Assembly (NCBI RefSeq): GCF_902498195.1
Contig: NZ_CABVIY010000004.1
Span: 248,001 to 312,000, forward strand
Length of the DNA: 64,000 nucleotides
Direction of reading: 5' to 3'
From: Pseudomonas fluorescens
GTDB lineage: Bacteria; Pseudomonadota; Gammaproteobacteria; Pseudomonadales; Pseudomonadaceae
The translations under genes were made by a program, and so were the position numbers. The notes under the pieces were generated by a model that saw nothing but the letters and a program-made list of their open reading frames with translations, ran no database searches and was not told the DNA's origin. Position 1 is the stretch's first letter. Each line of letters opens with the position of its first letter. This document shows, one piece after another, positions 1 to 64,000 of the stretch.

Positions 1-179
1 CTGTTCCATCCAAGCCTGAGCCAGGTTCGGACGAGACTGAGCTGGATCCCAAAGATCCCAGCAAATATGACCCTTTAAAGAAACCTGCCGATGATCAACC
101 AGATGACTGGAAAGATCGCGGGGAAAGGGTGACGCCAGAGGCGGATGAAGAAACGCCGCTATCAGACGATATGCGATAG
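1..179 (+). CDS. Acidic phage protein, C-terminal part (truncated by window edge)
   Basis: An open frame runs from the first bases to a TAG at 177-179, giving at least 58 residues rich in Asp, Glu, Pro and Lys and ending in DDMR. No start lies inside the window. It is immediately followed by a strong terminator. The composition resembles the next gene (308-613), so the two may be related low-complexity acidic phage proteins. No family was recognised and no function is assigned. Confidence 0.6.
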   Translation, partial: VPSKPEPGSDETELDPKDPSKYDPLKKPADDQPDDWKDRGERVTPEADEETPLSDDMR

Positions 180-186
180 GAGAGAA

Positions 187-212
187 AGCCCGGCCAGCAA
201 GCCGGGTTTTTT
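187..212 (+). terminator. Rho-independent terminator
   Basis: Stem CCCGGC (189-194) and GCCGGG (201-206) with a 6-base loop, followed by six T. It ends the acidic gene at the left edge. Confidence 0.85.
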
Positions 213-307
213 GTGTCCGCCGTTCGTCTAAGGTGGGGCACTCGTAATGCTTTGGTGTCTCTCAATTTTAAGCGCAGAAATCCTGCGCAGCTGATTGGAG
301 AGCCGCC

Positions 308-613
308 ATGGACATTGACGAGAACGCACCTGGCAACAAATCGCAGCAGCCCGAAACACGTACGACAGACAATGAAACTGGCCACGATCCCAATCGGAAT
401 CAGTCAGAGGTTCTATTGCCGTCGGACGACGAATCTCCCGTCGATGAGGATATGGCGGACGTTGCTGCCACCAACTCGGTATCGAGCGAGCATCCCGAAG
501 CTGGAACAAACGGTCACGCCGATGATCCGGACGCCGACCCGCAGCTGAACGATCAGGACGATGTTAAAGAGGCCCGCGGTGTACCCGCGAGTGACCCTGA
601 GTCAGGCGCCTGA
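308..613 (+). CDS. Acidic low-complexity phage protein
   Basis: 101 residues, strongly acidic, rich in Asp, Glu, Asn and Pro, with no hydrophobic core, so probably disordered. The start has TTGGAGAG a few bases upstream. It lies between two terminators and so is a single-gene unit. The compositional likeness to the truncated gene upstream suggests a duplicated or related pair. No family was recognised; a DNA-mimic or anti-host role can be imagined for such charge, but nothing in the sequence proves it. Confidence 0.6.
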   Translation: MDIDENAPGNKSQQPETRTTDNETGHDPNRNQSEVLLPSDDESPVDEDMADVAATNSVSSEHPEAGTNGHADDPDADPQLNDQDDVKEARGVPASDPESGA

Positions 614-635
614 ACCAGCACAAGAAATTCCACAA

Positions 636-658
636 GCCCGCCTTAGCGCGGGTTTTTT
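636..658 (+). terminator. Rho-independent terminator
   Basis: CCCGC (637-641) pairs with GCGGG (648-652) across a 6-base loop and is followed by TTTTTT. It closes the 308-613 gene. Confidence 0.85.
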
Positions 659-712
659 CTTTTTCGGATCGACATCCATTGCCCGCTCGTAACGGGCGCT
701 TTTATTCGATGC

Positions 713-1138
713 CTATGCCGCTTCCACCGACACGGTAAGACGTTTACCCAGAGCCGCCAATGCAGCCTCAAGTGCTTCCAGTTTGGTGCCGTGCATGAAA
801 TCGACCAGGCGATCCCCTTGGCTCTGACTGACGCTCAGCAGGCGGCACAGATCGGCCTTGCGCAGACCTTTTTCCATCATGGTGTTCCACAGTTCGATCT
901 TCGCCACCGTGAGAGCGGAGAGGCGCACCACGGGTTGGCCTTCGGCTGGTGCAGGGGCGTGGGGGATGGCTCGACGCTGATCGACGTAGATCGACAGCGC
1001 AGCAGGCATCAAAAGACCGGCCTCGGTCAGAGCTTCGGCCAGGTCATCACCGGCGGCATTGAACTCCGGGATGGTGTCGCAGGTAAGCGCGACCCCTGGA
1101 GTGTCTTCGGTGTGCACTGTTACTGGGTAGTCAAACAT
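713..1138 (-). CDS. hicB: HicB family antitoxin
   Basis: 141 residues. The N-terminal half has the HicB fold signature (MFDYPVTVHTEDTPG..., then an acidic IPEFNAAGDD stretch and a long helix EALTEAGLLMPAAL). The C-terminal half carries a helix-turn-helix-like segment (LRKADLCRLLSVSQSQGDRL) typical of DNA-binding HicB. HicB neutralises the HicA mRNA interferase and represses its own operon. It lies downstream of hicA on the same strand with a 78-base gap and has a GGGAGGG ribosome site. This hicA-hicB order is the usual one. In a prophage such a module may serve stability or exclusion; that is inference. Confidence 0.9.
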   Translation of the reverse strand: MFDYPVTVHTEDTPGVALTCDTIPEFNAAGDDLAEALTEAGLLMPAALSIYVDQRRAIPHAPAPAEGQPVVRLSALTVAKIELWNTMMEKGLRKADLCRLLSVSQSQGDRLVDFMHGTKLEALEAALAALGKRLTVSVEAA

Positions 1139-1216
1139 TTCTGGCCCTCCCTCGGGCGACCTTGTGAGTGATGTTTGTAAGGCGAGGTGATGAATCTCGC
1201 GAAACGGTGTAGGGGC

Positions 1217-1399
1217 TCACTTGAGCCCCAGTTGTTTGATGATTCCTCTCCGGGTTCCTTCTTTCATTTCCTTTGCACCGTGATCCGGAAAGATCGTCTG
1301 TTTGCCTTCGTAGTAGATTTTGAAGTGGCTCGTTCCGTTGAGCGATTCGAACCTAACTCCTCTGGCCTTTAACCACCGTTTGAATTCGCTGTACTTCAT
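1217..1399 (-). CDS. hicA: HicA family mRNA interferase toxin
   Basis: 60 residues beginning MKYSEFKRWL, with the compact double-stranded RNA-binding-like HicA fold and the conserved catalytic His in GTSHFK (His25). HicA cleaves mRNA independently of the ribosome and is held inactive by HicB. The short start at 1399 is chosen because it gives the normal family length, it has AGGCGAGGTG just upstream, and the perfect inverted repeat thought to be its operator lies upstream of it. A longer frame reading back to 1552 would run through that operator. Confidence 0.92.
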   Translation of the reverse strand: MKYSEFKRWLKARGVRFESLNGTSHFKIYYEGKQTIFPDHGAKEMKEGTRRGIIKQLGLK

Positions 1400-1426
1400 C
1401 ACCTCGCCTCGTTGTTGTGTGAGTTC

Positions 1427-1468
1427 AGTATACAGCAAATTTGGTATGTGTATAGCAAATTTGCTGTA
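1427..1468. promoter_or_regulatory. Probable hicAB operator-promoter (13-bp inverted repeat)
   Basis: TACAGCAAATTTG (1431-1443) and CAAATTTGCTGTA (1456-1468) are exact reverse complements separated by 12 bases. The arm nearest hicA overlaps a TATACT-like -10 on the minus strand (1427-1432), so a bound protein would block transcription of hicA-hicB. Autorepression by HicB through such repeats is established for the family; binding here is inferred. Confidence 0.72.
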
Positions 1469-1615
1469 TTTGTAGAATTGAGCCTCGGCGGCTGCCGGGG
1501 CCTTCCTGTTTCCGGCTCCCATGCCTGCCTCCTTGCTTCGAGCGGATGGCATCGCATAGGGAGCCGGACCTATTCCATCGCCGAGATCCCCGAGGCGCGC
1601 ATGAGATCACTACCT

Positions 1616-2008
1616 ATGTCCGAGCCCGGCCCATTGACCGCCGCTGGCGGGATTGCGTTGTACAAACTTGGGGCCTTTGGCTTCGTCGCGGTATTGGCTG
1701 CTGTTGTCGTCATGGCGATGACGCTGCCCAAGACCGTGCGCGAGTTCGTTGTCGCCATGATCAGCACCACGGTCTCCAGTATCTGCGGCGGTGCCTTCGT
1801 GGTGCGCTGGCTGGGGATTGGTGACTGGGCGAATGATGACGTAGGCCTGATCGCCATCGGCGGGGTGATCTTCGTGTGTGGCTTGCCGGCCTGGGTGCTG
1901 GTTCGCGCCTGGTTCAAGTGGGCCGAGAAGCGCCGGGACAAGGATCTGGGTGAGATCGCTCAGGACCTGGCCGAGATTCGCCGGAACCTGAATGGTGCGG
2001 GTCAGTAG
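1616..2008 (+). CDS. Holin-like phage membrane protein
   Basis: 131 residues. It begins MSEPGPLTAAGG and has three hydrophobic segments (roughly residues 15-36, 42-62 and 72-97), followed by a charged tail (KWAEKRRDKDLGEIAQDL). This layout fits the putative holin or holin-like proteins commonly placed next to the packaging genes in Pseudomonas prophages. A holin would form inner-membrane lesions that release the endolysin encoded at 29.2 kb. An alternative in-frame ATG at 1601 has a GAGG sequence 5 bases upstream and cannot be excluded. Function is inferred from topology and position. Confidence 0.6.
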   Translation: MSEPGPLTAAGGIALYKLGAFGFVAVLAAVVVMAMTLPKTVREFVVAMISTTVSSICGGAFVVRWLGIGDWANDDVGLIAIGGVIFVCGLPAWVLVRAWFKWAEKRRDKDLGEIAQDLAEIRRNLNGAGQ

Positions 2009-2061
2009 GTCGCGACACGTTTTGCGCATCAGCAAATTGTGTCGCGAAATTGGAGAGCGGT

Positions 2062-2250
2062 ATGACCAACATCACTCGATTGCGTCACGCATTACCTCTG
2101 AGTCCCGCCATCAACAAGGCGGTCACTGAACTGGACGCCACCATCGCTAAGGCGATCGATGCTGCCAAGGCTGCCGGACTGCCTCAAGGCCTAATCGTTG
2201 CCGTGTTGCACGGGCACGCCCAGCTGCAGACGAACATCATGATGAGTTGA
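2062..2250 (+). CDS. Small phage protein, unknown
   Basis: 62 residues, starting MTNITRLRHALP, with a central amphipathic helix rich in Ala and a GLPQGLIVAVLHGHAQLQT stretch. The ATG at 2062 is preceded by GGAGAG; an in-frame TTG at 2050 falls inside that ribosome site and is rejected. It follows the holin-like gene by 53 bases and may share its transcript. I recall short proteins of this kind in Pseudomonas prophages but know no function. Confidence 0.6.
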   Translation: MTNITRLRHALPLSPAINKAVTELDATIAKAIDAAKAAGLPQGLIVAVLHGHAQLQTNIMMS

Positions 2251-2436
2251 ATCGGGAACCAGCAGCAGGGTGATGAAGATGATTGCTCGAATGTAATTAC
2301 GCATGGGCAAAGCCTTGAGGTGAGTTGAATTTCACCTTCCGGTATTTCGAGATTTGATGCATCTCAACTCAATGCACTTGCTATCACCTCTCTTTCAATC
2401 TCAGCTTTATGTGCCCTGAGACTACCTATGACAACT

Positions 2437-2486
2437 AAGCAACCCGACTGGGAGGCGATCGAATGAGCCTGCCCGTCGGGTTGCTT
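2437..2486 (-). terminator. Long hairpin, probable terminator of the 46-residue gene
   Basis: AAGCAACCCGAC (2437-2448) and GTCGGGTTGCTT (2475-2486) are perfect 12-base complements, with a partly paired 26-base loop (GGGAGGC against GCCTGCCC). It begins 5 bases beyond the stop of the minus-strand gene ending at 2492. The T tract on that strand is short, so termination may be partial. Confidence 0.55.
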
Positions 2487-2491
2487 TGGAG

Positions 2492-2632
2492 TTAAGAGTT
2501 GAACACCAGCCTAAGGGTGGTCACCCCCAGCATGAGTATCAGTACAGTGTTGATGGTAAAAAGTTTTTTCACGTAGGGCCAAGTAAGCCACGTGAAAACG
2601 ATGATTAGGATGGCGATCAGTGTGTTGCTCAT
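2492..2632 (-). CDS. 46-residue two-span membrane protein, unknown
   Basis: MSNTLIAILIIVFTW begins the first hydrophobic segment (residues 4-19). A basic turn (YVKKLF) follows, then a second hydrophobic segment (about residues 27-43). The minus-strand ATG has GGAG 8 bases upstream, and a long hairpin follows the stop. Size and hairpin topology resemble small phage membrane proteins such as holins, pinholins or superinfection-exclusion peptides. Its position opposite the holin-like gene is compatible with a lysis role, but no family was recognised. Confidence 0.5.
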   Translation of the reverse strand: MSNTLIAILIIVFTWLTWPYVKKLFTINTVLILMLGVTTLRLVFNS

Positions 2633-2799
2633 GAGGTAGCTCCTTTATTTGGAGTCCTCATTTTCCCTGCGCGTTGAGCCATTAGGTCGCGCTTTCAGGT
2701 CGCTTTTGGTGTTGAATTGAAGGGGAGACCTGGATCACGTGTGGGGCCCAGCCAAGTAACTCGGACAGGCCATACTCCGCTTTGACTAGCAGGTAACCG

Positions 2800-3414
2800 A
2801 TGGACAGACCTACACCACCTCTGTCACTTCTTGAGCTATCCGACGTCGGTATACGCCTGATTCCAGCACCTGAGGTCTGGGAGTGGCTCCAGTCCGAAAT
2901 CCTTGCCGATACCGGCAGCATCCACAACGAAGACCATGCCCATCTGCTGGATGCCGACATACGCGTGATGTGGGCATCCGCTGCGTTCGCCAAGAAGGGT
3001 CGCACCGTAGTGGGCCAAGCCGAGCAGGTAGCGTTCCGTGCGGGTGGCTGGCAGAAGGCTCGGATGGAGCAGCAGATGATTGATTGGTTCGGCGATGTGC
3101 CGACCTACATCATCACTCTGGCTGCCGATTACTGCGCTCAGTGTTCCGATGCTGACTTCTGCGCACTGGTCGAGCACGAGCTCTACCACATTGCCCAGGC
3201 CAAAGATCAGTACGGTGCACCCAAGTTCACCAAGGAAGGCGCGCCCAAGCTTGAGATGCGTGGACACGACGTCGAAGAGTTCGTCGGTGTGGTTCGTCGC
3301 TACGGCGCGAGCGCTGATGTCCAGGCGCTGGTGGATGCTGCAAACAGTCCTGCCGAGGTGGGGAAATTGAACATATCGAGGGCCTGCGGCACCTGTCTGC
3401 TCAAGTCGGCCTGA
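2800..3414 (+). CDS. Putative phage metallopeptidase
   Basis: 204 residues with an HExxH-type zinc motif, HELYH, near residues 126-130, preceded by FCALVEHE and followed by IAQAKDQ. This fits the putative phage metallopeptidase family (PF18894-type), which in many Pseudomonas phages sits just before the small terminase. Its substrate is unknown. The ATG at 2800 opens a frame in which the whole conserved region lies. It is 30 bases upstream of the terminase small subunit and probably co-transcribed with the packaging genes. Confidence 0.75.
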   Translation: MDRPTPPLSLLELSDVGIRLIPAPEVWEWLQSEILADTGSIHNEDHAHLLDADIRVMWASAAFAKKGRTVVGQAEQVAFRAGGWQKARMEQQMIDWFGDVPTYIITLAADYCAQCSDADFCALVEHELYHIAQAKDQYGAPKFTKEGAPKLEMRGHDVEEFVGVVRRYGASADVQALVDAANSPAEVGKLNISRACGTCLLKSA

Positions 3415-3444
3415 CTTTGACAGCACTTTGACGGATGCCCATCT

Positions 3445-3921
3445 ATGGCCGCACTCAGAGACGAGGTGAAAGCCTTTGTAGTACAGGCGCTGGCCTGCTT
3501 TGACACGCCATCCCAGGTGGTGGCGTCTGTCAAAGCGGAGTTTGGCCTGGATGTTTCCCGCCAGCAGTGCGAGGCATACGACCCAACCAAGTATGTCGGT
3601 CGCAATCTCCATCTGAGGTGGAAGACGCTGTTCGAAGACACGCGCGCTCGGTTCCGCGAAGAAACTGCTGACATCCCAATCGCCAATCGAGCGTATCGAC
3701 TTCGCACGCTGGGTCGCATGGCGGAGAAGGCCGAGAACATGAAGAACATGGCGCTGACCGCTCAGCTGTTGGAGCAGGCGGCCAAAGAGGTGGGTGATGT
3801 TTACGTGAATCGCCGCCTTGAACCAGAGAAACCCCTTGGCTCCCAAGCGGACCAGCAGCACGCGGTTGCTGAGTACACGTTGGAGCCCGATGAGCATGTC
3901 CCGACTACCCCGTACCTATGA
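3445..3921 (+). CDS. Terminase small subunit (DUF2280 type)
   Basis: 158 residues. MAALRDEVKAFVVQALACFDTPSQV starts a helical N-terminal DNA-recognition domain, followed by VKAEFGLDVSRQQCEAYDP, matching the DUF2280 family of phage small terminases. The small subunit recognises the packaging site on concatemeric phage DNA and recruits the large subunit. The C-terminal 32 bases overlap the start of the large subunit gene, so the two are probably translated together. Confidence 0.82.
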   Translation: MAALRDEVKAFVVQALACFDTPSQVVASVKAEFGLDVSRQQCEAYDPTKYVGRNLHLRWKTLFEDTRARFREETADIPIANRAYRLRTLGRMAEKAENMKNMALTAQLLEQAAKEVGDVYVNRRLEPEKPLGSQADQQHAVAEYTLEPDEHVPTTPYL

Positions 3922-5212
3922 CCCGCCGGTAAAGCTCACGCCGAAACAGGCGAACATCTATGTCTGGGGCTTCCAGCCTGAGGCGCGCTTTCGTGATGCG
4001 GTCTGTGGACGCCGTTTCGGCAAGACCTTTCTCGGCAAGGCAGAGATGCGCCGCGCGGCCAGGCTGGCAGCAGAGTGGGGTGTTAGCGTTGAAGACGAGA
4101 TTTGGTACGGGGCGCCAACGTTCAAGCAGGCCAAACGCGTGTTCTGGCGTCGTCTCAAGCAAGCGATCCCTGAGGCATGGCGCGCAACTCGGCCGAACGA
4201 GACGGAGTGCTCCATTACCCTGAAGTCCGGTCACGTCATGCGCGTGGTCGGGCTGGACAATTACGACAACCTGCGGGGCTCTGGTCTTTTCTTTGTCCTA
4301 GTAGACGAATGGGCGGACTGCCCGTGGGAGGCGTGGGAGGAAGTTCTGCGACCGATGCTCTCGACCTGTCAGTACACGCTTCCAGGTGGGCAGCAACGAA
4401 AAGGCGGTCATGCGCTGCGGATCGGCACGCCAAAAGGCTTCAACCACTGCTACGACACGTTTCAGGATGGCAGACCCGGGCATGAGCCTGACCATAAGAG
4501 CTGGCTCTATACCTCGCTCGACGGCGGCAACGTCCCCGCAGAGGAGTTGGATGCGGCCCGTCGCAAGATGGACCCCCGCACGTTCCGGCAGGAATACGAG
4601 GCGAGCTTTGAAAACTATGCCGGCGTCGTCTACTACACGTTCAACCGTGAGGCGAACCGGACTAGCGAAACCATTAAGCGCGGCGAAGCCCTGCATATCG
4701 GTATGGACTTCAACGTCATGAATATGGCGGCGGTGGTGCATGTCGTTCGTGATGATCTGCCCTTGGCGCTCAGCGAGTTCGCGGACGTGCGAGACACGCC
4801 CGAGATGATCGAGAAGATCAAATTGCGCTTTCCAGATCACAGCATCGCGGTCTACCCAGATGCCAGCGGCCAGAACACCAGCAGCAAAAGCGCGAGCGAG
4901 TCGGACCTGTCATTGCTCAGGAAGGCGGGATTCACGGTGATCGTCGATTCAACCAACCCGGCAGTGAAGGATCGGGTCAACGCCATGTGCGCGATGTTCG
5001 CCAACACCTATGGCGACCGGCGCTACCTGGTGAACGTTGATCAATGCCCGAAATACACGCAGAGCCTTGAGCGCCAGATTTACAACGACAAGGGCGAGCC
5101 CGATAAGAAGGCCGGTTATGACCACATGGTTGATGCTCCGGGCTACTTCATTGCCAAGCGCTTCCCGATCAAAACAATCGTCACTTCCATCAAAATGGGA
5201 TACGCCCGATGA
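3890..5212 (+). CDS. Terminase large subunit
   Basis: 440 residues. The ATPase half has a Walker A variant CGRRFGKTF (residues 39-47) and a Walker B segment FFVLVDEWAD (about 135-144). The nuclease half begins near HIGMDFNVMN (about residue 268), with the first metal-binding Asp, and continues through AVYPDASGQ. It packages DNA into proheads using ATP and cuts the concatemer. The start at ATG AGC ATG is chosen because it has TGGAGC just upstream; longer readings only extend into the small-subunit gene. The stop overlaps the portal ATG (ATGA). Confidence 0.92.
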   Translation: MSMSRLPRTYDPPVKLTPKQANIYVWGFQPEARFRDAVCGRRFGKTFLGKAEMRRAARLAAEWGVSVEDEIWYGAPTFKQAKRVFWRRLKQAIPEAWRATRPNETECSITLKSGHVMRVVGLDNYDNLRGSGLFFVLVDEWADCPWEAWEEVLRPMLSTCQYTLPGGQQRKGGHALRIGTPKGFNHCYDTFQDGRPGHEPDHKSWLYTSLDGGNVPAEELDAARRKMDPRTFRQEYEASFENYAGVVYYTFNREANRTSETIKRGEALHIGMDFNVMNMAAVVHVVRDDLPLALSEFADVRDTPEMIEKIKLRFPDHSIAVYPDASGQNTSSKSASESDLSLLRKAGFTVIVDSTNPAVKDRVNAMCAMFANTYGDRRYLVNVDQCPKYTQSLERQIYNDKGEPDKKAGYDHMVDAPGYFIAKRFPIKTIVTSIKMGYAR

Positions 5213-6621
5213 GCAACGATGTCTCCTACAAACGGGCGGACTACATAGAAGTACTGGACCGCTGGGCGACCGTGCGCGATGTCTGCGCCGGCCAGCATCG
5301 AGTTGTTTCTCGGCTCCCATATATCAACGCACACGATAAATCGCCCGAGAATACCGACCGAAACAAGGCGTACCGCGAGCGTGCGGTGTTCAAAAACGCC
5401 ACTGGCCATACACGCAATGGTTTGCTGGGCCTGGCCTTCCACAAGGACCCGACGCTAACTGCCCCAAAGAAACTGGAGTACTTGCAGGACAACGCCAATG
5501 GCTCTGGTGTGAGCATCTATCAGCACTCACAAGGCACCCTCGAAAAGGTTCTTGAGGCCGGGCGGCACGGGCTATATGTCGATTATCACCAGGACGATGG
5601 CGTTGGCGGTCACTCCGTGATCCTGTCGTACTGCGCCGAGGACATCATCAACTGGCGCACCGGCATGGTTAACGGTCACACCGTGCTGACGCTGGTTGTG
5701 CTGCGCGAGATGCTAGAAATTGAAGACGGTTTCGGTTTCAAGGTGGTCGAGCAATTCCGTGAACTCGCTCTTGAGTCGGACGGTTTCGTCTGTCGGGTTT
5801 GGCGCCGGTCCGGCCCAAGAGGCGGCGGGCCACTTGAGGTCACGGCCACATTCGCACCAGAGGGCATTACCGGGCGCCTCAAGGAAATCCCATTCACCTT
5901 TGTCGGTGCACAGAACAACGATCCGAGCATTGATGAGTCGCCGCTGTATGACATTGCCATGATCAACCTGGGTCATTACCGGAACAGTGCTGACTATGAA
6001 GACAGCGTCTTCTGGTGTGGCCAGGCGCAGCCGTACATCTCTGGGCTCGATGACCAGTGGCGCGACCATATGGAGAAAAACGGCGTCTATGTTGGCTCGC
6101 GCGCGCCGATGCTGCTTCCGGCCGGCGGCGCCTTCGCCTATGCGCAGCCTTTGCCGAACACCTTGGTCAAGGAGGCCATGGCCGATAAAAACCAAATGAT
6201 GATCGAGTTGGGTGCCCGCATGGTCGTTGCATCACTGGCTGCCAAGACGGCAACTGAATCCCGCGGCGACCAATCTGCATCGACTTCGGTGCTGGCCGGC
6301 TGCGTGGCAAACGTCAGCGAGGCTTATACCCGGGCAATCATGTGGTGTGGCCAGTACATGGGCATCACCGACAAGGTTGCCTATCAGATCAACCAAGAGT
6401 TTGTTGAGCTGACGGCTGATCCGCAGATGATCACCGCGCTTGTTGGGCTCTGGCAGAACGGCGGTTTCGCGAAAGCGGACCTGCGCATGTATCTGCGCAA
6501 GCTGGGACTGATCGCTCCTGAGCGCACCGACATGCAAATTGATGAAGAGATCGACGGCGATGGTACGGGTTTGAACCTCGACAAGGTGGACGACAATGGC
6601 AACAGCACCGGTACTGATTGA
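5209..6621 (+). CDS. Portal protein (DUF4055 type)
   Basis: 470 residues, starting MSNDVSYKRADYIEVLDRW, with the RNKAYRERAVFKNATGHTRNGLLG region typical of DUF4055 portals. The portal forms the dodecameric vertex through which DNA enters and leaves the capsid. It overlaps the terminase stop by 4 bases, indicating translational coupling, and its end overlaps the next head gene by 26 bases. The acidic C-terminus (DEEIDGDGTGLNLDKVDD) is usual for the family. Confidence 0.9.
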   Translation: MSNDVSYKRADYIEVLDRWATVRDVCAGQHRVVSRLPYINAHDKSPENTDRNKAYRERAVFKNATGHTRNGLLGLAFHKDPTLTAPKKLEYLQDNANGSGVSIYQHSQGTLEKVLEAGRHGLYVDYHQDDGVGGHSVILSYCAEDIINWRTGMVNGHTVLTLVVLREMLEIEDGFGFKVVEQFRELALESDGFVCRVWRRSGPRGGGPLEVTATFAPEGITGRLKEIPFTFVGAQNNDPSIDESPLYDIAMINLGHYRNSADYEDSVFWCGQAQPYISGLDDQWRDHMEKNGVYVGSRAPMLLPAGGAFAYAQPLPNTLVKEAMADKNQMMIELGARMVVASLAAKTATESRGDQSASTSVLAGCVANVSEAYTRAIMWCGQYMGITDKVAYQINQEFVELTADPQMITALVGLWQNGGFAKADLRMYLRKLGLIAPERTDMQIDEEIDGDGTGLNLDKVDDNGNSTGTD

Positions 6622-7663
6622 GGCAACCATTCGCCACCAGGTGATGCTTGAGCAGTTGAAGTCGGGTGAGGCGGAGAAGATCGCCAAGTACCTGCGCGAA
6701 ATCGACAAAGTAGTCCGCGATCAGTTGAGTCGCGGCGACCTCACCGAATGGGGCAGGGATCGGTTTGAGAAGATGCTCGCAGAGGTCGACGGGCAGATTC
6801 TTGCCATCTACGCGCGGTATGCGCGACAGCTCAATAGCGACTTGGTGGATATCGCCGAGTACGAGGCGGCATTCGAGACGCGCAGCCTGGATCAGGTATT
6901 GGTCAACTACTCCGCTGTTGCTCCGACGTTGCCGGCATTGCGGGCGGCTATCAAGGCCAGGCCTTTGCAAGTTCAGGGCGCTGGTGGTGGAAAGCTGCTG
7001 GATTCGTTCGTTGAGGACTGGACCAGCACGGAGCGCAGCAGGATCATCAATGCAATTCGCCTCGGCTTCAGTCAGGGGCTGACCAACTTCCAGATTATTC
7101 AATCGATTCGCGGAACGAAAGCGGCGAACTACAGCGACGGCATTCTGGCGATCAACTCCAGAAACGCCGATGCCATCGTTCGAACCGCTGTTCAGCATGT
7201 ATCGAACGTGGCGCGTTTTGAGACCTGGGCCGCCAATCGTGATGTCGTCACCGGCTACCGATGGGTTTCAACCCTCGACAGCCGGACGACTCAGGTATGC
7301 CGATCGCTTGATGGTCGCGTGTTCAGCATGGGTAACGGGCCCATGCCGCCGGCGCACATCCGCTGTCGGTCAACGACTGCCGCAGAACTCGATGCGCGTT
7401 TCGACTTTTTGAAGAAGGGCGCCACTCGATCGAGCAAGGACGGCTATATCGATGCCGATCTGACGTATTACGACTGGCTCGCCAAGCAGCCTGCTTCCTT
7501 TCAGGATCAAGCTATCGGCAAGGCCCGTGGCAAGTTGTTCCGTGATGGCGGTCTCTCGGTTGAGCGCTTCACAGCGCTGCAACTCGATCGACGATTCAAA
7601 CCTCTGACGCTGGAACAGCTGAAGGCTATCGAGCCCTTGGCGTTCGAGCGGGCAGGGATCTAA
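6596..7663 (+). CDS. MuF/SPP1 gp7-like minor head protein
   Basis: 355 residues. The C-terminal half holds the conserved head-morphogenesis motif: YRWVSTLDSRTTQVCRSLDG, then MPPAHIRCRSTT (about residues 215-262), with the paired Cys and His seen in SPP1 gp7/Mu gpF proteins. These proteins are internal minor head components bound to the portal and may enter the host with the DNA. The 26-base overlap with the portal gene supports co-translation. A terminator follows immediately. Confidence 0.85.
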   Translation: MATAPVLIEATIRHQVMLEQLKSGEAEKIAKYLREIDKVVRDQLSRGDLTEWGRDRFEKMLAEVDGQILAIYARYARQLNSDLVDIAEYEAAFETRSLDQVLVNYSAVAPTLPALRAAIKARPLQVQGAGGGKLLDSFVEDWTSTERSRIINAIRLGFSQGLTNFQIIQSIRGTKAANYSDGILAINSRNADAIVRTAVQHVSNVARFETWAANRDVVTGYRWVSTLDSRTTQVCRSLDGRVFSMGNGPMPPAHIRCRSTTAAELDARFDFLKKGATRSSKDGYIDADLTYYDWLAKQPASFQDQAIGKARGKLFRDGGLSVERFTALQLDRRFKPLTLEQLKAIEPLAFERAGI

Positions 7664-7681
7664 GAAAAAGCTTTTATAACG

Positions 7682-7702
7682 CCGCCTCCGGGCGGTTTTT
7701 TT
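7682..7702 (+). terminator. Rho-independent terminator
   Basis: CCGCC and GGCGG around a 3-4 base loop followed by seven T, directly after the minor head gene. It separates the packaging/portal unit from scaffold and capsid. Confidence 0.8.
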
Positions 7703-7745
7703 ATGCCTGCAAAGCGGGCAGACCAAACCCAAGGGGTGCATCAGC

Positions 7746-8474
7746 GTGGCAGAAGAAACCGAAATCGACCTGGAAAACCCGGCAGTAAAGGCCGCTATCG
7801 CGACTGCCGTCGAAGCATCCGTCTCCGGGCTGAAAACCAAGAACACCGAGCTGCTCGGCAAGCTCAAAGACACCACCAGCAAGCTCTCGCAATTCGAAAC
7901 CCAGTTTGAAGGCATCGATATCGACGCCGTCAAAGGGCTACTGAGTCGTGCCGGCCAGGACGAAGAAACCAAGCTGCTGACTGAGGGCAAGGTGGACGAG
8001 GTCTTCAACCGCCGAACCGAGCGCCTTCGCGGCGACTACGACAAGCAGTTGAAGACTATCAGTGAGCGCGCTGAGAAGGCCGAGTCCTTCGCTGCCAAGT
8101 TCCAGGGCAAAGTTCTGGGTGACTCGGTACGCAGTGCAGCACTGAAGGCCGGCGCACTGCCGGAAGCAACCGACGACATCATCCTACGCGCCAAAGGCGT
8201 GTTCACCCTGAATGAAGATGGCGAAGCCGTCGCCACTGATGAGTCGGGCCAGACCATCCTTGGCAAAGACGGCAAGACCCCTCTGACCCCGCTCGAATGG
8301 GCGGAGTCTCTGCGCGAAAGCGCGCCTCATCTGTGGCCAAGGGCTTCAGGAACATTTGCCCCGGGCGGGGGTGGCGGCAAGGCTGCATTCAAGCGCTCCG
8401 AAATGACTTCCGAGCAGAAGCGCGATTTCCAGCGCAAGCACGGCCAAACCGCATATCTGCAATTGCCCAAATAA
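7746..8474 (+). CDS. Phage scaffolding protein
   Basis: 242 residues, acidic N-terminus (MAEETEIDLENPAVK) then a long coiled-coil-prone region (residues about 20-130) and a Gly-rich linker (FAPGGGGGKAAF) before a short C-terminal helix. This is the usual build of capsid scaffolds, which guide assembly of the coat protein and are then expelled. It lies 12 bases upstream of the capsid gene. The assignment rests on coiled-coil content, position and size rather than on a catalytic motif. Confidence 0.75.
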   Translation: MAEETEIDLENPAVKAAIATAVEASVSGLKTKNTELLGKLKDTTSKLSQFETQFEGIDIDAVKGLLSRAGQDEETKLLTEGKVDEVFNRRTERLRGDYDKQLKTISERAEKAESFAAKFQGKVLGDSVRSAALKAGALPEATDDIILRAKGVFTLNEDGEAVATDESGQTILGKDGKTPLTPLEWAESLRESAPHLWPRASGTFAPGGGGGKAAFKRSEMTSEQKRDFQRKHGQTAYLQLPK

Positions 8475-8486
8475 GGGGATTGACCC

Positions 8487-9437
8487 ATGGCTACAACCGT
8501 TAACAGCGACCTGATCATCTACAACGATGAGGCGCAAACTGCATACCTGGAGCGCGTCCAGGACAACCTCGATGTGTTCAATGCTTCGTCCAACGGCGCG
8601 ATGGTGCTCGACAACGAGCTGATCGAAGGCGACTTCCGCAAGCGTGCTCTGTACAAGCTAAACGGCTCGCTGGAACACCGCGACGTCAACTCCGAAACCA
8701 AGGTTACTGCCAAGAAAATCAGCGCTGGCGAAGCTGTTGGCGTCAAGGCTCCATGGAAGTACGGCCCGTACCAGACCACGGAAGAGGCGTTCAAGCGTCG
8801 CGGTCGTCCGGTCGAGGAGTTCTCCCAGATCGTCGGCGCCGACGTAGCAGATGCGACTCTGGAAGGCTTCATCCAGTACGCCACTGCTGGTCTCCGTGCA
8901 GCGATCGGCTCCAACGCTGACATGGTGGTTTCGGCCAACATCGAAACCGATGGCAAGAAAACGCTGACTCGCGGTATGCGCAAGTTCGGCGACAAGTTCG
9001 GTCGTATCGCGTTGTGGGTCATGCACTCCAGCGCTTACTTTGACATCGTCGACGAAGCGATCACCAACAAGATCTACGAAGAAGCCGGTGTCGTGATCTA
9101 CGGCGGCCTGCCAGGCACGCTCGGCAAGCCAGTGCTGGTTACCGACACCGCGCCGGCGGATGTGATCTTCGGCTTGCTGCCGAACGCTGTGACCATCACC
9201 GAGTCCCAGGCTCCGGGCTTCCGCTCGTACGAAGTGAACGACGAGGAAAACCTCGCCATTGGCTACCGCGCTGAAGGCACTGTGAACATCGATGTACTGG
9301 GTTACAGCTGGAAGGCCACCACTGGCGGTTCCAACCCAACCTTGGCCGCTGTGGGTTCGGCTGCCAACTGGATCAAGCATGCCGGCAGCAACAAGGTTAC
9401 CGCAGGCGTGATGATCACCCTGACGACCACTCCTTAA
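8487..9437 (+). CDS. Major capsid protein
   Basis: 316 residues starting MATTVNSDLIIYNDEAQTAY. Size, position after the scaffold, and the ADVADATLEGFIQYATAGL, IALWVMHSSAYFDIVDEAI and GKPVLVTDTAPAD segments fit an HK97-fold phage coat protein. It has AAGGGGATTG upstream. It forms the icosahedral shell. No proteolytic delta domain is evident, in keeping with a separately encoded scaffold. Confidence 0.88.
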   Translation: MATTVNSDLIIYNDEAQTAYLERVQDNLDVFNASSNGAMVLDNELIEGDFRKRALYKLNGSLEHRDVNSETKVTAKKISAGEAVGVKAPWKYGPYQTTEEAFKRRGRPVEEFSQIVGADVADATLEGFIQYATAGLRAAIGSNADMVVSANIETDGKKTLTRGMRKFGDKFGRIALWVMHSSAYFDIVDEAITNKIYEEAGVVIYGGLPGTLGKPVLVTDTAPADVIFGLLPNAVTITESQAPGFRSYEVNDEENLAIGYRAEGTVNIDVLGYSWKATTGGSNPTLAAVGSAANWIKHAGSNKVTAGVMITLTTTP

Positions 9438-9483
9438 CGCTCACCCATGAAAGCGGCCAGCGATGGCCGCCACGGAGATATCC

Positions 9484-10053
9484 ATGGAACTCACTTATTC
9501 CACTCAAAACTCTGGCTTTGATCCAGATAAGCGCTATCGCAACCCAGAGCACTTTGATCGCCCGGAAGCGGGTGTGACCGGTGTTGTTGTGGTTGGCGAA
9601 TGGCCTAACGTGGTCGATGCCTACGAGAGTGTCGGCGTCGAAGTGACGCTGAAGGAGGCGGAGAAGCGCCTTGTGCTGATTGTTGGTGCGGAAGATAACA
9701 AGGCCGAACTGGAAGCGTTGATCGGTAAGCTGCGGGCTGAAAGCGATACGGTTCGAGCGGTGATCGATGGTCTTGATGCCGGTGAGATCGAAAAGCCGGA
9801 AGCCGGCGAGCTCGCAATCCGGTTGTTTCAAGGGCTGGATGCCTTTCGTGTACAGATGATCGAACTGACCGGCCAGCGTGACGATCTGGCAGAGGAAAAC
9901 GAGAAATTGCGTACCGAGCTCGCGACACTCAAGGCCGACGGTCAGGAAGTCGAAGCGCTGAAGGCTAAGCTCGATTCTGCCGGCGTGACGTACCGCGCCA
10001 ACGCCTCGAAAGAATCCTTGGAAAAGCTCGTCGGCGATCTGCCCAGGGCTTGA
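9484..10053 (+). CDS. Head-associated protein with C-terminal HeH/LEM-like domain
   Basis: 189 residues. The N-terminal part (MELTYSTQNSGFDPDKRYRN) is of unknown fold; a coiled-coil segment spans about residues 120-165. The final 30 residues (LKAKLDSAGVTYRANASKES...) look like the small HeH/LEM helix-extended-loop-helix module seen at the end of many phage head proteins. Start 9484 has CGGAG 8 bases upstream and is preferred over an ATG at 9463. It lies between capsid and connector genes. Confidence 0.6.
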   Translation: MELTYSTQNSGFDPDKRYRNPEHFDRPEAGVTGVVVVGEWPNVVDAYESVGVEVTLKEAEKRLVLIVGAEDNKAELEALIGKLRAESDTVRAVIDGLDAGEIEKPEAGELAIRLFQGLDAFRVQMIELTGQRDDLAEENEKLRTELATLKADGQEVEALKAKLDSAGVTYRANASKESLEKLVGDLPRA

Positions 10054-10115
10054 TACTGCCGGCTGTCGGCAACACGTCGGCCAATCATTTAAAACTCAAT
10101 CCAGCGAGTCGATCC

Positions 10116-10619
10116 ATGACACTCACCATCGAGGATGGCACCGGCAAGCCAGACGCCGAAAGCTTCGCAACAGCCGAAAGCCTGGCGATGTACGCTGTGA
10201 AGTTCGGCCGCACGATCCCAGCAGCCGAGCAGGAGCAGGAAGCATTGCTGCGCCGCGCTGCCGTCCAGATGATGGCGCTCACCTGGAAGGGCAACAAGTC
10301 GAACGCGGCCCAGGCATTGCCCTGGCCTCGCCGCGGCGCTCAGGTCGACGGTGAAATCCTATCGCCGACCTACATTCCGGCTCGCATCGAGTACGGGCAG
10401 ATGGCGCTGGCGGTTGAGATCCACGCTGACGACATCGACCCACCATCACAGCGAACTGGTGCCGTGATTCGCGAGCGCGTGGAAGGTGCTGTGGACGTGC
10501 AGTACGCAGAGGCCAGCAACAACAATGGCTATCTGCTCCCTGCCGCACCAGATCGCCCCAGCGCAACCCAGTTCGCCGACTATCTTGCCCGCCGAGGGCT
10601 GTTCGCCATAAGGGCCTGA
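10116..10619 (+). CDS. Head-tail connector protein, DnaT-like family
   Basis: 167 residues starting MTLTIEDGTGKPDAESFATAE. The pattern of a DGTG...A(E/D)SFA(T/S)...A N-terminus, a hydrophobic helix (ALLRRAAVQMMALTWKG) and a conserved LPWPRRGAQVDG segment matches the DnaT-like ssDNA-binding family often found in phage heads, which structurally are adaptor (gp6-like) proteins attached to the portal. The DNA-binding name is historical; position argues for the connector role. Confidence 0.75.
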   Translation: MTLTIEDGTGKPDAESFATAESLAMYAVKFGRTIPAAEQEQEALLRRAAVQMMALTWKGNKSNAAQALPWPRRGAQVDGEILSPTYIPARIEYGQMALAVEIHADDIDPPSQRTGAVIRERVEGAVDVQYAEASNNNGYLLPAAPDRPSATQFADYLARRGLFAIRA

Positions 10620-10621
10620 GC

Positions 10622-11011
10622 ATGAGCGCTTTCTATGACCGTATGGCTGCCACTGCTTTGCGGTTGATAGCGCGATTTGGTCAGACCGCAACGCTTTCCG
10701 AAACGCCGGAGCCAGACCCTGATGACTACGACCCAGTGACCGGCACGGGCCCCGTCATCGTGCCCGTCACTCAGCTTGGCCAGGCGATCCTGCTGGACTA
10801 CACAGTGCAGGAGGCCGGCATCATCAACGCTGCCGGCTCGCTGGTTCAGCAGGGCGACAAGAAGATCATGCTCGCCGCGAAAGGCTTGGCCTGGGTGCCG
10901 ACGATGACGACGACCATTCTTGCTGACGGTCTGACGTGGACGATCATCAACATCAAGACGACCAATCCGGCCGGCACACCGCTGCTCTACGAACTGCACG
11001 GGAGGCGCTGA
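10622..11011 (+). CDS. Head closure (stopper-like) protein
   Basis: 129 residues starting MSAFYDRMAATALRLIARFGQ. It lies directly between the connector and the gp10-like neck protein. The fold suggested by alternating strands (GQAILLDYTVQEAG, KKIMLAAKGL, TWTIINIKTTNP) is that of beta-barrel head-completion proteins. Its stop overlaps the next start (TGATG). No catalytic motif is expected. The assignment is from synteny and secondary structure. Confidence 0.65.
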   Translation: MSAFYDRMAATALRLIARFGQTATLSETPEPDPDDYDPVTGTGPVIVPVTQLGQAILLDYTVQEAGIINAAGSLVQQGDKKIMLAAKGLAWVPTMTTTILADGLTWTIINIKTTNPAGTPLLYELHGRR

Positions 11012-11406
11012 TGAGCTTTGCAGATGACATCAAGCGATTCGCCGCCAAGACCTCAAAGGCGCATGACGAAATCACTCGCGGTACGACCATCGCGCTGTTC
11101 AATGCGGTGATTGAGGACACGCCCGTGGATGAAGGCCGGCTGCGCGGAGATTGGCAGACAACTGTCGGTCAGCCTGCTGTTGATGAGAACGGGCGGATTG
11201 ACACAGCCGGCACTGCGGCAATGGCCGAGGTGGTCGCCAATACCCCGCCAGGTGCTGGTCAGGAAACCCTGCTGACCAACAACATGCCTTACTGCCTGAA
11301 GATCGAAAACGGATCATCCGATAAGGCGCCTCAGGGAATGGTCCATCGCAATGTGGACCGCTTCCAAAAGTTGGTGGATGAGCAGGCGCGAAAAAATCGA
11401 GTTTGA
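11011..11406 (+). CDS. HK97 gp10-like neck protein
   Basis: 131 residues. MSFADDIKRFAAKTSKAHDE, then the diagnostic TPVDEGRLRGDWQ motif (about residues 34-46) and NNMPYCLKIENGSS, are hallmarks of the gp10/tail-completion family that joins head and tail. The start overlaps the preceding stop, so translation is coupled. GGGAGG lies just upstream. Confidence 0.85.
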   Translation: MSFADDIKRFAAKTSKAHDEITRGTTIALFNAVIEDTPVDEGRLRGDWQTTVGQPAVDENGRIDTAGTAAMAEVVANTPPGAGQETLLTNNMPYCLKIENGSSDKAPQGMVHRNVDRFQKLVDEQARKNRV

Positions 11407-11525
11407 AAGCTGCTTTCCTGAGCAGTTGATCTGCCCTCCCTACGGTGGAGGTGTGGCAGAGAAGGGAATTCGCCCGCTTTTTCGCCCCGTCGAGCTAGCC
11501 ACACCCCCATTTGAGTGTAGATCAC

Positions 11526-11945
11526 ATGTCTGAAACCAAGATCAACGGCGCCTTGGTCGCTGCCTATTTGGCTAGTAGCCTTTATCCGGCCGCCAGGACG
11601 GCTTGGGAAGGGAAAGCCTTCACGCCAGTAACTGGCCAGGCATGGGCTCGACTGACTGACATGCCAACCGGTCGTGAACCCGCCGCATTCGGTGGCGTAA
11701 ACCCGGTTGAGCGTACCGGTTACCTGCAGATCGATATCTACCACCCGAACAACACGGGCGCCGGGCCGATCCTGGCTGACGCCGACAAGGCACTCAACTT
11801 CTACGCGCCCGGACTCGGTCTCGAGTATCAGGGGCAGCGTGTGCACATCCGTAAGTCTGAGCGCTCCAAGATCACCCCCGAAACTGTATGGACTGGCTTA
11901 AGCATCCACGTTTATTACACGGCCTGGATCTTCCCCGGCGTCTGA
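11526..11945 (+). CDS. Tail terminator-like protein (DUF4128 type)
   Basis: 139 residues starting MSETKINGALVAAYLASSL. Position just before the tail tube, size, and the RTGYLQIDIYHPNNTG and RVHIRKSERSKITPE segments fit the DUF4128/tail terminator family, which caps the tail tube at the head-proximal end and sets tail length together with the tape measure. It is separated from the upstream neck gene by 119 bases with no evident signal and is followed by a terminator. Confidence 0.75.
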   Translation: MSETKINGALVAAYLASSLYPAARTAWEGKAFTPVTGQAWARLTDMPTGREPAAFGGVNPVERTGYLQIDIYHPNNTGAGPILADADKALNFYAPGLGLEYQGQRVHIRKSERSKITPETVWTGLSIHVYYTAWIFPGV

Positions 11946-11970
11946 GTCGCCTCCCGCAGCAACCCCCATA

Positions 11971-11994
11971 CCCCGCCCATTGAGCGGGTTTTTT
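11971..11994 (+). terminator. Rho-independent terminator
   Basis: CCCGC (11972-11976) pairs with GCGGG (11984-11988) and is followed by TTTTTT, between the tail terminator and tail tube genes. Confidence 0.8.
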
Positions 11995-12012
11995 CGTTAA
12001 GAGGATCCCTAA

Positions 12013-12918
12013 ATGGGCAAGTTAGCCAACGGCTCGGCCGTTCAGTATTACTACGTCCAGGAAGTGGCCGGCGTTGTGCCCGCCACTCCGGCTTGGAAGC
12101 CGATTCGATTCGTCACCGCCGGCCTGACCCCGAACATCAACCAAATCGACACCGCGGAAATGAACCAGTCCCGGCAGCGTCCGCCGAGCCGCGGCGGTAC
12201 TTACAGCGTTGCCGGTGATATCGCTGTCGAGTTGTCGTTCTCCAGCTTCGACGATCTGATTCAGGCCGCCATGCAAGGCACCTGGACGGCCAATGTCCTG
12301 AAGATCGGCAAGGTGGAGCGTTCGTTTGCGATCCTTGAGCGTCACACGGATATTGGCGTCGACTACTGCTATCACGGCTGCCGCGTCAGCAAGATGGCGA
12401 TCAGCTCCCCACTGAATGCAAAGGTGGGCGTCACCTTCAGCATGATGGGCGCCAAGGCGGAGAAATACACCGTTCCAGTGGGCTCAACTTACGTCGCGGC
12501 CACAGCGACCGACACCATGGTCACCACCAACCTGGCACTGACCGAGGGTGGTGTTCCAGTGGCTTACGCGACCGAATGGAGCGTTGATCTGGATAACGGC
12601 ATGGAAGCGGTGTTTGCGCTGGGTAGCCGCGAGGCCTACGACATCTCCAACGGTGTGGCGGTGGTTACCGGCTCGATGTCGGCCTACCTGGTCGATGCGG
12701 TGCTGTGGGACAAGGTGCTCGAAGAGACCTCCACCTCGCACGCGATCGAATTCACCGAGGGCGCAGACAGCTACACGCTGGAGTTGCCGAAGGTCCGTTA
12801 CACCCAGGGCCAGAAGCAAACCAGCGGCCCCGGCGCAATCATCCCGCAATACACCGTGAGCGCCGGTTACGACGATGTGCTGGCCACCACCATGATGATC
12901 ACGCGCACCGGCGTGTAA
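12013..12918 (+). CDS. Major tail tube protein
   Basis: 301 residues starting MGKLANGSAVQYYYVQEVAG. Segments such as FVTAGLTPNINQIDTAEM, GDIAVELSFSSFDDLIQAAMQGTW and VSKMAISSPLNAKVGVTFSMMG fit the Phage_tube_2 family of siphovirus tail tubes. It polymerises around the tape measure to form the DNA conduit. It is flanked by terminators, as highly expressed structural genes often are. Confidence 0.88.
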   Translation: MGKLANGSAVQYYYVQEVAGVVPATPAWKPIRFVTAGLTPNINQIDTAEMNQSRQRPPSRGGTYSVAGDIAVELSFSSFDDLIQAAMQGTWTANVLKIGKVERSFAILERHTDIGVDYCYHGCRVSKMAISSPLNAKVGVTFSMMGAKAEKYTVPVGSTYVAATATDTMVTTNLALTEGGVPVAYATEWSVDLDNGMEAVFALGSREAYDISNGVAVVTGSMSAYLVDAVLWDKVLEETSTSHAIEFTEGADSYTLELPKVRYTQGQKQTSGPGAIIPQYTVSAGYDDVLATTMMITRTGV

Positions 12919-12936
12919 TCCTATTTTTACTTCCAG

Positions 12937-12960
12937 GCCCGCCACTGAGCGGGCTTTCTT
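12937..12960 (+). terminator. Rho-independent terminator
   Basis: GCCCGC (12937-12942) and GCGGGC (12949-12954) form a perfect stem followed by TTTCTT, after the tail tube gene. Confidence 0.75.
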
Positions 12961-12978
12961 GTTTCTGGAGATCTACAG

Positions 12979-13404
12979 ATGACCACCAAAACCAAAGCAG
13001 CCGAAACCGTCAAGCCATTCGCTCTGTCCGACTTCTTCACTCTGGGCGCACTGGAGAAGGGCAAGAATTTGCCACTGACCTTGCCGGACGGCACCGCCAC
13101 GGAATATCACCTGGTGGTGCTGGGCGCAGATGCGCCGGCGGCGCGCAAGGCACTGCTGGAAGCGACCCGCATCCTGCGTGACAAGGGTAAGGAAGGCATG
13201 ACGGCCGAAGAGGAGGACGCCATCGCTCAGCGTGCCAATCTGCATTACCGCACCGCGCTGGCTTTCGATTGGTCGCTGCCTGTCCCGTACTCGAAAGAAG
13301 CCGTTACCGAGCTGCTGCTCAACAACCCCGGCCTGGCAAATGATGTTGAGCGTCTGGCGAGCGACCGCGCCCGTTTTTTCGCTCCAGAGTTGACAGCCTC
13401 CTAA
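12979..13404 (+). CDS. Tail assembly chaperone (gpG-like)
   Basis: 141 residues starting MTTKTKAAETVKPFALSDFF. Size and place between tail tube and tape measure match the lambda gpG class, which keeps the tape measure soluble during tail assembly. Near its end the reading frame crosses a TTTTTTC heptamer (13374-13380) and a second frame, open from 13350, continues to 13718. A fraction of ribosomes therefore probably makes a longer gpGT-type protein of about 246 residues. Confidence 0.85.
   Translation: MTTKTKAAETVKPFALSDFFTLGALEKGKNLPLTLPDGTATEYHLVVLGADAPAARKALLEATRILRDKGKEGMTAEEEDAIAQRANLHYRTALAFDWSLPVPYSKEAVTELLLNNPGLANDVERLASDRARFFAPELTAS
13374..13380 (+). other. Probable -1 ribosomal frameshift site (T TTT TTC)
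   Basis: In the gpG frame the codons are TTT (13375-13377) and TTC (13378-13380), preceded by T. Slipping back one base leaves TTT TTT in both sites, an ideal X XXY YYZ heptamer. The -1 frame is open from 13350 and joins the 13491-13718 frame without a stop. Programmed frameshifting at this place is established for siphovirus tail chaperones; here it is inferred from sequence. Confidence 0.82.
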
Positions 13405-13490
13405 GCCACTGGGAAGGGGAGGCCAAGCTCAACAAACCGGTCAATGGATCGACTGCCACCACCCGCGAGCACCTAACGCGGGTCTGGGAG

Positions 13491-13718
13491 ATGACCAAGC
13501 ACAAGCCTCGGGAGCTGGACATTCCGGCCGTACCTGAGGGTATGGGCTATCTGGCCGGTTTGTACTGGGAGCTCAAGCGCACCAGTGATCCCCTGACTTG
13601 GCAGGAAATGGACGCTTGGACGCGGATGATGGATCGGCAGATCGAGCCGGAAGAGGCCCGGGTGCTGATGAAGATGGACCACATTCACTGTCGGGTTATG
13701 AGTGAAGGCGTGGGCTGA
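13491..13718 (+). CDS. Tail assembly chaperone, frameshift (T) domain
   Basis: 75 residues from the first ATG, but the frame is open back to 13350 and is more likely translated as the C-terminal 112 residues of a gpGT fusion after slippage at 13374-13380. Residues before the ATG (SRVDSLLSHWEGEAKLNKPV) continue the helical character. In lambda the T domain binds tail tube protein while G binds the tape measure. No good ribosome site precedes the ATG beyond GGGAG inside a coding stretch, which supports the fusion. Confidence 0.75.
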   Translation: MTKHKPRELDIPAVPEGMGYLAGLYWELKRTSDPLTWQEMDAWTRMMDRQIEPEEARVLMKMDHIHCRVMSEGVG

Positions 13719-13896
13719 GCATTCACACGCTGGGTAGGCGGACGGGGGCCACGCTCCCTCTGCTTCTAGGCGATGACTCAGGAGTAATCAGTCTTTATGC
13801 TTTGGATGTGTCTACTATCTTTAACTGAAAAAGGTAGTGACACTCAGGGTTGTGCCGAATAGCATGCGGCCATCATCGTAAAGCTGAGCCAGCAAC

Positions 13897-14277
13897 ATGG
13901 ATGTAGTACAAGAGTGGTTTGAGGAGCTTCCTGATCAGTGCCCGCCTGCCCAGGCGTCAAATCTTGAGAAGTTCGTCTGCTATCGCCTTTGCGAAGGCGC
14001 CCAGCCAGTGGAGGGGGATTTTCTATCCCACCGTACGCTATTTCCGAAGAAAGTGTTCCGTGTTCCTGAGTGTCAAGCGCGAGCTATATCTGTCTACAAA
14101 GAAGCGGAGGACTTGGATTCAGTACTGAAACTCCCTGCCCATAAACATAAGATCAAGGTGAAGATCACCTTGGGGCAGGATGACGGGGCAGTTATGAAGA
14201 CTGGGCAAGGCAGTCACTATTCTTGGTGGCGATCAAAACGCTTCGATTTAGCGTGTGCGGCAGGGGGCAGGGAATGA
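13897..14277 (+). CDS. Unknown protein, first gene of a two-gene cassette in the tail module
   Basis: 126 residues, MDVVQEWFEELPDQCPPAQA. The protein is mixed alpha/beta with a KHKIKVKITLGQDDGAVMKTG segment near the C-terminus and four Cys. It is not a recognisable tail protein. A 178-base non-coding gap precedes it, and its stop overlaps the next start (ATGA), so the two are translationally coupled. It interrupts the usual chaperone-to-tape-measure order, which points to an acquired accessory (moron) cassette. Function unknown. Confidence 0.7.
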   Translation: MDVVQEWFEELPDQCPPAQASNLEKFVCYRLCEGAQPVEGDFLSHRTLFPKKVFRVPECQARAISVYKEAEDLDSVLKLPAHKHKIKVKITLGQDDGAVMKTGQGSHYSWWRSKRFDLACAAGGRE

Positions 14278-15401
14278 AAGCCATACAGCTACTGCACGTT
14301 CTGCTGGACTACGACTATCCGCAGGTTTTCGTGGCGCGTGACGCTATCGGTGTTCGTTACGTTTGCATGGTGGCGGAGGAGGTTGAGCATGGCCCAGTAT
14401 TTCTCTGCGTTCCTGTGTCTGATTACCGCTGTAGGGAGCTACTTACCGGGAAAATCGATCTTAGGCATGTTTATGAGAACCCTGAGCTTTCCGAGTTCTA
14501 TCAAGCTTCGCCGGATGACTTGACCGAGCCATTTGGCATAGAGCTGACGCGGTTCAATGTGGCTCCACAAGACTGGCTGCCAGATCCGGGCTTGGTTTTT
14601 CAGTACGACGACGAGGTCCTGATCAAGGCGCAAGAGCTGAACGCTACGGTTGCTTTTGCATCTCTGGCAGTTCCAGAGGCGTCCCACGAGGCAAGGATCC
14701 GCACACGCAAACTTTCCGAGTTTTTGGCTATTTATCAAGGCGTACTTCGCAATCTGGCGAGGGTTGCTGCTAAGTCGAATGGTAAAGCGATACCCAAGGG
14801 GGATGAACCCTACGAGTCAGACGTTTTTGGATTTTGCCCTGGCTCTTTCACAGTCCAGGTGCGTAGTGCAGAGTCCTGCGACATGCTAGGGGAGAATAAA
14901 GCGCTAATCAGCGCCTTTACCAAGCTCAACGAGTTCTTGGCGTTAGCCGACAAGCCAGATGAGGCAGTCAGATTTTTGCTGGGCATTAAGGGGCATGCTG
15001 CCTCGTCACTGATAAGCCTACTGAATTTCATCGCTGAAAACGATTGCCCGTTCGCCAACACATGGTCTACCCCTGGTATGCGGAGCTCAAGTAAAAGCAA
15101 GATCCGTGTAGCCAGTGCTCAAAATGTCATCCAGCGCTGCCGACATCGCGAAGATCTAGGTGTGGAGGACATAGCGTTGACCGGTATTGTTGACTCAGCA
15201 AAAGTATCAACAAGCACTTGGAGGATCGATGTTGACGGTGTGGCTTATAGCGGCGGCATCAAAGACGGGTCGAATCTCAACTTGGCGGGAATAACGGTCG
15301 GAAACAGATACACATTTCATTGCCAAGAGAAAATCGAGATCGTGCACGGGACTGGGCGCGAGGTGAAAATAATTAGCCTAGTTCGGTTTGAGCCCGCTTG
15401 A
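14274..15401 (+). CDS. DUF6575-like protein, second gene of the cassette
   Basis: 375 residues. The N-terminal 100 residues (LLDYDYPQVFVARDAIG, ...CVPVSDYRCRELLTGKIDL) resemble the DUF6575 domain, a small beta-rich module of unknown role. The rest is an alpha/beta region, and a final small beta-barrel-like part (TGIVDSAKVSTSTWRIDVDG) follows. The ATG overlaps the preceding stop with GGGGGCAGGG upstream. A strong terminator follows, so the pair is a self-contained unit. The family name is from memory of the sequence pattern; no function is known to me. Confidence 0.65.
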   Translation: MKAIQLLHVLLDYDYPQVFVARDAIGVRYVCMVAEEVEHGPVFLCVPVSDYRCRELLTGKIDLRHVYENPELSEFYQASPDDLTEPFGIELTRFNVAPQDWLPDPGLVFQYDDEVLIKAQELNATVAFASLAVPEASHEARIRTRKLSEFLAIYQGVLRNLARVAAKSNGKAIPKGDEPYESDVFGFCPGSFTVQVRSAESCDMLGENKALISAFTKLNEFLALADKPDEAVRFLLGIKGHAASSLISLLNFIAENDCPFANTWSTPGMRSSSKSKIRVASAQNVIQRCRHREDLGVEDIALTGIVDSAKVSTSTWRIDVDGVAYSGGIKDGSNLNLAGITVGNRYTFHCQEKIEIVHGTGREVKIISLVRFEPA

Positions 15402-15431
15402 GTTAATAAACGCCCTTCTACCAGGAACCTA

Positions 15432-15457
15432 GAGCCCAGCCCCGCGCTGGGCTTTTT
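15432..15457 (+). terminator. Rho-independent terminator
   Basis: GCCCAGC (15434-15440) and GCTGGGC (15446-15452) with loop CCCGC and five T. It closes the two-gene accessory cassette. Confidence 0.85.
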
Positions 15458-15491
15458 GCATCTGGTGGCGATAACTTTGGCTCACCGGACC

Positions 15492-15776
15492 TTATATGAC
15501 CATTGCATCGAATAACCATTTGACATCCCCGAGGTCTTGCTCGTTGGATTGCTCTATGTGACCAAGGATGTTTAGAAAGTTTTCCCGGTCGACCTTAGTT
15601 ACGGAGCGATGCATTGGGACGCACCAGTGATTCACCACTCCGGAAGGAAATGTTGTTTTCTTTAGCGCGATTTTAACCTTTGTGCGCAGCACCCTTTTTT
15701 GGGAAGTGCTCAGTCTTTCATTGTCAGCAAAGGTTCTCAGCAACTCAGCTTTGTCGATGTTCGATTGAAGAGGCAT
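15492..15776 (-). CDS. Small minus-strand protein, unknown
   Basis: 94 residues, MPLQSNIDKAELLRTFADNE, mostly helical and basic in the first half (KRVLRTKVKIALKK), ending DVKWLFDAMVI. It lies opposite in direction to the structural genes and near the Mnt-like repressor, as lysogenically expressed accessory genes often do. The ribosome site is weak (GGAGCGCTGA). No family was recognised. Confidence 0.5.
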   Translation of the reverse strand: MPLQSNIDKAELLRTFADNERLSTSQKRVLRTKVKIALKKTTFPSGVVNHWCVPMHRSVTKVDRENFLNILGHIEQSNEQDLGDVKWLFDAMVI

Positions 15777-15812
15777 TCAGCGCTCCTTGCGTTGTGGTGG
15801 GGAGAAGGTGCA

Positions 15813-15837
15813 AAAGCCCAGGCTGGTGCTGGGCTTT
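15813..15837 (-). terminator. Terminator hairpin after the Mnt-like gene
   Basis: AAAGCCCAG (15813-15821) and CTGGGCTTT (15829-15837) are perfect complements; on the minus strand the stem is followed by TTTTG. It ends transcription of the repressor gene 15854-16303 before the next minus-strand gene. Confidence 0.75.
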
Positions 15838-15853
15838 GGGGGCTAGGTCGGGG

Positions 15854-16303
15854 TTACTTTTTCGATCTTGGCGGATGGGTATTCTCTGCAACTCTAGTTG
15901 CGAGATGAACATCGCTGTCAATTCCGAGCGGCATTGATTGTTTCCTTTGAGGAGGCCTTTCTTCTGGAGGCATGGCCGCCCTGGCAGCAGCGTGGCGAAG
16001 GTACTTCGCCGTAGCCTCTTCATGCAGCAATTCGACCTGATCCATGTGACTCAAGTTAGACATCGATTTAAGGTCAGAAATCTTATCAAGGGTTTCTTGA
16101 TACATCCTAGCCAAGACCTGCATAGCCGCATCGTGCTCGGATAGAGGCTGCGCGACGGTGTCTCTCGCGAAGCTCTCCTCAAGGCGAGCGACGATTTCTG
16201 CGTTGAGGCTACGTTTTGCCTGCCCTGCAGAGGCTTCGAGCTGATCCCTAAGCTCTGCGGTCATGCGAAGCGAGTAGGGCGGTAATACATGCCGGTCTGT
16301 CAT
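15854..16303 (-). CDS. Arc/Mnt family repressor (Mnt-like position)
   Basis: 149 residues. MTDRHVLPPYSLRMTAELRDQL gives the beta strand and first helix of a ribbon-helix-helix fold, completed by KRSLNAEIVARLEESF. A coiled-coil or oligomerisation tail follows. Start 16303 has GTGGAAACC just upstream; an earlier ATG at 16354 would extend into the operator region and is rejected. Divergent to the Arc-like and antirepressor genes, it occupies the place of Mnt in P22 immI, the repressor that shuts off the antirepressor in lysogens. Confidence 0.85.
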   Translation of the reverse strand: MTDRHVLPPYSLRMTAELRDQLEASAGQAKRSLNAEIVARLEESFARDTVAQPLSEHDAAMQVLARMYQETLDKISDLKSMSNLSHMDQVELLHEEATAKYLRHAAARAAMPPEERPPQRKQSMPLGIDSDVHLATRVAENTHPPRSKK

Positions 16304-16357
16304 TGGTTTCCACGGTGCAATGATATTAAACAGAGATTCTGTTCGTGCATTCAAAAA

Positions 16358-16401
16358 GATTCAAGAATCCACTTGACGTCAAAATCTAGTGACGTCAATA
16401 T
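16358..16401 (+). promoter_or_regulatory. Antirepressor promoter with two TGACGTCA operators
   Basis: A -35 TTGACG (16373-16378) and a -10 CAATAT (16396-16401) are 17 bases apart. Two copies of the perfect palindrome TGACGTCA (16374-16381 and 16390-16397), 16 bases centre to centre, cover the -35 and the spacer. GATTC-AA-GAATC (16358-16369) lies just upstream. These are natural sites for the two divergent ribbon-helix-helix proteins. Binding is inferred. Confidence 0.7.
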
Positions 16402-16428
16402 GAATCCACAACGCAAAGGAGGAGCACC

Positions 16429-16602
16429 ATGAAAGGCGCACACCAGATCTCGGCGTATAGCCTACGGATCGCGGATGAACTGAAAAAAAAGGCAATGCAG
16501 GAGGCTGGCATCAACCGTCGCAGCCTCAATGCCGAGCTTGGCCTGCTAATTGAGGAGGGGCTGAAATGGCGGGAAATGCAGAACAAGCAGGCGGCAGCCT
16601 GA
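16429..16602 (+). CDS. Arc-like ribbon-helix-helix repressor
   Basis: 57 residues. HQISAYSLRIADELKKKAMQ and RRSLNAELGLLIEEGLKW make up a complete Arc-type beta-helix-helix fold, the same size class as P22 Arc (53 residues). It has a very strong ribosome site (AAAGGAGGAG). It lies directly downstream of the operator-promoter and just before the antirepressor gene, exactly as arc precedes ant in P22, where Arc limits overproduction of Ant after induction. Confidence 0.88.
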   Translation: MKGAHQISAYSLRIADELKKKAMQEAGINRRSLNAELGLLIEEGLKWREMQNKQAAA

Positions 16603-16609
16603 AAACGAA

Positions 16610-16639
16610 GAAGCCCCAGTGCGGGAACACTGAGGCTTC
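16610..16639 (+). ncRNA. Intercistronic hairpin between arc-like and ant-like genes
   Basis: GAAGCC-C-CAGTG pairs with CACTG-A-GGCTTC around loop CGGGAA, an 11-pair stem with a single C/A mismatch. In P22 a small antisense RNA, Sar, arises in the corresponding arc-ant gap and controls Ant translation. This hairpin may be such an RNA's terminator on the other strand or a structural element limiting ant expression. The ncRNA label is tentative. Confidence 0.4.
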
Positions 16640-16673
16640 GGGAAACGAGATCAACTTCGGAGAAGAAATCGTC

Positions 16674-17588
16674 ATGAGCAATAATAGCACAGCTGCATCC
16701 AGTGTCATCCCGTTCAACTTCGGTAAGCAGCAGGTCCGCACGCTGCTAATCAGCGATCAGCCTTGGTTCGTTGCTGGCGACGTCTCGCTGGCTCTTGAGT
16801 ACCGCGATTCTTTCAATATGTGTCGCAACCTGGATGACGATGAAAAGGGTACTCAGATTGTGAGTACCCCTGGCGGCGAGCAGGAAATGTTAGTCATCAA
16901 TGAGTCCGGTCTTTACTCGGCGATTCTCCGCAGCCGTAAGGCTGAAGCCAAGCGCTTCAAAAAGTGGATCACCGCTGAAGTTCTTCCAGCAATCCGTAAG
17001 CATGGTCGCTACGAAGACCAGGGCAAGATGGCCGCGCTTATGGATCAGCTGAGCCTGAGTCAGTTCAATACCATCAAGGGAGTGATTCGCGACAAGATCA
17101 AGGCTGCACCTGCAGAGAAACGGCAAGGCTTGCAGCTGGTCATGCATAACCGCTTGCACACCCGGTTCAACGTGCCGCGTACCGAGTTGATCCCGGCCAG
17201 TCAGTTCGACTCGGCTTGCAACTTCATCGCTGCATATTCGATCGAGGGTGAATATCTGGGGAAAGAGACTGCTGCGCCAATGCTTCCGCTCAATATCCAC
17301 TTTCCAGTCGATTGCCTGACTGATCGTCGTGAAGGGATGCGAAAACCTCGTGATGAAAAGCATGACTATCTGGGCGTCGTACTTTCCGATCTAGCGGAGA
17401 ATTTCACCTCGCCTTGCGAGAAAATTCTTTCTGAGCTTTCGCGTGCCGGCTACAGCGTCGAGGGCGCATGGTGGGAGTTTCGCACCTATCGGAATAAAAC
17501 AGAGCAACTGCTTGGCATGATCCGCGGACTGCAAGAAGTAGCAGTCGCCCCCCAGTCCTACGTGATTGGCCGAAGGGTGTCCGCATGA
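16674..17588 (+). CDS. BRO-N/Ant-type phage antirepressor
   Basis: 304 residues. The N-terminal Bro-N domain (VIPFNFGKQQVRTLLISDQPWFVAGDVS..., INESGLYSAILRSRKAEAKRFKKWI, VLPAIRKHGRY) spans about residues 10-120. A separate C-terminal antirepressor region follows. Such proteins bind and inactivate the phage repressor. Start 16674 follows GGAGAAGAA; the in-frame ATG at 16566 overlaps the arc-like gene and would place the intercistronic hairpin inside the coding region, so it is less likely. Confidence 0.88.
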   Translation: MSNNSTAASSVIPFNFGKQQVRTLLISDQPWFVAGDVSLALEYRDSFNMCRNLDDDEKGTQIVSTPGGEQEMLVINESGLYSAILRSRKAEAKRFKKWITAEVLPAIRKHGRYEDQGKMAALMDQLSLSQFNTIKGVIRDKIKAAPAEKRQGLQLVMHNRLHTRFNVPRTELIPASQFDSACNFIAAYSIEGEYLGKETAAPMLPLNIHFPVDCLTDRREGMRKPRDEKHDYLGVVLSDLAENFTSPCEKILSELSRAGYSVEGAWWEFRTYRNKTEQLLGMIRGLQEVAVAPQSYVIGRRVSA

Positions 17589-18082
17589 GCAATGTCATCC
17601 CGTTCGATTACGAAGGCCATCCTGTTCAGCTCAGTGCTGATGGCTGGCTGAACGCCACGGCAATCTCCAAGAGGTTTGGGAAGCGCCCAAGCCACTGGCT
17701 TGATCTGCCGACCACTGCCGAATACCTCGAAGCTTTGGCCAAAAGATTAAGTGTCGGAAAATCCGACACATTGATTCGCAGGAAGATGGGTCGCAATGGC
17801 GGGGTTTGGCTGCACCCAAAACTGGCAGTAGCTTTCGCTCGGTGGCTATCTGCTGACTTCTCTGTGTGGTGCGACTTGCAGATCGACGCACTTCTGCATG
17901 GCGACGTGGATGCTCGAAAGCGTTTTGATTCTGCATGCCTGGCATTGGAGCGCGGGCAACAGCTTGCGAGCCTGAGTGGAAAAGGGCTTTCCAGTTGGCG
18001 CTGGTCCAAGCCCGGACTGGAGCACAATGTTGATTACTGGCGTGAACAGCTCCAACTGACACTCGCGCTCGACGCCGCGTAA
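17585..18082 (+). CDS. KilA-N domain protein
   Basis: 165 residues. SNVIPFDYEGHPVQLSADGW, NATAISKRFGKRPSHWL and GVWLHPKLAVAFARWLS are the KilA-N DNA-binding signatures, found in phage and large-virus regulatory proteins. The N-terminus (SNVIPF) resembles that of the preceding antirepressor. The start overlaps the antirepressor stop (ATGA), so the two are translationally coupled and probably act in the same switch. Confidence 0.88.
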   Translation: MSNVIPFDYEGHPVQLSADGWLNATAISKRFGKRPSHWLDLPTTAEYLEALAKRLSVGKSDTLIRRKMGRNGGVWLHPKLAVAFARWLSADFSVWCDLQIDALLHGDVDARKRFDSACLALERGQQLASLSGKGLSSWRWSKPGLEHNVDYWREQLQLTLALDAA

Positions 18083-18104
18083 GAAACACTCATCCAAATC
18101 AACC

Positions 18105-18123
18105 TCGCCCCGGCGGGGTTTTG
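18105..18123 (+). terminator. Weak terminator
   Basis: CGCCCC and GGGG around GGC followed by TTTTGG after the KilA-N gene. The stem is short and the T tract interrupted. Confidence 0.4.
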
Positions 18124-18176
18124 GTCGTTCCCCTTGGGTTGCGGTAGAGTGCCGCTGTCTTAAGGGAGGATGTGAA

Positions 18177-18473
18177 ATGGAATACCTGATTGTTTGGCTC
18201 GCAATTGCCGGGGCTTGTGCATATTTCGCAAGTCAAAAGGGGAGAAGCGCTTTGGGGTGGTTTGTGATCGGCTTCCTCCTTTCGTTTATCGCCCTGATTA
18301 TTCTATGGGTGCTCCCATCTGTTGGATTTGATGACGCCAAGAGCCAAGAAATTGCTCGCAAGTTTGGCGTGTCCTCGCTATACAGAAAATGCCCTGAATG
18401 CGCAGAACTCGTTCAGCGAGAGGCAGTTAAATGCAAGCATTGCCAGGCAGCTCTGCCAGCGATAAGCGCCTGA
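18177..18473 (+). CDS. Small membrane protein with C-terminal zinc ribbon
   Basis: 98 residues. Two transmembrane helices (about residues 3-18 and 26-47) are followed by a linker and a CPEC...CKHC zinc-ribbon motif (CPECAELVQREAVKCKHC). Proteins of this build are common in bacteria and prophages, with no defined role. It has its own GGGAGGATG ribosome site and is followed by two terminators, so it is a single-gene unit inserted before the tape measure. Confidence 0.8.
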   Translation: MEYLIVWLAIAGACAYFASQKGRSALGWFVIGFLLSFIALIILWVLPSVGFDDAKSQEIARKFGVSSLYRKCPECAELVQREAVKCKHCQAALPAISA

Positions 18474-18490
18474 CTACATAGAACAAATAG

Positions 18491-18546
18491 AACCCGCCTC
18501 GGCGGGTTTTTTATTACCCGTAAACCGGCCAAGCGCCGGTTTTTTT
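18491..18546 (+). terminator. Tandem rho-independent terminators
   Basis: AACCCGCC-TC-GGCGGGTT with TTTT (18491-18512), then AAACCGGC-CAAGC-GCCGGTTT with more T (18522-18546). Both stems are perfect. They isolate the upstream accessory genes from the tape measure gene. Confidence 0.85.
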
Positions 18547-18562
18547 ACGCCTGGAGAAAGGC

Positions 18563-21500
18563 ATGACTGAGACAGCGCGCCTTGTTATCGCCGTTGACAG
18601 CACACAGGCAAAGTCGGCAACCGCTGAGCTGAGCAATCTTGAGCGTTCATCAAAAAATACAGAGTCTGCGGTGTTGCGGCTCGCCTCTAGCGGCGGACTG
18701 GCAGTAACTCAGCTCAGCAAGGTCCAAGAAGTAGGGCGAAGCGCCGCCAATAGCGTCTCAGGTTTGGGTGAAGCGCTGAAGGCGACTGCGGGCTTACTTG
18801 GAGCAGCATTCAGCGTAAGGGAAGTGGCAGCTGCTGCTGATGAGTACGCTAACCTGACCAACCGACTGCGATTGGTGACTGAAGGGGCGGTACAGCTAGC
18901 TGCTGCTCAGGAAGCCGTGTTCAGCTCCGCTCAAGCGTCGCGTCAATCTCTGGAAACAACGGCGTCCGTTTATCAGCGTGTAGCCCAAAACGGCAAGCAG
19001 CTAGGCCTGAGCTTTGCCGACGTAGCAAGCATTACCGAAACCATTGCTAAGTCTGTTGCCCTCAGTGGCGCAAGTGCTCAGGCGGCAGAGGCGGCGCTGA
19101 CGCAATTTGGCCAAGCGCTCGCATCAGGTGCGCTACGTGGCGATGAACTGAACTCCATCATGGAGCAGACGCCAGCTCTCGCTCAAACCATTGCTCGCGG
19201 ACTTGGAGTATCTGTCGGCCAGTTACGTGCCATGGGTGCCGAAGGGGAGCTCACTTCAGAGAAGCTCATCAAGGCACTGACCGGTCAAAAAGCAGCGGTG
19301 GATGAGCTTGCTACGACAATGCAAGTGACTGGTAGCCAAGCGCTAACGGCGTTTGGCAACTCGCTTACTCAAGCCATTGGAAAGCTGGATGAGGCCGCAG
19401 GGGCTAGCAACAAGTTTGCGGGCGCCATTCTTTCAATGTCGCTAGCCTTGGACGGATTCAGCTCCGGTGAGTTCTCAGACTTCTTTCGCGACAACAAGCA
19501 GACGGTAGCAGGGCTCAATAGCGAAATCGGCACCACGCTTTCGCGTATGCGTGATCTGAACACTGCTCGTGCCAAGCTGAACCCAAACGACGCCGGCGAT
19601 ACTGTTCTCTTCAACTTCAAGTTCTACAATCGCGACGAGCTAGACCGTGAGATCGCAGGGCTCAGTAAACGGGCTGATGAAGCCCGCTCCACCATTGAAA
19701 AGATGAAGAAGGATGCCGCGGGGGTCAGCGGGCAATCCCCGAAAGGCGAGGCTGCTGGGGCTAGCGCTGTAAACGAGGCGTACGAAAAACAGCTTAAAAG
19801 CCTTCAAAAGATGGCCGCCCTTCAGGGCGATAACACTGAAGTGGCCAAGACTCGCTATGCAATCGAGCATGGCGAACTCGGCAAGCTGCTTCCGGCGCAG
19901 GAAGAATTACTGCTCAAGTACGCTAGAGAGAAGGATGCCAAGGCAGCCTCCGAGGCAGTAGTAAAAAAATACGGATCGGCAGCAGAGAAGGCGGCCAATC
20001 AAGAGAAGAAAGCTCTCGACTCCCTACTCGCGCAATCCGCCATATCGACAAACTCCACCAACGCCATGGCCGACGCCTACCTGGCCGGCGCCGACAACGT
20101 CCGCGAGCTGACGATCCAGCAGAAAGTCGAAGAGGAGCTGCTCAAGACTGGCGCCGGCGCGCGTGACGCTGTAACCGCGGCAGTCAATCGTGAGGCCGAC
20201 GCCAAAGACCGGTTGGACATTTCGCAGTCCATCGCAAACATGCGTGCGGAAACCACGCAGACCTTGGCCCAGGCCACGGCAACGCTTCAAGGGGCGGACG
20301 CTCTCGAAACCTTCAATATCCAGAAATCGATGTCTATCGCGCTTTCGGGCAAGAAGATCGAGTACGGCAGCAAGGAATATGAGCAGCTTCTTGAACAGAC
20401 CAAAGCTCAGCTGGCAGCTAACAAGGCGCTGGAGCAGGCCAACTCAATCGAAGGGATCGTTGACCGGCTGAATCCACAGGTAAAGCTGCTGCGCGAGTAC
20501 ACGAAGGAGCAGGAGGCACTCAACGCCGCTATAGCCTCAGGCAGCGGGGATACGGCGTTATACCAAGAAACTCTGGCGAAGCTTGCCCTCGAATATGAAC
20601 AAAACAGAAACGCCGCTACTGCTTGGGGTCAATTCACTGAAGGCGCAGTGGACCGGGTAGATGATGCATTCGCTGATGCCTGGAAAAACATCGATGAAGA
20701 CTTCGATGGCTTTGCAGCAAGCCTGAAGGATGGCTTCAAGCAGTTGCTGGCCGAGCTGGCGCACATGGCAATCACCAAGCCGATCGTTATGCAGATCGGC
20801 GCTTCGCTGGGTGTGGGCGGCCTGTCAGCGCAATCATCTGGGCTTTTCGGCGGTTCTGGCGGTGGCGGGCTGAATTTAGAAAGCGCTTGGAATTCTGTCA
20901 GCGGTGCTTATAGCGTAGCGACCTCCGGGTTTGGTAGTGCCGTGGGTGCGGGCTGGGCTGGCGGCGAAGGGTTGATTGGCGGGCTTCAAGGTGCCTTCAC
21001 AAATGGCGCAAGCTACGTCAGCAGCGCCATCTCTGGTGCATTTGCCAGCGGTGCAACGACTGCCGCTAGCGAAATTACCGCCGCTGGGCTGTCTGGTGCG
21101 GTGGGCCAGGGCGCCGGATCTATTGCTGTGGGAATCGGTGCCGACGCGGGCGCTGGCGCAGCTAGTTACTCGGGCGCTGCGGCATCGGCGGCCGCCGGCC
21201 TTAGTGCTACCAGCGCCATCACTTTCGGTATCGGCGGAGCGATTGCCGGCTACCTGAAGGCAGGCGTCAAAGGTGCGGTTGCCGGCGCGGGTGGTGCGGT
21301 CGCCGGCGCGTATGCCGGTGCAGCTATCGGCTCGGCTGTTCCTGTGATCGGTAACGTCATCGGTGCGGCCGTTGGTGCGGTGCTTGGTGGAATGTTCGGG
21401 TCTTCGCTGTTCGGCGGCGACTGGGTCACCAAAGACCAAGGTATCCAACTGGGTGTCACCGGCGGCGAGCTGGATGCATCTTCGTTCGAGTACCAGAAGA

Positions 21501-23644
21501 AAAAGGGCGGCCTGTTCAGCAGCAACAAGAAACGCACTCGTCTCAGCGCGCTCGATCCGGAGATGCAGTCGGCGCTGGATACCACCTACGCGAACACCTT
21601 GGGAACCGTCCTCGGGCTCTTCGACAGCCTCAACGTCGAGCTCAGCGACAGCGTGCTGGATGGCCTTAACATGGCCGACACGAAGATCAGCACCAAGGAC
21701 AAAACAGCCGAGCAGGTTCAGGAGGAGGTTACAGCCTGGTTTGGCGAACTCGGAAATGCTGCCATTTCGGCGGTATCTGATGCCACAAACTCGGGGCTGG
21801 CTGGCTATTCGCTGGATCAACTCGGCACATTTGTCGGCAACCTGTTCAGCATCAACGACACATTCAAGTTACTCAACGTCAACGCGCTGCCTGTATCGGT
21901 ATGGGGCGGGAAACTCGCCGAGCAGTTCGTTGCGATGTCGGGTGGCATGGAGGCGTTTAACACCAACGCCAAAAGCTATTACAGCAATTTCTTCACCGAG
22001 ACAGAGAAGGCCGATGATGTATTGAAATCGGTCACTGATCAGTTCGCGGCGCTCGGTGTGACCTTGCCGGCATCCCGTGCAGGGTTCAGGGCATTGGTTG
22101 AGGGGATCGATAGTACGACCGATGCCGGTCGTGCGATGTACATCAATCTCATCGGCCTCAATGAAAATGCCGCCTCCGCATACACCATCCTCGAACAGCG
22201 TGCGTCTGCCGCTGAGCAAGCAGCGCTTGATTTGGCCCAAGCCCTGACCGATTCATTGGTGGGCGCAGCGAGCAGTGCCCATAGCGCTGTTCAGCGCGCC
22301 ATCGCAGCACAGCAAAAGGCGACGACCGAGGCCTACAACGCTCGGATCACTTCGCTCAACGACATGGCCAGCACCGCGAAGGAGAGCGTCAGCGGACTGA
22401 CTTCTGTCGGTAACGACCTGGGCGCGGCACTCAAGGCTTTGCGCGGCGACTCGGATGATGCCGTGAAGATGCTGCGAACTCAGGCGCAGGCCACGCTGCA
22501 AAGTGCGCTGGCAACAGCACGCGCGGGCGGCTCGCTGTCGGGTTTCACCGGCTTGAGCGATGCACTGGATACCGTCGGGAACAACAACACCGATCTGTAT
22601 AGCTCGATGGAGGACTTTGCCCGGGATCAGGGGCGGACGGCCAACGTGGTAGCGGAGTTGAATGGCCTCAACGGCAAGCAGCTCACCACTGCCGAGAAGT
22701 CGCTGAAAGGGCTTGAGGATCAGATCAAACAAGCCAAAGACAGCTACGACCTGCAGATGGCGCAGTTCGACCAGCAGCTTGAGTTCGCTCAGGCGCAGAT
22801 GGATGCCCTTAACGGCATCGACAACTCGATTGTAAGTGTCGCGGATGCCGTGAAAGCAATGAATGCCGCAGTTGTTGCGGCGCTCGGAAGCATCAAGTCA
22901 GCAACCCCAACCAACGCCGGGACGCTGATTGACTCGGTTTATCAGGATCTGCTCGGGCACAACGCCGATGCACCAGGCAAAACATACTGGCAGGGCCAGG
23001 TCAGCAACGGCTCTCTCGGCTATGACCAGCTCGCTGGGGCTATCAAAAACGCAGCCGCTGAAAACGCCATCAAAGACGCCTATCAATCCGTGCTCGGCAA
23101 AACTGCAGACGCAGCTGGTGCCAAGTACTGGGCCGATCAGGTCGCTTCGGGGGCGCTGACTGTTGGCCAGCTGGAACAGGCCATCAAGAACGCGGCGGTG
23201 GCCAATGGCTCTATCGCCGGCCACGCCATGGGAGGGCTGATCTCCGGCCCTGGCACCGGAACAAGCGACAGCATTTTCGCCCGGCTCTCGAATGGCGAAT
23301 ACGTCATGAAAGCGTCCGCGGTGAGCATGTTCGGTACCGGCCTGCTCGATCAGATGAATGCCGGGCAGTTGCCGGCGTTCGCCATGGGCGGCGGGGTTGG
23401 TGAGATAGCGCCTCAGCTGGAAGTAATGGCGCCAAGCCGGATCTACAGCGGTAATCAGGCGGCATTGACGAGCAGTAGCAGCACCACCGCTCAGCTCGCG
23501 CAAAAGGTCGACACGCTGATTGACGTGGTTAAACAGATCATGGGGCCGATGAAAGTTGACCTTAACAAGAATAGAAAAATCTTCGAGAAGTTCGATAAAG
23601 AAGGCTTGCCACCTACCCGAGCAACTACAGCGAGTGCCACCTGA
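18563..23644 (+). CDS. Tape measure protein with DUF4214-like repeats
   Basis: 1693 residues. The N-terminal tape-measure domain (YANLTNRLRLVTEGA..., LRGDELNSIMEQTPALAQTIARGLGVSVGQLR) covers about residues 95-235. Coiled coils follow, then a Gly/Ala-rich hydrophobic centre (about 750-960) that could form membrane spans during DNA injection. Near the end are two tandem DUF4214-like repeats (VYQDLLGHNADAPGKTYW and YQSVLGKTADAAGAKYW; about 1450-1550), then GGLISGPGTGTSDSIFARL typical of tape-measure C-termini. It sets tail length; at roughly 1.5 angstrom per residue it predicts a tail near 250 nm. Confidence 0.93.
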   Translation: MTETARLVIAVDSTQAKSATAELSNLERSSKNTESAVLRLASSGGLAVTQLSKVQEVGRSAANSVSGLGEALKATAGLLGAAFSVREVAAAADEYANLTNRLRLVTEGAVQLAAAQEAVFSSAQASRQSLETTASVYQRVAQNGKQLGLSFADVASITETIAKSVALSGASAQAAEAALTQFGQALASGALRGDELNSIMEQTPALAQTIARGLGVSVGQLRAMGAEGELTSEKLIKALTGQKAAVDELATTMQVTGSQALTAFGNSLTQAIGKLDEAAGASNKFAGAILSMSLALDGFSSGEFSDFFRDNKQTVAGLNSEIGTTLSRMRDLNTARAKLNPNDAGDTVLFNFKFYNRDELDREIAGLSKRADEARSTIEKMKKDAAGVSGQSPKGEAAGASAVNEAYEKQLKSLQKMAALQGDNTEVAKTRYAIEHGELGKLLPAQEELLLKYAREKDAKAASEAVVKKYGSAAEKAANQEKKALDSLLAQSAISTNSTNAMADAYLAGADNVRELTIQQKVEEELLKTGAGARDAVTAAVNREADAKDRLDISQSIANMRAETTQTLAQATATLQGADALETFNIQKSMSIALSGKKIEYGSKEYEQLLEQTKAQLAANKALEQANSIEGIVDRLNPQVKLLREYTKEQEALNAAIASGSGDTALYQETLAKLALEYEQNRNAATAWGQFTEGAVDRVDDAFADAWKNIDEDFDGFAASLKDGFKQLLAELAHMAITKPIVMQIGASLGVGGLSAQSSGLFGGSGGGGLNLESAWNSVSGAYSVATSGFGSAVGAGWAGGEGLIGGLQGAFTNGASYVSSAISGAFASGATTAASEITAAGLSGAVGQGAGSIAVGIGADAGAGAASYSGAAASAAAGLSATSAITFGIGGAIAGYLKAGVKGAVAGAGGAVAGAYAGAAIGSAVPVIGNVIGAAVGAVLGGMFGSSLFGGDWVTKDQGIQLGVTGGELDASSFEYQKKKGGLFSSNKKRTRLSALDPEMQSALDTTYANTLGTVLGLFDSLNVELSDSVLDGLNMADTKISTKDKTAEQVQEEVTAWFGELGNAAISAVSDATNSGLAGYSLDQLGTFVGNLFSINDTFKLLNVNALPVSVWGGKLAEQFVAMSGGMEAFNTNAKSYYSNFFTETEKADDVLKSVTDQFAALGVTLPASRAGFRALVEGIDSTTDAGRAMYINLIGLNENAASAYTILEQRASAAEQAALDLAQALTDSLVGAASSAHSAVQRAIAAQQKATTEAYNARITSLNDMASTAKESVSGLTSVGNDLGAALKALRGDSDDAVKMLRTQAQATLQSALATARAGGSLSGFTGLSDALDTVGNNNTDLYSSMEDFARDQGRTANVVAELNGLNGKQLTTAEKSLKGLEDQIKQAKDSYDLQMAQFDQQLEFAQAQMDALNGIDNSIVSVADAVKAMNAAVVAALGSIKSATPTNAGTLIDSVYQDLLGHNADAPGKTYWQGQVSNGSLGYDQLAGAIKNAAAENAIKDAYQSVLGKTADAAGAKYWADQVASGALTVGQLEQAIKNAAVANGSIAGHAMGGLISGPGTGTSDSIFARLSNGEYVMKASAVSMFGTGLLDQMNAGQLPAFAMGGGVGEIAPQLEVMAPSRIYSGNQAALTSSSSTTAQLAQKVDTLIDVVKQIMGPMKVDLNKNRKIFEKFDKEGLPPTRATTASAT

Positions 23645-24540
23645 TGCAGTTTATCCGACCGATTGTGGTAACTCCTGCCAAGTTGATCAGCTCCAACGTG
23701 CCGGAAACGGATAATCCAGCCTGGTCGCCCACCGCGACATATGCCATCGGCAATAAGGTGACTCTCGACCGTCGCAACTACGAAGCGCTGGCAGCCATTG
23801 CTGCCGGCGTCAAGCCGGGCGCGGAGATCGTCGACAAGGACCATCCGGCGAAGTGGCTGGATGTCGGCGCAATCAACCGATGGAAGATGTTCGACGAGAT
23901 TGTGGGTACAGCCACTGCAAATCCCGAGTCTGTATCGGTCACGATCAAGCCCGGGTCGGCCGTGAACTCACTGGCGCTGTTCAATGTTCAGGGTCAGTCC
24001 GCAACCATTACCATGACTGATCCCGTCGACGGCCTTATCTACTCCCGCACGGTGCGGCTGATCGAGCCTGTCGGCAGTTGGTATGACTACTTTTTTGCCG
24101 ATGTCGACTCGAGGACGAGCTTTGTCATTCTCGACATGCCCACGTACGGCTCTGCAATCATTACGGTAACGGTTACCAGCGGATCGATTGCCTCAATTGG
24201 CGCCTTAGTCATAGGCAAGCTTGCTCCCGTCGGCGTTACGACCTACGGCGCGAAAGTTGGACTGGATGACTACAGCCGAAAAGAGCGAGATAAGTTCGGC
24301 AACCTGGTGGTCGTTGAGGGCGCTTTTTCAGATACCGGTGACTTCCCGGTAATCGTCGATACCGATCAAGTTTCCAAAGTCCGAAAAATGCTTATTGACG
24401 TCCGCGCTAAGCCAGTTGTTTGGATCGGCGAAGAGACCTACGAAGCAACCATCATTTATGGGTTTTTCAAATCACTCGACATGATCTATTCAGGTCCGAG
24501 CGTATCTGATTGCCAGCTATCAATTGAGGGTCTTATCTAA
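23644..24540 (+). CDS. Tail tip protein, probable
   Basis: 298 residues. MQFIRPIVVTPAKLISSNVPETDNPAWSPTATYAIGNKV contains a short carbohydrate-binding-like WSPTATYAIGNKV module, followed by beta-rich sequence throughout. Its start overlaps the tape measure stop and its own stop is next to the fibre gene start, so it belongs to the tail-tip operon in the place of a distal tail or hub component. No lambda-type tip genes (L, K, I, J) are recognisable in the window, so tail-tip assembly differs from lambda. Confidence 0.65.
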   Translation: MQFIRPIVVTPAKLISSNVPETDNPAWSPTATYAIGNKVTLDRRNYEALAAIAAGVKPGAEIVDKDHPAKWLDVGAINRWKMFDEIVGTATANPESVSVTIKPGSAVNSLALFNVQGQSATITMTDPVDGLIYSRTVRLIEPVGSWYDYFFADVDSRTSFVILDMPTYGSAIITVTVTSGSIASIGALVIGKLAPVGVTTYGAKVGLDDYSRKERDKFGNLVVVEGAFSDTGDFPVIVDTDQVSKVRKMLIDVRAKPVVWIGEETYEATIIYGFFKSLDMIYSGPSVSDCQLSIEGLI

Positions 24541-26873
24541 TGGCTTTACCACCTCTCACGCCACTTCCTCCAGCGCCTCAACGTGCGGATGGTCAGGACG
24601 CTTTTAATGAGAAGTCGGACCCGTTCATCGCTGCGATGCCGCCCATGGTGACCGAGGCTAACGCGTTTATTGCAGCTCTCAATGCCTATGCCCCAGCCAT
24701 CGACGGAGCCTCGGCCGCTGGCACCCAGGCGCAAATAGCTGCACAGACGGCGGTTGCTGCCGCGGCGCTCGCGGGGGCGTCCGCCGGTCTTGGACCGCTG
24801 GGCAATCCAGGTGATTTTTTGGTGGTCAACCCGGCACGCACCGGCTTGACGTTCGGCTCAACCGATCAAGTCGGCGACATCAAGGTTTCCGCGAAGCAAC
24901 CGGGCAACTTGTGGGTCCCGGCCAACGGCAGTATTCGTGCGCAATCATCCATGCCCACGCTGTTTGCCGCGCTGGGTTTGCTTTCTCCAAACGTTGCGCA
25001 AACTTGGGCGAGCGTAACGCCATCGCCCGCTATTTCCGGGACGGTCGTTGACGTATCCAGCAACCAGAACACGGGCGTGGTCATTGCTCTGCTTGCCGGC
25101 ACTACCGGTGCAGCGATGAAATCGACGGATTACGGTGCCACTTGGACATCCTTCACAATCGGCGTGTTGTCCGGCCTTACCGCGACCTGTATCACCTGTG
25201 ACGGAGCTGGCAACTGGTACGCGGGTAGCTCTAACTCAGTGATTCGATCCATCGATGATGGCGTAACCTGGATTGTTGCTGGCGGCCCTAGCGGGTCAAT
25301 TAGCCGAGTTTCCGCTTCTCCGGACGGCGCGGTTGTCGCTACGCCTAGTGCTACCAGTACCGCCGTATGGCTTTCCCCAGCCGGGTTTTATGGTTCCGGT
25401 TTTTCAGCAGTAACAACGGGCGCGACCGCTGTGCATGCCGCTGTCGCCAACGACGGCAAGGGCACATGGATCATCGCTGCTGGGACCCAAATGCGCCGCT
25501 CAATGGACAACGGTAATAGCTGGGGACTTGTTTTTACTGCTGGCGCTGCACCGACTGCAATAGCAACTGATAAGCAAGGGATTTGGATGATTTCCGGTGC
25601 GACGGCATCGGGCGGGACTTATAAGTCTCCGGATAACGGATTGACATGGAACCTGATCACCATGGCTACGTCGGCTGTGACGGATATCGCCTGCTGGGCC
25701 GGGATGTTCGTGTTCGTTCGGTCCGTCTCACCTCAGATCGGTTACCTGCCTGCCGCTGCTGATGCTGTCACGGTTGTTTTCCCGGCGTCAGGCGTTCTGG
25801 CCGGCGCGAGCCGGGTCACCAGTTCTGGCAAAGGGATTTTCAACGCCGTCAGTTCCGTCAATACATCTGCCCTGCGCTCGGTCCCAACCTATGGATATGA
25901 CGCGAACTCCCTGTTCAAACTGCCAGACTTCCCTGTGCCAGCTGGTCTTCAGGGCTATATCAAGGCAGGCAGTGTGTATCAAGGGTCGGGTGCTTCATTT
26001 GCGAGGGTCAATAGCAACTCCATCGGTGCGTCGATTTTGGAAATGGCGACCGACGATAACGGCGTGATTGTTGGTGTCTCTGCGTCCACTATTCGAAGAA
26101 GTACTGATGGCGGTAAAAGCTGGGCAGCTGTCAGCAATCCCAGTGGGGCAATCCTGTTTACATTGGTGACGAACAAAAAAGGGTTGTGGTTGGCCGTTGG
26201 GTCAGGGGTCGCGATCCGATCAACCGATAACGGCGCCACCTTCGCTGTGATTACGTCTGCAAATACGGGTTTCGGCTCTGCCAATTACAACCGCATCGCA
26301 ATCGGCGTTAACGACGTCATGATTGCAACCGCCACCGGCAGCAGTGTTTTGCCTAAGAAATCTGTTGATGGCGGCGTCACATGGGCAAGCATCTCCTCGC
26401 TGGCAAGTGCCAGCTATATGGTGGCAACTGATGCCGCCAGTAACTGGCTCATTTCGTCAGGCAGTACTTCCTACAGAAGCTCGGACAATGGAACGACATG
26501 GGGCAGCGGAGTTTCTACAGGGCTTGGCGGTGGCAGTCCGGCCTACTTGGTCCTGCAGAAGAACGGCGTCGTTGTACTTACCAACACCGTCGCTGCATTT
26601 AGAGCTCGGTCAGCGGACTTTGGTGCCAGTTATTCCACGCTCGCAAGCTCTCCCGGCGGCAAGGTGGTTGCAGGTCCCAACAACTACATCATGACTAAAA
26701 ATCTCAGCAGCGGAATCTGGTCCTACAGCACTGACGGCGGCCTTAATTTCACTCAAGTCGGTGGCGAAACCAATATGCTCGATTCAGTTGCCTGGGCGCC
26801 GAACATTGGTTTCTTCGCCGCATCCACCACAAACAATTACTTCATGCTGGCCATGCCAGATACTTATTTTTGA
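24540..26873 (+). CDS. Tail fibre/spike with Asp-box (sialidase-like) repeats
   Basis: 777 residues. An N-terminal helical part carries a GDIKVSAKQPGNLWVPANGS collar-like motif (about residues 113-133). The rest shows at least eight Asp-box motifs (S-x-D-x-G-x-T/S-W/F): SIDDGVTW, SMDNGNSW, SPDNGLTW, STDGGKSW, STDNGATF, SVDGGVTW, SSDNGTTW, STDGGLNF. These build beta-propeller blades as in sialidases. It is the likely receptor-binding protein; whether it has glycosidase activity is unknown. Start overlaps the previous stop by one base. Confidence 0.85.
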   Translation: MALPPLTPLPPAPQRADGQDAFNEKSDPFIAAMPPMVTEANAFIAALNAYAPAIDGASAAGTQAQIAAQTAVAAAALAGASAGLGPLGNPGDFLVVNPARTGLTFGSTDQVGDIKVSAKQPGNLWVPANGSIRAQSSMPTLFAALGLLSPNVAQTWASVTPSPAISGTVVDVSSNQNTGVVIALLAGTTGAAMKSTDYGATWTSFTIGVLSGLTATCITCDGAGNWYAGSSNSVIRSIDDGVTWIVAGGPSGSISRVSASPDGAVVATPSATSTAVWLSPAGFYGSGFSAVTTGATAVHAAVANDGKGTWIIAAGTQMRRSMDNGNSWGLVFTAGAAPTAIATDKQGIWMISGATASGGTYKSPDNGLTWNLITMATSAVTDIACWAGMFVFVRSVSPQIGYLPAAADAVTVVFPASGVLAGASRVTSSGKGIFNAVSSVNTSALRSVPTYGYDANSLFKLPDFPVPAGLQGYIKAGSVYQGSGASFARVNSNSIGASILEMATDDNGVIVGVSASTIRRSTDGGKSWAAVSNPSGAILFTLVTNKKGLWLAVGSGVAIRSTDNGATFAVITSANTGFGSANYNRIAIGVNDVMIATATGSSVLPKKSVDGGVTWASISSLASASYMVATDAASNWLISSGSTSYRSSDNGTTWGSGVSTGLGGGSPAYLVLQKNGVVVLTNTVAAFRARSADFGASYSTLASSPGGKVVAGPNNYIMTKNLSSGIWSYSTDGGLNFTQVGGETNMLDSVAWAPNIGFFAASTTNNYFMLAMPDTYF

Positions 26874-26881
26874 GGCGCTGG

Positions 26882-27433
26882 ATGAAAACAGTTTATTTGT
26901 GGAACGAAAGCGACTTTTACTTTACCTCGCGCGAAGTAGACGAGAATGGCGAGCTTCCTAACCGTTGTACTTTTACCGTACCGCCAGAACTTGAGGGTGA
27001 ACAGGTCGCCCGCTGGACTGGTAGCAGGTGGGAGGTGTTGGCCGAGGCGCCTGCCGCCCCCGACATCGAGCTTGATGTCCGGCGCGCCGACCTGACGGCG
27101 GACAACAACGCCCAATATGACACCGCCATTTCCCTGATGACTTGCGACTACCCGGCCGCCGAGATCACCACTTGGGAGCGTCAACGTGCCGAGGCAGTGG
27201 CTTGGGGTGCTGACTCTACCGCCCCGACGCCATGGATCGACATCGCCGCCACGGCGCGCGGCCTGGATCGCGACGAATACCTGGCCCGAACCTTGGCAAA
27301 GGTCAATGCCTTCGCGATGGCTTCGGCCTACCTGACTGGTCGGCGTCAGGGTATCGACGACCAGATCCGCGCCGCGACGACCGCTGAGGAATTGGCCGCC
27401 GTCGTGATCGATTACACCCTGCCGGGAGCGTGA
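26882..27433 (+). CDS. Tail fibre assembly/accessory protein
   Basis: 183 residues. MKTVYLWNESDFYFTSREVDENG, then PPELEGEQVARWTGSRWEV (about residues 38-57), is the pattern of proteins that follow fibre genes (Tfa-like, fibre chaperones). The C-terminal half is helical. GAGGCGCTGG precedes the ATG. Nine bases separate it from the fibre gene. It probably folds or protects the fibre tip; inference from position and the N-terminal pattern. Confidence 0.7.
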   Translation: MKTVYLWNESDFYFTSREVDENGELPNRCTFTVPPELEGEQVARWTGSRWEVLAEAPAAPDIELDVRRADLTADNNAQYDTAISLMTCDYPAAEITTWERQRAEAVAWGADSTAPTPWIDIAATARGLDRDEYLARTLAKVNAFAMASAYLTGRRQGIDDQIRAATTAEELAAVVIDYTLPGA

Positions 27434-27434
27434 T

Positions 27435-27869
27435 ATGACCGTACAGCTTGCATTGCGAAAGAATGACACCCGTATCGGTGCCCGGTTTATCCAGTGGTGG
27501 ACCAGCTCAATCTATAGCCACTGCGAATTGGTGATGGGTGGCGTCTGCTGTTCTAGCTCGATCATGGACAAAGGAGTTCGGGTCAAGGTGATCGATCTGG
27601 AGCCAGATAAGTGGGACGTGATCGATCTGCCCTGGGCGGATTCCGTGGCAGTCTTGGATTACTACGCCAAGACCAAAAGCAACACCTACGGCTGGTTTTC
27701 CCTGATCGGCAGCCAGCTATTCAACCGCAACCAGACCGACAGCGACTCGCAGTTCTGCTCCGAGTGGTGTGCGTCGGCCCTGGGCATGCCCAACCCCTCG
27801 ACCTACAGCCCGAGGACGCTGGCGGATGCCTGCCGGTACATGGGGCGGTTTGGGGCCGTGCCCGCCTGA
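27435..27869 (+). CDS. NlpC/P60-like (YiiX-type) phage protein
   Basis: 144 residues. A His in YSHCEL (His29) and a Cys in FCSEWC (Cys108) sit in the order seen in circularly permuted NlpC/P60 (YiiX/LRAT-like) peptidases, with IGARFIQWWTSS and SWFSLIG-type surroundings (here GWFSLIGSQL). It may cleave or modify cell-wall or lipid-linked substrates during entry or late infection. It follows the fibre-assembly gene by one base and ends the tail operon before a terminator. Confidence 0.72.
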   Translation: MTVQLALRKNDTRIGARFIQWWTSSIYSHCELVMGGVCCSSSIMDKGVRVKVIDLEPDKWDVIDLPWADSVAVLDYYAKTKSNTYGWFSLIGSQLFNRNQTDSDSQFCSEWCASALGMPNPSTYSPRTLADACRYMGRFGAVPA

Positions 27870-27888
27870 AGAGTCCGCGACGCAATCG

Positions 27889-27909
27889 GCCGCCTTGAGC
27901 GGTTTTTTT
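27889..27909 (+). terminator. Rho-independent terminator
   Basis: CCGC (27890-27893) and GCGG (27899-27902) with seven T, at the end of the tail operon. Confidence 0.75.
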
Positions 27910-27930
27910 GTGCCTGGAAATTGAGAGGAC

Positions 27931-27961
27931 GAAGCCCCGGAGGTTGGCCCGCCGGGGCTTC
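27931..27961. terminator. Second hairpin after tail operon
   Basis: GAAGCCCCGG (27931-27940) and CCGGGGCTTC (27952-27961) form a perfect 10-base stem, followed by TATTTCC. It resembles the GAAGCCCC hairpin between the arc-like and ant-like genes. Confidence 0.6.
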
Positions 27962-28196
27962 TATTTCCTCCTGTATCCCTTCATACGCGGAGAACGTGGC
28001 GCAATGCTACCATCGGGGAACAGGCCGGCCAATCGCGGTTGTGGGCGTTGACGACTACAAAATTCAGCATTCCTTTGCGCACTAAGCGGAAAATCCCATC
28101 ACTTTGGCACCTGCTGAAGCAAGGCTAGGACTTCCAGTTATTGGCGTCATGATGTCAAAATGACATTTTTCGACAATACCCCACAAGGAAGGCGCC

Positions 28197-29120
28197 ATGA
28201 CCGAAGTAGAATCGCAAAAACTCGCAACCGTGATGTACGTCGCTGCTTTCGGCCGGGCGCCTGATAAGGATGGGTTGGCCTACTGGTCGGGTCAGCTGAC
28301 AAATGGACTGTCGTTTGATGGTTTGGTATCCAGCTTCCTTAACAGCAATGAAGGGAAGTCACTCTACGGTGACGATGTCTCGGATGCCGCTTTCTTTACT
28401 AACTTTTACAGCACGGTTCTTAACCGCAGCCCAGATTCCGCAGGCGCCGCCTACTGGCAGGATCGTTTTTCGGATTTGGGCAACCGAAAAGACCTGATCA
28501 AGGAAATGATCTTTTCAATCCAGGATGGGAAGGGCGAAGCTCATCAACTGCTTCAAAACAAGGTCGACGCCGGCTTAAGTTTTGCGAAGTCCTTGTCTGG
28601 CAATGATTTGACCTATGCGAAGTCCTTGTTGTCATTTGTCACCAGCGATACCAGTTCAGTGGCGACAGCCAACTTGATCAACAATTATTGGGATTATCCT
28701 CCGTCGCCAGTTACACCACCTGTTTCAAAGAATCTGGATCTAATGGGTAAAAATCTCGAGGCTGATTTTGGCTTTGCGTCTTCATCCATTGAGCATAAAG
28801 CGTTTGCAGTCGGCAATGGGGTGGAACTGACAGGCTTCGGCGTAATGAATATTGATGTATATGCTGGCGGGTTTGTATTAACGTCTGATGGGTTTGACGT
28901 GATTTATGGGGATGGGGTTCAAGTGACATTCACTGATGTAAATAATGAGCTGGCAGCATTTAAGGGTGTAATTATTAACTCTTCCACATTTACCGATCAC
29001 GCTCCATATAAGACATTAGGCAAAACCAATATTACAGTAAGTGATGATGTTGTTACGATTGACTTGTCCGGCGTTTATTTGAGCCAAGGTGAATCAATTG
29101 ACTTCAGTATTACTGGTTAG
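28197..29120 (+). CDS. DUF4214 domain protein (phage accessory)
   Basis: 307 residues. The N-terminal 105 residues hold two DUF4214 repeats (YVAAFGRAPDKDGLAYW, then FYSTVLNRSPDSAGAAYW). A linker PPSPVTPPVS separates them from a beta-rich C-terminal domain (about 180-307) with no signal peptide. DUF4214 is usual in exported adhesins and hydrolases. The gene's second half is clearly more AT-rich than its neighbours, and the gene stands alone between terminators with a 235-base leader, signs of separate acquisition. Function unknown; a role on the virion or as a lysogenic surface protein is possible. Confidence 0.8.
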   Translation: MTEVESQKLATVMYVAAFGRAPDKDGLAYWSGQLTNGLSFDGLVSSFLNSNEGKSLYGDDVSDAAFFTNFYSTVLNRSPDSAGAAYWQDRFSDLGNRKDLIKEMIFSIQDGKGEAHQLLQNKVDAGLSFAKSLSGNDLTYAKSLLSFVTSDTSSVATANLINNYWDYPPSPVTPPVSKNLDLMGKNLEADFGFASSSIEHKAFAVGNGVELTGFGVMNIDVYAGGFVLTSDGFDVIYGDGVQVTFTDVNNELAAFKGVIINSSTFTDHAPYKTLGKTNITVSDDVVTIDLSGVYLSQGESIDFSITG

Positions 29121-29138
29121 TTTTAGTTTTTAGGAACG

Positions 29139-29162
29139 GCCCGCCAAGTGCGGGCTTTTTTT
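29139..29162 (+). terminator. Rho-independent terminator
   Basis: GCCCGC (29139-29144) and GCGGGC (29150-29155) with seven T, between the DUF4214 gene and the lysis genes. Confidence 0.85.
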
Positions 29163-29177
29163 CGCCTGGAGAAAAGT

Positions 29178-29603
29178 ATGACTGCAACTGAGAATGACCG
29201 CGACATCCTTGCCCGGACCCTCTGGGGTGAAGCCCGAGGCGAAAGTCTGGCCGGCAAGATCGCCGTCGCCTGGACGATTCGAAACCGCGTGAATGACAGC
29301 AATGCCAAGTCGTGGTGGGGCGAGGGCTATGCCGGCGTCTGCCAGAAGCCGTACCAGTTCAGCTGCTGGAACCGGACCGATCCTAATTATCCGTCCCTGA
29401 GTGGCGCCCGGGAGATCCCGTTCCGGGAACTGGCCCAGTGCCGGGTAGTGGCTGACCAGGTGATCGACGGCAAGGTGCCCGACCCAACCGGTGGTGCCAC
29501 CCACTACTACGCGACCACCATGCCCAAGCCGCCGATTTGGGTGAAGGGCGCCAAACAGACGCTGAAGCTCGGCCGGCACATTTTCTTCAAGGATGTGCCA
29601 TGA
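29178..29603 (+). CDS. Endolysin, SleB-type cell wall hydrolase
   Basis: 141 residues. ARTLWGEARGESLAGKIAVAWTIRNRV is the catalytic region of the Hydrolase_2 (SleB-like) family with the active Glu in WGEARGE, followed by FSCWN and GATHYYATTMPKPPIW. It hydrolyses peptidoglycan at lysis. No signal peptide is seen, so it needs a holin for release. Start 29178 has TGGAGAAAAG upstream. Its stop overlaps the start of the spanin gene. Confidence 0.9.
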   Translation: MTATENDRDILARTLWGEARGESLAGKIAVAWTIRNRVNDSNAKSWWGEGYAGVCQKPYQFSCWNRTDPNYPSLSGAREIPFRELAQCRVVADQVIDGKVPDPTGGATHYYATTMPKPPIWVKGAKQTLKLGRHIFFKDVP

Positions 29604-30127
29604 GCCTTGCGGCGTTGAAGTGGGCGGTGCCCGGCGTACTGGCTCTATTGCTGCTGGCGGCGGGCGCCACTTGGAAGGCGCAGGACTGGCGCTACGGCAA
29701 GCAGCTCGCAGAGCAATCTGGCCTGTACCAGACTGACTTGACCACCATCAGCAATGCGGCAGCTGCCCACGCGCGAACGGCACTGGAGAAGCAGCTGACC
29801 GCCGAAAAGGCCCGAGACGATATTGATGTCAAAGCCACCAAGGAGAAAGCGCATGACCTCGCTGAAAATGAAAGGCTGCGCCGTGCTGCTGATGACTCTG
29901 CTCGTCGGCTGCGCATCGCGGGAAGTTGTCATGCCGATAGCGGCTACGTGCCCGATCCCGCCCGCGCCCCCGGCGTGGACGATGGCGGAGCCATCGAGCT
30001 CTCTGCAACTGCTGGACGAACTGTTTTCGATATCCGCGCCGGAATCATTGTCGACCAAACAGCCTTGAGGGCGCTTCAGGCGTATGTGCGCGACGTGTGC
30101 TCGGTGCAGTTACGGGGATACCCATAA
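29600..30127 (+). CDS. Inner-membrane spanin subunit (Rz-like)
   Basis: 175 residues with one N-terminal transmembrane segment (about residues 8-25) and a periplasmic coiled-coil region, the standard Rz build. It overlaps the endolysin stop and contains the Rz1-like gene in another frame. Together the two subunits span the periplasm and fuse the inner and outer membranes at the end of lysis. The assignment rests on topology, position and the nested gene. Confidence 0.85.
   Translation: MSLAALKWAVPGVLALLLLAAGATWKAQDWRYGKQLAEQSGLYQTDLTTISNAAAAHARTALEKQLTAEKARDDIDVKATKEKAHDLAENERLRRAADDSARRLRIAGSCHADSGYVPDPARAPGVDDGGAIELSATAGRTVFDIRAGIIVDQTALRALQAYVRDVCSVQLRGYP
29853..30068 (+). CDS. Outer-membrane spanin lipoprotein (Rz1-like), nested
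   Basis: 71 residues lying entirely within the Rz-like gene in another frame. MTSLKMKGCAVLLMTLLVGC ends in a lipobox (LVGC), so the mature protein would be a Pro-rich lipoprotein starting at Cys20 (CPIPPAPPAW follows), as in lambda Rz1. The start has AAGGAG 8 bases upstream. Confidence 0.85.
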   Translation: MTSLKMKGCAVLLMTLLVGCASREVVMPIAATCPIPPAPPAWTMAEPSSSLQLLDELFSISAPESLSTKQP

Positions 30128-30225
30128 CGAAGACGCATCGCCACGGCGTAGCATGCGTTTTTTAGGGCTGGATCTCAGTGTACAACTATAGTTTTTATAC
30201 CTTCCCCTCAATCGATGGTTTCGCC

Positions 30226-30957
30226 ATGCGCAAGATCCAGAGAATGCCCCTTGAGAACCTCGATAACCTCCTCAAAATATTAGCTTTAGTGGGAGCGGTG
30301 GGGAGCTTTGGTGTCGGACTTTGGCAGTGGACAGTAAAGGAGGATAAGGATCGTCAACAGAGGAAAGACGAATATACAAAATCGGAAGAGAATCGTCGGC
30401 TCGAAGCAACTAAACCTTTTCTTGAGAGGCAACTCAAGCTCTACACTGAGGTGTCTCAAGTCGCAGCGAAGATAGCGACTCAGGAGTCAGCTGAAACTTC
30501 GGGGGAAATTCAATCGCGATTTTGGGCGTTGTATTGGGGGGAGCTTGCTCTTGTCGAAAACGAAAGCGTCGAAGCTGCAATGAAAAAAATGGGCGACGCG
30601 ATCAAAGATAAGTGCCCTAAGCATTATCTTGAGCAAAAATCGCTCGAACTGGCTCACGCTATGCGCGCCTCACTAGATAGGTCTTGGGGGATCAATGCAT
30701 GGGCCAGCCCAGATACCGCCTCGTCGAGGGACCTAGATAAACGGGTTTTTCACGAACCACCTGGTGCCTCACAAACTGGCCCCTCAAAAAGCGTAGGAAT
30801 TCTAACTGGAGTTCTTGAAAGCAAATTTGGAAAATACCAAGTCATTAAGTGCGAGTTGCCCGCATTTGAATTTCTAAAAGATGATCCATCACCATCACCG
30901 ACCTCAGCACCAACACCAACACCAACACCAATATTAACTCCGGCGACCAAGGACTGA
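30226..30957 (+). CDS. Membrane-anchored accessory protein, unknown
   Basis: 243 residues. After MRKIQRMPLENLDNLL comes one transmembrane helix (about residues 17-35), then a charged coiled coil (KEDKDRQQRKDEYTKSEENR) and a helical cytoplasmic or periplasmic domain. The C-terminus is a Pro-Thr repeat (PTPTPTP). The start is uncertain: GTG 30178 and ATG 30244 are possible and none has a good ribosome site. It lies between the spanins and the right-end genes, the usual place for lysogenic-conversion or exclusion genes. No family was recognised. Confidence 0.6.
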   Translation: MRKIQRMPLENLDNLLKILALVGAVGSFGVGLWQWTVKEDKDRQQRKDEYTKSEENRRLEATKPFLERQLKLYTEVSQVAAKIATQESAETSGEIQSRFWALYWGELALVENESVEAAMKKMGDAIKDKCPKHYLEQKSLELAHAMRASLDRSWGINAWASPDTASSRDLDKRVFHEPPGASQTGPSKSVGILTGVLESKFGKYQVIKCELPAFEFLKDDPSPSPTSAPTPTPTPILTPATKD

Positions 30958-31077
30958 TTCCGCTGGCGGCGTGCCAGGTTTACGTGCGGGAGATTGCAGG
31001 TGATGGCCTAGGGCTATTCTTGTCGGTTGTGACAGGTTGGCCCATGATCAGCAGCCACATATTGAAAGACTTCCGTA

Positions 31078-31167
31078 ATGGACAAACAACTGGCGGGCCT
31101 TTCAATCCTGATGACGATCATCTGGGCTTCAGTCGTTTTGACCGTCATGTATTGGTTTTCACGTTAG
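31078..31167 (+). CDS. 29-residue membrane peptide, unknown
   Basis: MDKQLAGLSILMTIIWASVV starts a peptide that is one hydrophobic helix, ending YWFSR. It lies 12 bases before the next gene and could be co-transcribed. The ribosome site is weak (GAAAGAC). Small single-span peptides are frequent in the lysis and accessory regions of phages; real translation is not proven. Confidence 0.4.
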   Translation: MDKQLAGLSILMTIIWASVVLTVMYWFSR

Positions 31168-31179
31168 AGGATCGCGGCC

Positions 31180-31410
31180 TTGGAAGACGTTGTACTTGGC
31201 GGCAAGATGAAGCGGGAAGCTGAGCGCTTGCTGGCTCAAATCGGCCGTGCTGACTCGATGATCGTGGCGGTGAAGGCGGGCGCCCGGGCCGAAGGCTTTG
31301 TGCTTGGAATGGAGACGGCCGGAGCGTTAAGGGCGGGTGACGCGGAGCGGTTGTACATCATTTTTGAAACGGCGTTGGAGGAGCGGCTCAAGTCATTGGC
31401 ACCGTCCTAA
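31180..31410 (+). CDS. Small phage protein, unknown
   Basis: 76 residues from a TTG start (LEDVVLGGKMKREAERLLAQIG), with AGAGG 9 bases upstream; an internal ATG at 31207 would remove the LGGK segment that I expect to be conserved in related phage proteins. A helical, soluble protein (AGARAEGFVLGMETAGAL) of unknown function. Its end overlaps the convergent yedK-like gene by 4 bases. Confidence 0.65.
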   Translation: MEDVVLGGKMKREAERLLAQIGRADSMIVAVKAGARAEGFVLGMETAGALRAGDAERLYIIFETALEERLKSLAPS

Positions 31411-32114
31411 AACAGCTCATCGCTCTCGGGCGTCGCTTCGATCGGCTGTATCAGGTAATGACCCTGGTTCCGCACATTGCCGATGGCCCGGTCTACCTTG
31501 AACCACTTGAAAACCTCAGTCGGCTCACCCTGAAGCAACACCATCTGCTCGGCGCGCTCCTTGGGCGTGGCCGGATCCAACCATTCTCTGGCCAATTCCG
31601 GTGACAATGCCACCGGCCGCCGGTCATGGATGTCCACCATCCCGCCGGCGCTATCGGCGGTGATGATTACAAAACCATCATGTTCGCTCGGTTCATGCTC
31701 GGCATTTGGGTATTGGCCGATCGCTGCACAGAGGATTGGCGACTGGTCCCTGTGTCGAATCAGGTAGGGCTGCTTCTTTGGTCCGCCTTCGTCTACCCAT
31801 TCGAACCAGTTGTTGATCGCGATGATCGCCCGGTGCGGCCAGATCGCGCGGAAAAAGGGACCGTGCGCGACTTTCTCGACCCTGGCATTGATGGGGGCGG
31901 CGCGATCTTTGGCCCAGTGCGGTCGCCAGCCCCAGCGCACCATGTCGGCGTGCAGATAGCTACCTTCCTGATGGAACAGGGCCAACTGTGTCGACGGAGC
32001 AGCGTTGTAGCGATCGAACGCTTGATCGCCAGTGGAGTTCACCAGGGTGTCGGGCATGCTCAGCGCCGCCACGAAGTCATGGATGCCGCTGTATTGGGAA
32101 AGCCGTCCGCACAT
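31407..32114 (-). CDS. yedK: SOS response-associated peptidase (YedK/HMCES family)
   Basis: 235 residues. The catalytic Cys2 in MCGRLSQ, the Asn in PINARVEK, the Glu in NNWFEWV and the His in DIHDRRP are all present. HMCES proteins bind abasic sites in single-stranded DNA and form a protective covalent link through Cys2. It lies on the minus strand in the right-end accessory region, convergent with the structural genes, and just downstream of a gene with a LexA box, so it may belong to the prophage's SOS response. A prophage-carried copy is common. Confidence 0.92.
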   Translation of the reverse strand: MCGRLSQYSGIHDFVAALSMPDTLVNSTGDQAFDRYNAAPSTQLALFHQEGSYLHADMVRWGWRPHWAKDRAAPINARVEKVAHGPFFRAIWPHRAIIAINNWFEWVDEGGPKKQPYLIRHRDQSPILCAAIGQYPNAEHEPSEHDGFVIITADSAGGMVDIHDRRPVALSPELAREWLDPATPKERAEQMVLLQGEPTEVFKWFKVDRAIGNVRNQGHYLIQPIEATPESDELF

Positions 32115-32135
32115 GATGATTTCCTCACAGCTGCT

Positions 32136-32498
32136 TCAGCTCAACGGGGCGGTAGGGATTTGATCTCTCAGCATTTTGACTCGGGCCGTCAGTTCGCTGA
32201 TGGCCTTGTCTTTAGCCATCAGCTGCCAATTACTTTTGGTCTCGATGTCGACGACTGCTCGCTTTGCGTCTGATAGCTCAGCTTTCACCTTAGCCAATTC
32301 GCTGCGTAGCGTGTCACGTTCGTTGGAAACATCGGCGTGTAGGTTGACCAGGTTGAAGGTGTTTTCCCTGGCTCTACGTAGCTGCAAGGTCAGTTCCTGA
32401 ACCTCGTTCTCGAACATGCGCAGAAAATGGCGGCAGGTCTCCAGCTCAGTGGGGCAACCCATCCAGTCGCTGGTGTCTTCAATTTCGTCCGGGGCCAC
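32136..32498 (-). CDS. LexA-controlled coiled-coil protein, unknown
   Basis: 120 residues from a GTG at 32498 (APDEIEDTSDWMGCPTELETC...), followed by a coiled coil (about residues 35-105). The frame is open to an ATG at 32588, but a consensus LexA box (32515-32534) lies inside that extension, so the true start is probably downstream of it. AAGG lies 7 bases before the GTG. It is 21 bases from yedK and probably forms an SOS-inducible operon with it. Function unknown. Confidence 0.68.
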   Translation of the reverse strand: MAPDEIEDTSDWMGCPTELETCRHFLRMFENEVQELTLQLRRARENTFNLVNLHADVSNERDTLRSELAKVKAELSDAKRAVVDIETKSNWQLMAKDKAISELTARVKMLRDQIPTAPLS

Positions 32499-32514
32499 GG
32501 TCACACCTTGATAA

Positions 32515-32534
32515 TACTGTTTGGATATACAGTA
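32515..32534. promoter_or_regulatory. LexA (SOS) box
   Basis: TACTGTTTGGATATACAGTA has the CTGT-N8-ACAG core of gamma-proteobacterial LexA sites with TACTGT and ACAGTA as complementary 6-base arms. It is placed just upstream of the coiled-coil gene and, on the other strand, 70 bases before a possible short gene at 32,604. Confidence 0.82.
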
Positions 32535-32603
32535 ATCGATTAGGGCCGTCTGGGCTAGGGTCGAGCGACGAGCTGGTGGCTGATTCAAAAGCCATCAGGA
32601 AAT

Positions 32604-32705
32604 ATGAGCTACGGTATCTATCAGCATGGTGCGCTTTCGCGAATTCCGCGAGCGCCGTCTACCAAGGCATTAGAAAACAGCCTGAATTTTCCTTGCCGCG
32701 GGTGA
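32604..32705 (+). CDS. 33-residue protein, doubtful
   Basis: MSYGIYQHGALSRIPRAPST begins a short basic protein with CAGGAAAT upstream, 70 bases downstream of the LexA box on the opposite side from the coiled-coil gene. It ends before the DUF6555 gene. No family was recognised; it is included because start, ribosome site and context are acceptable. Confidence 0.3.
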   Translation: MSYGIYQHGALSRIPRAPSTKALENSLNFPCRG

Positions 32706-32735
32706 TCACTGCTTAATGCTTAAGGAGAAAATCTG

Positions 32736-32993
32736 GTGAAGCAAGCGGGAATTTTTGTGGTCGAGTACAGGCTTCACGGGGATCGGAAGTCATTCGTGAT
32801 ACGAAGTATGGAAATGAACAATGCACAGGCATGGCAATGGGCAAGCTGTGATGCTGGAATCGCTCCCATTCCGAAATCTGGACAGCCTCACTTGAAGCAT
32901 TTCAGCAAGCCTTTAGCTGAGCGGTACGGCATCACCGAAGTACAATGGCGAGAGTCTGCTTCACTTGCTTGGGAGGAGGTCCAGGGGGAATGA
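32736..32993 (+). CDS. DUF6555-like small protein
   Basis: 85 residues from GTG (KQAGIFVVEYRLHGDRKSFV...). The pattern YRLHG..KSFVIR, MNNAQAWQWASCDAGI and AERYGITEVQWR fits the DUF6555 family found in Pseudomonas prophages and chromosomes. The function is unknown. TTAAGGAGAAAA precedes the start. Its last bases overlap the next gene (ATGA), showing translational coupling. Confidence 0.75.
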   Translation: MKQAGIFVVEYRLHGDRKSFVIRSMEMNNAQAWQWASCDAGIAPIPKSGQPHLKHFSKPLAERYGITEVQWRESASLAWEEVQGE

Positions 32994-33229
32994 CGAATCC
33001 TATCTTCAGCATCGACGATGGGCATTTTTGGGACGAGCAAATAGCGAAAAATACTCAGCTGTTCAGTGAGGCGGACAGGCTTGATGAGAAAGCCTACAAA
33101 ATCATTGAACTCGGCATAGATGAACCGAACGTGTGGACACGCTTCATGGAAGCAAAAGCCAGCGCTGATGCGAAGCGTAGTGAAGCCTACAGTGACTGGA
33201 TGCGGATCAAGCGAGAGATGATCAGCTAA
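32990..33229 (+). CDS. Small helical protein, unknown
   Basis: 79 residues, MTNPIFSIDDGHFWDEQIAKN, with two long helices rich in Ala, Glu and Lys. The start overlaps the DUF6555 stop and has CAGGGGG upstream; a longer frame from 32945 lies wholly inside the previous gene and is rejected. No family recognised. Confidence 0.6.
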   Translation: MTNPIFSIDDGHFWDEQIAKNTQLFSEADRLDEKAYKIIELGIDEPNVWTRFMEAKASADAKRSEAYSDWMRIKREMIS

Positions 33230-33462
33230 AGCTGCTAATTCCGATTTAGGTCATCTAGCTCACGTTGAATCCTGGTCCGTTCGGCTTTATTGGGCCGCTC
33301 CCGGCCCATTGCTGCCAGTCATTTGTGTTTACAAAATTAGGGGCCATTGCCGCTGAGGAGTTTGGGCCTGATCGCCAGCCAATCAGGCCACATCCACCTG
33401 AACCTTCCTGTACTTCAAGGCATCTACCAGGAAACGCCTAGTGGAAAAAGCCATGTCCATCG

Positions 33463-33726
33463 ATGATAGAAACACAGCGCTATTGGTCTGTTGTTCGTGA
33501 CGCCAGCAATACAGAGGGATGCCGCGGAGCAAAGAGGGATGCCGCGGAACAATATGAGGACTTGCTGAGAAGGGCTGATAAATATCAGCGTGAAGGCGTG
33601 ATAAGCGTTGGTGAGCGGAACGATCTGATCATGGAGGCGACCCGGCATTATGCTGATGCAGTCGAGGGAATGGCGAAGAATGGTGAGCTGGGAGGGCACG
33701 TTGCATGCTACGCCATGCCGGTCTAG
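33463..33726 (+). CDS. Small helical phage protein with altered N-terminus
   Basis: 87 residues as read. The part from RDAAEQYEDLLRRADKYQ onward looks like a genuine conserved helical protein. The first 28 residues are in doubt: a 20-bp tandem duplication (33513-33552) shifts the frame, and with one copy removed a GTG at 33497 would read VTPAIQRDAAEQYEDLL. So either the present start is new or the gene has been damaged at its 5' end. Function unknown. Confidence 0.5.
   Translation: MIETQRYWSVVRDASNTEGCRGAKRDAAEQYEDLLRRADKYQREGVISVGERNDLIMEATRHYADAVEGMAKNGELGGHVACYAMPV
33513..33552 (+). repeat. 20-bp tandem duplication inside a gene
   Basis: AGAGGGATGCCGCGGAGCAA (33513-33532) is repeated directly as AGAGGGATGCCGCGGAACAA (33533-33552), one mismatch. 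The unit length is not a multiple of three and changes the reading frame of the gene 33463-33726. Confidence 0.85.
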
Positions 33727-33903
33727 ATGCAGATACAATTGATCGCACCTGGAAAAGGTCGCGAGACAACTCCGGATTACAACGGCAGAGCGCTCGACGG
33801 TGTGGTGCATTTTCGACAACACTGCCAGCTGCTCAGCATTGGGCAATGCCGTGCATCTGAAGGCCCTGCGTTCGAAATAGGTAGAGTCGGCTTAAACCAC
33901 TAA
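33727..33903 (+). CDS. 58-residue protein, unknown
   Basis: MQIQLIAPGKGRETTPDYNG begins directly after the stop of the preceding gene (TAG then ATG), so translation would be by reinitiation. The rest (DGVVHFRQHCQLLSIGQCRASEG) looks like a compact small domain. It is probably the last gene of the prophage's right end. It overlaps the convergent minus-strand gene by 4 bases. No family was recognised. Confidence 0.5.
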   Translation: MQIQLIAPGKGRETTPDYNGRALDGVVHFRQHCQLLSIGQCRASEGPAFEIGRVGLNH

Positions 33904-34145
33904 TGACCCTCATGATTTTTTTTGAATCCGCGCAAGTTCATGAGGCACAGGCAGACCTGCAACACAATCAGAGCGTAGGCCTCTGCGTAGGAGCCCCAAA
34001 TCACCCACAGAATGTTGCTTAGGATAAAACAGATAAATCCTGCCATTCTTCTAGATGGGCGCTGAGACCCTATCAACCATGCGGCGAGCACTGTGACCAG
34101 CATGGCAGGCCATTGAACCAAGTCGACATAGGCCAAGGCGTTCAC
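33900..34145 (-). CDS. Small membrane protein, chromosomal type
   Basis: 81 residues with three hydrophobic segments (about 8-25, 33-49 and 53-70) and basic ends (SQRPSRR, RGFKKNHEGH). Segments such as FICFILSNILWVIWG resemble the PnuC/SWEET-type helices of small pseudomonad membrane proteins. The minus orientation and style suggest the host side of the prophage boundary. CAAGAGGTG upstream is a good ribosome site. Substrate unknown. The 240 bases that follow to 34,386 hold no gene. Confidence 0.7.
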   Translation of the reverse strand: MNALAYVDLVQWPAMLVTVLAAWLIGSQRPSRRMAGFICFILSNILWVIWGSYAEAYALIVLQVCLCLMNLRGFKKNHEGH

Positions 34146-34386
34146 CTCTTGAAATTATGATAATGGAAGAGTGGATCAATGATGTGCATCTTGGGCCGAT
34201 CTAACGAAGTGCGCTCGAAATAGAGAACATCGCATCAATCAGAAAATTCCCAATTTCAGAAACTGGGCTTGATCTCTAACCACTCGTCAGGCCTCGGCAT
34301 TATTCTTTGAACATCCCGTCCTCCCATCCAGACAGATAAGTCTGAGCGAACGAAATGTCCTTTCGTTCTGCTAATGGGAGAGCACC

Positions 34387-35526
34387 ATGAAAGCTATTGT
34401 TTACAACGGCCCACGCGACGTCAGCGTGCAAAATGTTCCCGACGCCAAAATTGAAAAACCAACCGACGTTCTGGTTCGTATTACCACCACCAATATCTGT
34501 GGTTCAGACCTGCATATGTACGAAGGCCGCACCTCAATGGAGACCGGTCGCGTATTTGGCCATGAAAATCTTGGTGAGGTCATCGAGGTAGGGACAGGGG
34601 TTGACCGAGTGAAAGTCGGTGATCGCGTATGTCTGCCATTCAACATTGGTTGCGGGTTCTGTGAGAATTGCGAGAAGGGCCTGACTGGCTTTTGCCTGAC
34701 GGCAAACCCCGGCAGTGCAGGTGCCGCTTACGGGTTTGCAGAAATGGGGCCTTATCAGGGTGGGCAGGCTGAACTGCTGCGCGTGCCTTATGCGGACTTC
34801 AATTGCCTGGTACTGCCCGAGGACGCGCAAGAGCGTGAAGATGACTACGTGATGCTGTCGGACATCTTTCCTACGGGATGGCACGCCACCGAATTGGCCG
34901 GCCTGCTGCCTGGCGAAAGCATTGCTATTTACGGAGCCGGCCCGGTCGGTTTGATGGCGGCTCACTCAGCCATGATCAAAGGTGCCTCTCAGGTGTTCGT
35001 GGTCGACAACCATCCAGATCGTTTGAAGTTAGCTGCTCAAATGGGAGCCACGCCAATCAATTCGCTGGAAAAGGAAGCAGTGGAACAGATTCTCAATCTG
35101 ACCCATGGCAAAGGCACTGATCGCGGCTGTGAGTGCGTGGGTTATCAGTGCTGCGACAGTCATGGCCATGAAGCTAATCACCTGACGATGAACAATCTCG
35201 TCGCTTCGACGAAGGCTACGGGCGGGATCGGGGTCGTTGGCGTATTTGTTCCGCAAGATCCGGGTGCAAAAAACGAACTCGCGAAGGAAGGCAAGATGGC
35301 TTTCGACTTCGGTGCATTCTGGTTCAAAGGACAACATATCCGTACCGGACAAGCCAACGTCAAAGCCTACAACCGTCGCCTGGCCGAACTCATTCACCAC
35401 GGTCGTGCCAATCCGGCGCAAATCATCTCTCATCGGCTGAATCTTGCCGAAGGCCCCGACGCCTACAAGCACTTCGACGCACGGGACAGTGGCTGGACAA
35501 AGGTCGTGCTCAAACCTGCTGCCTAA
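34387..35526 (+). CDS. Glutathione-independent formaldehyde dehydrogenase-like zinc enzyme
   Basis: 379 residues of the medium-chain zinc alcohol dehydrogenase family. Catalytic zinc ligands are in ICGSDLHMYEG and GHENLGEV, the structural zinc cysteines in CGFCENCEKGLTGFC, and the nucleotide fold in YGAGPVGLMAA. The wide family includes Pseudomonas FdhA, which oxidises formaldehyde with NAD without glutathione; the long insert (VGYQCCDSHGHEANHLT) is typical of that branch. The actual substrate here is not certain. It is followed by a short-chain dehydrogenase, and both may act in aldehyde or stress metabolism. Confidence 0.85.
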   Translation: MKAIVYNGPRDVSVQNVPDAKIEKPTDVLVRITTTNICGSDLHMYEGRTSMETGRVFGHENLGEVIEVGTGVDRVKVGDRVCLPFNIGCGFCENCEKGLTGFCLTANPGSAGAAYGFAEMGPYQGGQAELLRVPYADFNCLVLPEDAQEREDDYVMLSDIFPTGWHATELAGLLPGESIAIYGAGPVGLMAAHSAMIKGASQVFVVDNHPDRLKLAAQMGATPINSLEKEAVEQILNLTHGKGTDRGCECVGYQCCDSHGHEANHLTMNNLVASTKATGGIGVVGVFVPQDPGAKNELAKEGKMAFDFGAFWFKGQHIRTGQANVKAYNRRLAELIHHGRANPAQIISHRLNLAEGPDAYKHFDARDSGWTKVVLKPAA

Positions 35527-35600
35527 TGGCATCAATGCTTACGCATTCGCCGGCTTGATCGGAGTCGGCGAACTTCTCTTGTCGATGGAAGGCGAATGAA

Positions 35601-36458
35601 ATGAAAAACTATCCCAAACCACCTTTCAAACCGCAGCAGCAATCTGTACCTGGCGAGCAAAGCAGAATGGAGCCGTACCCTGATTGCGGTGAAAGTAGTT
35701 ACAAGGGATCGGGGCGTCTTGCCAATAAAATCACATTGATCACCGGTGGCGATAGCGGCATCGGGCGTGCGGTTGCCATAGCCTTTGCCCGGGAAGGAGC
35801 TGATGTTGCGATCTCTTATCTAGATGAGCACGAGGATGCGAAGGAGACAGCGCGCTGGGTGGAGGACGCTGGGCGACAGTGTCTGCTTTTGCCGGGAGAC
35901 ATTGGCAACCTTGCACACTGTACGGCGATTGTGGCCGATACTGTGGCAAAGTTCGGGCGTATCGATGTACTCATTAACAATGCGGCCTTTCAGATGACCT
36001 ATGAGACTTTGGAGGAGATTCCTGACGAGGAGTGGCTGAGGACGTTCAACGTGAACGTTACGGCGATGTTCAGGCTTTGCAAGGCTTCGCTTCCTCACAT
36101 GGCAGAAGGAAGTTCGATCATTAACACCAGCTCGGTCAATTCCGATGCGCCAAATCCAACGCTAATACCTTACGCCTCAACTAAAGGCGCGATTGCGAAC
36201 TTCACAGCAGGTCTCGCGCAAATGTTGGGTAAGCGAAATATCCGGGTTAACAGTGTCGCGCCAGGGCCAATCTGGACACCATTGATTCCGTCCACGATGC
36301 CGGAAGATACGGTAAAAAACTTTGGCGCCAATACACCATTGGGCCGCCCTGGGCAACCAGTCGAGGTTGCACCGATCTATGTGCTGTTGGCATCGGATGA
36401 GGGTAGCTATATCTCAGGAGAGCGTTTTGGCGTTACGGGTGGAAAACCCATCCTCTAA
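35601..36458 (+). CDS. SDR family oxidoreductase (YghA-like)
   Basis: 285 residues. The N-terminal extension rich in Pro and Gln (YPKPPFKPQQQSVPGEQ) and the cofactor motif TGGDSGIGRAVA (about 49-60) mark the YghA/YdaD/glucose-dehydrogenase-like group often tied to general stress genes. NNAA and the catalytic triad elements SS...YASTK (Ser, Tyr, Lys) are present. Substrate unknown. It lies 74 bases after the zinc dehydrogenase on the same strand. Confidence 0.85.
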   Translation: MKNYPKPPFKPQQQSVPGEQSRMEPYPDCGESSYKGSGRLANKITLITGGDSGIGRAVAIAFAREGADVAISYLDEHEDAKETARWVEDAGRQCLLLPGDIGNLAHCTAIVADTVAKFGRIDVLINNAAFQMTYETLEEIPDEEWLRTFNVNVTAMFRLCKASLPHMAEGSSIINTSSVNSDAPNPTLIPYASTKGAIANFTAGLAQMLGKRNIRVNSVAPGPIWTPLIPSTMPEDTVKNFGANTPLGRPGQPVEVAPIYVLLASDEGSYISGERFGVTGGKPIL

Positions 36459-36567
36459 ACTCGGCCAAAGTGAAGGTTTGTGCCCAAATGCCTTTGATCT
36501 GAAGGCAAGACTGCTTACACCACACCTCGATAGCTAAAGCACGCTTTTCCGACACGAGGATTCCCTC

Positions 36568-36804
36568 ATGCGAAAATACATCTTGGAGTACTTGTTCGAC
36601 GGGGAGTGCCGAACATATGTGCTCGAACTCGAGCAACTTCGGTTACTAGAGCATGAGGCGGCATTGCACCTGCTACAGCTGCATTTCGGTGATGGAGAAA
36701 ACAGCCTGATCATGCCCACAGCAGACGCGACGCCGGAGAAAATTTTAGAGCAAGCTGAGTTGGTTGGAGTGACGCAGATTGAAGTCGTCAATCAAATGCG
36801 CTGA
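36568..36804 (+). CDS. Conserved-looking small protein, unknown
   Basis: 78 residues, MRKYILEYLFDGECRTYVLEL, mixed alpha/beta, ending VGVTQIEVVNQMR. The length, the ordered pattern and GAGGATTCC upstream support a real gene, but I do not know the family. The following 318 bases (36,805-37,122) contain no gene; they include decayed GGCCGATTGCTGCC-type sequence frequent between pseudomonad genes. Confidence 0.55.
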   Translation: MRKYILEYLFDGECRTYVLELEQLRLLEHEAALHLLQLHFGDGENSLIMPTADATPEKILEQAELVGVTQIEVVNQMR

Positions 36805-37122
36805 TACAAACGACAGCTGCCAGTAATCTGTGTCTCTGGTGATTAGAAAGGCAGGTTCTGGCCGATTGCTGCCCCTGGTGCGAGACGGCTAACGCCCCAA
36901 TTCAGACGCTCGTTACCGGACAATTTCGGCCACGGCAGACATTTAGAGTAGGCCGTATCAATCCGCCCCTTTCTTCCTTTGGCCTCGTTTTTGTCATCAG
37001 ATTCAAGGTTGCCCACCGATTAGCAAGATAGGATTAGGCAATACTCAAATCCAATCCGGCATAGTCCCTCACCACTCCCAGCCCTAGCATGGCCTCACCT
37101 TGTTTCTTCAGGAGTGCGCCCC

Positions 37123-37956
37123 ATGAGTTCAGAAAAAACCCTTTTTATCACCGGCGTCAGCAGTGGCTTTGGCCAGGCCCTGGCTAAGGAGGCTCTCGCC
37201 CATGGCCATCGAGTGATCGGCACTGTTCGCAGCGAATCCTCTCTGGCTACCTTCGAGGCGCTCTCGCCTGAGCGGGCCCATGGCGTGGTGCTGGACGTTA
37301 CCCACTTCAATTCGATCGACGCGGTGGTCGCCGCTGTTGAGCACCAGCACGGCCCGGTGGATGTGCTGGTAAACAACGCGGGTTATGGCCACGAGGGGAT
37401 TTTCGAGGAGTCGTCGTTGGAGGAAATGCGCCGCCAGTTCGATGTCAATGTGTTTGGCACAGTGGCGATGACCAAGGCGTTTGTGCCGTATTTTCGCCGG
37501 CGGCGGGCAGGGCATATTCTCAATATCACCTCCATGGGCGGCTATATCACCATGCCGGGTATTGCCTATTACTGCGGTAGCAAATTTGCGCTGGAGGGCA
37601 TCTCTGACACGTTGAGCAAAGAGCTTGCCCCCTTCAATATTTTTGTCACGGCCGTGGCCCCAGGGTCGTTTCGCACGGACTGGGCGGGCCGCTCGATGCA
37701 GCGTACGCCGCGCAGTATCAGTGACTACGATGCGAGCTTCGACCCGGTGCGCAAAGCCCGTGAAGAAAAAAGCGGCCTTCAACTGGGCGACCCGCATAAA
37801 GCCGCACGCGCCATGCTGACGATTATCGACAGCTCCACGCCACCGGCTCACTTGCTGCTGGGCAGCGATGCCCTGGCCCTTGTGCGTGACAAACTGCAGC
37901 GGGCGGCGGAGAGTATTGAGCAATGGGAGGTGCTTAGCTGTTCTACGGACGGCTGA
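37123..37956 (+). CDS. SDR family oxidoreductase
   Basis: 277 residues. LFITGVSSGFGQALAKE (cofactor loop), VNNAGYGHEG and the active-site block ITSMGGYITMPGIAYYCGSK (Ser, Tyr, Lys) identify a classical short-chain dehydrogenase. The C-terminus is of the larger type used on lipid-like or aromatic ketones. Start 37123 has CAGGAG 9 bases upstream. An AraC-type regulator begins 26 bases later on the same strand, a layout usual for a regulator and its target. Confidence 0.85.
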   Translation: MSSEKTLFITGVSSGFGQALAKEALAHGHRVIGTVRSESSLATFEALSPERAHGVVLDVTHFNSIDAVVAAVEHQHGPVDVLVNNAGYGHEGIFEESSLEEMRRQFDVNVFGTVAMTKAFVPYFRRRRAGHILNITSMGGYITMPGIAYYCGSKFALEGISDTLSKELAPFNIFVTAVAPGSFRTDWAGRSMQRTPRSISDYDASFDPVRKAREEKSGLQLGDPHKAARAMLTIIDSSTPPAHLLLGSDALALVRDKLQRAAESIEQWEVLSCSTDG

Positions 37957-37981
37957 AAAAAACGTGGAGGTCGTGCAGTCG

Positions 37982-38923
37982 ATGCTAAAACCCAAGGACC
38001 CGAGTACAGCGCGTATGGTGCAGTTGATGGGCCAGCTTGCGCCGCTGGAGGGTTACAACCTGAGCCCACTGGATGACGTGCGTTTTCTACGTTCCAACCG
38101 GCCGCTGACTCGCACGCCGGTGTTGTATGAACCGGGCATCGTCATCCTCTGTCAGGGGCACAAACGCGGCTATCTGGGGGATGAAGTGTATGTCTATGAC
38201 GCCCAGCATTATCTGGTGGTGTCGGTGCCGGTGCCTTTTACGATGGAGACCGAAGCTAGCGAGGCGGAGCCAATGCTGGCGGTGTATCTGCGTCTGGATT
38301 TCACCCTGGCCGGCGAGCTGATTCAGCAGGTGGATGAGATTTGGAACTTCGGCGCAGCTCAGCCTATGGGCATGTACGCCTCGCCCTTGGACGAACCGCT
38401 GCGCCAGTCGACCCTGCGTTTTCTGGAAGTCATGGCCGACTGCACCGACGCGCAAATCCTCGGCCCGGCAATGCTGCGCGAGCTCTACTACCGCATTCTT
38501 ACCGGCGAACAAGGCGGCACCTTACGCGCGGCCATCGCCCAGCAGGGCCAGTTCGGCAAGGTGACGCGCGCCATTCACAAAATCCACAGCTGTTATCACC
38601 AGCATTTGGATGTCGAAGCCCTCGCTCGGGAAGCGCAGATGAGCGTGCCCAATTTTCATCTGCATTTTCGCAAGGTGACCGATTCCTCGCCGATGCAGTA
38701 CCTCAAATCGACACGGTTGCATCAAGCGCGATTGCTGATGTTGCGTAACGACCTGACAGCAGCCAAATCGGCATTTCTGGTGGGCTATGAAAGTGCTTCG
38801 CAATTCAGCCGCGACTTCAAGCGCCTCTTCGGTCGCACACCGATAGCGGAGGTGGCGTGGATGAAGCGAACCTATGCGTTGCCCGCACCGACAACCCCGT
38901 CGCCCTTCGTGTCATCACACTGA
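37982..38923 (+). CDS. AraC family transcriptional regulator
   Basis: 313 residues. The N-terminal AraC_N-type sensor (PVLYEPGIVILCQGHKRGYLGDEVYVYDAQHYLVVS in part) covers about residues 40-190, and two helix-turn-helix motifs are at the end (DVEALAREAQMSVPNFHLHF and SAFLVGYESASQFSRDFKRLFG). The ATG at 37982 follows GTGGAGG by 11 bases; longer readings enter the upstream gene. It likely controls the upstream dehydrogenase gene. Confidence 0.88.
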   Translation: MLKPKDPSTARMVQLMGQLAPLEGYNLSPLDDVRFLRSNRPLTRTPVLYEPGIVILCQGHKRGYLGDEVYVYDAQHYLVVSVPVPFTMETEASEAEPMLAVYLRLDFTLAGELIQQVDEIWNFGAAQPMGMYASPLDEPLRQSTLRFLEVMADCTDAQILGPAMLRELYYRILTGEQGGTLRAAIAQQGQFGKVTRAIHKIHSCYHQHLDVEALAREAQMSVPNFHLHFRKVTDSSPMQYLKSTRLHQARLLMLRNDLTAAKSAFLVGYESASQFSRDFKRLFGRTPIAEVAWMKRTYALPAPTTPSPFVSSH

Positions 38924-39707
38924 TCCTCAATCAATCCTGTCTAGACAAAGGGGACAGATTTATTTTCCTACTCGAAACTTCCGCTTCCGACCCAAAGCCG
39001 CCCTTCGTGAAGGGCGGAAATCGGCCAAAAGTGTACGCTCGACATAGGCTAGAAGAAGACGTAGGTGGGCTACAGGGGCCATAGCCTTCCATTCCCTGCG
39101 GACATCAAATTATCATAGTGAATGGACTCGATGGCAGACTTCAGCACTGAGAAACGGCGAGCTTATTGGGTTGGCGCCTACTCTTTCTCAAAGCCACAGC
39201 AACTGCATTTCATGTCGAAGGCAATTGAGCACCTGCGACGGGCTCACACCCCCCGCGGAGCTTTACACTGCTAGGCGAGCGAGTCGTCGCAAAAATTAGA
39301 AGTCACGGCAGTGAGTAATCAATTCCTTGACAATACCGAATCATGTTTCTGTTGCGGAGATGTATGCGCAAAAGAATGTACTCCATAGCATGGTGTATCA
39401 ACTATCGAGGTAAAACTCTGAGGGCTTCCTTTTCAGATAGGCGTTCCGACCGATCAGTTTTCAAATTTCTTAAGAAAAATAAGCTTTTCCAACTCGACCG
39501 ACCAATTCGATCTAGACGGAGCGCGCTTTTCGCAACGCGCTCGCTTTAGCTACCGTCGCTTAGCATGACGGAGCTGCACCGCCAAGTGCGGGTTGTGAGG
39601 TTCAGCAAGCCAAAGGAAAGGAAAATTTCTGTCTTGAGAGGGGTGGCGTTGTGCTATGTGATGTATCACGTTAAATTATGGGGTTCTCATGTGAAATGGA
39701 TGCATTC
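38924..39707. other. Intergenic region with decayed repeats
   Basis: No convincing gene. CAAAGGGGACAGATTTATTT (38946-38965) resembles the flank motif of REP-associated transposase loci, and a perfect CCGCCCTTC-GT-GAAGGGCGG palindrome (38998-39017) lies in a repeat often seen between pseudomonad genes. A 50-residue frame at 39,122-39,274 (MDSMADFSTEKRRAYWVGAY...) is possible but has no recognised family. The last 300 bases become AT-rich, leading into the ATPase gene. Confidence 0.4.
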
Positions 39708-41090
39708 ATGAAGCTTTTACGATTCGAAGCAAAAAATGTACACGACCATTTAGACTTCAATATATCGTTCAATCAAGATGTAAATTTTATAGCAGGTCTT
39801 AATGGTGCAGGAAAAACTACTGCCCTAAACATGATGGTTTCTATGCTTAAACCATCGATTGAAGAACTCGCTGAGTTGAGTTTTTCTGAGGCGACGCTAA
39901 CTTTGACAGTCTCTGAGAGTCTTAGTTTTGATATTGTTGCCAAGCAGGCTGGGGACGTGCTGGAACTTAGTGTCTCTACGCTACCAAACGAAACGCTTAT
40001 TACCAGTTTGCAGGAGTTTCGAGGTTCTCGAGATCGAGTCAGCGCACAAAAATTTAGAAGTAATAAAGTGTTTGGTTTTATTAGCTCTCTTCCTCCTCCA
40101 ATGTTTTTGAGCTTGGATCGACGATTTATCAAAGCTGCCTCCCCTAGCGACTTCGTTACGCTTTCTCACTTTTGGGGGGAGGAAAAACAAAAAAAATCAG
40201 ATGTAGATAGTGGCATGGAAGAGGCGCTGCAACTTATTGCCAAAAAAAGCTCAAAGGTAAAAGATAGTCAGGCATTAGAAGATAAGAAGCTTAGAGATCG
40301 AATTATTCTAGATTCCTTTCATGTTGCTCGCGAGAGTTCTGGAGCGTCTCTACCCAAGAGCAATACGCCTCGAGACCTTAAGCTCAAGCAGAAAACAATC
40401 AAGGCGGCACTGCTCGCACTAGAGTTCAAGTCTGATGATTTTGAACAAATGTATGATAGTTTCTTTGATAATTTAATCTCTCTCTCCAAAAGCGTTTATG
40501 AAGTTTTTGATAAGCCTAATTCAGATGCTGCAAAATCAAGCGCCACATCAAGAAAGAAAGGTGTAAACGCTATACCTACGACAGCGAAACTCGATTTATT
40601 ATCACTTGAGTCTTCTAAGATCCTAGGTAAATGGTTCTCGAATAGCCATCAGATGGCTCGAATTGATCGGCTTCTAAAAATGATCGAGGAGTATGAGCAG
40701 GCCAAAACGGCAATTAGTAGTGATCTGGCAAAGCTTGAACATTTAATAAACTTATTCCTAAAGCAAACTAGTAAACATATCGAAATCACAAGCGGGGGCG
40801 AAGTTTCTATTAGCATTTCAGGAGCTGAGCGACCGCTAACTATTTTGTCTTCTGGGGAGCGGCAAATTCTGATCATGCTGACTCATTTGTGCTTAAACGA
40901 CCTCCTCCCTCAAAGTGGTATATTTATTGTGGATGAGCCAGAGCTATCATTACATATTTCTTGGCAAGACATGTTCCTAGAAGCAGTTCAGGCGGCAGGG
41001 CCAGATCTGCAAATAATATTGGCCACGCATTCTCCGGCCATCATCGGAGGTAGAAATAGTTTTTACGTGCCGCTTAACGGGGGCATATGA
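39708..41090 (+). CDS. ariA: AAA/ABC-type ATPase, AriA-like (PARIS defence)
   Basis: 460 residues. Walker A GLNGAGKTT (30-38), signature LSSGERQ (about 380), Walker B IFIVDEPELSLH (about 405) and the His of ATHSP (about 440) mark an ABC-type ATPase of the AAA_15/AAA_21 kind with a long helical insert in between. Directly followed by a DUF4435 protein, this is the AriA-AriB pair of PARIS, which in other bacteria senses phage anti-restriction proteins. Its AT-rich codons differ sharply from flanking genes. In-frame ATGs at 39,678 and 39,696 are alternative starts. Confidence 0.82.
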   Translation: MKLLRFEAKNVHDHLDFNISFNQDVNFIAGLNGAGKTTALNMMVSMLKPSIEELAELSFSEATLTLTVSESLSFDIVAKQAGDVLELSVSTLPNETLITSLQEFRGSRDRVSAQKFRSNKVFGFISSLPPPMFLSLDRRFIKAASPSDFVTLSHFWGEEKQKKSDVDSGMEEALQLIAKKSSKVKDSQALEDKKLRDRIILDSFHVARESSGASLPKSNTPRDLKLKQKTIKAALLALEFKSDDFEQMYDSFFDNLISLSKSVYEVFDKPNSDAAKSSATSRKKGVNAIPTTAKLDLLSLESSKILGKWFSNSHQMARIDRLLKMIEEYEQAKTAISSDLAKLEHLINLFLKQTSKHIEITSGGEVSISISGAERPLTILSSGERQILIMLTHLCLNDLLPQSGIFIVDEPELSLHISWQDMFLEAVQAAGPDLQIILATHSPAIIGGRNSFYVPLNGGI

Positions 41091-41975
41091 ATGTCTGGCG
41101 CATCAATATTGACCTGGTCGTCCGCAGCCTCTAAAAGTATAGGATTGCTTTATAGGCAGCTTCAGCCTATTGAAGTGTATGTCGAGGATAGTAATTCTGA
41201 AGCGTTTTATTTCGAGCTATTAAATCGAATGATAGAGGGTGAAAAGAAGATTCGTAAAATTATCCCTCTAAACGGAAGAACAAACGTCTTAAACTTCTGT
41301 GAGGATTTTGATCATAGCACTCCTGCACTCTTTATCATTGATGGGGATCTTGATCTATTTTGGGGCGTTAGAGAGGTCGGGAAAACTAATTTATTTCAGC
41401 ATCGAGCATACTGCATTGAGAACTATTTAATTTGTAAGGATGCTGCGGTCGAGCTTATCGTTGAATCTTCTGGCACTGTATTGCGCGAGCAGGCGCTAAC
41501 GGATCTCGAGTGGCATGAAGCACTAGCCTCTGTGGATGCTTTGAAAAACCTATTCGTAACTTTTGCTGCTGCAAGAGTTGCTTATCCTGAGTTAAAAACT
41601 GTTTCTCATGGTCATAGTTCGATTATAACTCAAAAAGTTCGAAAAAAACCGCCAGTCGTAGACGTCGAAAAAATTGCAATTTTAGAAGAGTCCATTAAAC
41701 AAGCCTGCATTGGTCAAGTTGGTGAAAATGAATGGCGGAGAATTAGAGGCGAGGTCGAACTTAAGTCCGCGCAAATCGATGCTCTCGACGGAGTATCAGG
41801 GAAAGATTTCTTGCTTCCCATTTTAGATCATTTTATACGTTCAAAAGGGTGTGCCAGTGTTAATACAGAAAGCCTAATGTTCAAACTTGCGAAGTATTGC
41901 AGGCTTGAACGTCTTGCAGATCTGAAGCGCTGTCTGTTGGAAGTTATGGAAGGAAAGAATTTTATTTCCAGCTGA
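41091..41975 (+). CDS. ariB: DUF4435 TOPRIM-like effector, AriB-like (PARIS defence)
   Basis: 294 residues. The N-terminal YVEDSNSEAFYFELL (about residues 30-44) and LFIIDGDLD (about 80-88) give the acidic positions of a TOPRIM-like DUF4435 fold, followed by the CIENYL motif (YCIENYLI). In known PARIS systems AriB is released from AriA on sensing the trigger and stops translation by cutting host tRNA. The ATG starts directly at the AriA stop, so the genes are coupled. AT-rich like its partner. Confidence 0.82.
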   Translation: MSGASILTWSSAASKSIGLLYRQLQPIEVYVEDSNSEAFYFELLNRMIEGEKKIRKIIPLNGRTNVLNFCEDFDHSTPALFIIDGDLDLFWGVREVGKTNLFQHRAYCIENYLICKDAAVELIVESSGTVLREQALTDLEWHEALASVDALKNLFVTFAAARVAYPELKTVSHGHSSIITQKVRKKPPVVDVEKIAILEESIKQACIGQVGENEWRRIRGEVELKSAQIDALDGVSGKDFLLPILDHFIRSKGCASVNTESLMFKLAKYCRLERLADLKRCLLEVMEGKNFISS

Positions 41976-42096
41976 CGCGATTGGCTACTACTTTTGCCCA
42001 GGGATGGGCTCTAGCTTCCGCAAGGGAGAAGTAGTCACCAATAGGCAAGTGGAGAACATTGTAGGCCTTCAGAGCAATCGTCAAATAGCGAATCAT
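41962..42096 (-). CDS. 44-residue minus-strand frame, doubtful
   Basis: MIRYLTIALKAYNVLHLPIG continues DYFSLAEARAHPWAKVVAN, a sensible protein-like sequence without low complexity. It overlaps the 3' end of the ariB-like gene by 14 bases. The ribosome site is poor. It may be the C-terminal remnant of a lost gene. The rest of 42,097-42,437 shows no gene. Confidence 0.3.
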   Translation of the reverse strand: MIRYLTIALKAYNVLHLPIGDYFSLAEARAHPWAKVVANRVSWK

Positions 42097-42437
42097 GAGC
42101 AACTCTAAATCGCATGAGCGCTTTCGAACCGACGCTACCTAGGTTTTTGCTGAGTTCCTAAATGTGCCAATTTTCCCGTTAAAGATTTCAAATCCCTATC
42201 CGTTCGAGTGAAGTTGGTCTTTTTTTACCTCGCTTAACGATCAACCCAACCGTGTGCAAATCGACTTCTTTGTCGTAGTTTCCAGGTTTTGTATTCGGGC
42301 ATAAGTCATAGCACTCCGACGCTGCCCCCCTCAGCCGCAAGCGCTAACAAATCGCTCAGCCAACACCAGCGCTTGACCCTGTCACTAAATTTTCTGGTAG
42401 CGGTCGGTTGCAGATGTCCGCTAATGGCCGTAAGCAG

Positions 42438-42647
42438 TCAGTCTGGCGCCATCATCACCGCCAACGTCATTTTGATGAATTCCTCATTCCGGTCGATCGC
42501 CTCCAGGGCGCCACGTACATTGTCGGCGACATCGGCAGCACCACGCTGCTCGACCCAGTTCGACAGTTCCATGATGGCCGCCTCGAGAGCGAGTTGGTTT
42601 TCGTTGATCTTGAATAGCAGGGAAGGGAGTAGGTCTGAATGGGGCAT
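42438..42647 (-). CDS. Small protein near attachment site, unknown
   Basis: 69 residues, MPHSDLLPSLLFKINENQLALEAAIMELSNWV, fully helical and acidic. GGAGGAAATTCC precedes the start, an excellent ribosome site. It lies about 200 bases from the tRNA remnant, a place where small accessory or integrase-associated genes of integrated elements sit. I recall similar proteins at the ends of pseudomonad elements, but the role is unknown. Confidence 0.68.
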   Translation of the reverse strand: MPHSDLLPSLLFKINENQLALEAAIMELSNWVEQRGAADVADNVRGALEAIDRNEEFIKMTLAVMMAPD

Positions 42648-42731
42648 GGAATTTCCTCCGTGGATGGAGGGAAGCGTAGCAGTGCAGGGGATTGTGAGGT
42701 CGGCAGAACGCCGGGGAGGACGGCACTTATC

Positions 42732-42763
42732 GTGCGTGACTTTTGCGTGACTCTCTCACGCAC
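42732..42763. repeat. TGCGTGA repeats, possible integrase arm sites
   Basis: GTGCGTGA (42732-42739), TGCGTGA (42744-42750) and the inverse TCACGCAC (42756-42763) cluster about 80 bases left of the tRNA remnant, the usual distance of recombinase arm-type sites from a core site. This is a suggestion from layout only. Confidence 0.4.
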
Positions 42764-42843
42764 TTATAAGCACTTGTAGGCATTCGATTGCAGCGAGCGC
42801 CAATGATTACGGCCTATACAGAGGGTCTTGCTGTGGTTCTGCG

Positions 42844-42891
42844 TGCATGGGGTGCTAGGGGTCGAGTGTTCGAATCACTCCGTCCCGACCA
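42844..42891 (+). tRNA. tRNA-Pro(GGG) 3' remnant, right attachment site
   Basis: The segment reads as the anticodon loop (TGCATGGGGTGC), variable region, T-arm (GAGTG-TTCGAAT-CACTC), acceptor 3' strand CGTCCCG, discriminator A and CCA of a proline tRNA with anticodon GGG. The D-arm and the 5' acceptor strand (expected CGGGACG) are absent upstream, so it is not a functional gene. Such displaced 3' ends mark where an element integrated into the tRNA; the intact copy should lie at the other end, to the left. Confidence 0.78.
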
Positions 42892-42917
42892 TATTTTCTG
42901 AATAAAATCAGACACCT

Positions 42918-42944
42918 AAGCCGATCACCTAGATCGGCTTTTTT
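42918..42944 (+). terminator. Terminator of the original tRNA gene
   Basis: AAGCCGATC (42918-42926) and GATCGGCTT (42932-42940) form a perfect 9-base stem followed by TTTT. It fits the native 3' flank of the tRNA-Pro gene left behind at the right end of the integrated element. Confidence 0.85.
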
Positions 42945-42950
42945 GTACCT

Positions 42951-42970
42951 GCGCAAAACTGGCGCAAAAC
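42951..42970. repeat. GCGCAAAAC direct repeat
   Basis: Two copies of GCGCAAAAC (42951-42959, 42962-42970) right after the tRNA terminator; possible recombinase or accessory-protein sites. The following 330 bases to 43,303 contain no gene or other recognised signal. Confidence 0.4.
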
Positions 42971-43303
42971 GACCCGGTGATTTCGTTGATATTCAGGTCT
43001 GGAATTGCCGCTGACCAGATAACGTCCGCGTGGTCGCACTAATTGTTTTGGGTCGTGCCCTCGCTTGCACGGCCTGCAATTTTTTGCCCATCGTTTCCGG
43101 CTTTCCTATACGGGGGCGGCGACAGCGCTCGGACGGTGGCGACAGACAACAATTGGCCGATGATTGCATATCGTGAAGGGCTTCATTCGAACCAAAAGCC
43201 CGAAGATCACCAGTGTCAACGAAGTCTCTGGCAACTCATCCAACAGGCATGGCTGACCTGATGTGCCATGCCATGCCAGGTGGTCGGCCGCATTAGACTG
43301 ACG

Positions 43304-44236
43304 CTAAGTATGTGGCCGATGGTTATGGTGGCTATACGGCCAAGAGTAAGTCGCGGTATCTGCCAATGTGCCGTGTGATGGGGCGGCCAGTTCCTCCAGG
43401 TGGGTAATGATATTGTCCGGCTTGAGTACCAGTACGTCGCTGTCCAAGGTGTCCAGAATCATCTCGGCGGTGTTGCCGATCAATGCGCCGGACAATCCGG
43501 TGCGCGCTACGCTGCCGATCACCGTGAGCACGGCTTCGAGCTTGTGCGCGATGTACGGGATCAGCACATCGGCAGGACCTTCTTCAATGTGCAGGTGTTC
43601 GTCGCTGACGTCGAATTCGGCCTGGAATGTCTTGCACCGCTCACGATACAGCCCCTGAATGCTTTCTTTGAGTTGGAATATGGAGTCGGCCGCCGACAGC
43701 ATGGGATAGGGGTGAGCGCTCAACATGTGCAGAGTGCCGCCGGCCAGTGTGGCGATATCATAGCCGTGGCTGACGATGCCGGAATGCAGGACACGGTGCT
43801 CCATATCACTGCTGCCAGCATCTATTGCCGCGAGGATGGTGCCACCGGCCCAGGGCTTTGCGGATTTCACTATAAGCACGGGGCTGGGACAGTATCGCAG
43901 TAGCTTCCAGTCCTCTGGGGTGAGCAGGGCCTTCATCAGCGGGGTGTCGGGCAGGTGCTGCTTGATGACCAGGCCGCAGTCCTCTGCTTGCTGGGCGGCG
44001 ATGATGGTCTTGTGTGAACTCCCATGCCAGGCCTGCTGGGCGCTGACGCTATAACCTTCCTCTACCAGGATGCCTTGCATGTCGTTCAAGTAGGAGCAAT
44101 GCTGCTGCCCCTTATCGCAGGCCAGCAGGTGCAGGTGCGATTGGGTAGCGCTGGCAATCATTTTGGCTCTATTCAGGGTCAGGTCGTTGGACTGCTGCGA
44201 ATCCACTACCACCAAGGTGTTGCGGATGGTGTGCAT
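43304..44236 (-). CDS. Universal stress protein, tandem UspA domains
   Basis: 310 residues. Two Usp domains: residues about 1-140 (NTLVVVDSQQSNDLTLNRA) and about 150-285 (GGTILAAIDAGSSDMEHRVL), the second ending with the ATP-binding-type GSVARTGLSGALIGNTAEMIL. Tandem Usp proteins are general stress factors; the second domain keeps the G-x9-G(S/N) site while the first is degenerate. A His-rich tail (YSHHNHRPHT) is unusual. The gene stands alone. Confidence 0.88.
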   Translation of the reverse strand: MHTIRNTLVVVDSQQSNDLTLNRAKMIASATQSHLHLLACDKGQQHCSYLNDMQGILVEEGYSVSAQQAWHGSSHKTIIAAQQAEDCGLVIKQHLPDTPLMKALLTPEDWKLLRYCPSPVLIVKSAKPWAGGTILAAIDAGSSDMEHRVLHSGIVSHGYDIATLAGGTLHMLSAHPYPMLSAADSIFQLKESIQGLYRERCKTFQAEFDVSDEHLHIEEGPADVLIPYIAHKLEAVLTVIGSVARTGLSGALIGNTAEMILDTLDSDVLVLKPDNIITHLEELAAPSHGTLADTATYSWPYSHHNHRPHT

Positions 44237-44989
44237 GAGCGTCTTCCTGTGCGTGAGTACAGTTTTTATGTGGGGCGGCGGCAGGCCTATGCCCTTACAG
44301 GGGAGGGTGCATTAGGCCCCCCTTATCCGCCCGTCAACCGGAAGCTCACTTACCGACATCATGCATGCGACAGCTAAACTCGAATCCCTTCCTGTCCAGT
44401 CCGATTGTTGACGCTCAATTCGAGCTGGCCGTAATTACCGTGACGACTGCTGATCGCTCGTGCAACTGCGCAAGTTAAGCACTGGCGCTGTTCTACCATT
44501 GCATCTATATTGAGTTGTAACGTGACCGGTACACTGGTTACCGAATAAATTGCATTCTTCCTGATGGTTGCGCTACTGGAAAAGACACATGCGAACGTTG
44601 GCCGCGTTCAACTTCGGAGCTGCGCCTGTCCGCCCGCGCATTTAGTACGCGCAAATGGATACCTCCAACCTTGTTGGCATAAATCGAGTTGATCGCTAGC
44701 GGGCATTTTGCCCGATCAACGCGATTGCTGAGTATGACGGCAATTTTGCTTGAAGCTTAGTTAGTTGGTCGGTTGAGTTAGTAGATTTTCACCTAAGATC
44801 CCGCTGAATCGAATCTATTCGATCTGAAAAAACCGTGCTGTTCTCGCGTGTTTCTAATGAGCGATCAACTGACAAGGGCGACGGTGGAGGGCGAGTGCCA
44901 GTGTGCGGCTTAATTCAACAGATTGGCCCGCCGGGTCGCGGTCAATGTACAGCGGTGAAAGACATGCTGGCAGCGTCTTGAACGAAGAA
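44237..44989. other. Non-coding stretch, no gene seen
   Basis: About 750 bases without a credible reading frame on either strand, no RNA gene or repeat recognised. Moderately AT-rich, probably decayed DNA between the stress protein gene and the exported-protein genes. Confidence 0.5.
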
Positions 44990-45020
44990 GGCCCCGCTTT
45001 GGATTTCTCTGAGCGGGGCC
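44990..45020 (-). terminator. Rho-independent terminator of the exported-protein operon
   Basis: GGCCCCGCT (44990-44998) and AGCGGGGCC (45012-45020) are perfect complements; on the minus strand TTCTTCG follows. It lies 67 bases after the stop at 45087. Confidence 0.75.
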
Positions 45021-45086
45021 CCTTGCGTATTACGGATTAGCCAAGGTAAATAAGTGTGAGGCCTGTGATTGCAGGCTGAGGATTAT

Positions 45087-45551
45087 TCACAAGGCGTCTT
45101 GATCAGCTTCCGGTTCATTTTCCCCGGCATCTTCCTCCTGAGAGCGAGCCCAATGACCGGCAAACGTCGCCGAAAGGCCGCAGTACTCACTTGGCGTGGA
45201 TGTCGTAATCACTGCTGCTGACGTTCCGAGCACAACATCAAACGTCTCGCCCGTAGCTTTTTTATTTTCATCTACAACCCGCATCGTTGTGGATATTTTT
45301 CCGTTCGACTGGATCCTGGCGACAGTGTTTTCCATCGCCCAAACATCGCATTCGTGTTGAGTGCTGGTATCTACAGTCTGAATATGAACAGCGATAGGCT
45401 GCACGGGGCTGCCATGCGCCAGTTCGTTGGCAACAAGCATTCTTCCCGCATACCCGCCTTCCTGGAATGAAAAGTAGGTAAATTGTTGAGAGAATGCGAA
45501 TGTGGAAGTGCTTGATATTGCAATAACAGCAAGAAATCTTAAAGTGAACAT
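45087..45551 (-). CDS. Exported protein, unknown
   Basis: 154 residues with a signal peptide (MFTLRFLAVIAISSTSTFAFS, cleaved near residue 21), a beta-rich body with two Cys (CDV, YCG) that could form a disulphide, and an acidic C-terminal tail (EEDAGENEPEADQ). It lies 24 bases downstream of the next exported-protein gene on the same strand, so the two form an operon. No family recognised. Confidence 0.68.
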   Translation of the reverse strand: MFTLRFLAVIAISSTSTFAFSQQFTYFSFQEGGYAGRMLVANELAHGSPVQPIAVHIQTVDTSTQHECDVWAMENTVARIQSNGKISTTMRVVDENKKATGETFDVVLGTSAAVITTSTPSEYCGLSATFAGHWARSQEEDAGENEPEADQDAL

Positions 45552-45575
45552 AAAGCAGCGCCTTGGACGGTGTTG

Positions 45576-46397
45576 TTAGAGTACTTTGAATACCAGTTTA
45601 TGGCTTAGATCAAAAAAACGTGGGTCGCTGGCGATGTTTCTGGTATTTCGATCGCCCATCTGCTGCCCTTTGGCCAAAAAGTATGTACCTTCAAGTTTTA
45701 CTCTCTTTCCATCCAGGGCTTTCCAGACTTTCATTTCATTCTGGTCAATGACAGCGATAGGTTCCAGGCCGATTCCGTACTGCTCGCCCTTCAGTGATTC
45801 CGATTCAAAGTACAGCCAGTCTTTCCAGGGGCCGGCGCCTTGCTTGATGTATCCTATGAATCTCCCGTTCTCCCGCTTGTATTCCTCAAGACCTTGTATC
45901 GTATAGCCAGGGGTTGCATCGATTACATAATCAATGTTGCTGATTGGAATCTCTACTGCAACATCCTTTGCATACGCTATTGTTCTTGCGGAAACAGCAT
46001 CGGCTTTAATAAAGGCATTGGCAAAAACGTCATTTTTCAGGGAAATGGCATATTGTGTAAGGTTCAACTTTTGCATAAATAATACATTCGGTCTGCCAGC
46101 AGCGCCTCCGGATATGCCGCCGGTTTTGAAAAAGTCATACAGCGTTTCATCCAGGCTATAACCCGCCTTTGCGAACGCTTTATTCATGTACTTGGCATAA
46201 ACATAGGATTGTTCCGGGGTGGGGATTGCAAAATGTGGCACCCGGGCCATTTCACTCTTGAAGTCGTCTTCGTAGTAGTCCTTGAAGGCGTTCGCGATCC
46301 TCTGCGATGCCGCCATGTCCAGAGGGGCTGCGGGTTGGGCAGCCTGAGCGACAGCGCACAGTGATAGCAGGCAGGACGATAAAAACAATCGAAACAT
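45576..46397 (-). CDS. Exported protein, unknown
   Basis: 273 residues. MFRLFLSSCLLSLCAVAQA is a signal peptide with cleavage after AQA. The mature part is alpha/beta with an YYEDDFKSEMARVPHF start and a GGISGGAAGRPNVLF loop. Start 46397 has AAGGATG upstream; a longer frame to 46463 lacks a signal-like start. It is first in a two-gene operon of exported proteins. No family recognised; the envelope location is the only firm inference. Confidence 0.7.
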   Translation of the reverse strand: MFRLFLSSCLLSLCAVAQAAQPAAPLDMAASQRIANAFKDYYEDDFKSEMARVPHFAIPTPEQSYVYAKYMNKAFAKAGYSLDETLYDFFKTGGISGGAAGRPNVLFMQKLNLTQYAISLKNDVFANAFIKADAVSARTIAYAKDVAVEIPISNIDYVIDATPGYTIQGLEEYKRENGRFIGYIKQGAGPWKDWLYFESESLKGEQYGIGLEPIAVIDQNEMKVWKALDGKRVKLEGTYFLAKGQQMGDRNTRNIASDPRFFDLSHKLVFKVL

Positions 46398-46668
46398 GAG
46401 GCATCCTTGAGAGAGTGCAGCTGGCAATTCTCCATACGGCCAGCCTTTGATTTCAGGCCGCATTCAATCAACCCGATGGGGGATTGAATGCGTTAGGAGT
46501 CACCAGAGGATCGGCTGCAAGTCAGGGATCTTTAAGTTTCAGCTGCGCTGTAGTCGCTTGCCGGTGAGGTGCATTTTCAAGCAATAAAAATAACTTCACG
46601 AAGAACCCGGCCAACGAAACGGGCTCTTCGTTTCTAACTCGGACAGGGGATGTGGAGGACAGGCGGGT

Positions 46669-47190
46669 TCAATTCAATCCGGTCCGGTGTTGCCCGGCGA
46701 ATTGTCTGCGGAACCAGTCCGAGAGCATCGCTTTCTCGGAGTAGAGTCTGTCACTTCGACTGGCGCGCCCCGGACGCTGTAGATAGAACTGATCCATGAC
46801 CCGGGCGTCGGCTTGACTGACAATCTGGCTGTTTTGCTTGAGCACGTAATGTAGATCGATGCTCGGCCACGTGATGTCGCGCATGAAGCGCACCTCATAG
46901 GCGTTTGGCCTCCAGGGTTCGTAGCGGCCGGCGAGGTCGATGTTGCGAATTTCAATCTGCAACTGTTGGCCGGGCGGCAGATAGCGCTCGCCAAGCTTCT
47001 GGAAATAACTGCTCAGCTCTTTCATGACATAGGGATCGGCACCCCGTTCGTAGCCCGGACTGTCCAGGCTGGCATCGCTGAATTTTTCAGGATTCTTGAA
47101 GAGCACTTCGACCGAAGACGCTGCGGTGGCCAGTGGCGGCAGGAGCAGCGCCAGCAGTGCGATCGAGGTGCAAGCGGTTAATGGGCGCAT
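46669..47190 (-). CDS. DUF3016 exported protein
   Basis: 173 residues. Signal peptide MRPLTACTSIALLALLLPP...ATA, then VEVLFKNPEKFSDA, LQIEIRNIDLAGRYEPW and VRFMRDITWPSIDLHYVLK, the DUF3016 pattern of small periplasmic proteins. GGAGGTGATGCC precedes the start at 47190. Single gene; function of the family unknown. Confidence 0.85.
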   Translation of the reverse strand: MRPLTACTSIALLALLLPPLATAASSVEVLFKNPEKFSDASLDSPGYERGADPYVMKELSSYFQKLGERYLPPGQQLQIEIRNIDLAGRYEPWRPNAYEVRFMRDITWPSIDLHYVLKQNSQIVSQADARVMDQFYLQRPGRASRSDRLYSEKAMLSDWFRRQFAGQHRTGLN

Positions 47191-47293
47191 GGCATCACCT
47201 CCAGGTGCAGCGCTTTTCAACGCATGCTGCACCCTGTTCAGTTTACGCCTGGGTGCGCGTCAGGGGCAGCGTGCGAAATTCAGCTGCCGCTCT

Positions 47294-48409
47294 TCAAACC
47301 TCGCTGATATCGACCCACCGTCGTTCCCGCGCCGCCAATCGAATCGCTGTTGCCAATCGCTCGACTTCAAAGGCTGCCTCGAAATCGGTGCCGGCCTGTC
47401 CGTGTCCGGCCATGGCCATGATCAACTCATGCACTTCAAGGGTCTTCAGCTCGTTGTAACCCAGCTGATGCCCTGCGGCCGGGCTGAACGCGGCGTAGCC
47501 GGGCAAGTTCGGTCCGGCCAACAAGCGCTGGAAGCCGTCTTGCCCGGCGCGGCACAGGCGCAGCTCGTTCAAACGCTCCTGATCGAACGTCAGGGTGCCT
47601 TTCGTGCCGCTGATTTCGAAGCTCAGATGATTCTTGTAGCCGTGCTTGAGCCAACTGCTGCTGAAGGTGCCCCGCGCGCCACTGGCGAAGCGCAGCAAGG
47701 CATGGGTCTGGTCGTCGACCGCGATGCTGCGTTGTTCCTGGCTACCGGTCGTGGCCGGGCGCTGGGCGTGTACGGTCTGGGTATCGGCGCACACGGCGTC
47801 GATGTTGCCCAGCAGATGGCGCGCCATGGCAAGCAAGTGGCTGCCCAGGTCCGCCAGCGCGCCGCCGGCATGTTCGGTGTCACAGCGCCACGACCAGGGT
47901 GACGCCGGGTCGGCCATGAAGTCTTCGCTGAACTCGCCTTGAAAGCTGATGACCTCGCCGAGTTGACCGCTCTGGATCAGCTCGCGGGCCAGGCTGATGA
48001 TCGGGTTGTGCTGGTAGTTGTAGCCGACACGGGTGACGACGCCTGCATGCCTGGCTGCCAAGTGCATGGCCTTGGCCTGCTCAAGGTTCACCGCCAGCGG
48101 TTTTTCGCAGTACACCGGTTTGCCCGCAGCCAAGGCAGCCATGGCCATCGGGTAGTGCAGGTGGTTGGGTGTGGTGATGGCGATCAGGTTGACCCTGGGG
48201 TCGTCGATCAATGGCTGCCAGTCGCCATAGGCCTGCGCAAAGCCCCAGGCCGTGGCGCAGGCTTGCGCACGAGCGGGATCGGCGTCAGCCAGGGCAGCGA
48301 GGCGAAGGGTGAAGGGCAGCTCGAATGCCGCGCTGACGTTGCGAAAGGCCAGGGCATGGGCACGCCCCATGAAGCCCGTGCCGATGAGTCCGATTCCGAG
48401 TTCGCGCAT
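47294..48409 (-). CDS. Gfo/Idh/MocA dehydrogenase (inositol-type)
   Basis: 371 residues. The NAD-binding motif GLIGTGFMGRAHA, the catalytic Lys in CEKPLAV, and the GGALADLGSHLL Asp/His region identify a Gfo/Idh/MocA oxidoreductase. It is downstream of, and divergent from, a pair of IolR-like sites and next to iolR, so it probably oxidises an inositol isomer or an inosose derivative. Start 48409 follows AAAGGATCC; an upstream ATG at 48475 would cross the operator. One of three such enzymes in the locus. Confidence 0.88.
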   Translation of the reverse strand: MRELGIGLIGTGFMGRAHALAFRNVSAAFELPFTLRLAALADADPARAQACATAWGFAQAYGDWQPLIDDPRVNLIAITTPNHLHYPMAMAALAAGKPVYCEKPLAVNLEQAKAMHLAARHAGVVTRVGYNYQHNPIISLARELIQSGQLGEVISFQGEFSEDFMADPASPWSWRCDTEHAGGALADLGSHLLAMARHLLGNIDAVCADTQTVHAQRPATTGSQEQRSIAVDDQTHALLRFASGARGTFSSSWLKHGYKNHLSFEISGTKGTLTFDQERLNELRLCRAGQDGFQRLLAGPNLPGYAAFSPAAGHQLGYNELKTLEVHELIMAMAGHGQAGTDFEAAFEVERLATAIRLAARERRWVDISEV

Positions 48410-48451
48410 GACAGGATCCTTTGGATTCTTGTTTTCAGAGATCCAATGTAT

Positions 48452-48494
48452 AGAATAAATATTCCTTTCAATCAATTATTGGAATAAAAATTCT
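48452..48494. promoter_or_regulatory. IolR-like operator pair
   Basis: GAATA-AA-TATTC (48453-48464) and GGAATAAAAATTC (48481-48493) lie upstream of the minus-strand dehydrogenase and resemble the perfect TGGAAAATATTTTCCA palindrome at 58,750. Likely sites for the RpiR-type regulator encoded next door. Confidence 0.6.
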
Positions 48495-48515
48495 CATGCG
48501 CGTGGAATCGCAGAA

Positions 48516-49436
48516 TCAGTCGTCGAACCCGACCTGCTCGTGAATCTCATCGACCTTCAATTCCAGTCGATAGGCCACGGCGATAAACAACGCCTGGCAC
48601 AGGCACAGGGTTGCACTCAGTGAGCGGAACGCAAACGAACTGCCTTCGTTGACCAGCAGCAGGGTGTTGGCGCGCTTGGCCAGGGGCGAGAGGTTGCTGT
48701 CGGTGATGATCAGGGTTTTTGCCTGGTGATGCTGGGCGATGCGCAGGCAGTGTTGGGTTTCCTTGCCGTACGGCGTGAAGCTGATAGCGATCACCAGGTC
48801 ATTGGCGCGTACGCTGCGCATCTGCTCGCGGTAGCTGCCGCCGAGCCCCGACACCAGGTGAATGCGCTTGTTGGTGTGTTGCAGGTTGTAGACCAGGTAG
48901 TCGGCCACGGCGAACGAACGGCGTACGCCGACCACGTAGATATTGTCGGCATTGACCACCAGGTCCACGGCCTTTTCGAAAGCCTGGTCATCCAGATCCT
49001 GCCCCAGACGCTCGATGCCCGACAGGGTCGCGTCGATGCACTCGCGCGCCAGGTCGCCGCCGCTGGCTTTCTGCGACTTGTTGGCGATCATGCTGCGAAT
49101 GCGTTGCTGGTAGTTCTGCACCGGGGTCGTTTTGTGGGTGTAGGCCTCGCGGAACAGCGCCTGCATTTCGCTGAAGCCGCTGAAGCCGAAACGCTGGGAA
49201 AACCGCACGATGGCCGACGGGTGCACTTCGCACTCGCGGGCGATGTCGCTGATGCGATCGACCATGATCCGGTCGCTTTGCTGGCTCATGTAGCTGGCGA
49301 TGCGTTTGAGCTGGCGCGGCAGGCTTTCGTATTCATTGGTGATCAGTTGCAGCAGGCGCTCGGCATTGATCGGGGGGCTGGCAAGATCGCTCTCGGGCGT
49401 GCTCTCGGTCGTAGCCGGCTGATCGGTGCGGGACAT
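48516..49436 (-). CDS. iolR: IolR, RpiR/MurR family regulator
   Basis: 306 residues. The N-terminal RpiR helix-turn-helix domain (about 26-105; RISDIARECEVHPSAIVRFSQRFGFSGF in part) and a C-terminal SIS sugar-binding domain (about 140-270; VVGVRRSFAVADYLVYNL, DLVIAISFTPYGKET) are clear. In pseudomonads the inositol locus is governed by an RpiR-type repressor that responds to an inositol intermediate. It lies between the two sets of palindromes it probably binds, divergent to iolC. Confidence 0.9.
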   Translation of the reverse strand: MSRTDQPATTESTPESDLASPPINAERLLQLITNEYESLPRQLKRIASYMSQQSDRIMVDRISDIARECEVHPSAIVRFSQRFGFSGFSEMQALFREAYTHKTTPVQNYQQRIRSMIANKSQKASGGDLARECIDATLSGIERLGQDLDDQAFEKAVDLVVNADNIYVVGVRRSFAVADYLVYNLQHTNKRIHLVSGLGGSYREQMRSVRANDLVIAISFTPYGKETQHCLRIAQHHQAKTLIITDSNLSPLAKRANTLLLVNEGSSFAFRSLSATLCLCQALFIAVAYRLELKVDEIHEQVGFDD

Positions 49437-49606
49437 AGGGAATCCTTCTGGCTTGTTCTTATAGGGACGAGGTTCGCCTGATCCCCTGACAATAGGTTGG
49501 CTGTGCGCAGTCTACAGGCTAGGCCCGGACAAAATCTTGGGCTTGCAGCCGTACGTGACTTGCTGAAACGATGCACTGCCTCTGGAGTGCCTGTACGCAA
49601 GCTTAT

Positions 49607-49650
49607 TGGAAAAAATATTCCACGTAAAAATTTATTGGAATAATTATTGA
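49607..49650. promoter_or_regulatory. IolR-like operators upstream of iolC
   Basis: TGGAA-N6-TTCCA (49607-49622) and a TGGAATAATTATT copy (49636-49648, with an AATAATTATT palindrome) lie in the iolR-iolC gap, about 100 bases before iolC. Same motif as at 48.45 and 58.75 kb. Confidence 0.65.
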
Positions 49651-49746
49651 TTATTCGATCTCGCTCGTTTTAGTCTGCACCCCACCAAGAGTGTTCGGCG
49701 CGGTCATCGCCCCGAACGCAGGCTGATAAAAATAACAGGAGCCAGC

Positions 49747-51684
49747 ATGGGCCAGACTCGTTTTGCCAGTGGGCGTCAATTGGATCTGATTTGCCTGGGG
49801 CGCCTTGGCGTCGACCTCTATGCGCAGCAAGTCGGGGCGCGGCTGGAAGATGTGAGCAGCTTCGCCAAGTACCTCGGTGGCTCGTCCGCCAACATCGCCT
49901 TCGGCACTGCCCGGCTGGGGTTCAAGTCGGCGATGCTGAGCCGGGTAGGAGACGACCATATGGGGCGCTTCCTGGTCGAGTCCCTGGCCCGTGAAGGCTG
50001 CGATGTCAGTGGCATCAAGGTTGATCCGGAGCGCCTGACCGCCATGGTGCTGCTCGGTCTCAAGGACCGCGAAACCTTTCCCCTGGTCTTCTACCGCGAA
50101 AACTGCGCCGACATGGCGCTGCGGGCCGAAGACATCAGCGAAGCCTTCGTCGCGTCCAGCAAAGCCTTGCTGATCACCGGCACTCATTTCTCCACCGACG
50201 GCGTCTACAAGGCGAGCCTCCAGGCCCTGGAATATGCCCGCAAGCACGACGTCAAACGGGTTCTGGATATTGATTATCGCCCGGTGCTCTGGGGGCTTGC
50301 GGGCAAGGCGGACGGTGAAACCCGTTTCGTCGCCGATCAGAACGTCAGCCAGCATGTACAGAAAATCCTCCCGCTGTTCGACCTGATCGTCGGCACTGAA
50401 GAAGAGTTCCTGATCGCCGGGGGCGCTGCGGATTTACTCACGGCGCTGCGCAATGTCCGGCGGCTGAGCGCGGCGACCCTGGTGGTCAAGCTTGGCCCGC
50501 AGGGTTGCACGGTGATTCATGGAGAGATTCCGACACGCCTGGAAGACGGCGCGATGTATCCCGGGGTGCAAGTGGAAGTGCTCAACGTGCTGGGCGCCGG
50601 CGATGCCTTCATGTCGGGCTTTCTCAGCGGTTGGCTGGAGGACGCCAGCGACGCGCGTTGCTGCCAGCTGGCCAATGCCTGCGGCGGCCTGGTGGTGTCG
50701 CGCCATGCTTGCGCCCCGGCGATGCCGACCCGTGCCGAACTCGACTATCTATTCAACAGTCCGGTGCCGATTACCCGGCCGGATCAGGATGTCACGCTGC
50801 AACGCCTGCATCAGGTCAGCGTACCGCGCAAACAGTGGAAGCAACTGTTCATCTTCGCCTTCGACCATCGCTGGCAACTGGTGGAACTGGCGCAGAAGGG
50901 CGGGCGCGACCTCGGCGCTATCTGCGAACTCAAACAGCTCTTCATCAAGGCCGTGGAGCGGGTCGAAAGCGACTTGCGCGAGCAGGGCATCGAGGCCGAT
51001 GTCGGGTTGCTGGCGGACCAGCGTTTCGGCCAGGACTCGCTGAGCGCCGCCACCGGTCGCGGCTGGTGGGTGGCGCGGCCGGTCGAGGTGCAGAACTCCC
51101 GTCCGCTGGCCTTCGAACACGGGCGTTCGATCGGCAGCAACCTGATCGCCTGGCCACAAGAGCAAATCATCAAATGCCTGGTGCAATTCCACCCGGATGA
51201 CGAGCCGATGCTGCGCCTGGAACAGGAAGCGCAGATCAAGGGGTTGTACCAGGCATCGCAGGTCAGCGGTCATGAACTGCTGCTGGAAATTATCCCGCCC
51301 AAGGATCATCCGTCGCCCCACCCGGACGTGCTATATCGCGCGCTCAAACGCCTCTACAACCTGGGTATCTACCCGGCGTGGTGGAAGATCGAAGCGCAAA
51401 GCTTTGATGAGTGGAAACAGCTCGACGAATTGATCCAGGAACGCGATCCGTATTGCCGGGGCGTGGTGCTGCTGGGCTTGAATGCCCCGGCATCCGCGTT
51501 GGCCGAAGGCTTTCAACAAGCCAGCCAGAGCCGCACGTGCCGCGGGTTCGCCGTGGGCCGGACGATTTTCCAGGAACCGAGCCGTGCCTGGCTGGCGGGT
51601 GAAATTGACGATGAAGCGCTGATCCGCCAGGTGCAAGGCACCTTTGTCGAGCTGATAGATGCCTGGCGTGCGGCCCGCGCTTGA
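49747..51684 (+). CDS. iolC: Bifunctional 5-dehydro-2-deoxygluconokinase / DUF2090 aldolase-like (IolC)
   Basis: 645 residues, twice the length of a plain kinase. Residues 1 to about 330 are a PfkB sugar kinase (DLICLGRLGVDLYAQQ; catalytic GAGDAFMSGF with the Asp) that phosphorylates 2-deoxy-5-keto-gluconate. Residues about 345-645 are a DUF2090 TIM-barrel-like domain (FIFAFDHRWQLVELA, RGFAVGRTIF) which in this fusion takes the aldolase (IolJ) role. The fused form is usual in pseudomonads. First gene of the plus-strand iol operon. Confidence 0.92.
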   Translation: MGQTRFASGRQLDLICLGRLGVDLYAQQVGARLEDVSSFAKYLGGSSANIAFGTARLGFKSAMLSRVGDDHMGRFLVESLAREGCDVSGIKVDPERLTAMVLLGLKDRETFPLVFYRENCADMALRAEDISEAFVASSKALLITGTHFSTDGVYKASLQALEYARKHDVKRVLDIDYRPVLWGLAGKADGETRFVADQNVSQHVQKILPLFDLIVGTEEEFLIAGGAADLLTALRNVRRLSAATLVVKLGPQGCTVIHGEIPTRLEDGAMYPGVQVEVLNVLGAGDAFMSGFLSGWLEDASDARCCQLANACGGLVVSRHACAPAMPTRAELDYLFNSPVPITRPDQDVTLQRLHQVSVPRKQWKQLFIFAFDHRWQLVELAQKGGRDLGAICELKQLFIKAVERVESDLREQGIEADVGLLADQRFGQDSLSAATGRGWWVARPVEVQNSRPLAFEHGRSIGSNLIAWPQEQIIKCLVQFHPDDEPMLRLEQEAQIKGLYQASQVSGHELLLEIIPPKDHPSPHPDVLYRALKRLYNLGIYPAWWKIEAQSFDEWKQLDELIQERDPYCRGVVLLGLNAPASALAEGFQQASQSRTCRGFAVGRTIFQEPSRAWLAGEIDDEALIRQVQGTFVELIDAWRAARA

Positions 51685-51704
51685 TGAGTTAACGCAATGC
51701 CAAG

Positions 51705-51792
51705 GTGGGAGCGGGCTTGCTCGCGAAGTCGTCGGCACATTCAGCCTGTGTGTCGCCTGACACACCGCCTTCGCGAGCAAGCCCGCTCCCAC
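51705..51792. repeat. REP doublet (REPIN)
   Basis: GTGGGAGCGGGCTTGCTCGC at the left and its inverse at the right, ending CTCCCAC, enclose a 40-base spacer, forming a long hairpin. It is the fluorescens-group REP type and sits between iolC and iolE. Two more copies are at 54.4 and 57.6 kb. Confidence 0.92.
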
Positions 51793-51845
51793 AGGGTTCT
51801 ACGTCGTTCTTACTGATGTGTGTAAAACAATAAAAAGGTGCAGCC

Positions 51846-52739
51846 ATGCCCGCTATCCGAATTGGCATCAACCCGATCTCCTGGAGCAACGACGACTTGC
51901 CGTCCCTCGGTGGCGAGACGCCGCTGAGCACTGCCCTCGCCGAAGGCAAGGACATCGGCTACGAAGGTTTCGAACTCAACGGCAAGTTCCCCAGGGATGC
52001 CAAAGGCGTCGGCGATGTGCTGCGGCCCTATGACCTGGCGCTGGTGTCCGGCTGGTACTCCAGTCGCCTGGCGCGGCGCTCCGTGGCCGAGGAAATCGAC
52101 GCCATCGGCAGCCATGTCGAGCTGCTGGCGAAAAACGGCGCCAAGGTACTGGTCTACGGTGAAGTCGCTGATTCCATTCAAGGCCAGCGAATTGCGTTGG
52201 TCGAACGCCCGCGATTTCACACCGAACAGGCGTGGCAGGCCTACGCCGACAAGCTCACGGAACTTGCGCGCTTCACCCTGTCACAGGGCGTTCGCCTGGC
52301 CTATCACCATCATATGGGCGCCTACGTCGAGTCCCCGGAGGACATCGATAAACTGATGGCGCTGACCGGCAGTGAAGTCGGCCTGCTGTTCGATTCGGGG
52401 CATTGCTACATGGGGGGCGGTGAACCCTTGCAGGTGCTGCGCAAACACCTCTCGCGCATCTGCCATGTGCATTTCAAGGATGTGCGCAAACCGGTGGTGC
52501 AGCTGGCGCGCAACCACCTGTGGAGCTTCCCGGACTGCATCATCAACGGCACCTTCACCGTGCCCGGCGATGGTGATATTGACTTCGCCGAACTGCTGGA
52601 CGTGCTGCTGGCGGCCGACTACCACGGCTGGCTGGTGGTGGAAGCCGAGCAGGACCCGGCGGTGGCCCCGAGCTACGCCTATGCCAAAAAAGGCTTCGAC
52701 ACCTTGCGTGCGTTGCTCGACGAGAGGACTGCGCGATGA
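51846..52739 (+). CDS. iolE: Myo-inosose-2 dehydratase
   Basis: 297 residues. IGINPISWSNDDLPSLGGET at the start, metal-binding YHHHMGAYVESPED and LLFDSGHCYMGGG, and HVHFKDVR are the IolE TIM-barrel signatures. It removes water from 2-keto-myo-inositol to give the diketone used by IolD. Stop overlaps iolB start by 4 bases. Confidence 0.95.
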   Translation: MPAIRIGINPISWSNDDLPSLGGETPLSTALAEGKDIGYEGFELNGKFPRDAKGVGDVLRPYDLALVSGWYSSRLARRSVAEEIDAIGSHVELLAKNGAKVLVYGEVADSIQGQRIALVERPRFHTEQAWQAYADKLTELARFTLSQGVRLAYHHHMGAYVESPEDIDKLMALTGSEVGLLFDSGHCYMGGGEPLQVLRKHLSRICHVHFKDVRKPVVQLARNHLWSFPDCIINGTFTVPGDGDIDFAELLDVLLAADYHGWLVVEAEQDPAVAPSYAYAKKGFDTLRALLDERTAR

Positions 52740-53545
52740 GCCTGCTGGTCAAGAGCAACGCCCGTGGCCGGACGATGGTCGCGTTGGGTGAAGGCGAGCT
52801 TGAATATGTAGGCTTCGCCGCTTACCGATTGAGTCTGGGCGAAAGCCTGCCGGTGTCAGCCGGTGATAAGGAGCTGTGCCTGGTGCTGCTCAGCGGTCGC
52901 GTCAGCATCAAGGGTGAAGCGCCGGGGCAGGGCGTGTTCGAGTGGGACAACCTTGGGGATCGCCAATCGGTGTTCGAAGACAAATCCCCGTTCGCCGCGT
53001 ACTTGCCCCCCGGCAGCCAGGCGCAGGTGGTGGCGTTGAGTGATGTGCAATTGGCCGTTTGCGCCGCGCCCGGTTCGGCCAGCGCACACCACGGCCCGCG
53101 CCTGATCAAACCCGAGACCATGAAACGCAGCGTGCGCGGCAAGGGCGCCAATACCCGCTACGTCTGCGACATCCTGCCGGACACCGAGCCGGCCCATTCG
53201 CTGCTGGTGGTGGAAGTGCGCACGCCCTCGGGTCATTCGTCGAGCTACCCGCCCCACAAGCACGACACCGATGACCTGCCGCACCAGAGCTTTCTCGAAG
53301 AAACCTATTACCACCAGATCAACCCGCCCCAGGGCTTCGTGTTCCAGCGGGTCTACACCGATGACCGCAGCATCGACCAGGCCATGGCCGTGGAAAACAG
53401 CGACCTGGTGGTCGTGCCCAAGGGCTATCACCCGGTCAGCGTGCCGTATGGCTACGAGTCGTATTACCTGAACGTGATGGCGGGCCCGAAACGCGTCTGG
53501 CAGTTCCATAACGATCCGCAGCACAGCTGGCTGCTGGATCTCTGA
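52736..53545 (+). CDS. iolB: 5-deoxy-glucuronate isomerase
   Basis: 269 residues, a double cupin (KduI/IolB family) with metal-binding SSYPPHKHDTDDLPHQ (two His), EETYYHQINPP and VVPKGYHPVSVPYGYESYYLN. It turns 5-deoxy-glucuronate, made by IolD, into 2-deoxy-5-keto-gluconate, the kinase substrate. The start overlaps iolE (ATGA). Confidence 0.95.
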   Translation: MSLLVKSNARGRTMVALGEGELEYVGFAAYRLSLGESLPVSAGDKELCLVLLSGRVSIKGEAPGQGVFEWDNLGDRQSVFEDKSPFAAYLPPGSQAQVVALSDVQLAVCAAPGSASAHHGPRLIKPETMKRSVRGKGANTRYVCDILPDTEPAHSLLVVEVRTPSGHSSSYPPHKHDTDDLPHQSFLEETYYHQINPPQGFVFQRVYTDDRSIDQAMAVENSDLVVVPKGYHPVSVPYGYESYYLNVMAGPKRVWQFHNDPQHSWLLDL

Positions 53546-53575
53546 ATGGCAACCTCTGTGCGGAGAACAACAATA

Positions 53576-54397
53576 ATGAGCAAACCCCTGCGTTTCGCCC
53601 TGAACCGTATGGTCGCCCCCCGTTTGTCCCTGCCTGCGTTCATCGAGTTGGCGGCGGCCCTCAAGGCCGACGCCATCGAGATCCGCAACGACCTCAAGGG
53701 TGTCGAGATCGAGGATGGCACCGCGCCCGGGCACGTCCGTGAGTTGTGTGCGGCCAAAGGCATCAGCGTCTTGTCGATCAACGCGTTGTATCCGTTCGAT
53801 GTCTGGAATGACGAGCGTCGTGCGCAGGCGTTGAAGCTGGCCGCCTATGCCCGCGATTGTGGTGCCCGGGGCCTGGTCATGTGCCCGTTGAACGACCGTG
53901 GCGATCCGCGCAGCGAAGCCGAGCGTGCGTCAGGCCTGCGCACGGCGTTGAGTGAGCTGGCGCCGATCCTGCGCGATCACGGCATTTTCGGTTTCATCGA
54001 ACCACTGGGTTTCGAAGAGTGCTCGTTGCGCCGCAAACACACGGCGGTCGAGGCGATCAAGGCCATCGGCGGGCTGGATGTGTTCCGCCTGGTGCACGAC
54101 ACCTTCCATCATCACCTGGCCGGTGAGCAGGCGTTTTTCCCTGAGCTGACCGGGCTGGTGCACATCTCGGGTGTCGAGGATGCGCAGGCGCCGCTGGCGA
54201 GCATTCGCGACGGTCACCGGGTGCTGGTGGGCGCGGGCGACATCCTGGGCAACGCGGCGCAGATCGACGCCTTGCTCGGCGGCGGCTACAGCGGCTACCT
54301 GTCGTTCGAACCGTTCGCCGACAGCGTCCATGGCCTGGTGGATATCGAACAGGCGATCGGCGCGAGCATGGATCACCTGCAGAAATCCCAAGGTTAA
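53576..54397 (+). CDS. Sugar isomerase/epimerase TIM barrel (IolI/IolH-like)
   Basis: 273 residues. LRFALNRMVAPRLSLPAFIE, DAIEIRNDLKG, GFIEPLGFEECSLR, LVHDTFHHHLAG and GLVHISGVED are features of AP-endonuclease-type isomerases such as IolI, which interconverts keto-inositols. Exact substrate is not settled by sequence. The start at 53576 has CGGAGAACAA upstream; an ATG at 53546 abuts the iolB stop and lacks a ribosome site. Confidence 0.85.
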   Translation: MSKPLRFALNRMVAPRLSLPAFIELAAALKADAIEIRNDLKGVEIEDGTAPGHVRELCAAKGISVLSINALYPFDVWNDERRAQALKLAAYARDCGARGLVMCPLNDRGDPRSEAERASGLRTALSELAPILRDHGIFGFIEPLGFEECSLRRKHTAVEAIKAIGGLDVFRLVHDTFHHHLAGEQAFFPELTGLVHISGVEDAQAPLASIRDGHRVLVGAGDILGNAAQIDALLGGGYSGYLSFEPFADSVHGLVDIEQAIGASMDHLQKSQG

Positions 54398-54408
54398 TGG
54401 AGATCCCC

Positions 54409-54496
54409 GTGGGAGCGGGCTTGCTCGCGAAGATGGCGGCATATTCAACAATGAAATCGCCTGACACATCGCCTTCGCGAGCAAGCCCGCTCCCAC
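54409..54496. repeat. REP doublet (REPIN)
   Basis: Same type as at 51.7 kb: GTGGGAGCGGGCTTGCTCGC and its inverse around a different 40-base spacer, between the isomerase gene and iolD. Confidence 0.92.
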
Positions 54497-54550
54497 ATTG
54501 ATCAGTGTTCCCAGCACATACCGGATTCAGCTTCAAAGGAAGGTGCAAGC

Positions 54551-57543
<2,993 letters not shown>

Positions 57544-57556
57544 CCACAAAGCCAAT

Positions 57557-57644
57557 GTGGGAGCGGGCTTGCTCGCGAAGGCGACGGCACATTCAGCATT
57601 GAAGTTGCCTGACACACCGCTTTCGCGAGCAAGCCCGCTCCCAC
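57557..57644. repeat. REP doublet (REPIN)
   Basis: Third copy of the GTGGGAGCGGGCTTGCTCGC doublet with an inverted partner at its right end, between iolG and the next dehydrogenase gene. Confidence 0.92.
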
Positions 57645-57676
57645 AGGGTCCGCGTTCTATTTAGGGAAATACATTT

Positions 57677-58729
57677 ATGCGCATCGGACTTGTCGGTTAC
57701 GGCCATGGCGGCCGGTTTTTCCATGCTCCGCTGATCAGCAGTCTGCCGGCGGCGACGTTCGTGGGCGTGGTGACCCGCTCCGCCGAGCGCCGGCAACGGC
57801 TGGCGGCGGAACATCCGGGTGTGCCGGCTTTCGACAGCATCGGCCAGCTGGTGGAAGCCGGGATCGACGTGCTGGTGGTGTCGACACCGCTGAAGGGCCG
57901 CCCGGCACTGGTGCTCGACGGCATCGAGCACGGGGTGGCCGTGGTCAGCGACAAGCCGTTCGCCGCCGATGCCCAACAGGCGCAAACCCTGATCACCATG
58001 GCCGAGCGCCAGGGTGTGCCATTGAGCGTTTATCAGAACCGGCGCTGGGACTCGGACTTCCTCACCGTGCGCAAACTCATCGAGTCCGGTGCGCTGGGCC
58101 AGGTCACCCGTTTTGAGTCGCGGATCGAGCGCTACTCGCCACCGGCGGTGAACACCGGCAGTGGCGGCGGTTGCTTGCGCGATCTTGGCAGCCATCTGGT
58201 GGATCAGGCGCTGTTGCTGTTCGGTCCGGTGACGCGGGTTTATGCCGAACTGGATTACCGGGACAAAGACCAAACCTTCGACAACGGCTTCTTCATGTCC
58301 CTGACCCACGCCAGCGGTGTGACCTCGCACCTGGGCGCCAGTTGCCTGCAAAACACCCCCGGCCCGCGCTTTCGGGTGACCGGCACCCAGGGTTGTTACA
58401 GCGTCGACGGCCTGGATGGCCAGGAGGCGTCCGCGCTTGCCGGGCGCTCGCCGAAAACCGAAGGCGAACGCTGGGGCGTGGAGGAGCACCGACGCTGGGG
58501 CTGGTTCGAGCACGGCGAAGAGCGCGAACGGGTTCCCTCCGAGCGTGGCTGCTGGAATCAGTTCTATTTACAGCTACAAACTGCATTGCACAGCGGTGGC
58601 CCACTGCCTGTGGACGCCCGTGATGCGCTGGCGACCACCCGCGTGCTAGACGCTGCGCGGCTGAGTTCCGAGGGGCATCAAGTGGTGGAAGTGAGCCCTT
58701 TCGCCAGCCATGGAATGAAATCAGAATAA
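57677..58729 (+). CDS. Gfo/Idh/MocA dehydrogenase, scyllo-inositol (IolW-like)
   Basis: 350 residues. GLVGYGHGGRFFH is the cofactor motif of the YdgJ/IolW branch; VSDKPFA carries the catalytic Lys and GGCLRDLGSHLVDQA the Asp/His pair. IolW-type enzymes reduce or oxidise scyllo-inosose/scyllo-inositol. It would allow the isomer to enter the pathway. It follows a REP doublet, last enzyme gene before the transporter. Confidence 0.85.
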   Translation: MRIGLVGYGHGGRFFHAPLISSLPAATFVGVVTRSAERRQRLAAEHPGVPAFDSIGQLVEAGIDVLVVSTPLKGRPALVLDGIEHGVAVVSDKPFAADAQQAQTLITMAERQGVPLSVYQNRRWDSDFLTVRKLIESGALGQVTRFESRIERYSPPAVNTGSGGGCLRDLGSHLVDQALLLFGPVTRVYAELDYRDKDQTFDNGFFMSLTHASGVTSHLGASCLQNTPGPRFRVTGTQGCYSVDGLDGQEASALAGRSPKTEGERWGVEEHRRWGWFEHGEERERVPSERGCWNQFYLQLQTALHSGGPLPVDARDALATTRVLDAARLSSEGHQVVEVSPFASHGMKSE

Positions 58730-58765
58730 AATTCTAAAATCGATTGATATGGAAAATATTTTCCA
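58723..58765. promoter_or_regulatory. IolR-like operators upstream of transporter operon
   Basis: TGGAAAATATTTTCCA (58750-58765) is a perfect 16-base palindrome; AGAATAAAATTCT (58723-58735) lies upstream, within the 156-base gap before the solute-binding protein gene. Likely site for IolR control of uptake. Confidence 0.75.
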
Positions 58766-58885
58766 ATAAAGTCATTTCCAGCGTACTGCTTCGCACAACG
58801 TTTAAACGCTTTCCCTGCTTGTCCGCTTACTGAAATCGTCACGCCTCATCCATAAAACCAACAAAAATGTGGAGAAAGACCTTTC

Positions 58886-59812
58886 ATGAAGACCAAGATC
58901 CGTTTTGCCTCACTTGCCTTGTCCCTGATGGTCGCCAGCGGCGCTGCGCTGGCCGATGTGAAGATCGGTGTCAGCATGTCCCAGTTCGATGACACCTGGC
59001 TGACCTACCTGCGTGAATCCATGGACAAGAAAGCCAAGTCCTATCCCGACGGCGTCCAGCTGCAATTCGAAGACGCCCGCAGCGACGTGGTCAAGCAACT
59101 GAGCCAGGTCGAAAGCTTCATCAGCCAGAAAGTCGATGCCATCGTGGTCAACCCGGTGGATACCGCCGCCACCAAAAAAATCACCGAAGCGGCGGTCAAG
59201 GCCGGCATTCCACTGGTCTACGTCAACCGCCGCCCCGATGACCTGAACCTGCCCAAAGGCGTGGTGACGGTCGCCTCCAATGACCTTGAGGCCGGTGAAA
59301 TGCAAATGCAGTACCTGGCCGACAAGATGGGCGGCAAGGGCGATATCGTGATTTTGCTCGGTGACCTGGCGAACAACTCCACCACCAACCGCACCAAGGG
59401 CGTCAAGGAGGTGCTGGCCAAATACCCGAACATCAAGATCGAACAGGAGCAGAGCGGCGTCTGGCTGCGGGATAAAGGCATGACCCTGGTCAACGACTGG
59501 CTGACCCAGGGCCGCAAGTTCGACGCGATCGTCTCCAACAACGACGAAATGGCCATTGGTGCCGCGATGGCCCTGCAACAGGCGGGCGTGGAAAAAGGCA
59601 GTGTGTTGATTGCGGGTGTCGACGGTACGCCAGACGGCTTGAACGCCGTGAAGAAGGGCGCCATGGCCGCTTCGGTGTTCCAGGACGCCAAGGGTCAGGC
59701 TGACGGCTCCATCGATACCGCCGTGAAGATGGCGAAGAACGAGCCGGTCCAGTCGGCTGTCTGGGTGCCGTTTCGCCTGATCACGCCGCAAAACGTCGAC
59801 CAGTTCAAATAG
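58886..59812 (+). CDS. Inositol ABC transporter, periplasmic binding protein
   Basis: 308 residues. Signal peptide ending ASGAALA (about residue 24), then a Peripla_BP_4 sugar-binding fold (VKIGVSMSQFDDTWLTYLRE, DAIVVNPVDTAATKKIT, AGVDGTPDGLNAVKKG). It delivers a cyclic polyol, inferred to be inositol, to the ABC transporter coded next. GTGGAGAAAG precedes the start. Confidence 0.93.
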   Translation: MKTKIRFASLALSLMVASGAALADVKIGVSMSQFDDTWLTYLRESMDKKAKSYPDGVQLQFEDARSDVVKQLSQVESFISQKVDAIVVNPVDTAATKKITEAAVKAGIPLVYVNRRPDDLNLPKGVVTVASNDLEAGEMQMQYLADKMGGKGDIVILLGDLANNSTTNRTKGVKEVLAKYPNIKIEQEQSGVWLRDKGMTLVNDWLTQGRKFDAIVSNNDEMAIGAAMALQQAGVEKGSVLIAGVDGTPDGLNAVKKGAMAASVFQDAKGQADGSIDTAVKMAKNEPVQSAVWVPFRLITPQNVDQFK

Positions 59813-59882
59813 TCCGTCCATTCAATAACAACAATAAACACGCAAGGTGGCGCGCGCGACCTTGCTGATGGAGTACCTGATC

Positions 59883-61448
59883 ATGTTCGCTTCAGCGACT
59901 GCTTCGAGCACCCCCTTGCAGGGTGTCCAGCCCACTGCAACGCCTGTCGATGAGCCGTACCTGCTGGAGATCATCAACGTCAGCAAGGGTTTTCCCGGTG
60001 TCGTGGCGTTGTCCGATGTGCAGCTGCGGGTACGCCCCGGTTCCGTGCTGGCGCTGATGGGCGAAAACGGCGCCGGCAAATCCACCCTGATGAAAATCAT
60101 CGCCGGCATCTACCAGCCGGACGCCGGCGAACTGCGCCTGCGGGGCAAGCCGGTGGTATTCGAAACGCCACTGGCGGCGCTTCAGGCCGGGATCGCGATG
60201 ATCCACCAGGAACTCAACCTGATGCCGCACATGAGCATCGCCGAAAACATCTGGATCGGCCGTGAGCAGCTCAACGGTTTCCACATGATCGACCACCGGG
60301 AAATGCACCGCTGCACGGCCAGATTGCTGGAACGCCTGCGCATCAACCTCGACCCCGAAGAGCAGGTCGGCAACCTGAGCATCGCCGAACGGCAGATGGT
60401 CGAGATTGCCAAGGCCGTGTCCTACGACTCCGACATCCTGATCATGGACGAACCGACGTCAGCCATCACCGACAAGGAAGTCGCCCACCTGTTCTCGATC
60501 ATTGCCGACCTGAAAAGCCAGGGCAAAGGGATCATTTACATCACCCACAAAATGAATGAAGTGTTCGCCATCGCCGATGAAGTCGCGGTGTTCCGCGATG
60601 GCGCCTACATCGGTCTGCAACGGGCCGACAGCATGGACAGCGACAGCCTGATTTCGATGATGGTCGGTCGCGAGTTGAGCCAGCTGTTTCCGGTGCGCGA
60701 ACAGCCGATCGGCGATCTGCTGCTGTCGGTGCGCGACCTCAAGCTCGATGGCATCTTCAAAGGCGTTTCGTTCGACCTGCATGCCGGGGAAATCCTTGGC
60801 ATTGCCGGGTTGATGGGTTCCGGCCGGACCAACGTCGCCGAAGCGATTTTCGGCATTACCCCCAGCGACAGTGGCGAGATGCGTCTGGACGGCGAGGTGG
60901 TGCGCATCAGCGACCCGCACATGGCGATCGAGAAGGGTTTCGCCCTGTTGACCGAGGATCGCAAGCTCAGCGGCCTGTTCCCGTGCCTTTCGGTCCTGGA
61001 GAACATGGAGATGGCGGTGCTGCCGCACTACGCCGGCCACGGGTTTATCCAGCAAAAAGCCTTGCGGGCTTTGTGCGAAGACATGTGCAAGAAACTGCGG
61101 GTGAAAACCCCTTCGCTGGAGCAATGCATCGACACCTTGTCCGGCGGCAATCAACAGAAGGCCCTGCTGGCGCGCTGGCTGATGACCAACCCGCGCATCC
61201 TGATCCTCGACGAGCCGACCCGCGGCATCGACGTCGGCGCCAAGGCCGAGATTTACCGGCTGATCGCCTGCCTCGCCAGCGAAGGCATGGCGGTGATCAT
61301 GATTTCCTCGGAGCTGCCGGAAGTGCTCGGCATGAGCGACCGGGTGATGGTCATGCACGAGGGCGACCTGATGGGCACCCTCGACCGCAGCGAAGCGACG
61401 CAGGAACGGGTGATGCAACTGGCCTCGGGCATGTCCTCGGTTCATTAA
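59883..61448 (+). CDS. Inositol ABC transporter, ATP-binding protein
   Basis: 521 residues with two ABC domains, as in sugar importers of the RbsA/XylG kind. First domain: [14 protein letters not shown] and [23 protein letters not shown]. Second domain: degenerate Walker A (GLMGSGRTN), [27 protein letters not shown]. Start 59883 has GGAG upstream; a frame from 59847 includes that ribosome site. Confidence 0.94.
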
Positions 61449-61505
61449 TGGATGCCGGTGGTGGCCAAGGCCGCCGTCGATGACGCGATAGAAGGGTGAG
61501 TGGTT

Positions 61506-62528
61506 ATGAACGCGATACTGGAAAACAAACCGGCCACGGCACCGGTCAAGAGTCGCCGGCGCTTTCCCACCGAGCTGAGCATCTTCCTGGTGCTGATCGG
61601 CATCGGCCTGGTGTTCGAAGTGTTTGGCTGGATCGTGCGCGACCAGAGTTTCCTGATGAACTCGCAGCGGCTGGTGTTGATGATCCTGCAAGTGTCGATC
61701 ATCGGCCTGCTGGCGATTGGCGTGACCCAGGTGATCATCACCACCGGCATCGACCTGTCATCGGGCTCGGTGCTGGCCTTGTCGGCGATGATCGCGGCCA
61801 GCCTGGCGCAGACCTCGGATTTCGCCCGGGCGGTATTCCCGTCGCTGACCGACTTGCCGGTGTGGATTCCCGTGATAGCCGGGCTTGGCGTCGGGCTGCT
61901 GGCGGGGGCCATCAACGGCAGCATCATTGCCCTCACCGGGATTCCGCCGTTCATTGCCACCCTGGGCATGATGGTCTCGGCCCGTGGCCTGGCGCGTTAC
62001 TACACCGAAGGCCAGCCGGTGAGCATGCTCTCGGATTCCTACACGGCCATCGGTCACGGCGCGATGCCGGTGATCATTTTCCTGGTGGTGGCGGTGATCT
62101 TCCACATCGCGCTGCGCTACACCAAGTACGGTAAATACACCTACGCCATCGGCGGCAACATGCAGGCGGCGCGCACCTCCGGTATCAACGTCAAGCGCCA
62201 TCTGGTCATCGTCTACAGCATCGCCGGGTTGCTGGCGGGCCTGGCGGGTGTGGTGGCTTCGGCCCGTGCCGCCACCGGGCAGGCCGGGATGGGCATGTCC
62301 TATGAGCTGGATGCGATTGCCGCCGCAGTCATCGGCGGCACCAGCCTGGCGGGAGGAGTGGGGCGCATCACCGGCACGGTCATCGGCGCGCTGATCCTCG
62401 GGGTGATGGCCAGCGGGTTCACGTTCGTGGGGGTCGATGCCTACATCCAGGACATCATCAAGGGCTTGATCATCGTGGTCGCGGTGGTCATCGACCAATA
62501 CCGCAACAAGCGCAAGCTCAAGCGCTGA
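61506..62528 (+). CDS. Inositol ABC transporter, permease
   Basis: 340 residues with about nine hydrophobic segments, BPD_transp_2 family (RbsC-like): IIGLLAIGVTQVIITTGIDL, SGSVLALSAMIAA, GRITGTVIGALILGVMASG. It forms the membrane channel with the preceding ATPase. AGAAGGGTGAG precedes the ATG; a GTG at 61500 is possible. Last gene of the inositol locus. Confidence 0.94.
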   Translation: MNAILENKPATAPVKSRRRFPTELSIFLVLIGIGLVFEVFGWIVRDQSFLMNSQRLVLMILQVSIIGLLAIGVTQVIITTGIDLSSGSVLALSAMIAASLAQTSDFARAVFPSLTDLPVWIPVIAGLGVGLLAGAINGSIIALTGIPPFIATLGMMVSARGLARYYTEGQPVSMLSDSYTAIGHGAMPVIIFLVVAVIFHIALRYTKYGKYTYAIGGNMQAARTSGINVKRHLVIVYSIAGLLAGLAGVVASARAATGQAGMGMSYELDAIAAAVIGGTSLAGGVGRITGTVIGALILGVMASGFTFVGVDAYIQDIIKGLIIVVAVVIDQYRNKRKLKR

Positions 62529-62712
62529 GGTTGACCGCGAACCGAGAGGTTGGGATTGGCTGTATATCCGTTAACGCAGCAACGGATCTACAGCCCATTC
62601 AAGCACGCACCTCCAGCCCCAACGCACAGTGACCCGCTTCCCCATATGGCAGGATCGCGCGTAATAGCGTATTAATGGCGCCCGAAAACGATCGGCACCA
62701 GGGACGGATGCA

Positions 62713-62955
62713 ATGGGGTGGTACTCGGCTACAAATGCGTGGGCAGCGAAAGTATCGAAGCGCATCACCAATCGACAGCGACGTATCGCGGCTGCGGTGT
62801 TCCTGGTGTGCTGGTGGGCATCCGACCACTTTCAGTGGCCGGTCGCGCCCGTCTTCTTTTACGTACTGGCCTCCAACCTGTTTATCTTCTCGCTGTTCAT
62901 CAAAGAGGATAAACGAGAGACCGGCAGCGAAAGCCGCGTCAAAAAAGCGCGATAA
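62713..62955 (+). CDS. Small membrane protein, unknown
   Basis: 80 residues. After a basic start (KVSKRITNRQRR) there are two hydrophobic segments (about 26-37 and 45-62) and a charged tail (KEDKRETGSESRVKKAR). GGGACGG precedes the ATG. No family recognised; separate from the inositol operon by 184 bases. Confidence 0.55.
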   Translation: MGWYSATNAWAAKVSKRITNRQRRIAAAVFLVCWWASDHFQWPVAPVFFYVLASNLFIFSLFIKEDKRETGSESRVKKAR

Positions 62956-62990
62956 GCTGACCTCACCGCGCATCGCCCCAAACGATCAGA

Positions 62991-63191
62991 TCAAAACCCG
63001 GCGGCCTGGCCGACCAGGTTTTCCTGCACGCCAGCCACCAGGTGCAGTGGCACCTGCTGCGGGTTTTCCGGACACGAGATTTCAAAACCGCCCACGATCT
63101 GAAGCTGTCGCTCACTCAAACCGGTCGCCTCCTCTTGTTTTTCCCTGGCCATTCTCGCGTGGTTCGCTGCGATTTCATTAAGAGTTGACAC
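62991..63191 (-). CDS. Small protein, unknown
   Basis: 66 residues from a GTG at 63191 with CCGGAGATG 9 bases upstream, better than an ATG at 63215. VSTLNEIAANHARMAREKQEE is helical, then CPENPQQVPLHLVAG. Convergent with the previous gene. No family recognised. Confidence 0.55.
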   Translation of the reverse strand: MSTLNEIAANHARMAREKQEEATGLSERQLQIVGGFEISCPENPQQVPLHLVAGVQENLVGQAAGF

Positions 63192-63374
63192 GTTACATCT
63201 CCGGTGACTGACCAAGCGTACTGCTGGAGTCCTTAAGCGTTAGTTTGAAGTGCTGCCGTGTCAGAATTATGTCGTTCTGGGGCCGCTACGACCGCCTGTG
63301 CAAGCCGTAAGCCAAGCATGGCTGCCAATCGCGCCCCAGGTTTGCCTTTGCGACGAAAGGTGGTGCGGTCCGTC

Positions 63375-64000
63375 TTATGGCTTCCAGATCGCAACGTCCT
63401 TGGCATCCACGGTCTTGGGCAACAAGCCGGCCGCAAAGAAGGCGTCGGCGATTTTCTGCTGTTCACCCAACTGATCGAGCTTTACCGGCTGCACCTGGTA
63501 GCTGCGATGGGTGTTGGCGCTTTCGACGGTTTCCACCCCAAGGTTGCCCCACAATGGGCTGAGCACCTGGGCCGCTTCACGGGGATTGGTTTTGATCCAT
63601 TCACCGGTTTTGTGCAGCTGGTCGTACACCACCTTGAGGACCTGCGGGTGCGTCTTGGCGTAGCTGTCGCTGGTCAGGTAGTAGCGTTTGTAGCTGGCCA
63701 GGCCTTCGCCGTCCGCCAGGGTGCGGGTCGGCAGTTGCCGCTGCGCGCTGGTGAGGAAGGGTTCCCAGGTGACCCAGGCGTCGACCTTGTTGTTCTCGAA
63801 GGCCGCGCGGCCATCGGCGGGCGACAGGTAAGCCGGCTTGATGTCGGAGAACTGCAGGCCGGCCTTGTTCAGGGCGGCGATCAACAGGTAGTGGGAGCCG
63901 GCCGCCTTGGTTACCGCGACGGTCTTGCCTTTCAAATCCGCCAATTGCTGCAGCGACGAATCCTTATGCACGACGATGGCCTGGGCGGACGGGGAAGCCG
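63375..64000 (-). CDS. Aliphatic sulfonate/taurine-type ABC binding protein (partial)
   Basis: The C-terminal 208 residues; the N-terminus lies beyond the window end. LADLKGKTVAVTKAAGSHYLL, YLSPADGRAAFENNKVDAWVTWEPF and YYLTSDSYAKTHPQVL are the pattern of SsuA/TauA/NrtA-type solute-binding proteins. The frame is open to base 64,000. The ligand (sulfonate, sulfate ester or similar) cannot be told from this part. Confidence 0.85.
   Translation of the reverse strand, partial: ASPSAQAIVVHKDSSLQQLADLKGKTVAVTKAAGSHYLLIAALNKAGLQFSDIKPAYLSPADGRAAFENNKVDAWVTWEPFLTSAQRQLPTRTLADGEGLASYKRYYLTSDSYAKTHPQVLKVVYDQLHKTGEWIKTNPREAAQVLSPLWGNLGVETVESANTHRSYQVQPVKLDQLGEQQKIADAFFAAGLLPKTVDAKDVAIWKP

Follow-up and report, generated by a model that had tools for sequence, protein, structure and literature searches.

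The two-gene unit A-B in the tail module of a Pseudomonas fluorescens prophage is probably a cargo toxin-antitoxin module of abortive-infection defence, sister to the known system PD-T4-10. The window, i.e., the whole stretch of DNA that was analyzed, comprises 64,000 nucleotides (contig NZ_CABVIY010000004.1, positions 248,001 to 312,000), and the coordinates of the features discussed are listed in Table 1. A sequence-only reading had proposed prophage cargo of the toxin-antitoxin or defence type, and this proposal is supported by the homology of A with PD-T4-10A, the DUF6575 domain in B and in the PD-T4-10 pairs of two other loci (L004 and L010), the biology of PD-T4-10, the constant co-occurrence of the two genes, their changing contexts, and the relation of B to PDC-M63B. 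On the other hand, the PD-T4-10_B models of PADLOC do not match window B even at a cut-off of E 1, and beyond DUF6575 there is no firm link with PD-T4-10B (E 0.0012); both points are counted against the toxin-antitoxin reading.

PD-T4-10 is one of 21 defence systems obtained from an E. coli selection in 2022 (Vassallo et al., PMC9519451). According to the available text of this paper, it is an abortive-infection system of two overlapping ORFs, in which the first gene counters the toxicity of the second; the first gene resisted deletion, and T4 resistance is lost without the toxin B. Neither protein has a predicted function in that text, and DUF6575 is named there among the domains new to defence, the carrier protein not being given. 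The association of DUF6575 with PD-T4-10B is therefore drawn from the matches in L004 and L010 found here. PMC9519451 was the only paper on PD-T4-10 and DUF6575 found in the open-licence literature. Since this related defence pair had already been published, as the available part of that paper makes clear, the earlier suggestion of an undescribed system is not supported. The two pairs share the overlapping ORFs and a small A (126 aa here) before a larger B (375 aa), A is homologous in both, and the B relatives have DUF6575 in common. They differ in host and element, and the C-terminal half of window B is of another, PDC-M63B-like type. As window B lacks a PD-T4-10_B match, A-B is classified as a sister variant of PD-T4-10 and not as a member. 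To our knowledge no experiment has been carried out on the A-B subfamily of the window, a further point against the toxin-antitoxin reading.

Table 1. Features of the A-B region and of the neighbouring tail module (positions in the window).
Feature	Position	Strand	Remarks
Tail tube gene	12013-12918		PHROG/Pfam
First tail assembly chaperone	12979-13404		PHROG/Pfam
Tail assembly chaperone 2 (Phage_TAC_18), bounding the cargo on the left	13491-13718	+	Pfam E 4.7e-13
Gene A, putative antitoxin, PD-T4-10A family	13897-14277	+	126 aa; PADLOC PD-T4-10_A match
ATGA stop/start overlap of A and B	14274-14277	+	read from ORF coordinates
Gene B, putative toxin/effector	ATG 14274 to 15401	+	375 aa; Pfam PF20215 match
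DUF6575 domain of B (aa 5-115), common to PD-T4-10B relatives	14286-14618	+	Pfam, profile comparison
C-terminal region of B (approx. aa 140-361), remotely PDC-M63B-like	14691-15356	+	via family members, not window B alone
Terminator-like hairpin with T-run 3′ of B	15438-15453	+	site number not above chance
94-aa ORF directly 3′ of the pair	15492-15776	minus	no Pfam match; weak PHROG matches (0.089, 0.19)
Tape measure gene, right boundary of cargo region	18563-23644	+	PHROG E 7e-100

The ATGA-coupled two-gene unit described in the earlier reading is present, with both ORFs and the overlap where they had been placed. The same 4-bp overlap occurs in L004, L005, L008, L009, L010, L016, L041, and L076, while A and B are separated by gaps of 9-15 bp, without overlap, in L003, L007, and L013. 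Both genes appear to evolve under constraint, with pN/pS of 0.13-0.26 in 12 of 12 pairwise comparisons among the window, L005, L008, and L009, in which synonymous sites are near saturation (pS 0.59-0.92). The GC content of A and B is 51.8% versus 59-61% in the three upstream genes, a difference that is not extreme, as 14% of the same-size stretches of the window are equal or lower. With regard to regulation, the pair had been credited with its own leader and terminator. A 178-nt gap upstream of A and the hairpin are indeed present, but in a scan of 13600-15600 the numbers of sites did not exceed chance, with one promoter-like site found versus 1.4 expected and five terminator-like sites versus 2.6 ± 1.7 expected. 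An own promoter and terminator are plausible; because of these site numbers, expression of A-B in the lysogen is considered putative only, and this is counted against the toxin-antitoxin reading.

Window A matches the PADLOC PD-T4-10_A model (PDLC04023) at E 1.6e-4, and the close A proteins match it at 0.0075 (L005), 3.5e-4 (L008), and 2.1e-4 (L009). A further HMM, built from seven distant A proteins with the window subfamily omitted, also recovered window A (E 1.3e-17, with the number of sequences set nominally to 1000). Judged from these profile comparisons, A is homologous to PD-T4-10A. Counted against the toxin-antitoxin reading is that six A homologues match PD-T4-10_A at E 9e-5 to 0.0075 and four have no match. 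A proteins outside the close group are 14-29% identical to window A, which itself has no PHROG or NCBIfam match and, even at a cut-off of E 10, none in Pfam; a PDB sequence search gave nothing credible (best 0.73). Weak PD-T4-10_A matches were also observed in L011 and L012, whose open frames contain stop codons.

Protein B matches the Pfam family DUF6575 (PF20215) over aa 5-115 at E 5e-9 (36.3 bits versus a gathering cut-off of 26.6). L004, which comes from another genome of the genus, and L010 each contain a PD-T4-10 pair of the same layout (for A, 2.1e-50 and 1.7e-32; for B, 1.4e-131 and 4.5e-52, respectively), and DUF6575 scores 24.3 bits in L004 B and 15.8 bits in L010 B, both below the cut-off. 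In hhalign runs, whose values are single, uncalibrated comparisons, the window B group aligned with four distant DUF6575 proteins (from Staphylococcus phage phiPV83 and from Oscillatoria, Rhodococcus, and Arthrobacter plasmids) at E 3.8e-19 over 330 columns; these distant proteins aligned with the PD-T4-10B type at E 7.6e-7 over 104 columns of the DUF6575 part, and a direct comparison of the window B group with the PD-T4-10B type gave E 0.0012 (probability 20%). It appears from these matches that the N-terminal DUF6575 domain of B is common to the PD-T4-10B relatives. The PADLOC PD-T4-10_B models match B weakly in L016 and L041 and do not match B of the window, L003, L009, or L013. A PDB sequence search with B returned nothing credible (best 0.013, IpaD over a helical stretch). 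The distant pairs of phiPV83 (orf62/63) and the plasmids are homologous along most of B, with an A-family gene upstream, but their B proteins are only about 20% identical to window B (19-21% for the three aligned), and we know of no function for them.

As to the C-terminal half of B, the L041 protein (Arthrobacter) has two matches, one to PD-T4-10_B in its N-terminal part (6e-5) and one to PDC-M63B over aa 166-281 (1.4e-8). L016 B matches both models as well (6.6e-6 and 0.0048, respectively), PDC-M63B more weakly than L041 B does. An alignment of eight long B proteins matched one PDC-M63B in hhalign with a score of 46.6 (E 8.6e-6, 206 columns), the best of 30 shuffled controls scoring 23.8, and the distant B group alone gave 5e-7. 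However, the four-member B group of the window alone gave E 0.062 and a score of 20.2, a value that shuffled controls reached as well; window B had no match to the PDC-M63B model, and no link to PDC-M63B was obtained for the PD-T4-10-type B relatives (E 0.36). The C-terminal half of B is thus remotely akin to PDC-M63B by way of its family members. In the L072 locus, a PDC-M63 candidate defence pair (1498-2888, minus strand) adjoins a gene with a NERD match; it was the only PDC-M63 found in the 229 genomes searched. There PDC-M63A precedes PDC-M63B and belongs to DUF6932 (E 4.8e-35), with weaker polymerase-beta/nucleotidyltransferase matches. PDC-M63 resembles A-B in its effector half and in the small partner gene upstream but differs in that M63A is a DUF6932 nucleotidyltransferase-fold protein, which window A is not, that L072 M63B has no DUF6575 match, and that PDC-M63 is only a candidate system. 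No paper on DUF6932 was found in the open-licence literature. From these profile matches, it seems that one type of effector half is combined with either of two small partners: in one case a protein of nucleotidyltransferase fold, in the other the A family plus DUF6575. A further swap of the C-terminal half of B is indicated by the domain matches of L007 (16-1761, minus strand), where DUF6575, below the Pfam cut-off, is joined to a peptidase domain of the M78 (ImmA/IrrE-like) type and a gene of the A family lies upstream.

Structure prediction had been suggested for both proteins and gave a usable AlphaFold2 model for A (pLDDT 85.8, from eight sequences; two of the five models were lower, at 64 and 37). 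The model of B (pLDDT 45.6) is usable for about aa 1-110 only, and its best VIA-align match (Z 6.4) lies in a helical, low-confidence part. Foldseek gave nothing significant for A, the best match being a tRNA 2′-phosphotransferase (E 0.53). When the top 1000 chains of the same Foldseek search were re-examined with VIA-align, tRNA 2′-phosphotransferases came first (Z 6.5, 3.3 A, 93 aligned), and next among the matches listed were RES, DarT, ParT, TreTu, and other proteins of the ADP-ribosyltransferase fold. We take the best 50 of these 1000 chains to have this fold, as judged from titles or general knowledge, except for 2aua and 8gug, which were not placed; many of the rows repeat a few proteins. 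Against viral structures the best Foldseek E was 0.085, with ADP-ribosyltransferase annotation in 5 of the 50 matches listed, most of the others listed being uncharacterized. We rate an ADP-ribosyltransferase-like fold of A as likely, short of proof, because Z values below 8 may reflect no more than a common arrangement.

In ADP-ribosyltransferases, strands 1, 2, and 5 hold the three catalytic positions, with the Arg of the R-S-E motif on strand 1, the Ser on strand 2, and the catalytic Glu near strand 5. In the model of A, Arg30 lies on strand 1 (26-32), Ser65 on strand 2 (64-67), and His107 on strand 5, so that the Arg and Ser of this motif appear to be present. Pro16, Ser65, and His107 are invariant in 13 of 13 A proteins, and Cys15, Arg30 (Lys in the remaining protein), and Cys59 occur in 12 of 13. 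No Glu is conserved near strand 5 in the 13 A proteins, where all have His107, and the sole alignment column with at least nine acidic residues of 13 is position 41. Catalysis by A may thus have been lost. In addition, hhalign of A (12 sequences) against RES (17) and KptA (9) gave no sequence link, and none of the 11 A members examined matched an ADP-ribosyltransferase family of Pfam.

The co-occurrence of the pair in other phages and bacterial genomes, a check proposed in the earlier reading, was found to be constant: an A-family ORF lies directly upstream of B on the same strand in 13 of 13 loci with full-length B. In the window, L003-L010, L013, and L016, A was recognized with HMMs from which the locus in question, or else the entire close subfamily, had been left out. 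In L041 (6.3e-9; unannotated in the record) and L076 (8.2e-38), whose sequences had not been used to build it, the full HMM was applied. L010 was found via A and the other counted loci via B, and the length of L006 B was taken from a 676-aa open frame. Separate and random occurrence of the two genes, which would have spoken against a functional pair, was not seen; the pieces found apart are short or partial and lie outside the count, namely L014 (a 140-aa DUF6575 protein with an A remnant), L015 (a 134-aa DUF6575 protein, no A), and L017 (neither). In L014, a Parabacteroides plasmid (2689-3420), the upstream remnant of A is split over two frames and the pair is apparently decaying.

DUF6575 is rare, being detected in 2 of 95 relatives, 2 of 398 genus members, and 3 of 398 phylum members, in samples that overlap and each include the own genome. 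Window B matched 2 of the 50,697 phage records searched, phiPV83 in both cases, and 4 of 72,556 plasmid records; a second query added the Arthrobacter plasmid. In phiPV83 (L003, 2550-4155), an S. aureus prophage, the pair orf62/orf63 is situated between leukocidin genes and the attP region. The close subfamily is composed of L005, L008, and L009 (63-75% identity to window A and 70-81% to window B) and L076 as a fifth close member (58% and 67%). Their contexts differ: the L008 pair lies 3′ of a tail tube gene and chaperone in another phage; the L076 pair lies in a third phage after an antirepressor 60% identical to that of the window and before the tape measure gene, ahead of chaperone-like ORFs (assigned by eye); the L009 pair lies between tRNA-Ser and an integrase gene; and the L005 pair lies in a tRNA-Pro island, preceded by ORFs that by eye resemble pheT and ihfA. 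Immediately 3′ of the L005 pair, a Septu-like pair was observed at 6945-9556 (PtuA/PDC-M01A and PDC-M01B matches).

In the window, the pair is separated from the tape measure gene by about 3.2 kb containing Arc, Ant, and KilA-N genes. The regulatory genes lie within the tail module at 15854-18082 (Arc, Arc, Ant with Bro-N, and KilA-N/ORF11CD3), with one Arc-like gene on each strand 3′ of B; Pseudomonas phage records also contain DNA related to the Ant gene. Just 5′ of the tape measure gene lies a gene for a small zinc-ribbon protein (18177-18473), and a protein of 65% identity occupies the same position in L032 (5614-5943), a Pseudomonas prophage without A-B. Related tape measure genes were found in 38 genomes, the own genome included, and the tail stretches of the best nine others were compared. 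A and B were absent from all nine (tblastn, 1e-3). In L035, L038, L039, and L040, no window protein was matched at all and the comparison is based on ORF lists. In six of the nine (L032, L034, L035, L036, L039, and L040, with L034 and L035 near-copies of each other), an extra plus-strand ORF of at least 100 aa precedes the tape measure gene, as judged by eye from ORF lists, and in four of these six it is lipoprotein-like by eye. The slot between chaperone and tape measure also accommodates the gp15 moron of HK97; in phages phiH2 and SH-Ab 15497 nothing is annotated there. The order which the pair was said to break is therefore variable, contrary to the earlier reading, and the slot is an ordinary cargo site. 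Given that the five close pairs lie in differing contexts and that none occurs in the nine related tail stretches, A-B is regarded as mobile cargo.

Taken as a toxin-antitoxin module, A-B would work as follows. B would be a latent toxin, a DUF6575 protein whose C-terminal half is the effector, and A, translated just before it, the antitoxin that would hold B inactive in the uninfected lysogen. Infection by a competing phage would break the control of A over B, and the freed B would then halt growth of the infected cell and block the spread of the phage. We infer the toxicity of B, the neutralizing role of A, and phage infection as the trigger by analogy with PD-T4-10, and the ADP-ribosyltransferase-like pocket of A may take part in neutralization as far as its predicted fold and residues indicate.

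How A might neutralize B admits two explanations. It comes close to an even chance that A is a catalytically dead protein of ADP-ribosyltransferase fold that neutralizes B by binding alone, as in type II systems, and possibly senses NAD or ADP-ribose. The ATGA coupling fits complex formation, and A resembles the fold but lacks the Glu that is conserved in most protein ADP-ribosyltransferases. Against this, near-invariant pocket-type residues across A sequences only 14-29% identical to window A suggest retained ligand binding or catalysis. The type VII-like explanation, in which A is an enzyme of this fold that would inactivate B by adding a nucleotide or ADP-ribose, and infection upsetting NAD or removing the mark would free B, is rather unlikely. 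It draws on the listed VIA-align matches, on the placement of Arg30, Ser65, and His107 on model strands 1, 2, and 5, and on PDC-M63B, a relative of the C-terminal half of B whose partner (DUF6932) has a nucleotidyltransferase fold. This arrangement suggests that A may be, or may derive from, a nucleotide-transferring enzyme, and a precedent exists in HepT/MntA, whose nucleotidyltransferase antitoxin neutralizes its toxin by modifying it (as described in the available text of PMC7641770). The two kinds of partner and this precedent make an enzymatic antitoxin a sensible hypothesis, though no more than that, given that there is one PDC-M63 locus, that the profile match is remote, and that the fold has a middling Z. 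HepT/MntA and other type VII systems are functional analogues only, with a small transferase-fold antitoxin beside a larger toxin; no sequence relation was found, and their fold class differs from that of A. Nothing was found in the open-licence literature combining type VII toxin-antitoxin with ADP-ribosyl. Against enzymatic action stand the Z values below 8, the best Foldseek E of 0.53, the repetitive VIA-align rows, the lack of an hhalign link to RES/KptA and of a Pfam ADP-ribosyltransferase family in A, and the missing acidic residue near strand 5.

Two further explanations need no toxin-antitoxin pair. It is quite improbable that A-B, like the HK97 gp15 moron, serves lysogen fitness or superinfection exclusion without a toxin. 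This explanation has in its favour the shared slot and the extra small ORFs of six of nine related prophages, but HK97 gp15 is a single small gene for superinfection exclusion (by a title cited in PMC10884400), A-B also occurs outside phages (the L005 island and the plasmids L013, L016, and L041), and its relatives are toxin-antitoxin and defence genes. An accessory role of A and B in the tail or the assembly of the phage is hardly credible: the location in the tail regions of three phages (window, L008, and L076) would agree with it, yet the pair also lies beside an integrase gene and in a chromosomal island, its distant relatives lie on plasmids of other phyla, and neither A nor B has a structural PHROG match, in line with the earlier impression that neither gene looked structural.

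The A-B subfamily places PD-T4-10 in a wider group that extends over Pseudomonadota, Bacillota, Actinomycetota, and Cyanobacteriota, a part of which the PADLOC PD-T4-10_B models miss. It gives the antitoxin a testable fold (Arg30, Ser65, and His107), and it divides the toxin into a common DUF6575 part and exchangeable C-terminal parts. A more specific idea, that an ADP-ribosyltransferase-fold antitoxin family modifies a DUF6575 toxin in an NAD-dependent manner and that partner enzymes have been swapped on one effector C-terminal type, must be considered doubtful. If true, it would make the A family the ADP-ribosyl counterpart of the nucleotidyltransferase antitoxins, with the DUF6932 partner in PDC-M63 and the A family here, and NAD-dependent modification would give PD-T4-10 its missing mechanism.

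In a P2-like prophage of a Salmonella record labelled as a plasmid (L017, 2980-3621), a 213-aa C-terminal fragment of PD-T4-10B (E 1.3e-34) lies after ogrK, without DUF6575 or A, and is present at at least 99% identity in 159 of 5426 complete E. coli genomes.
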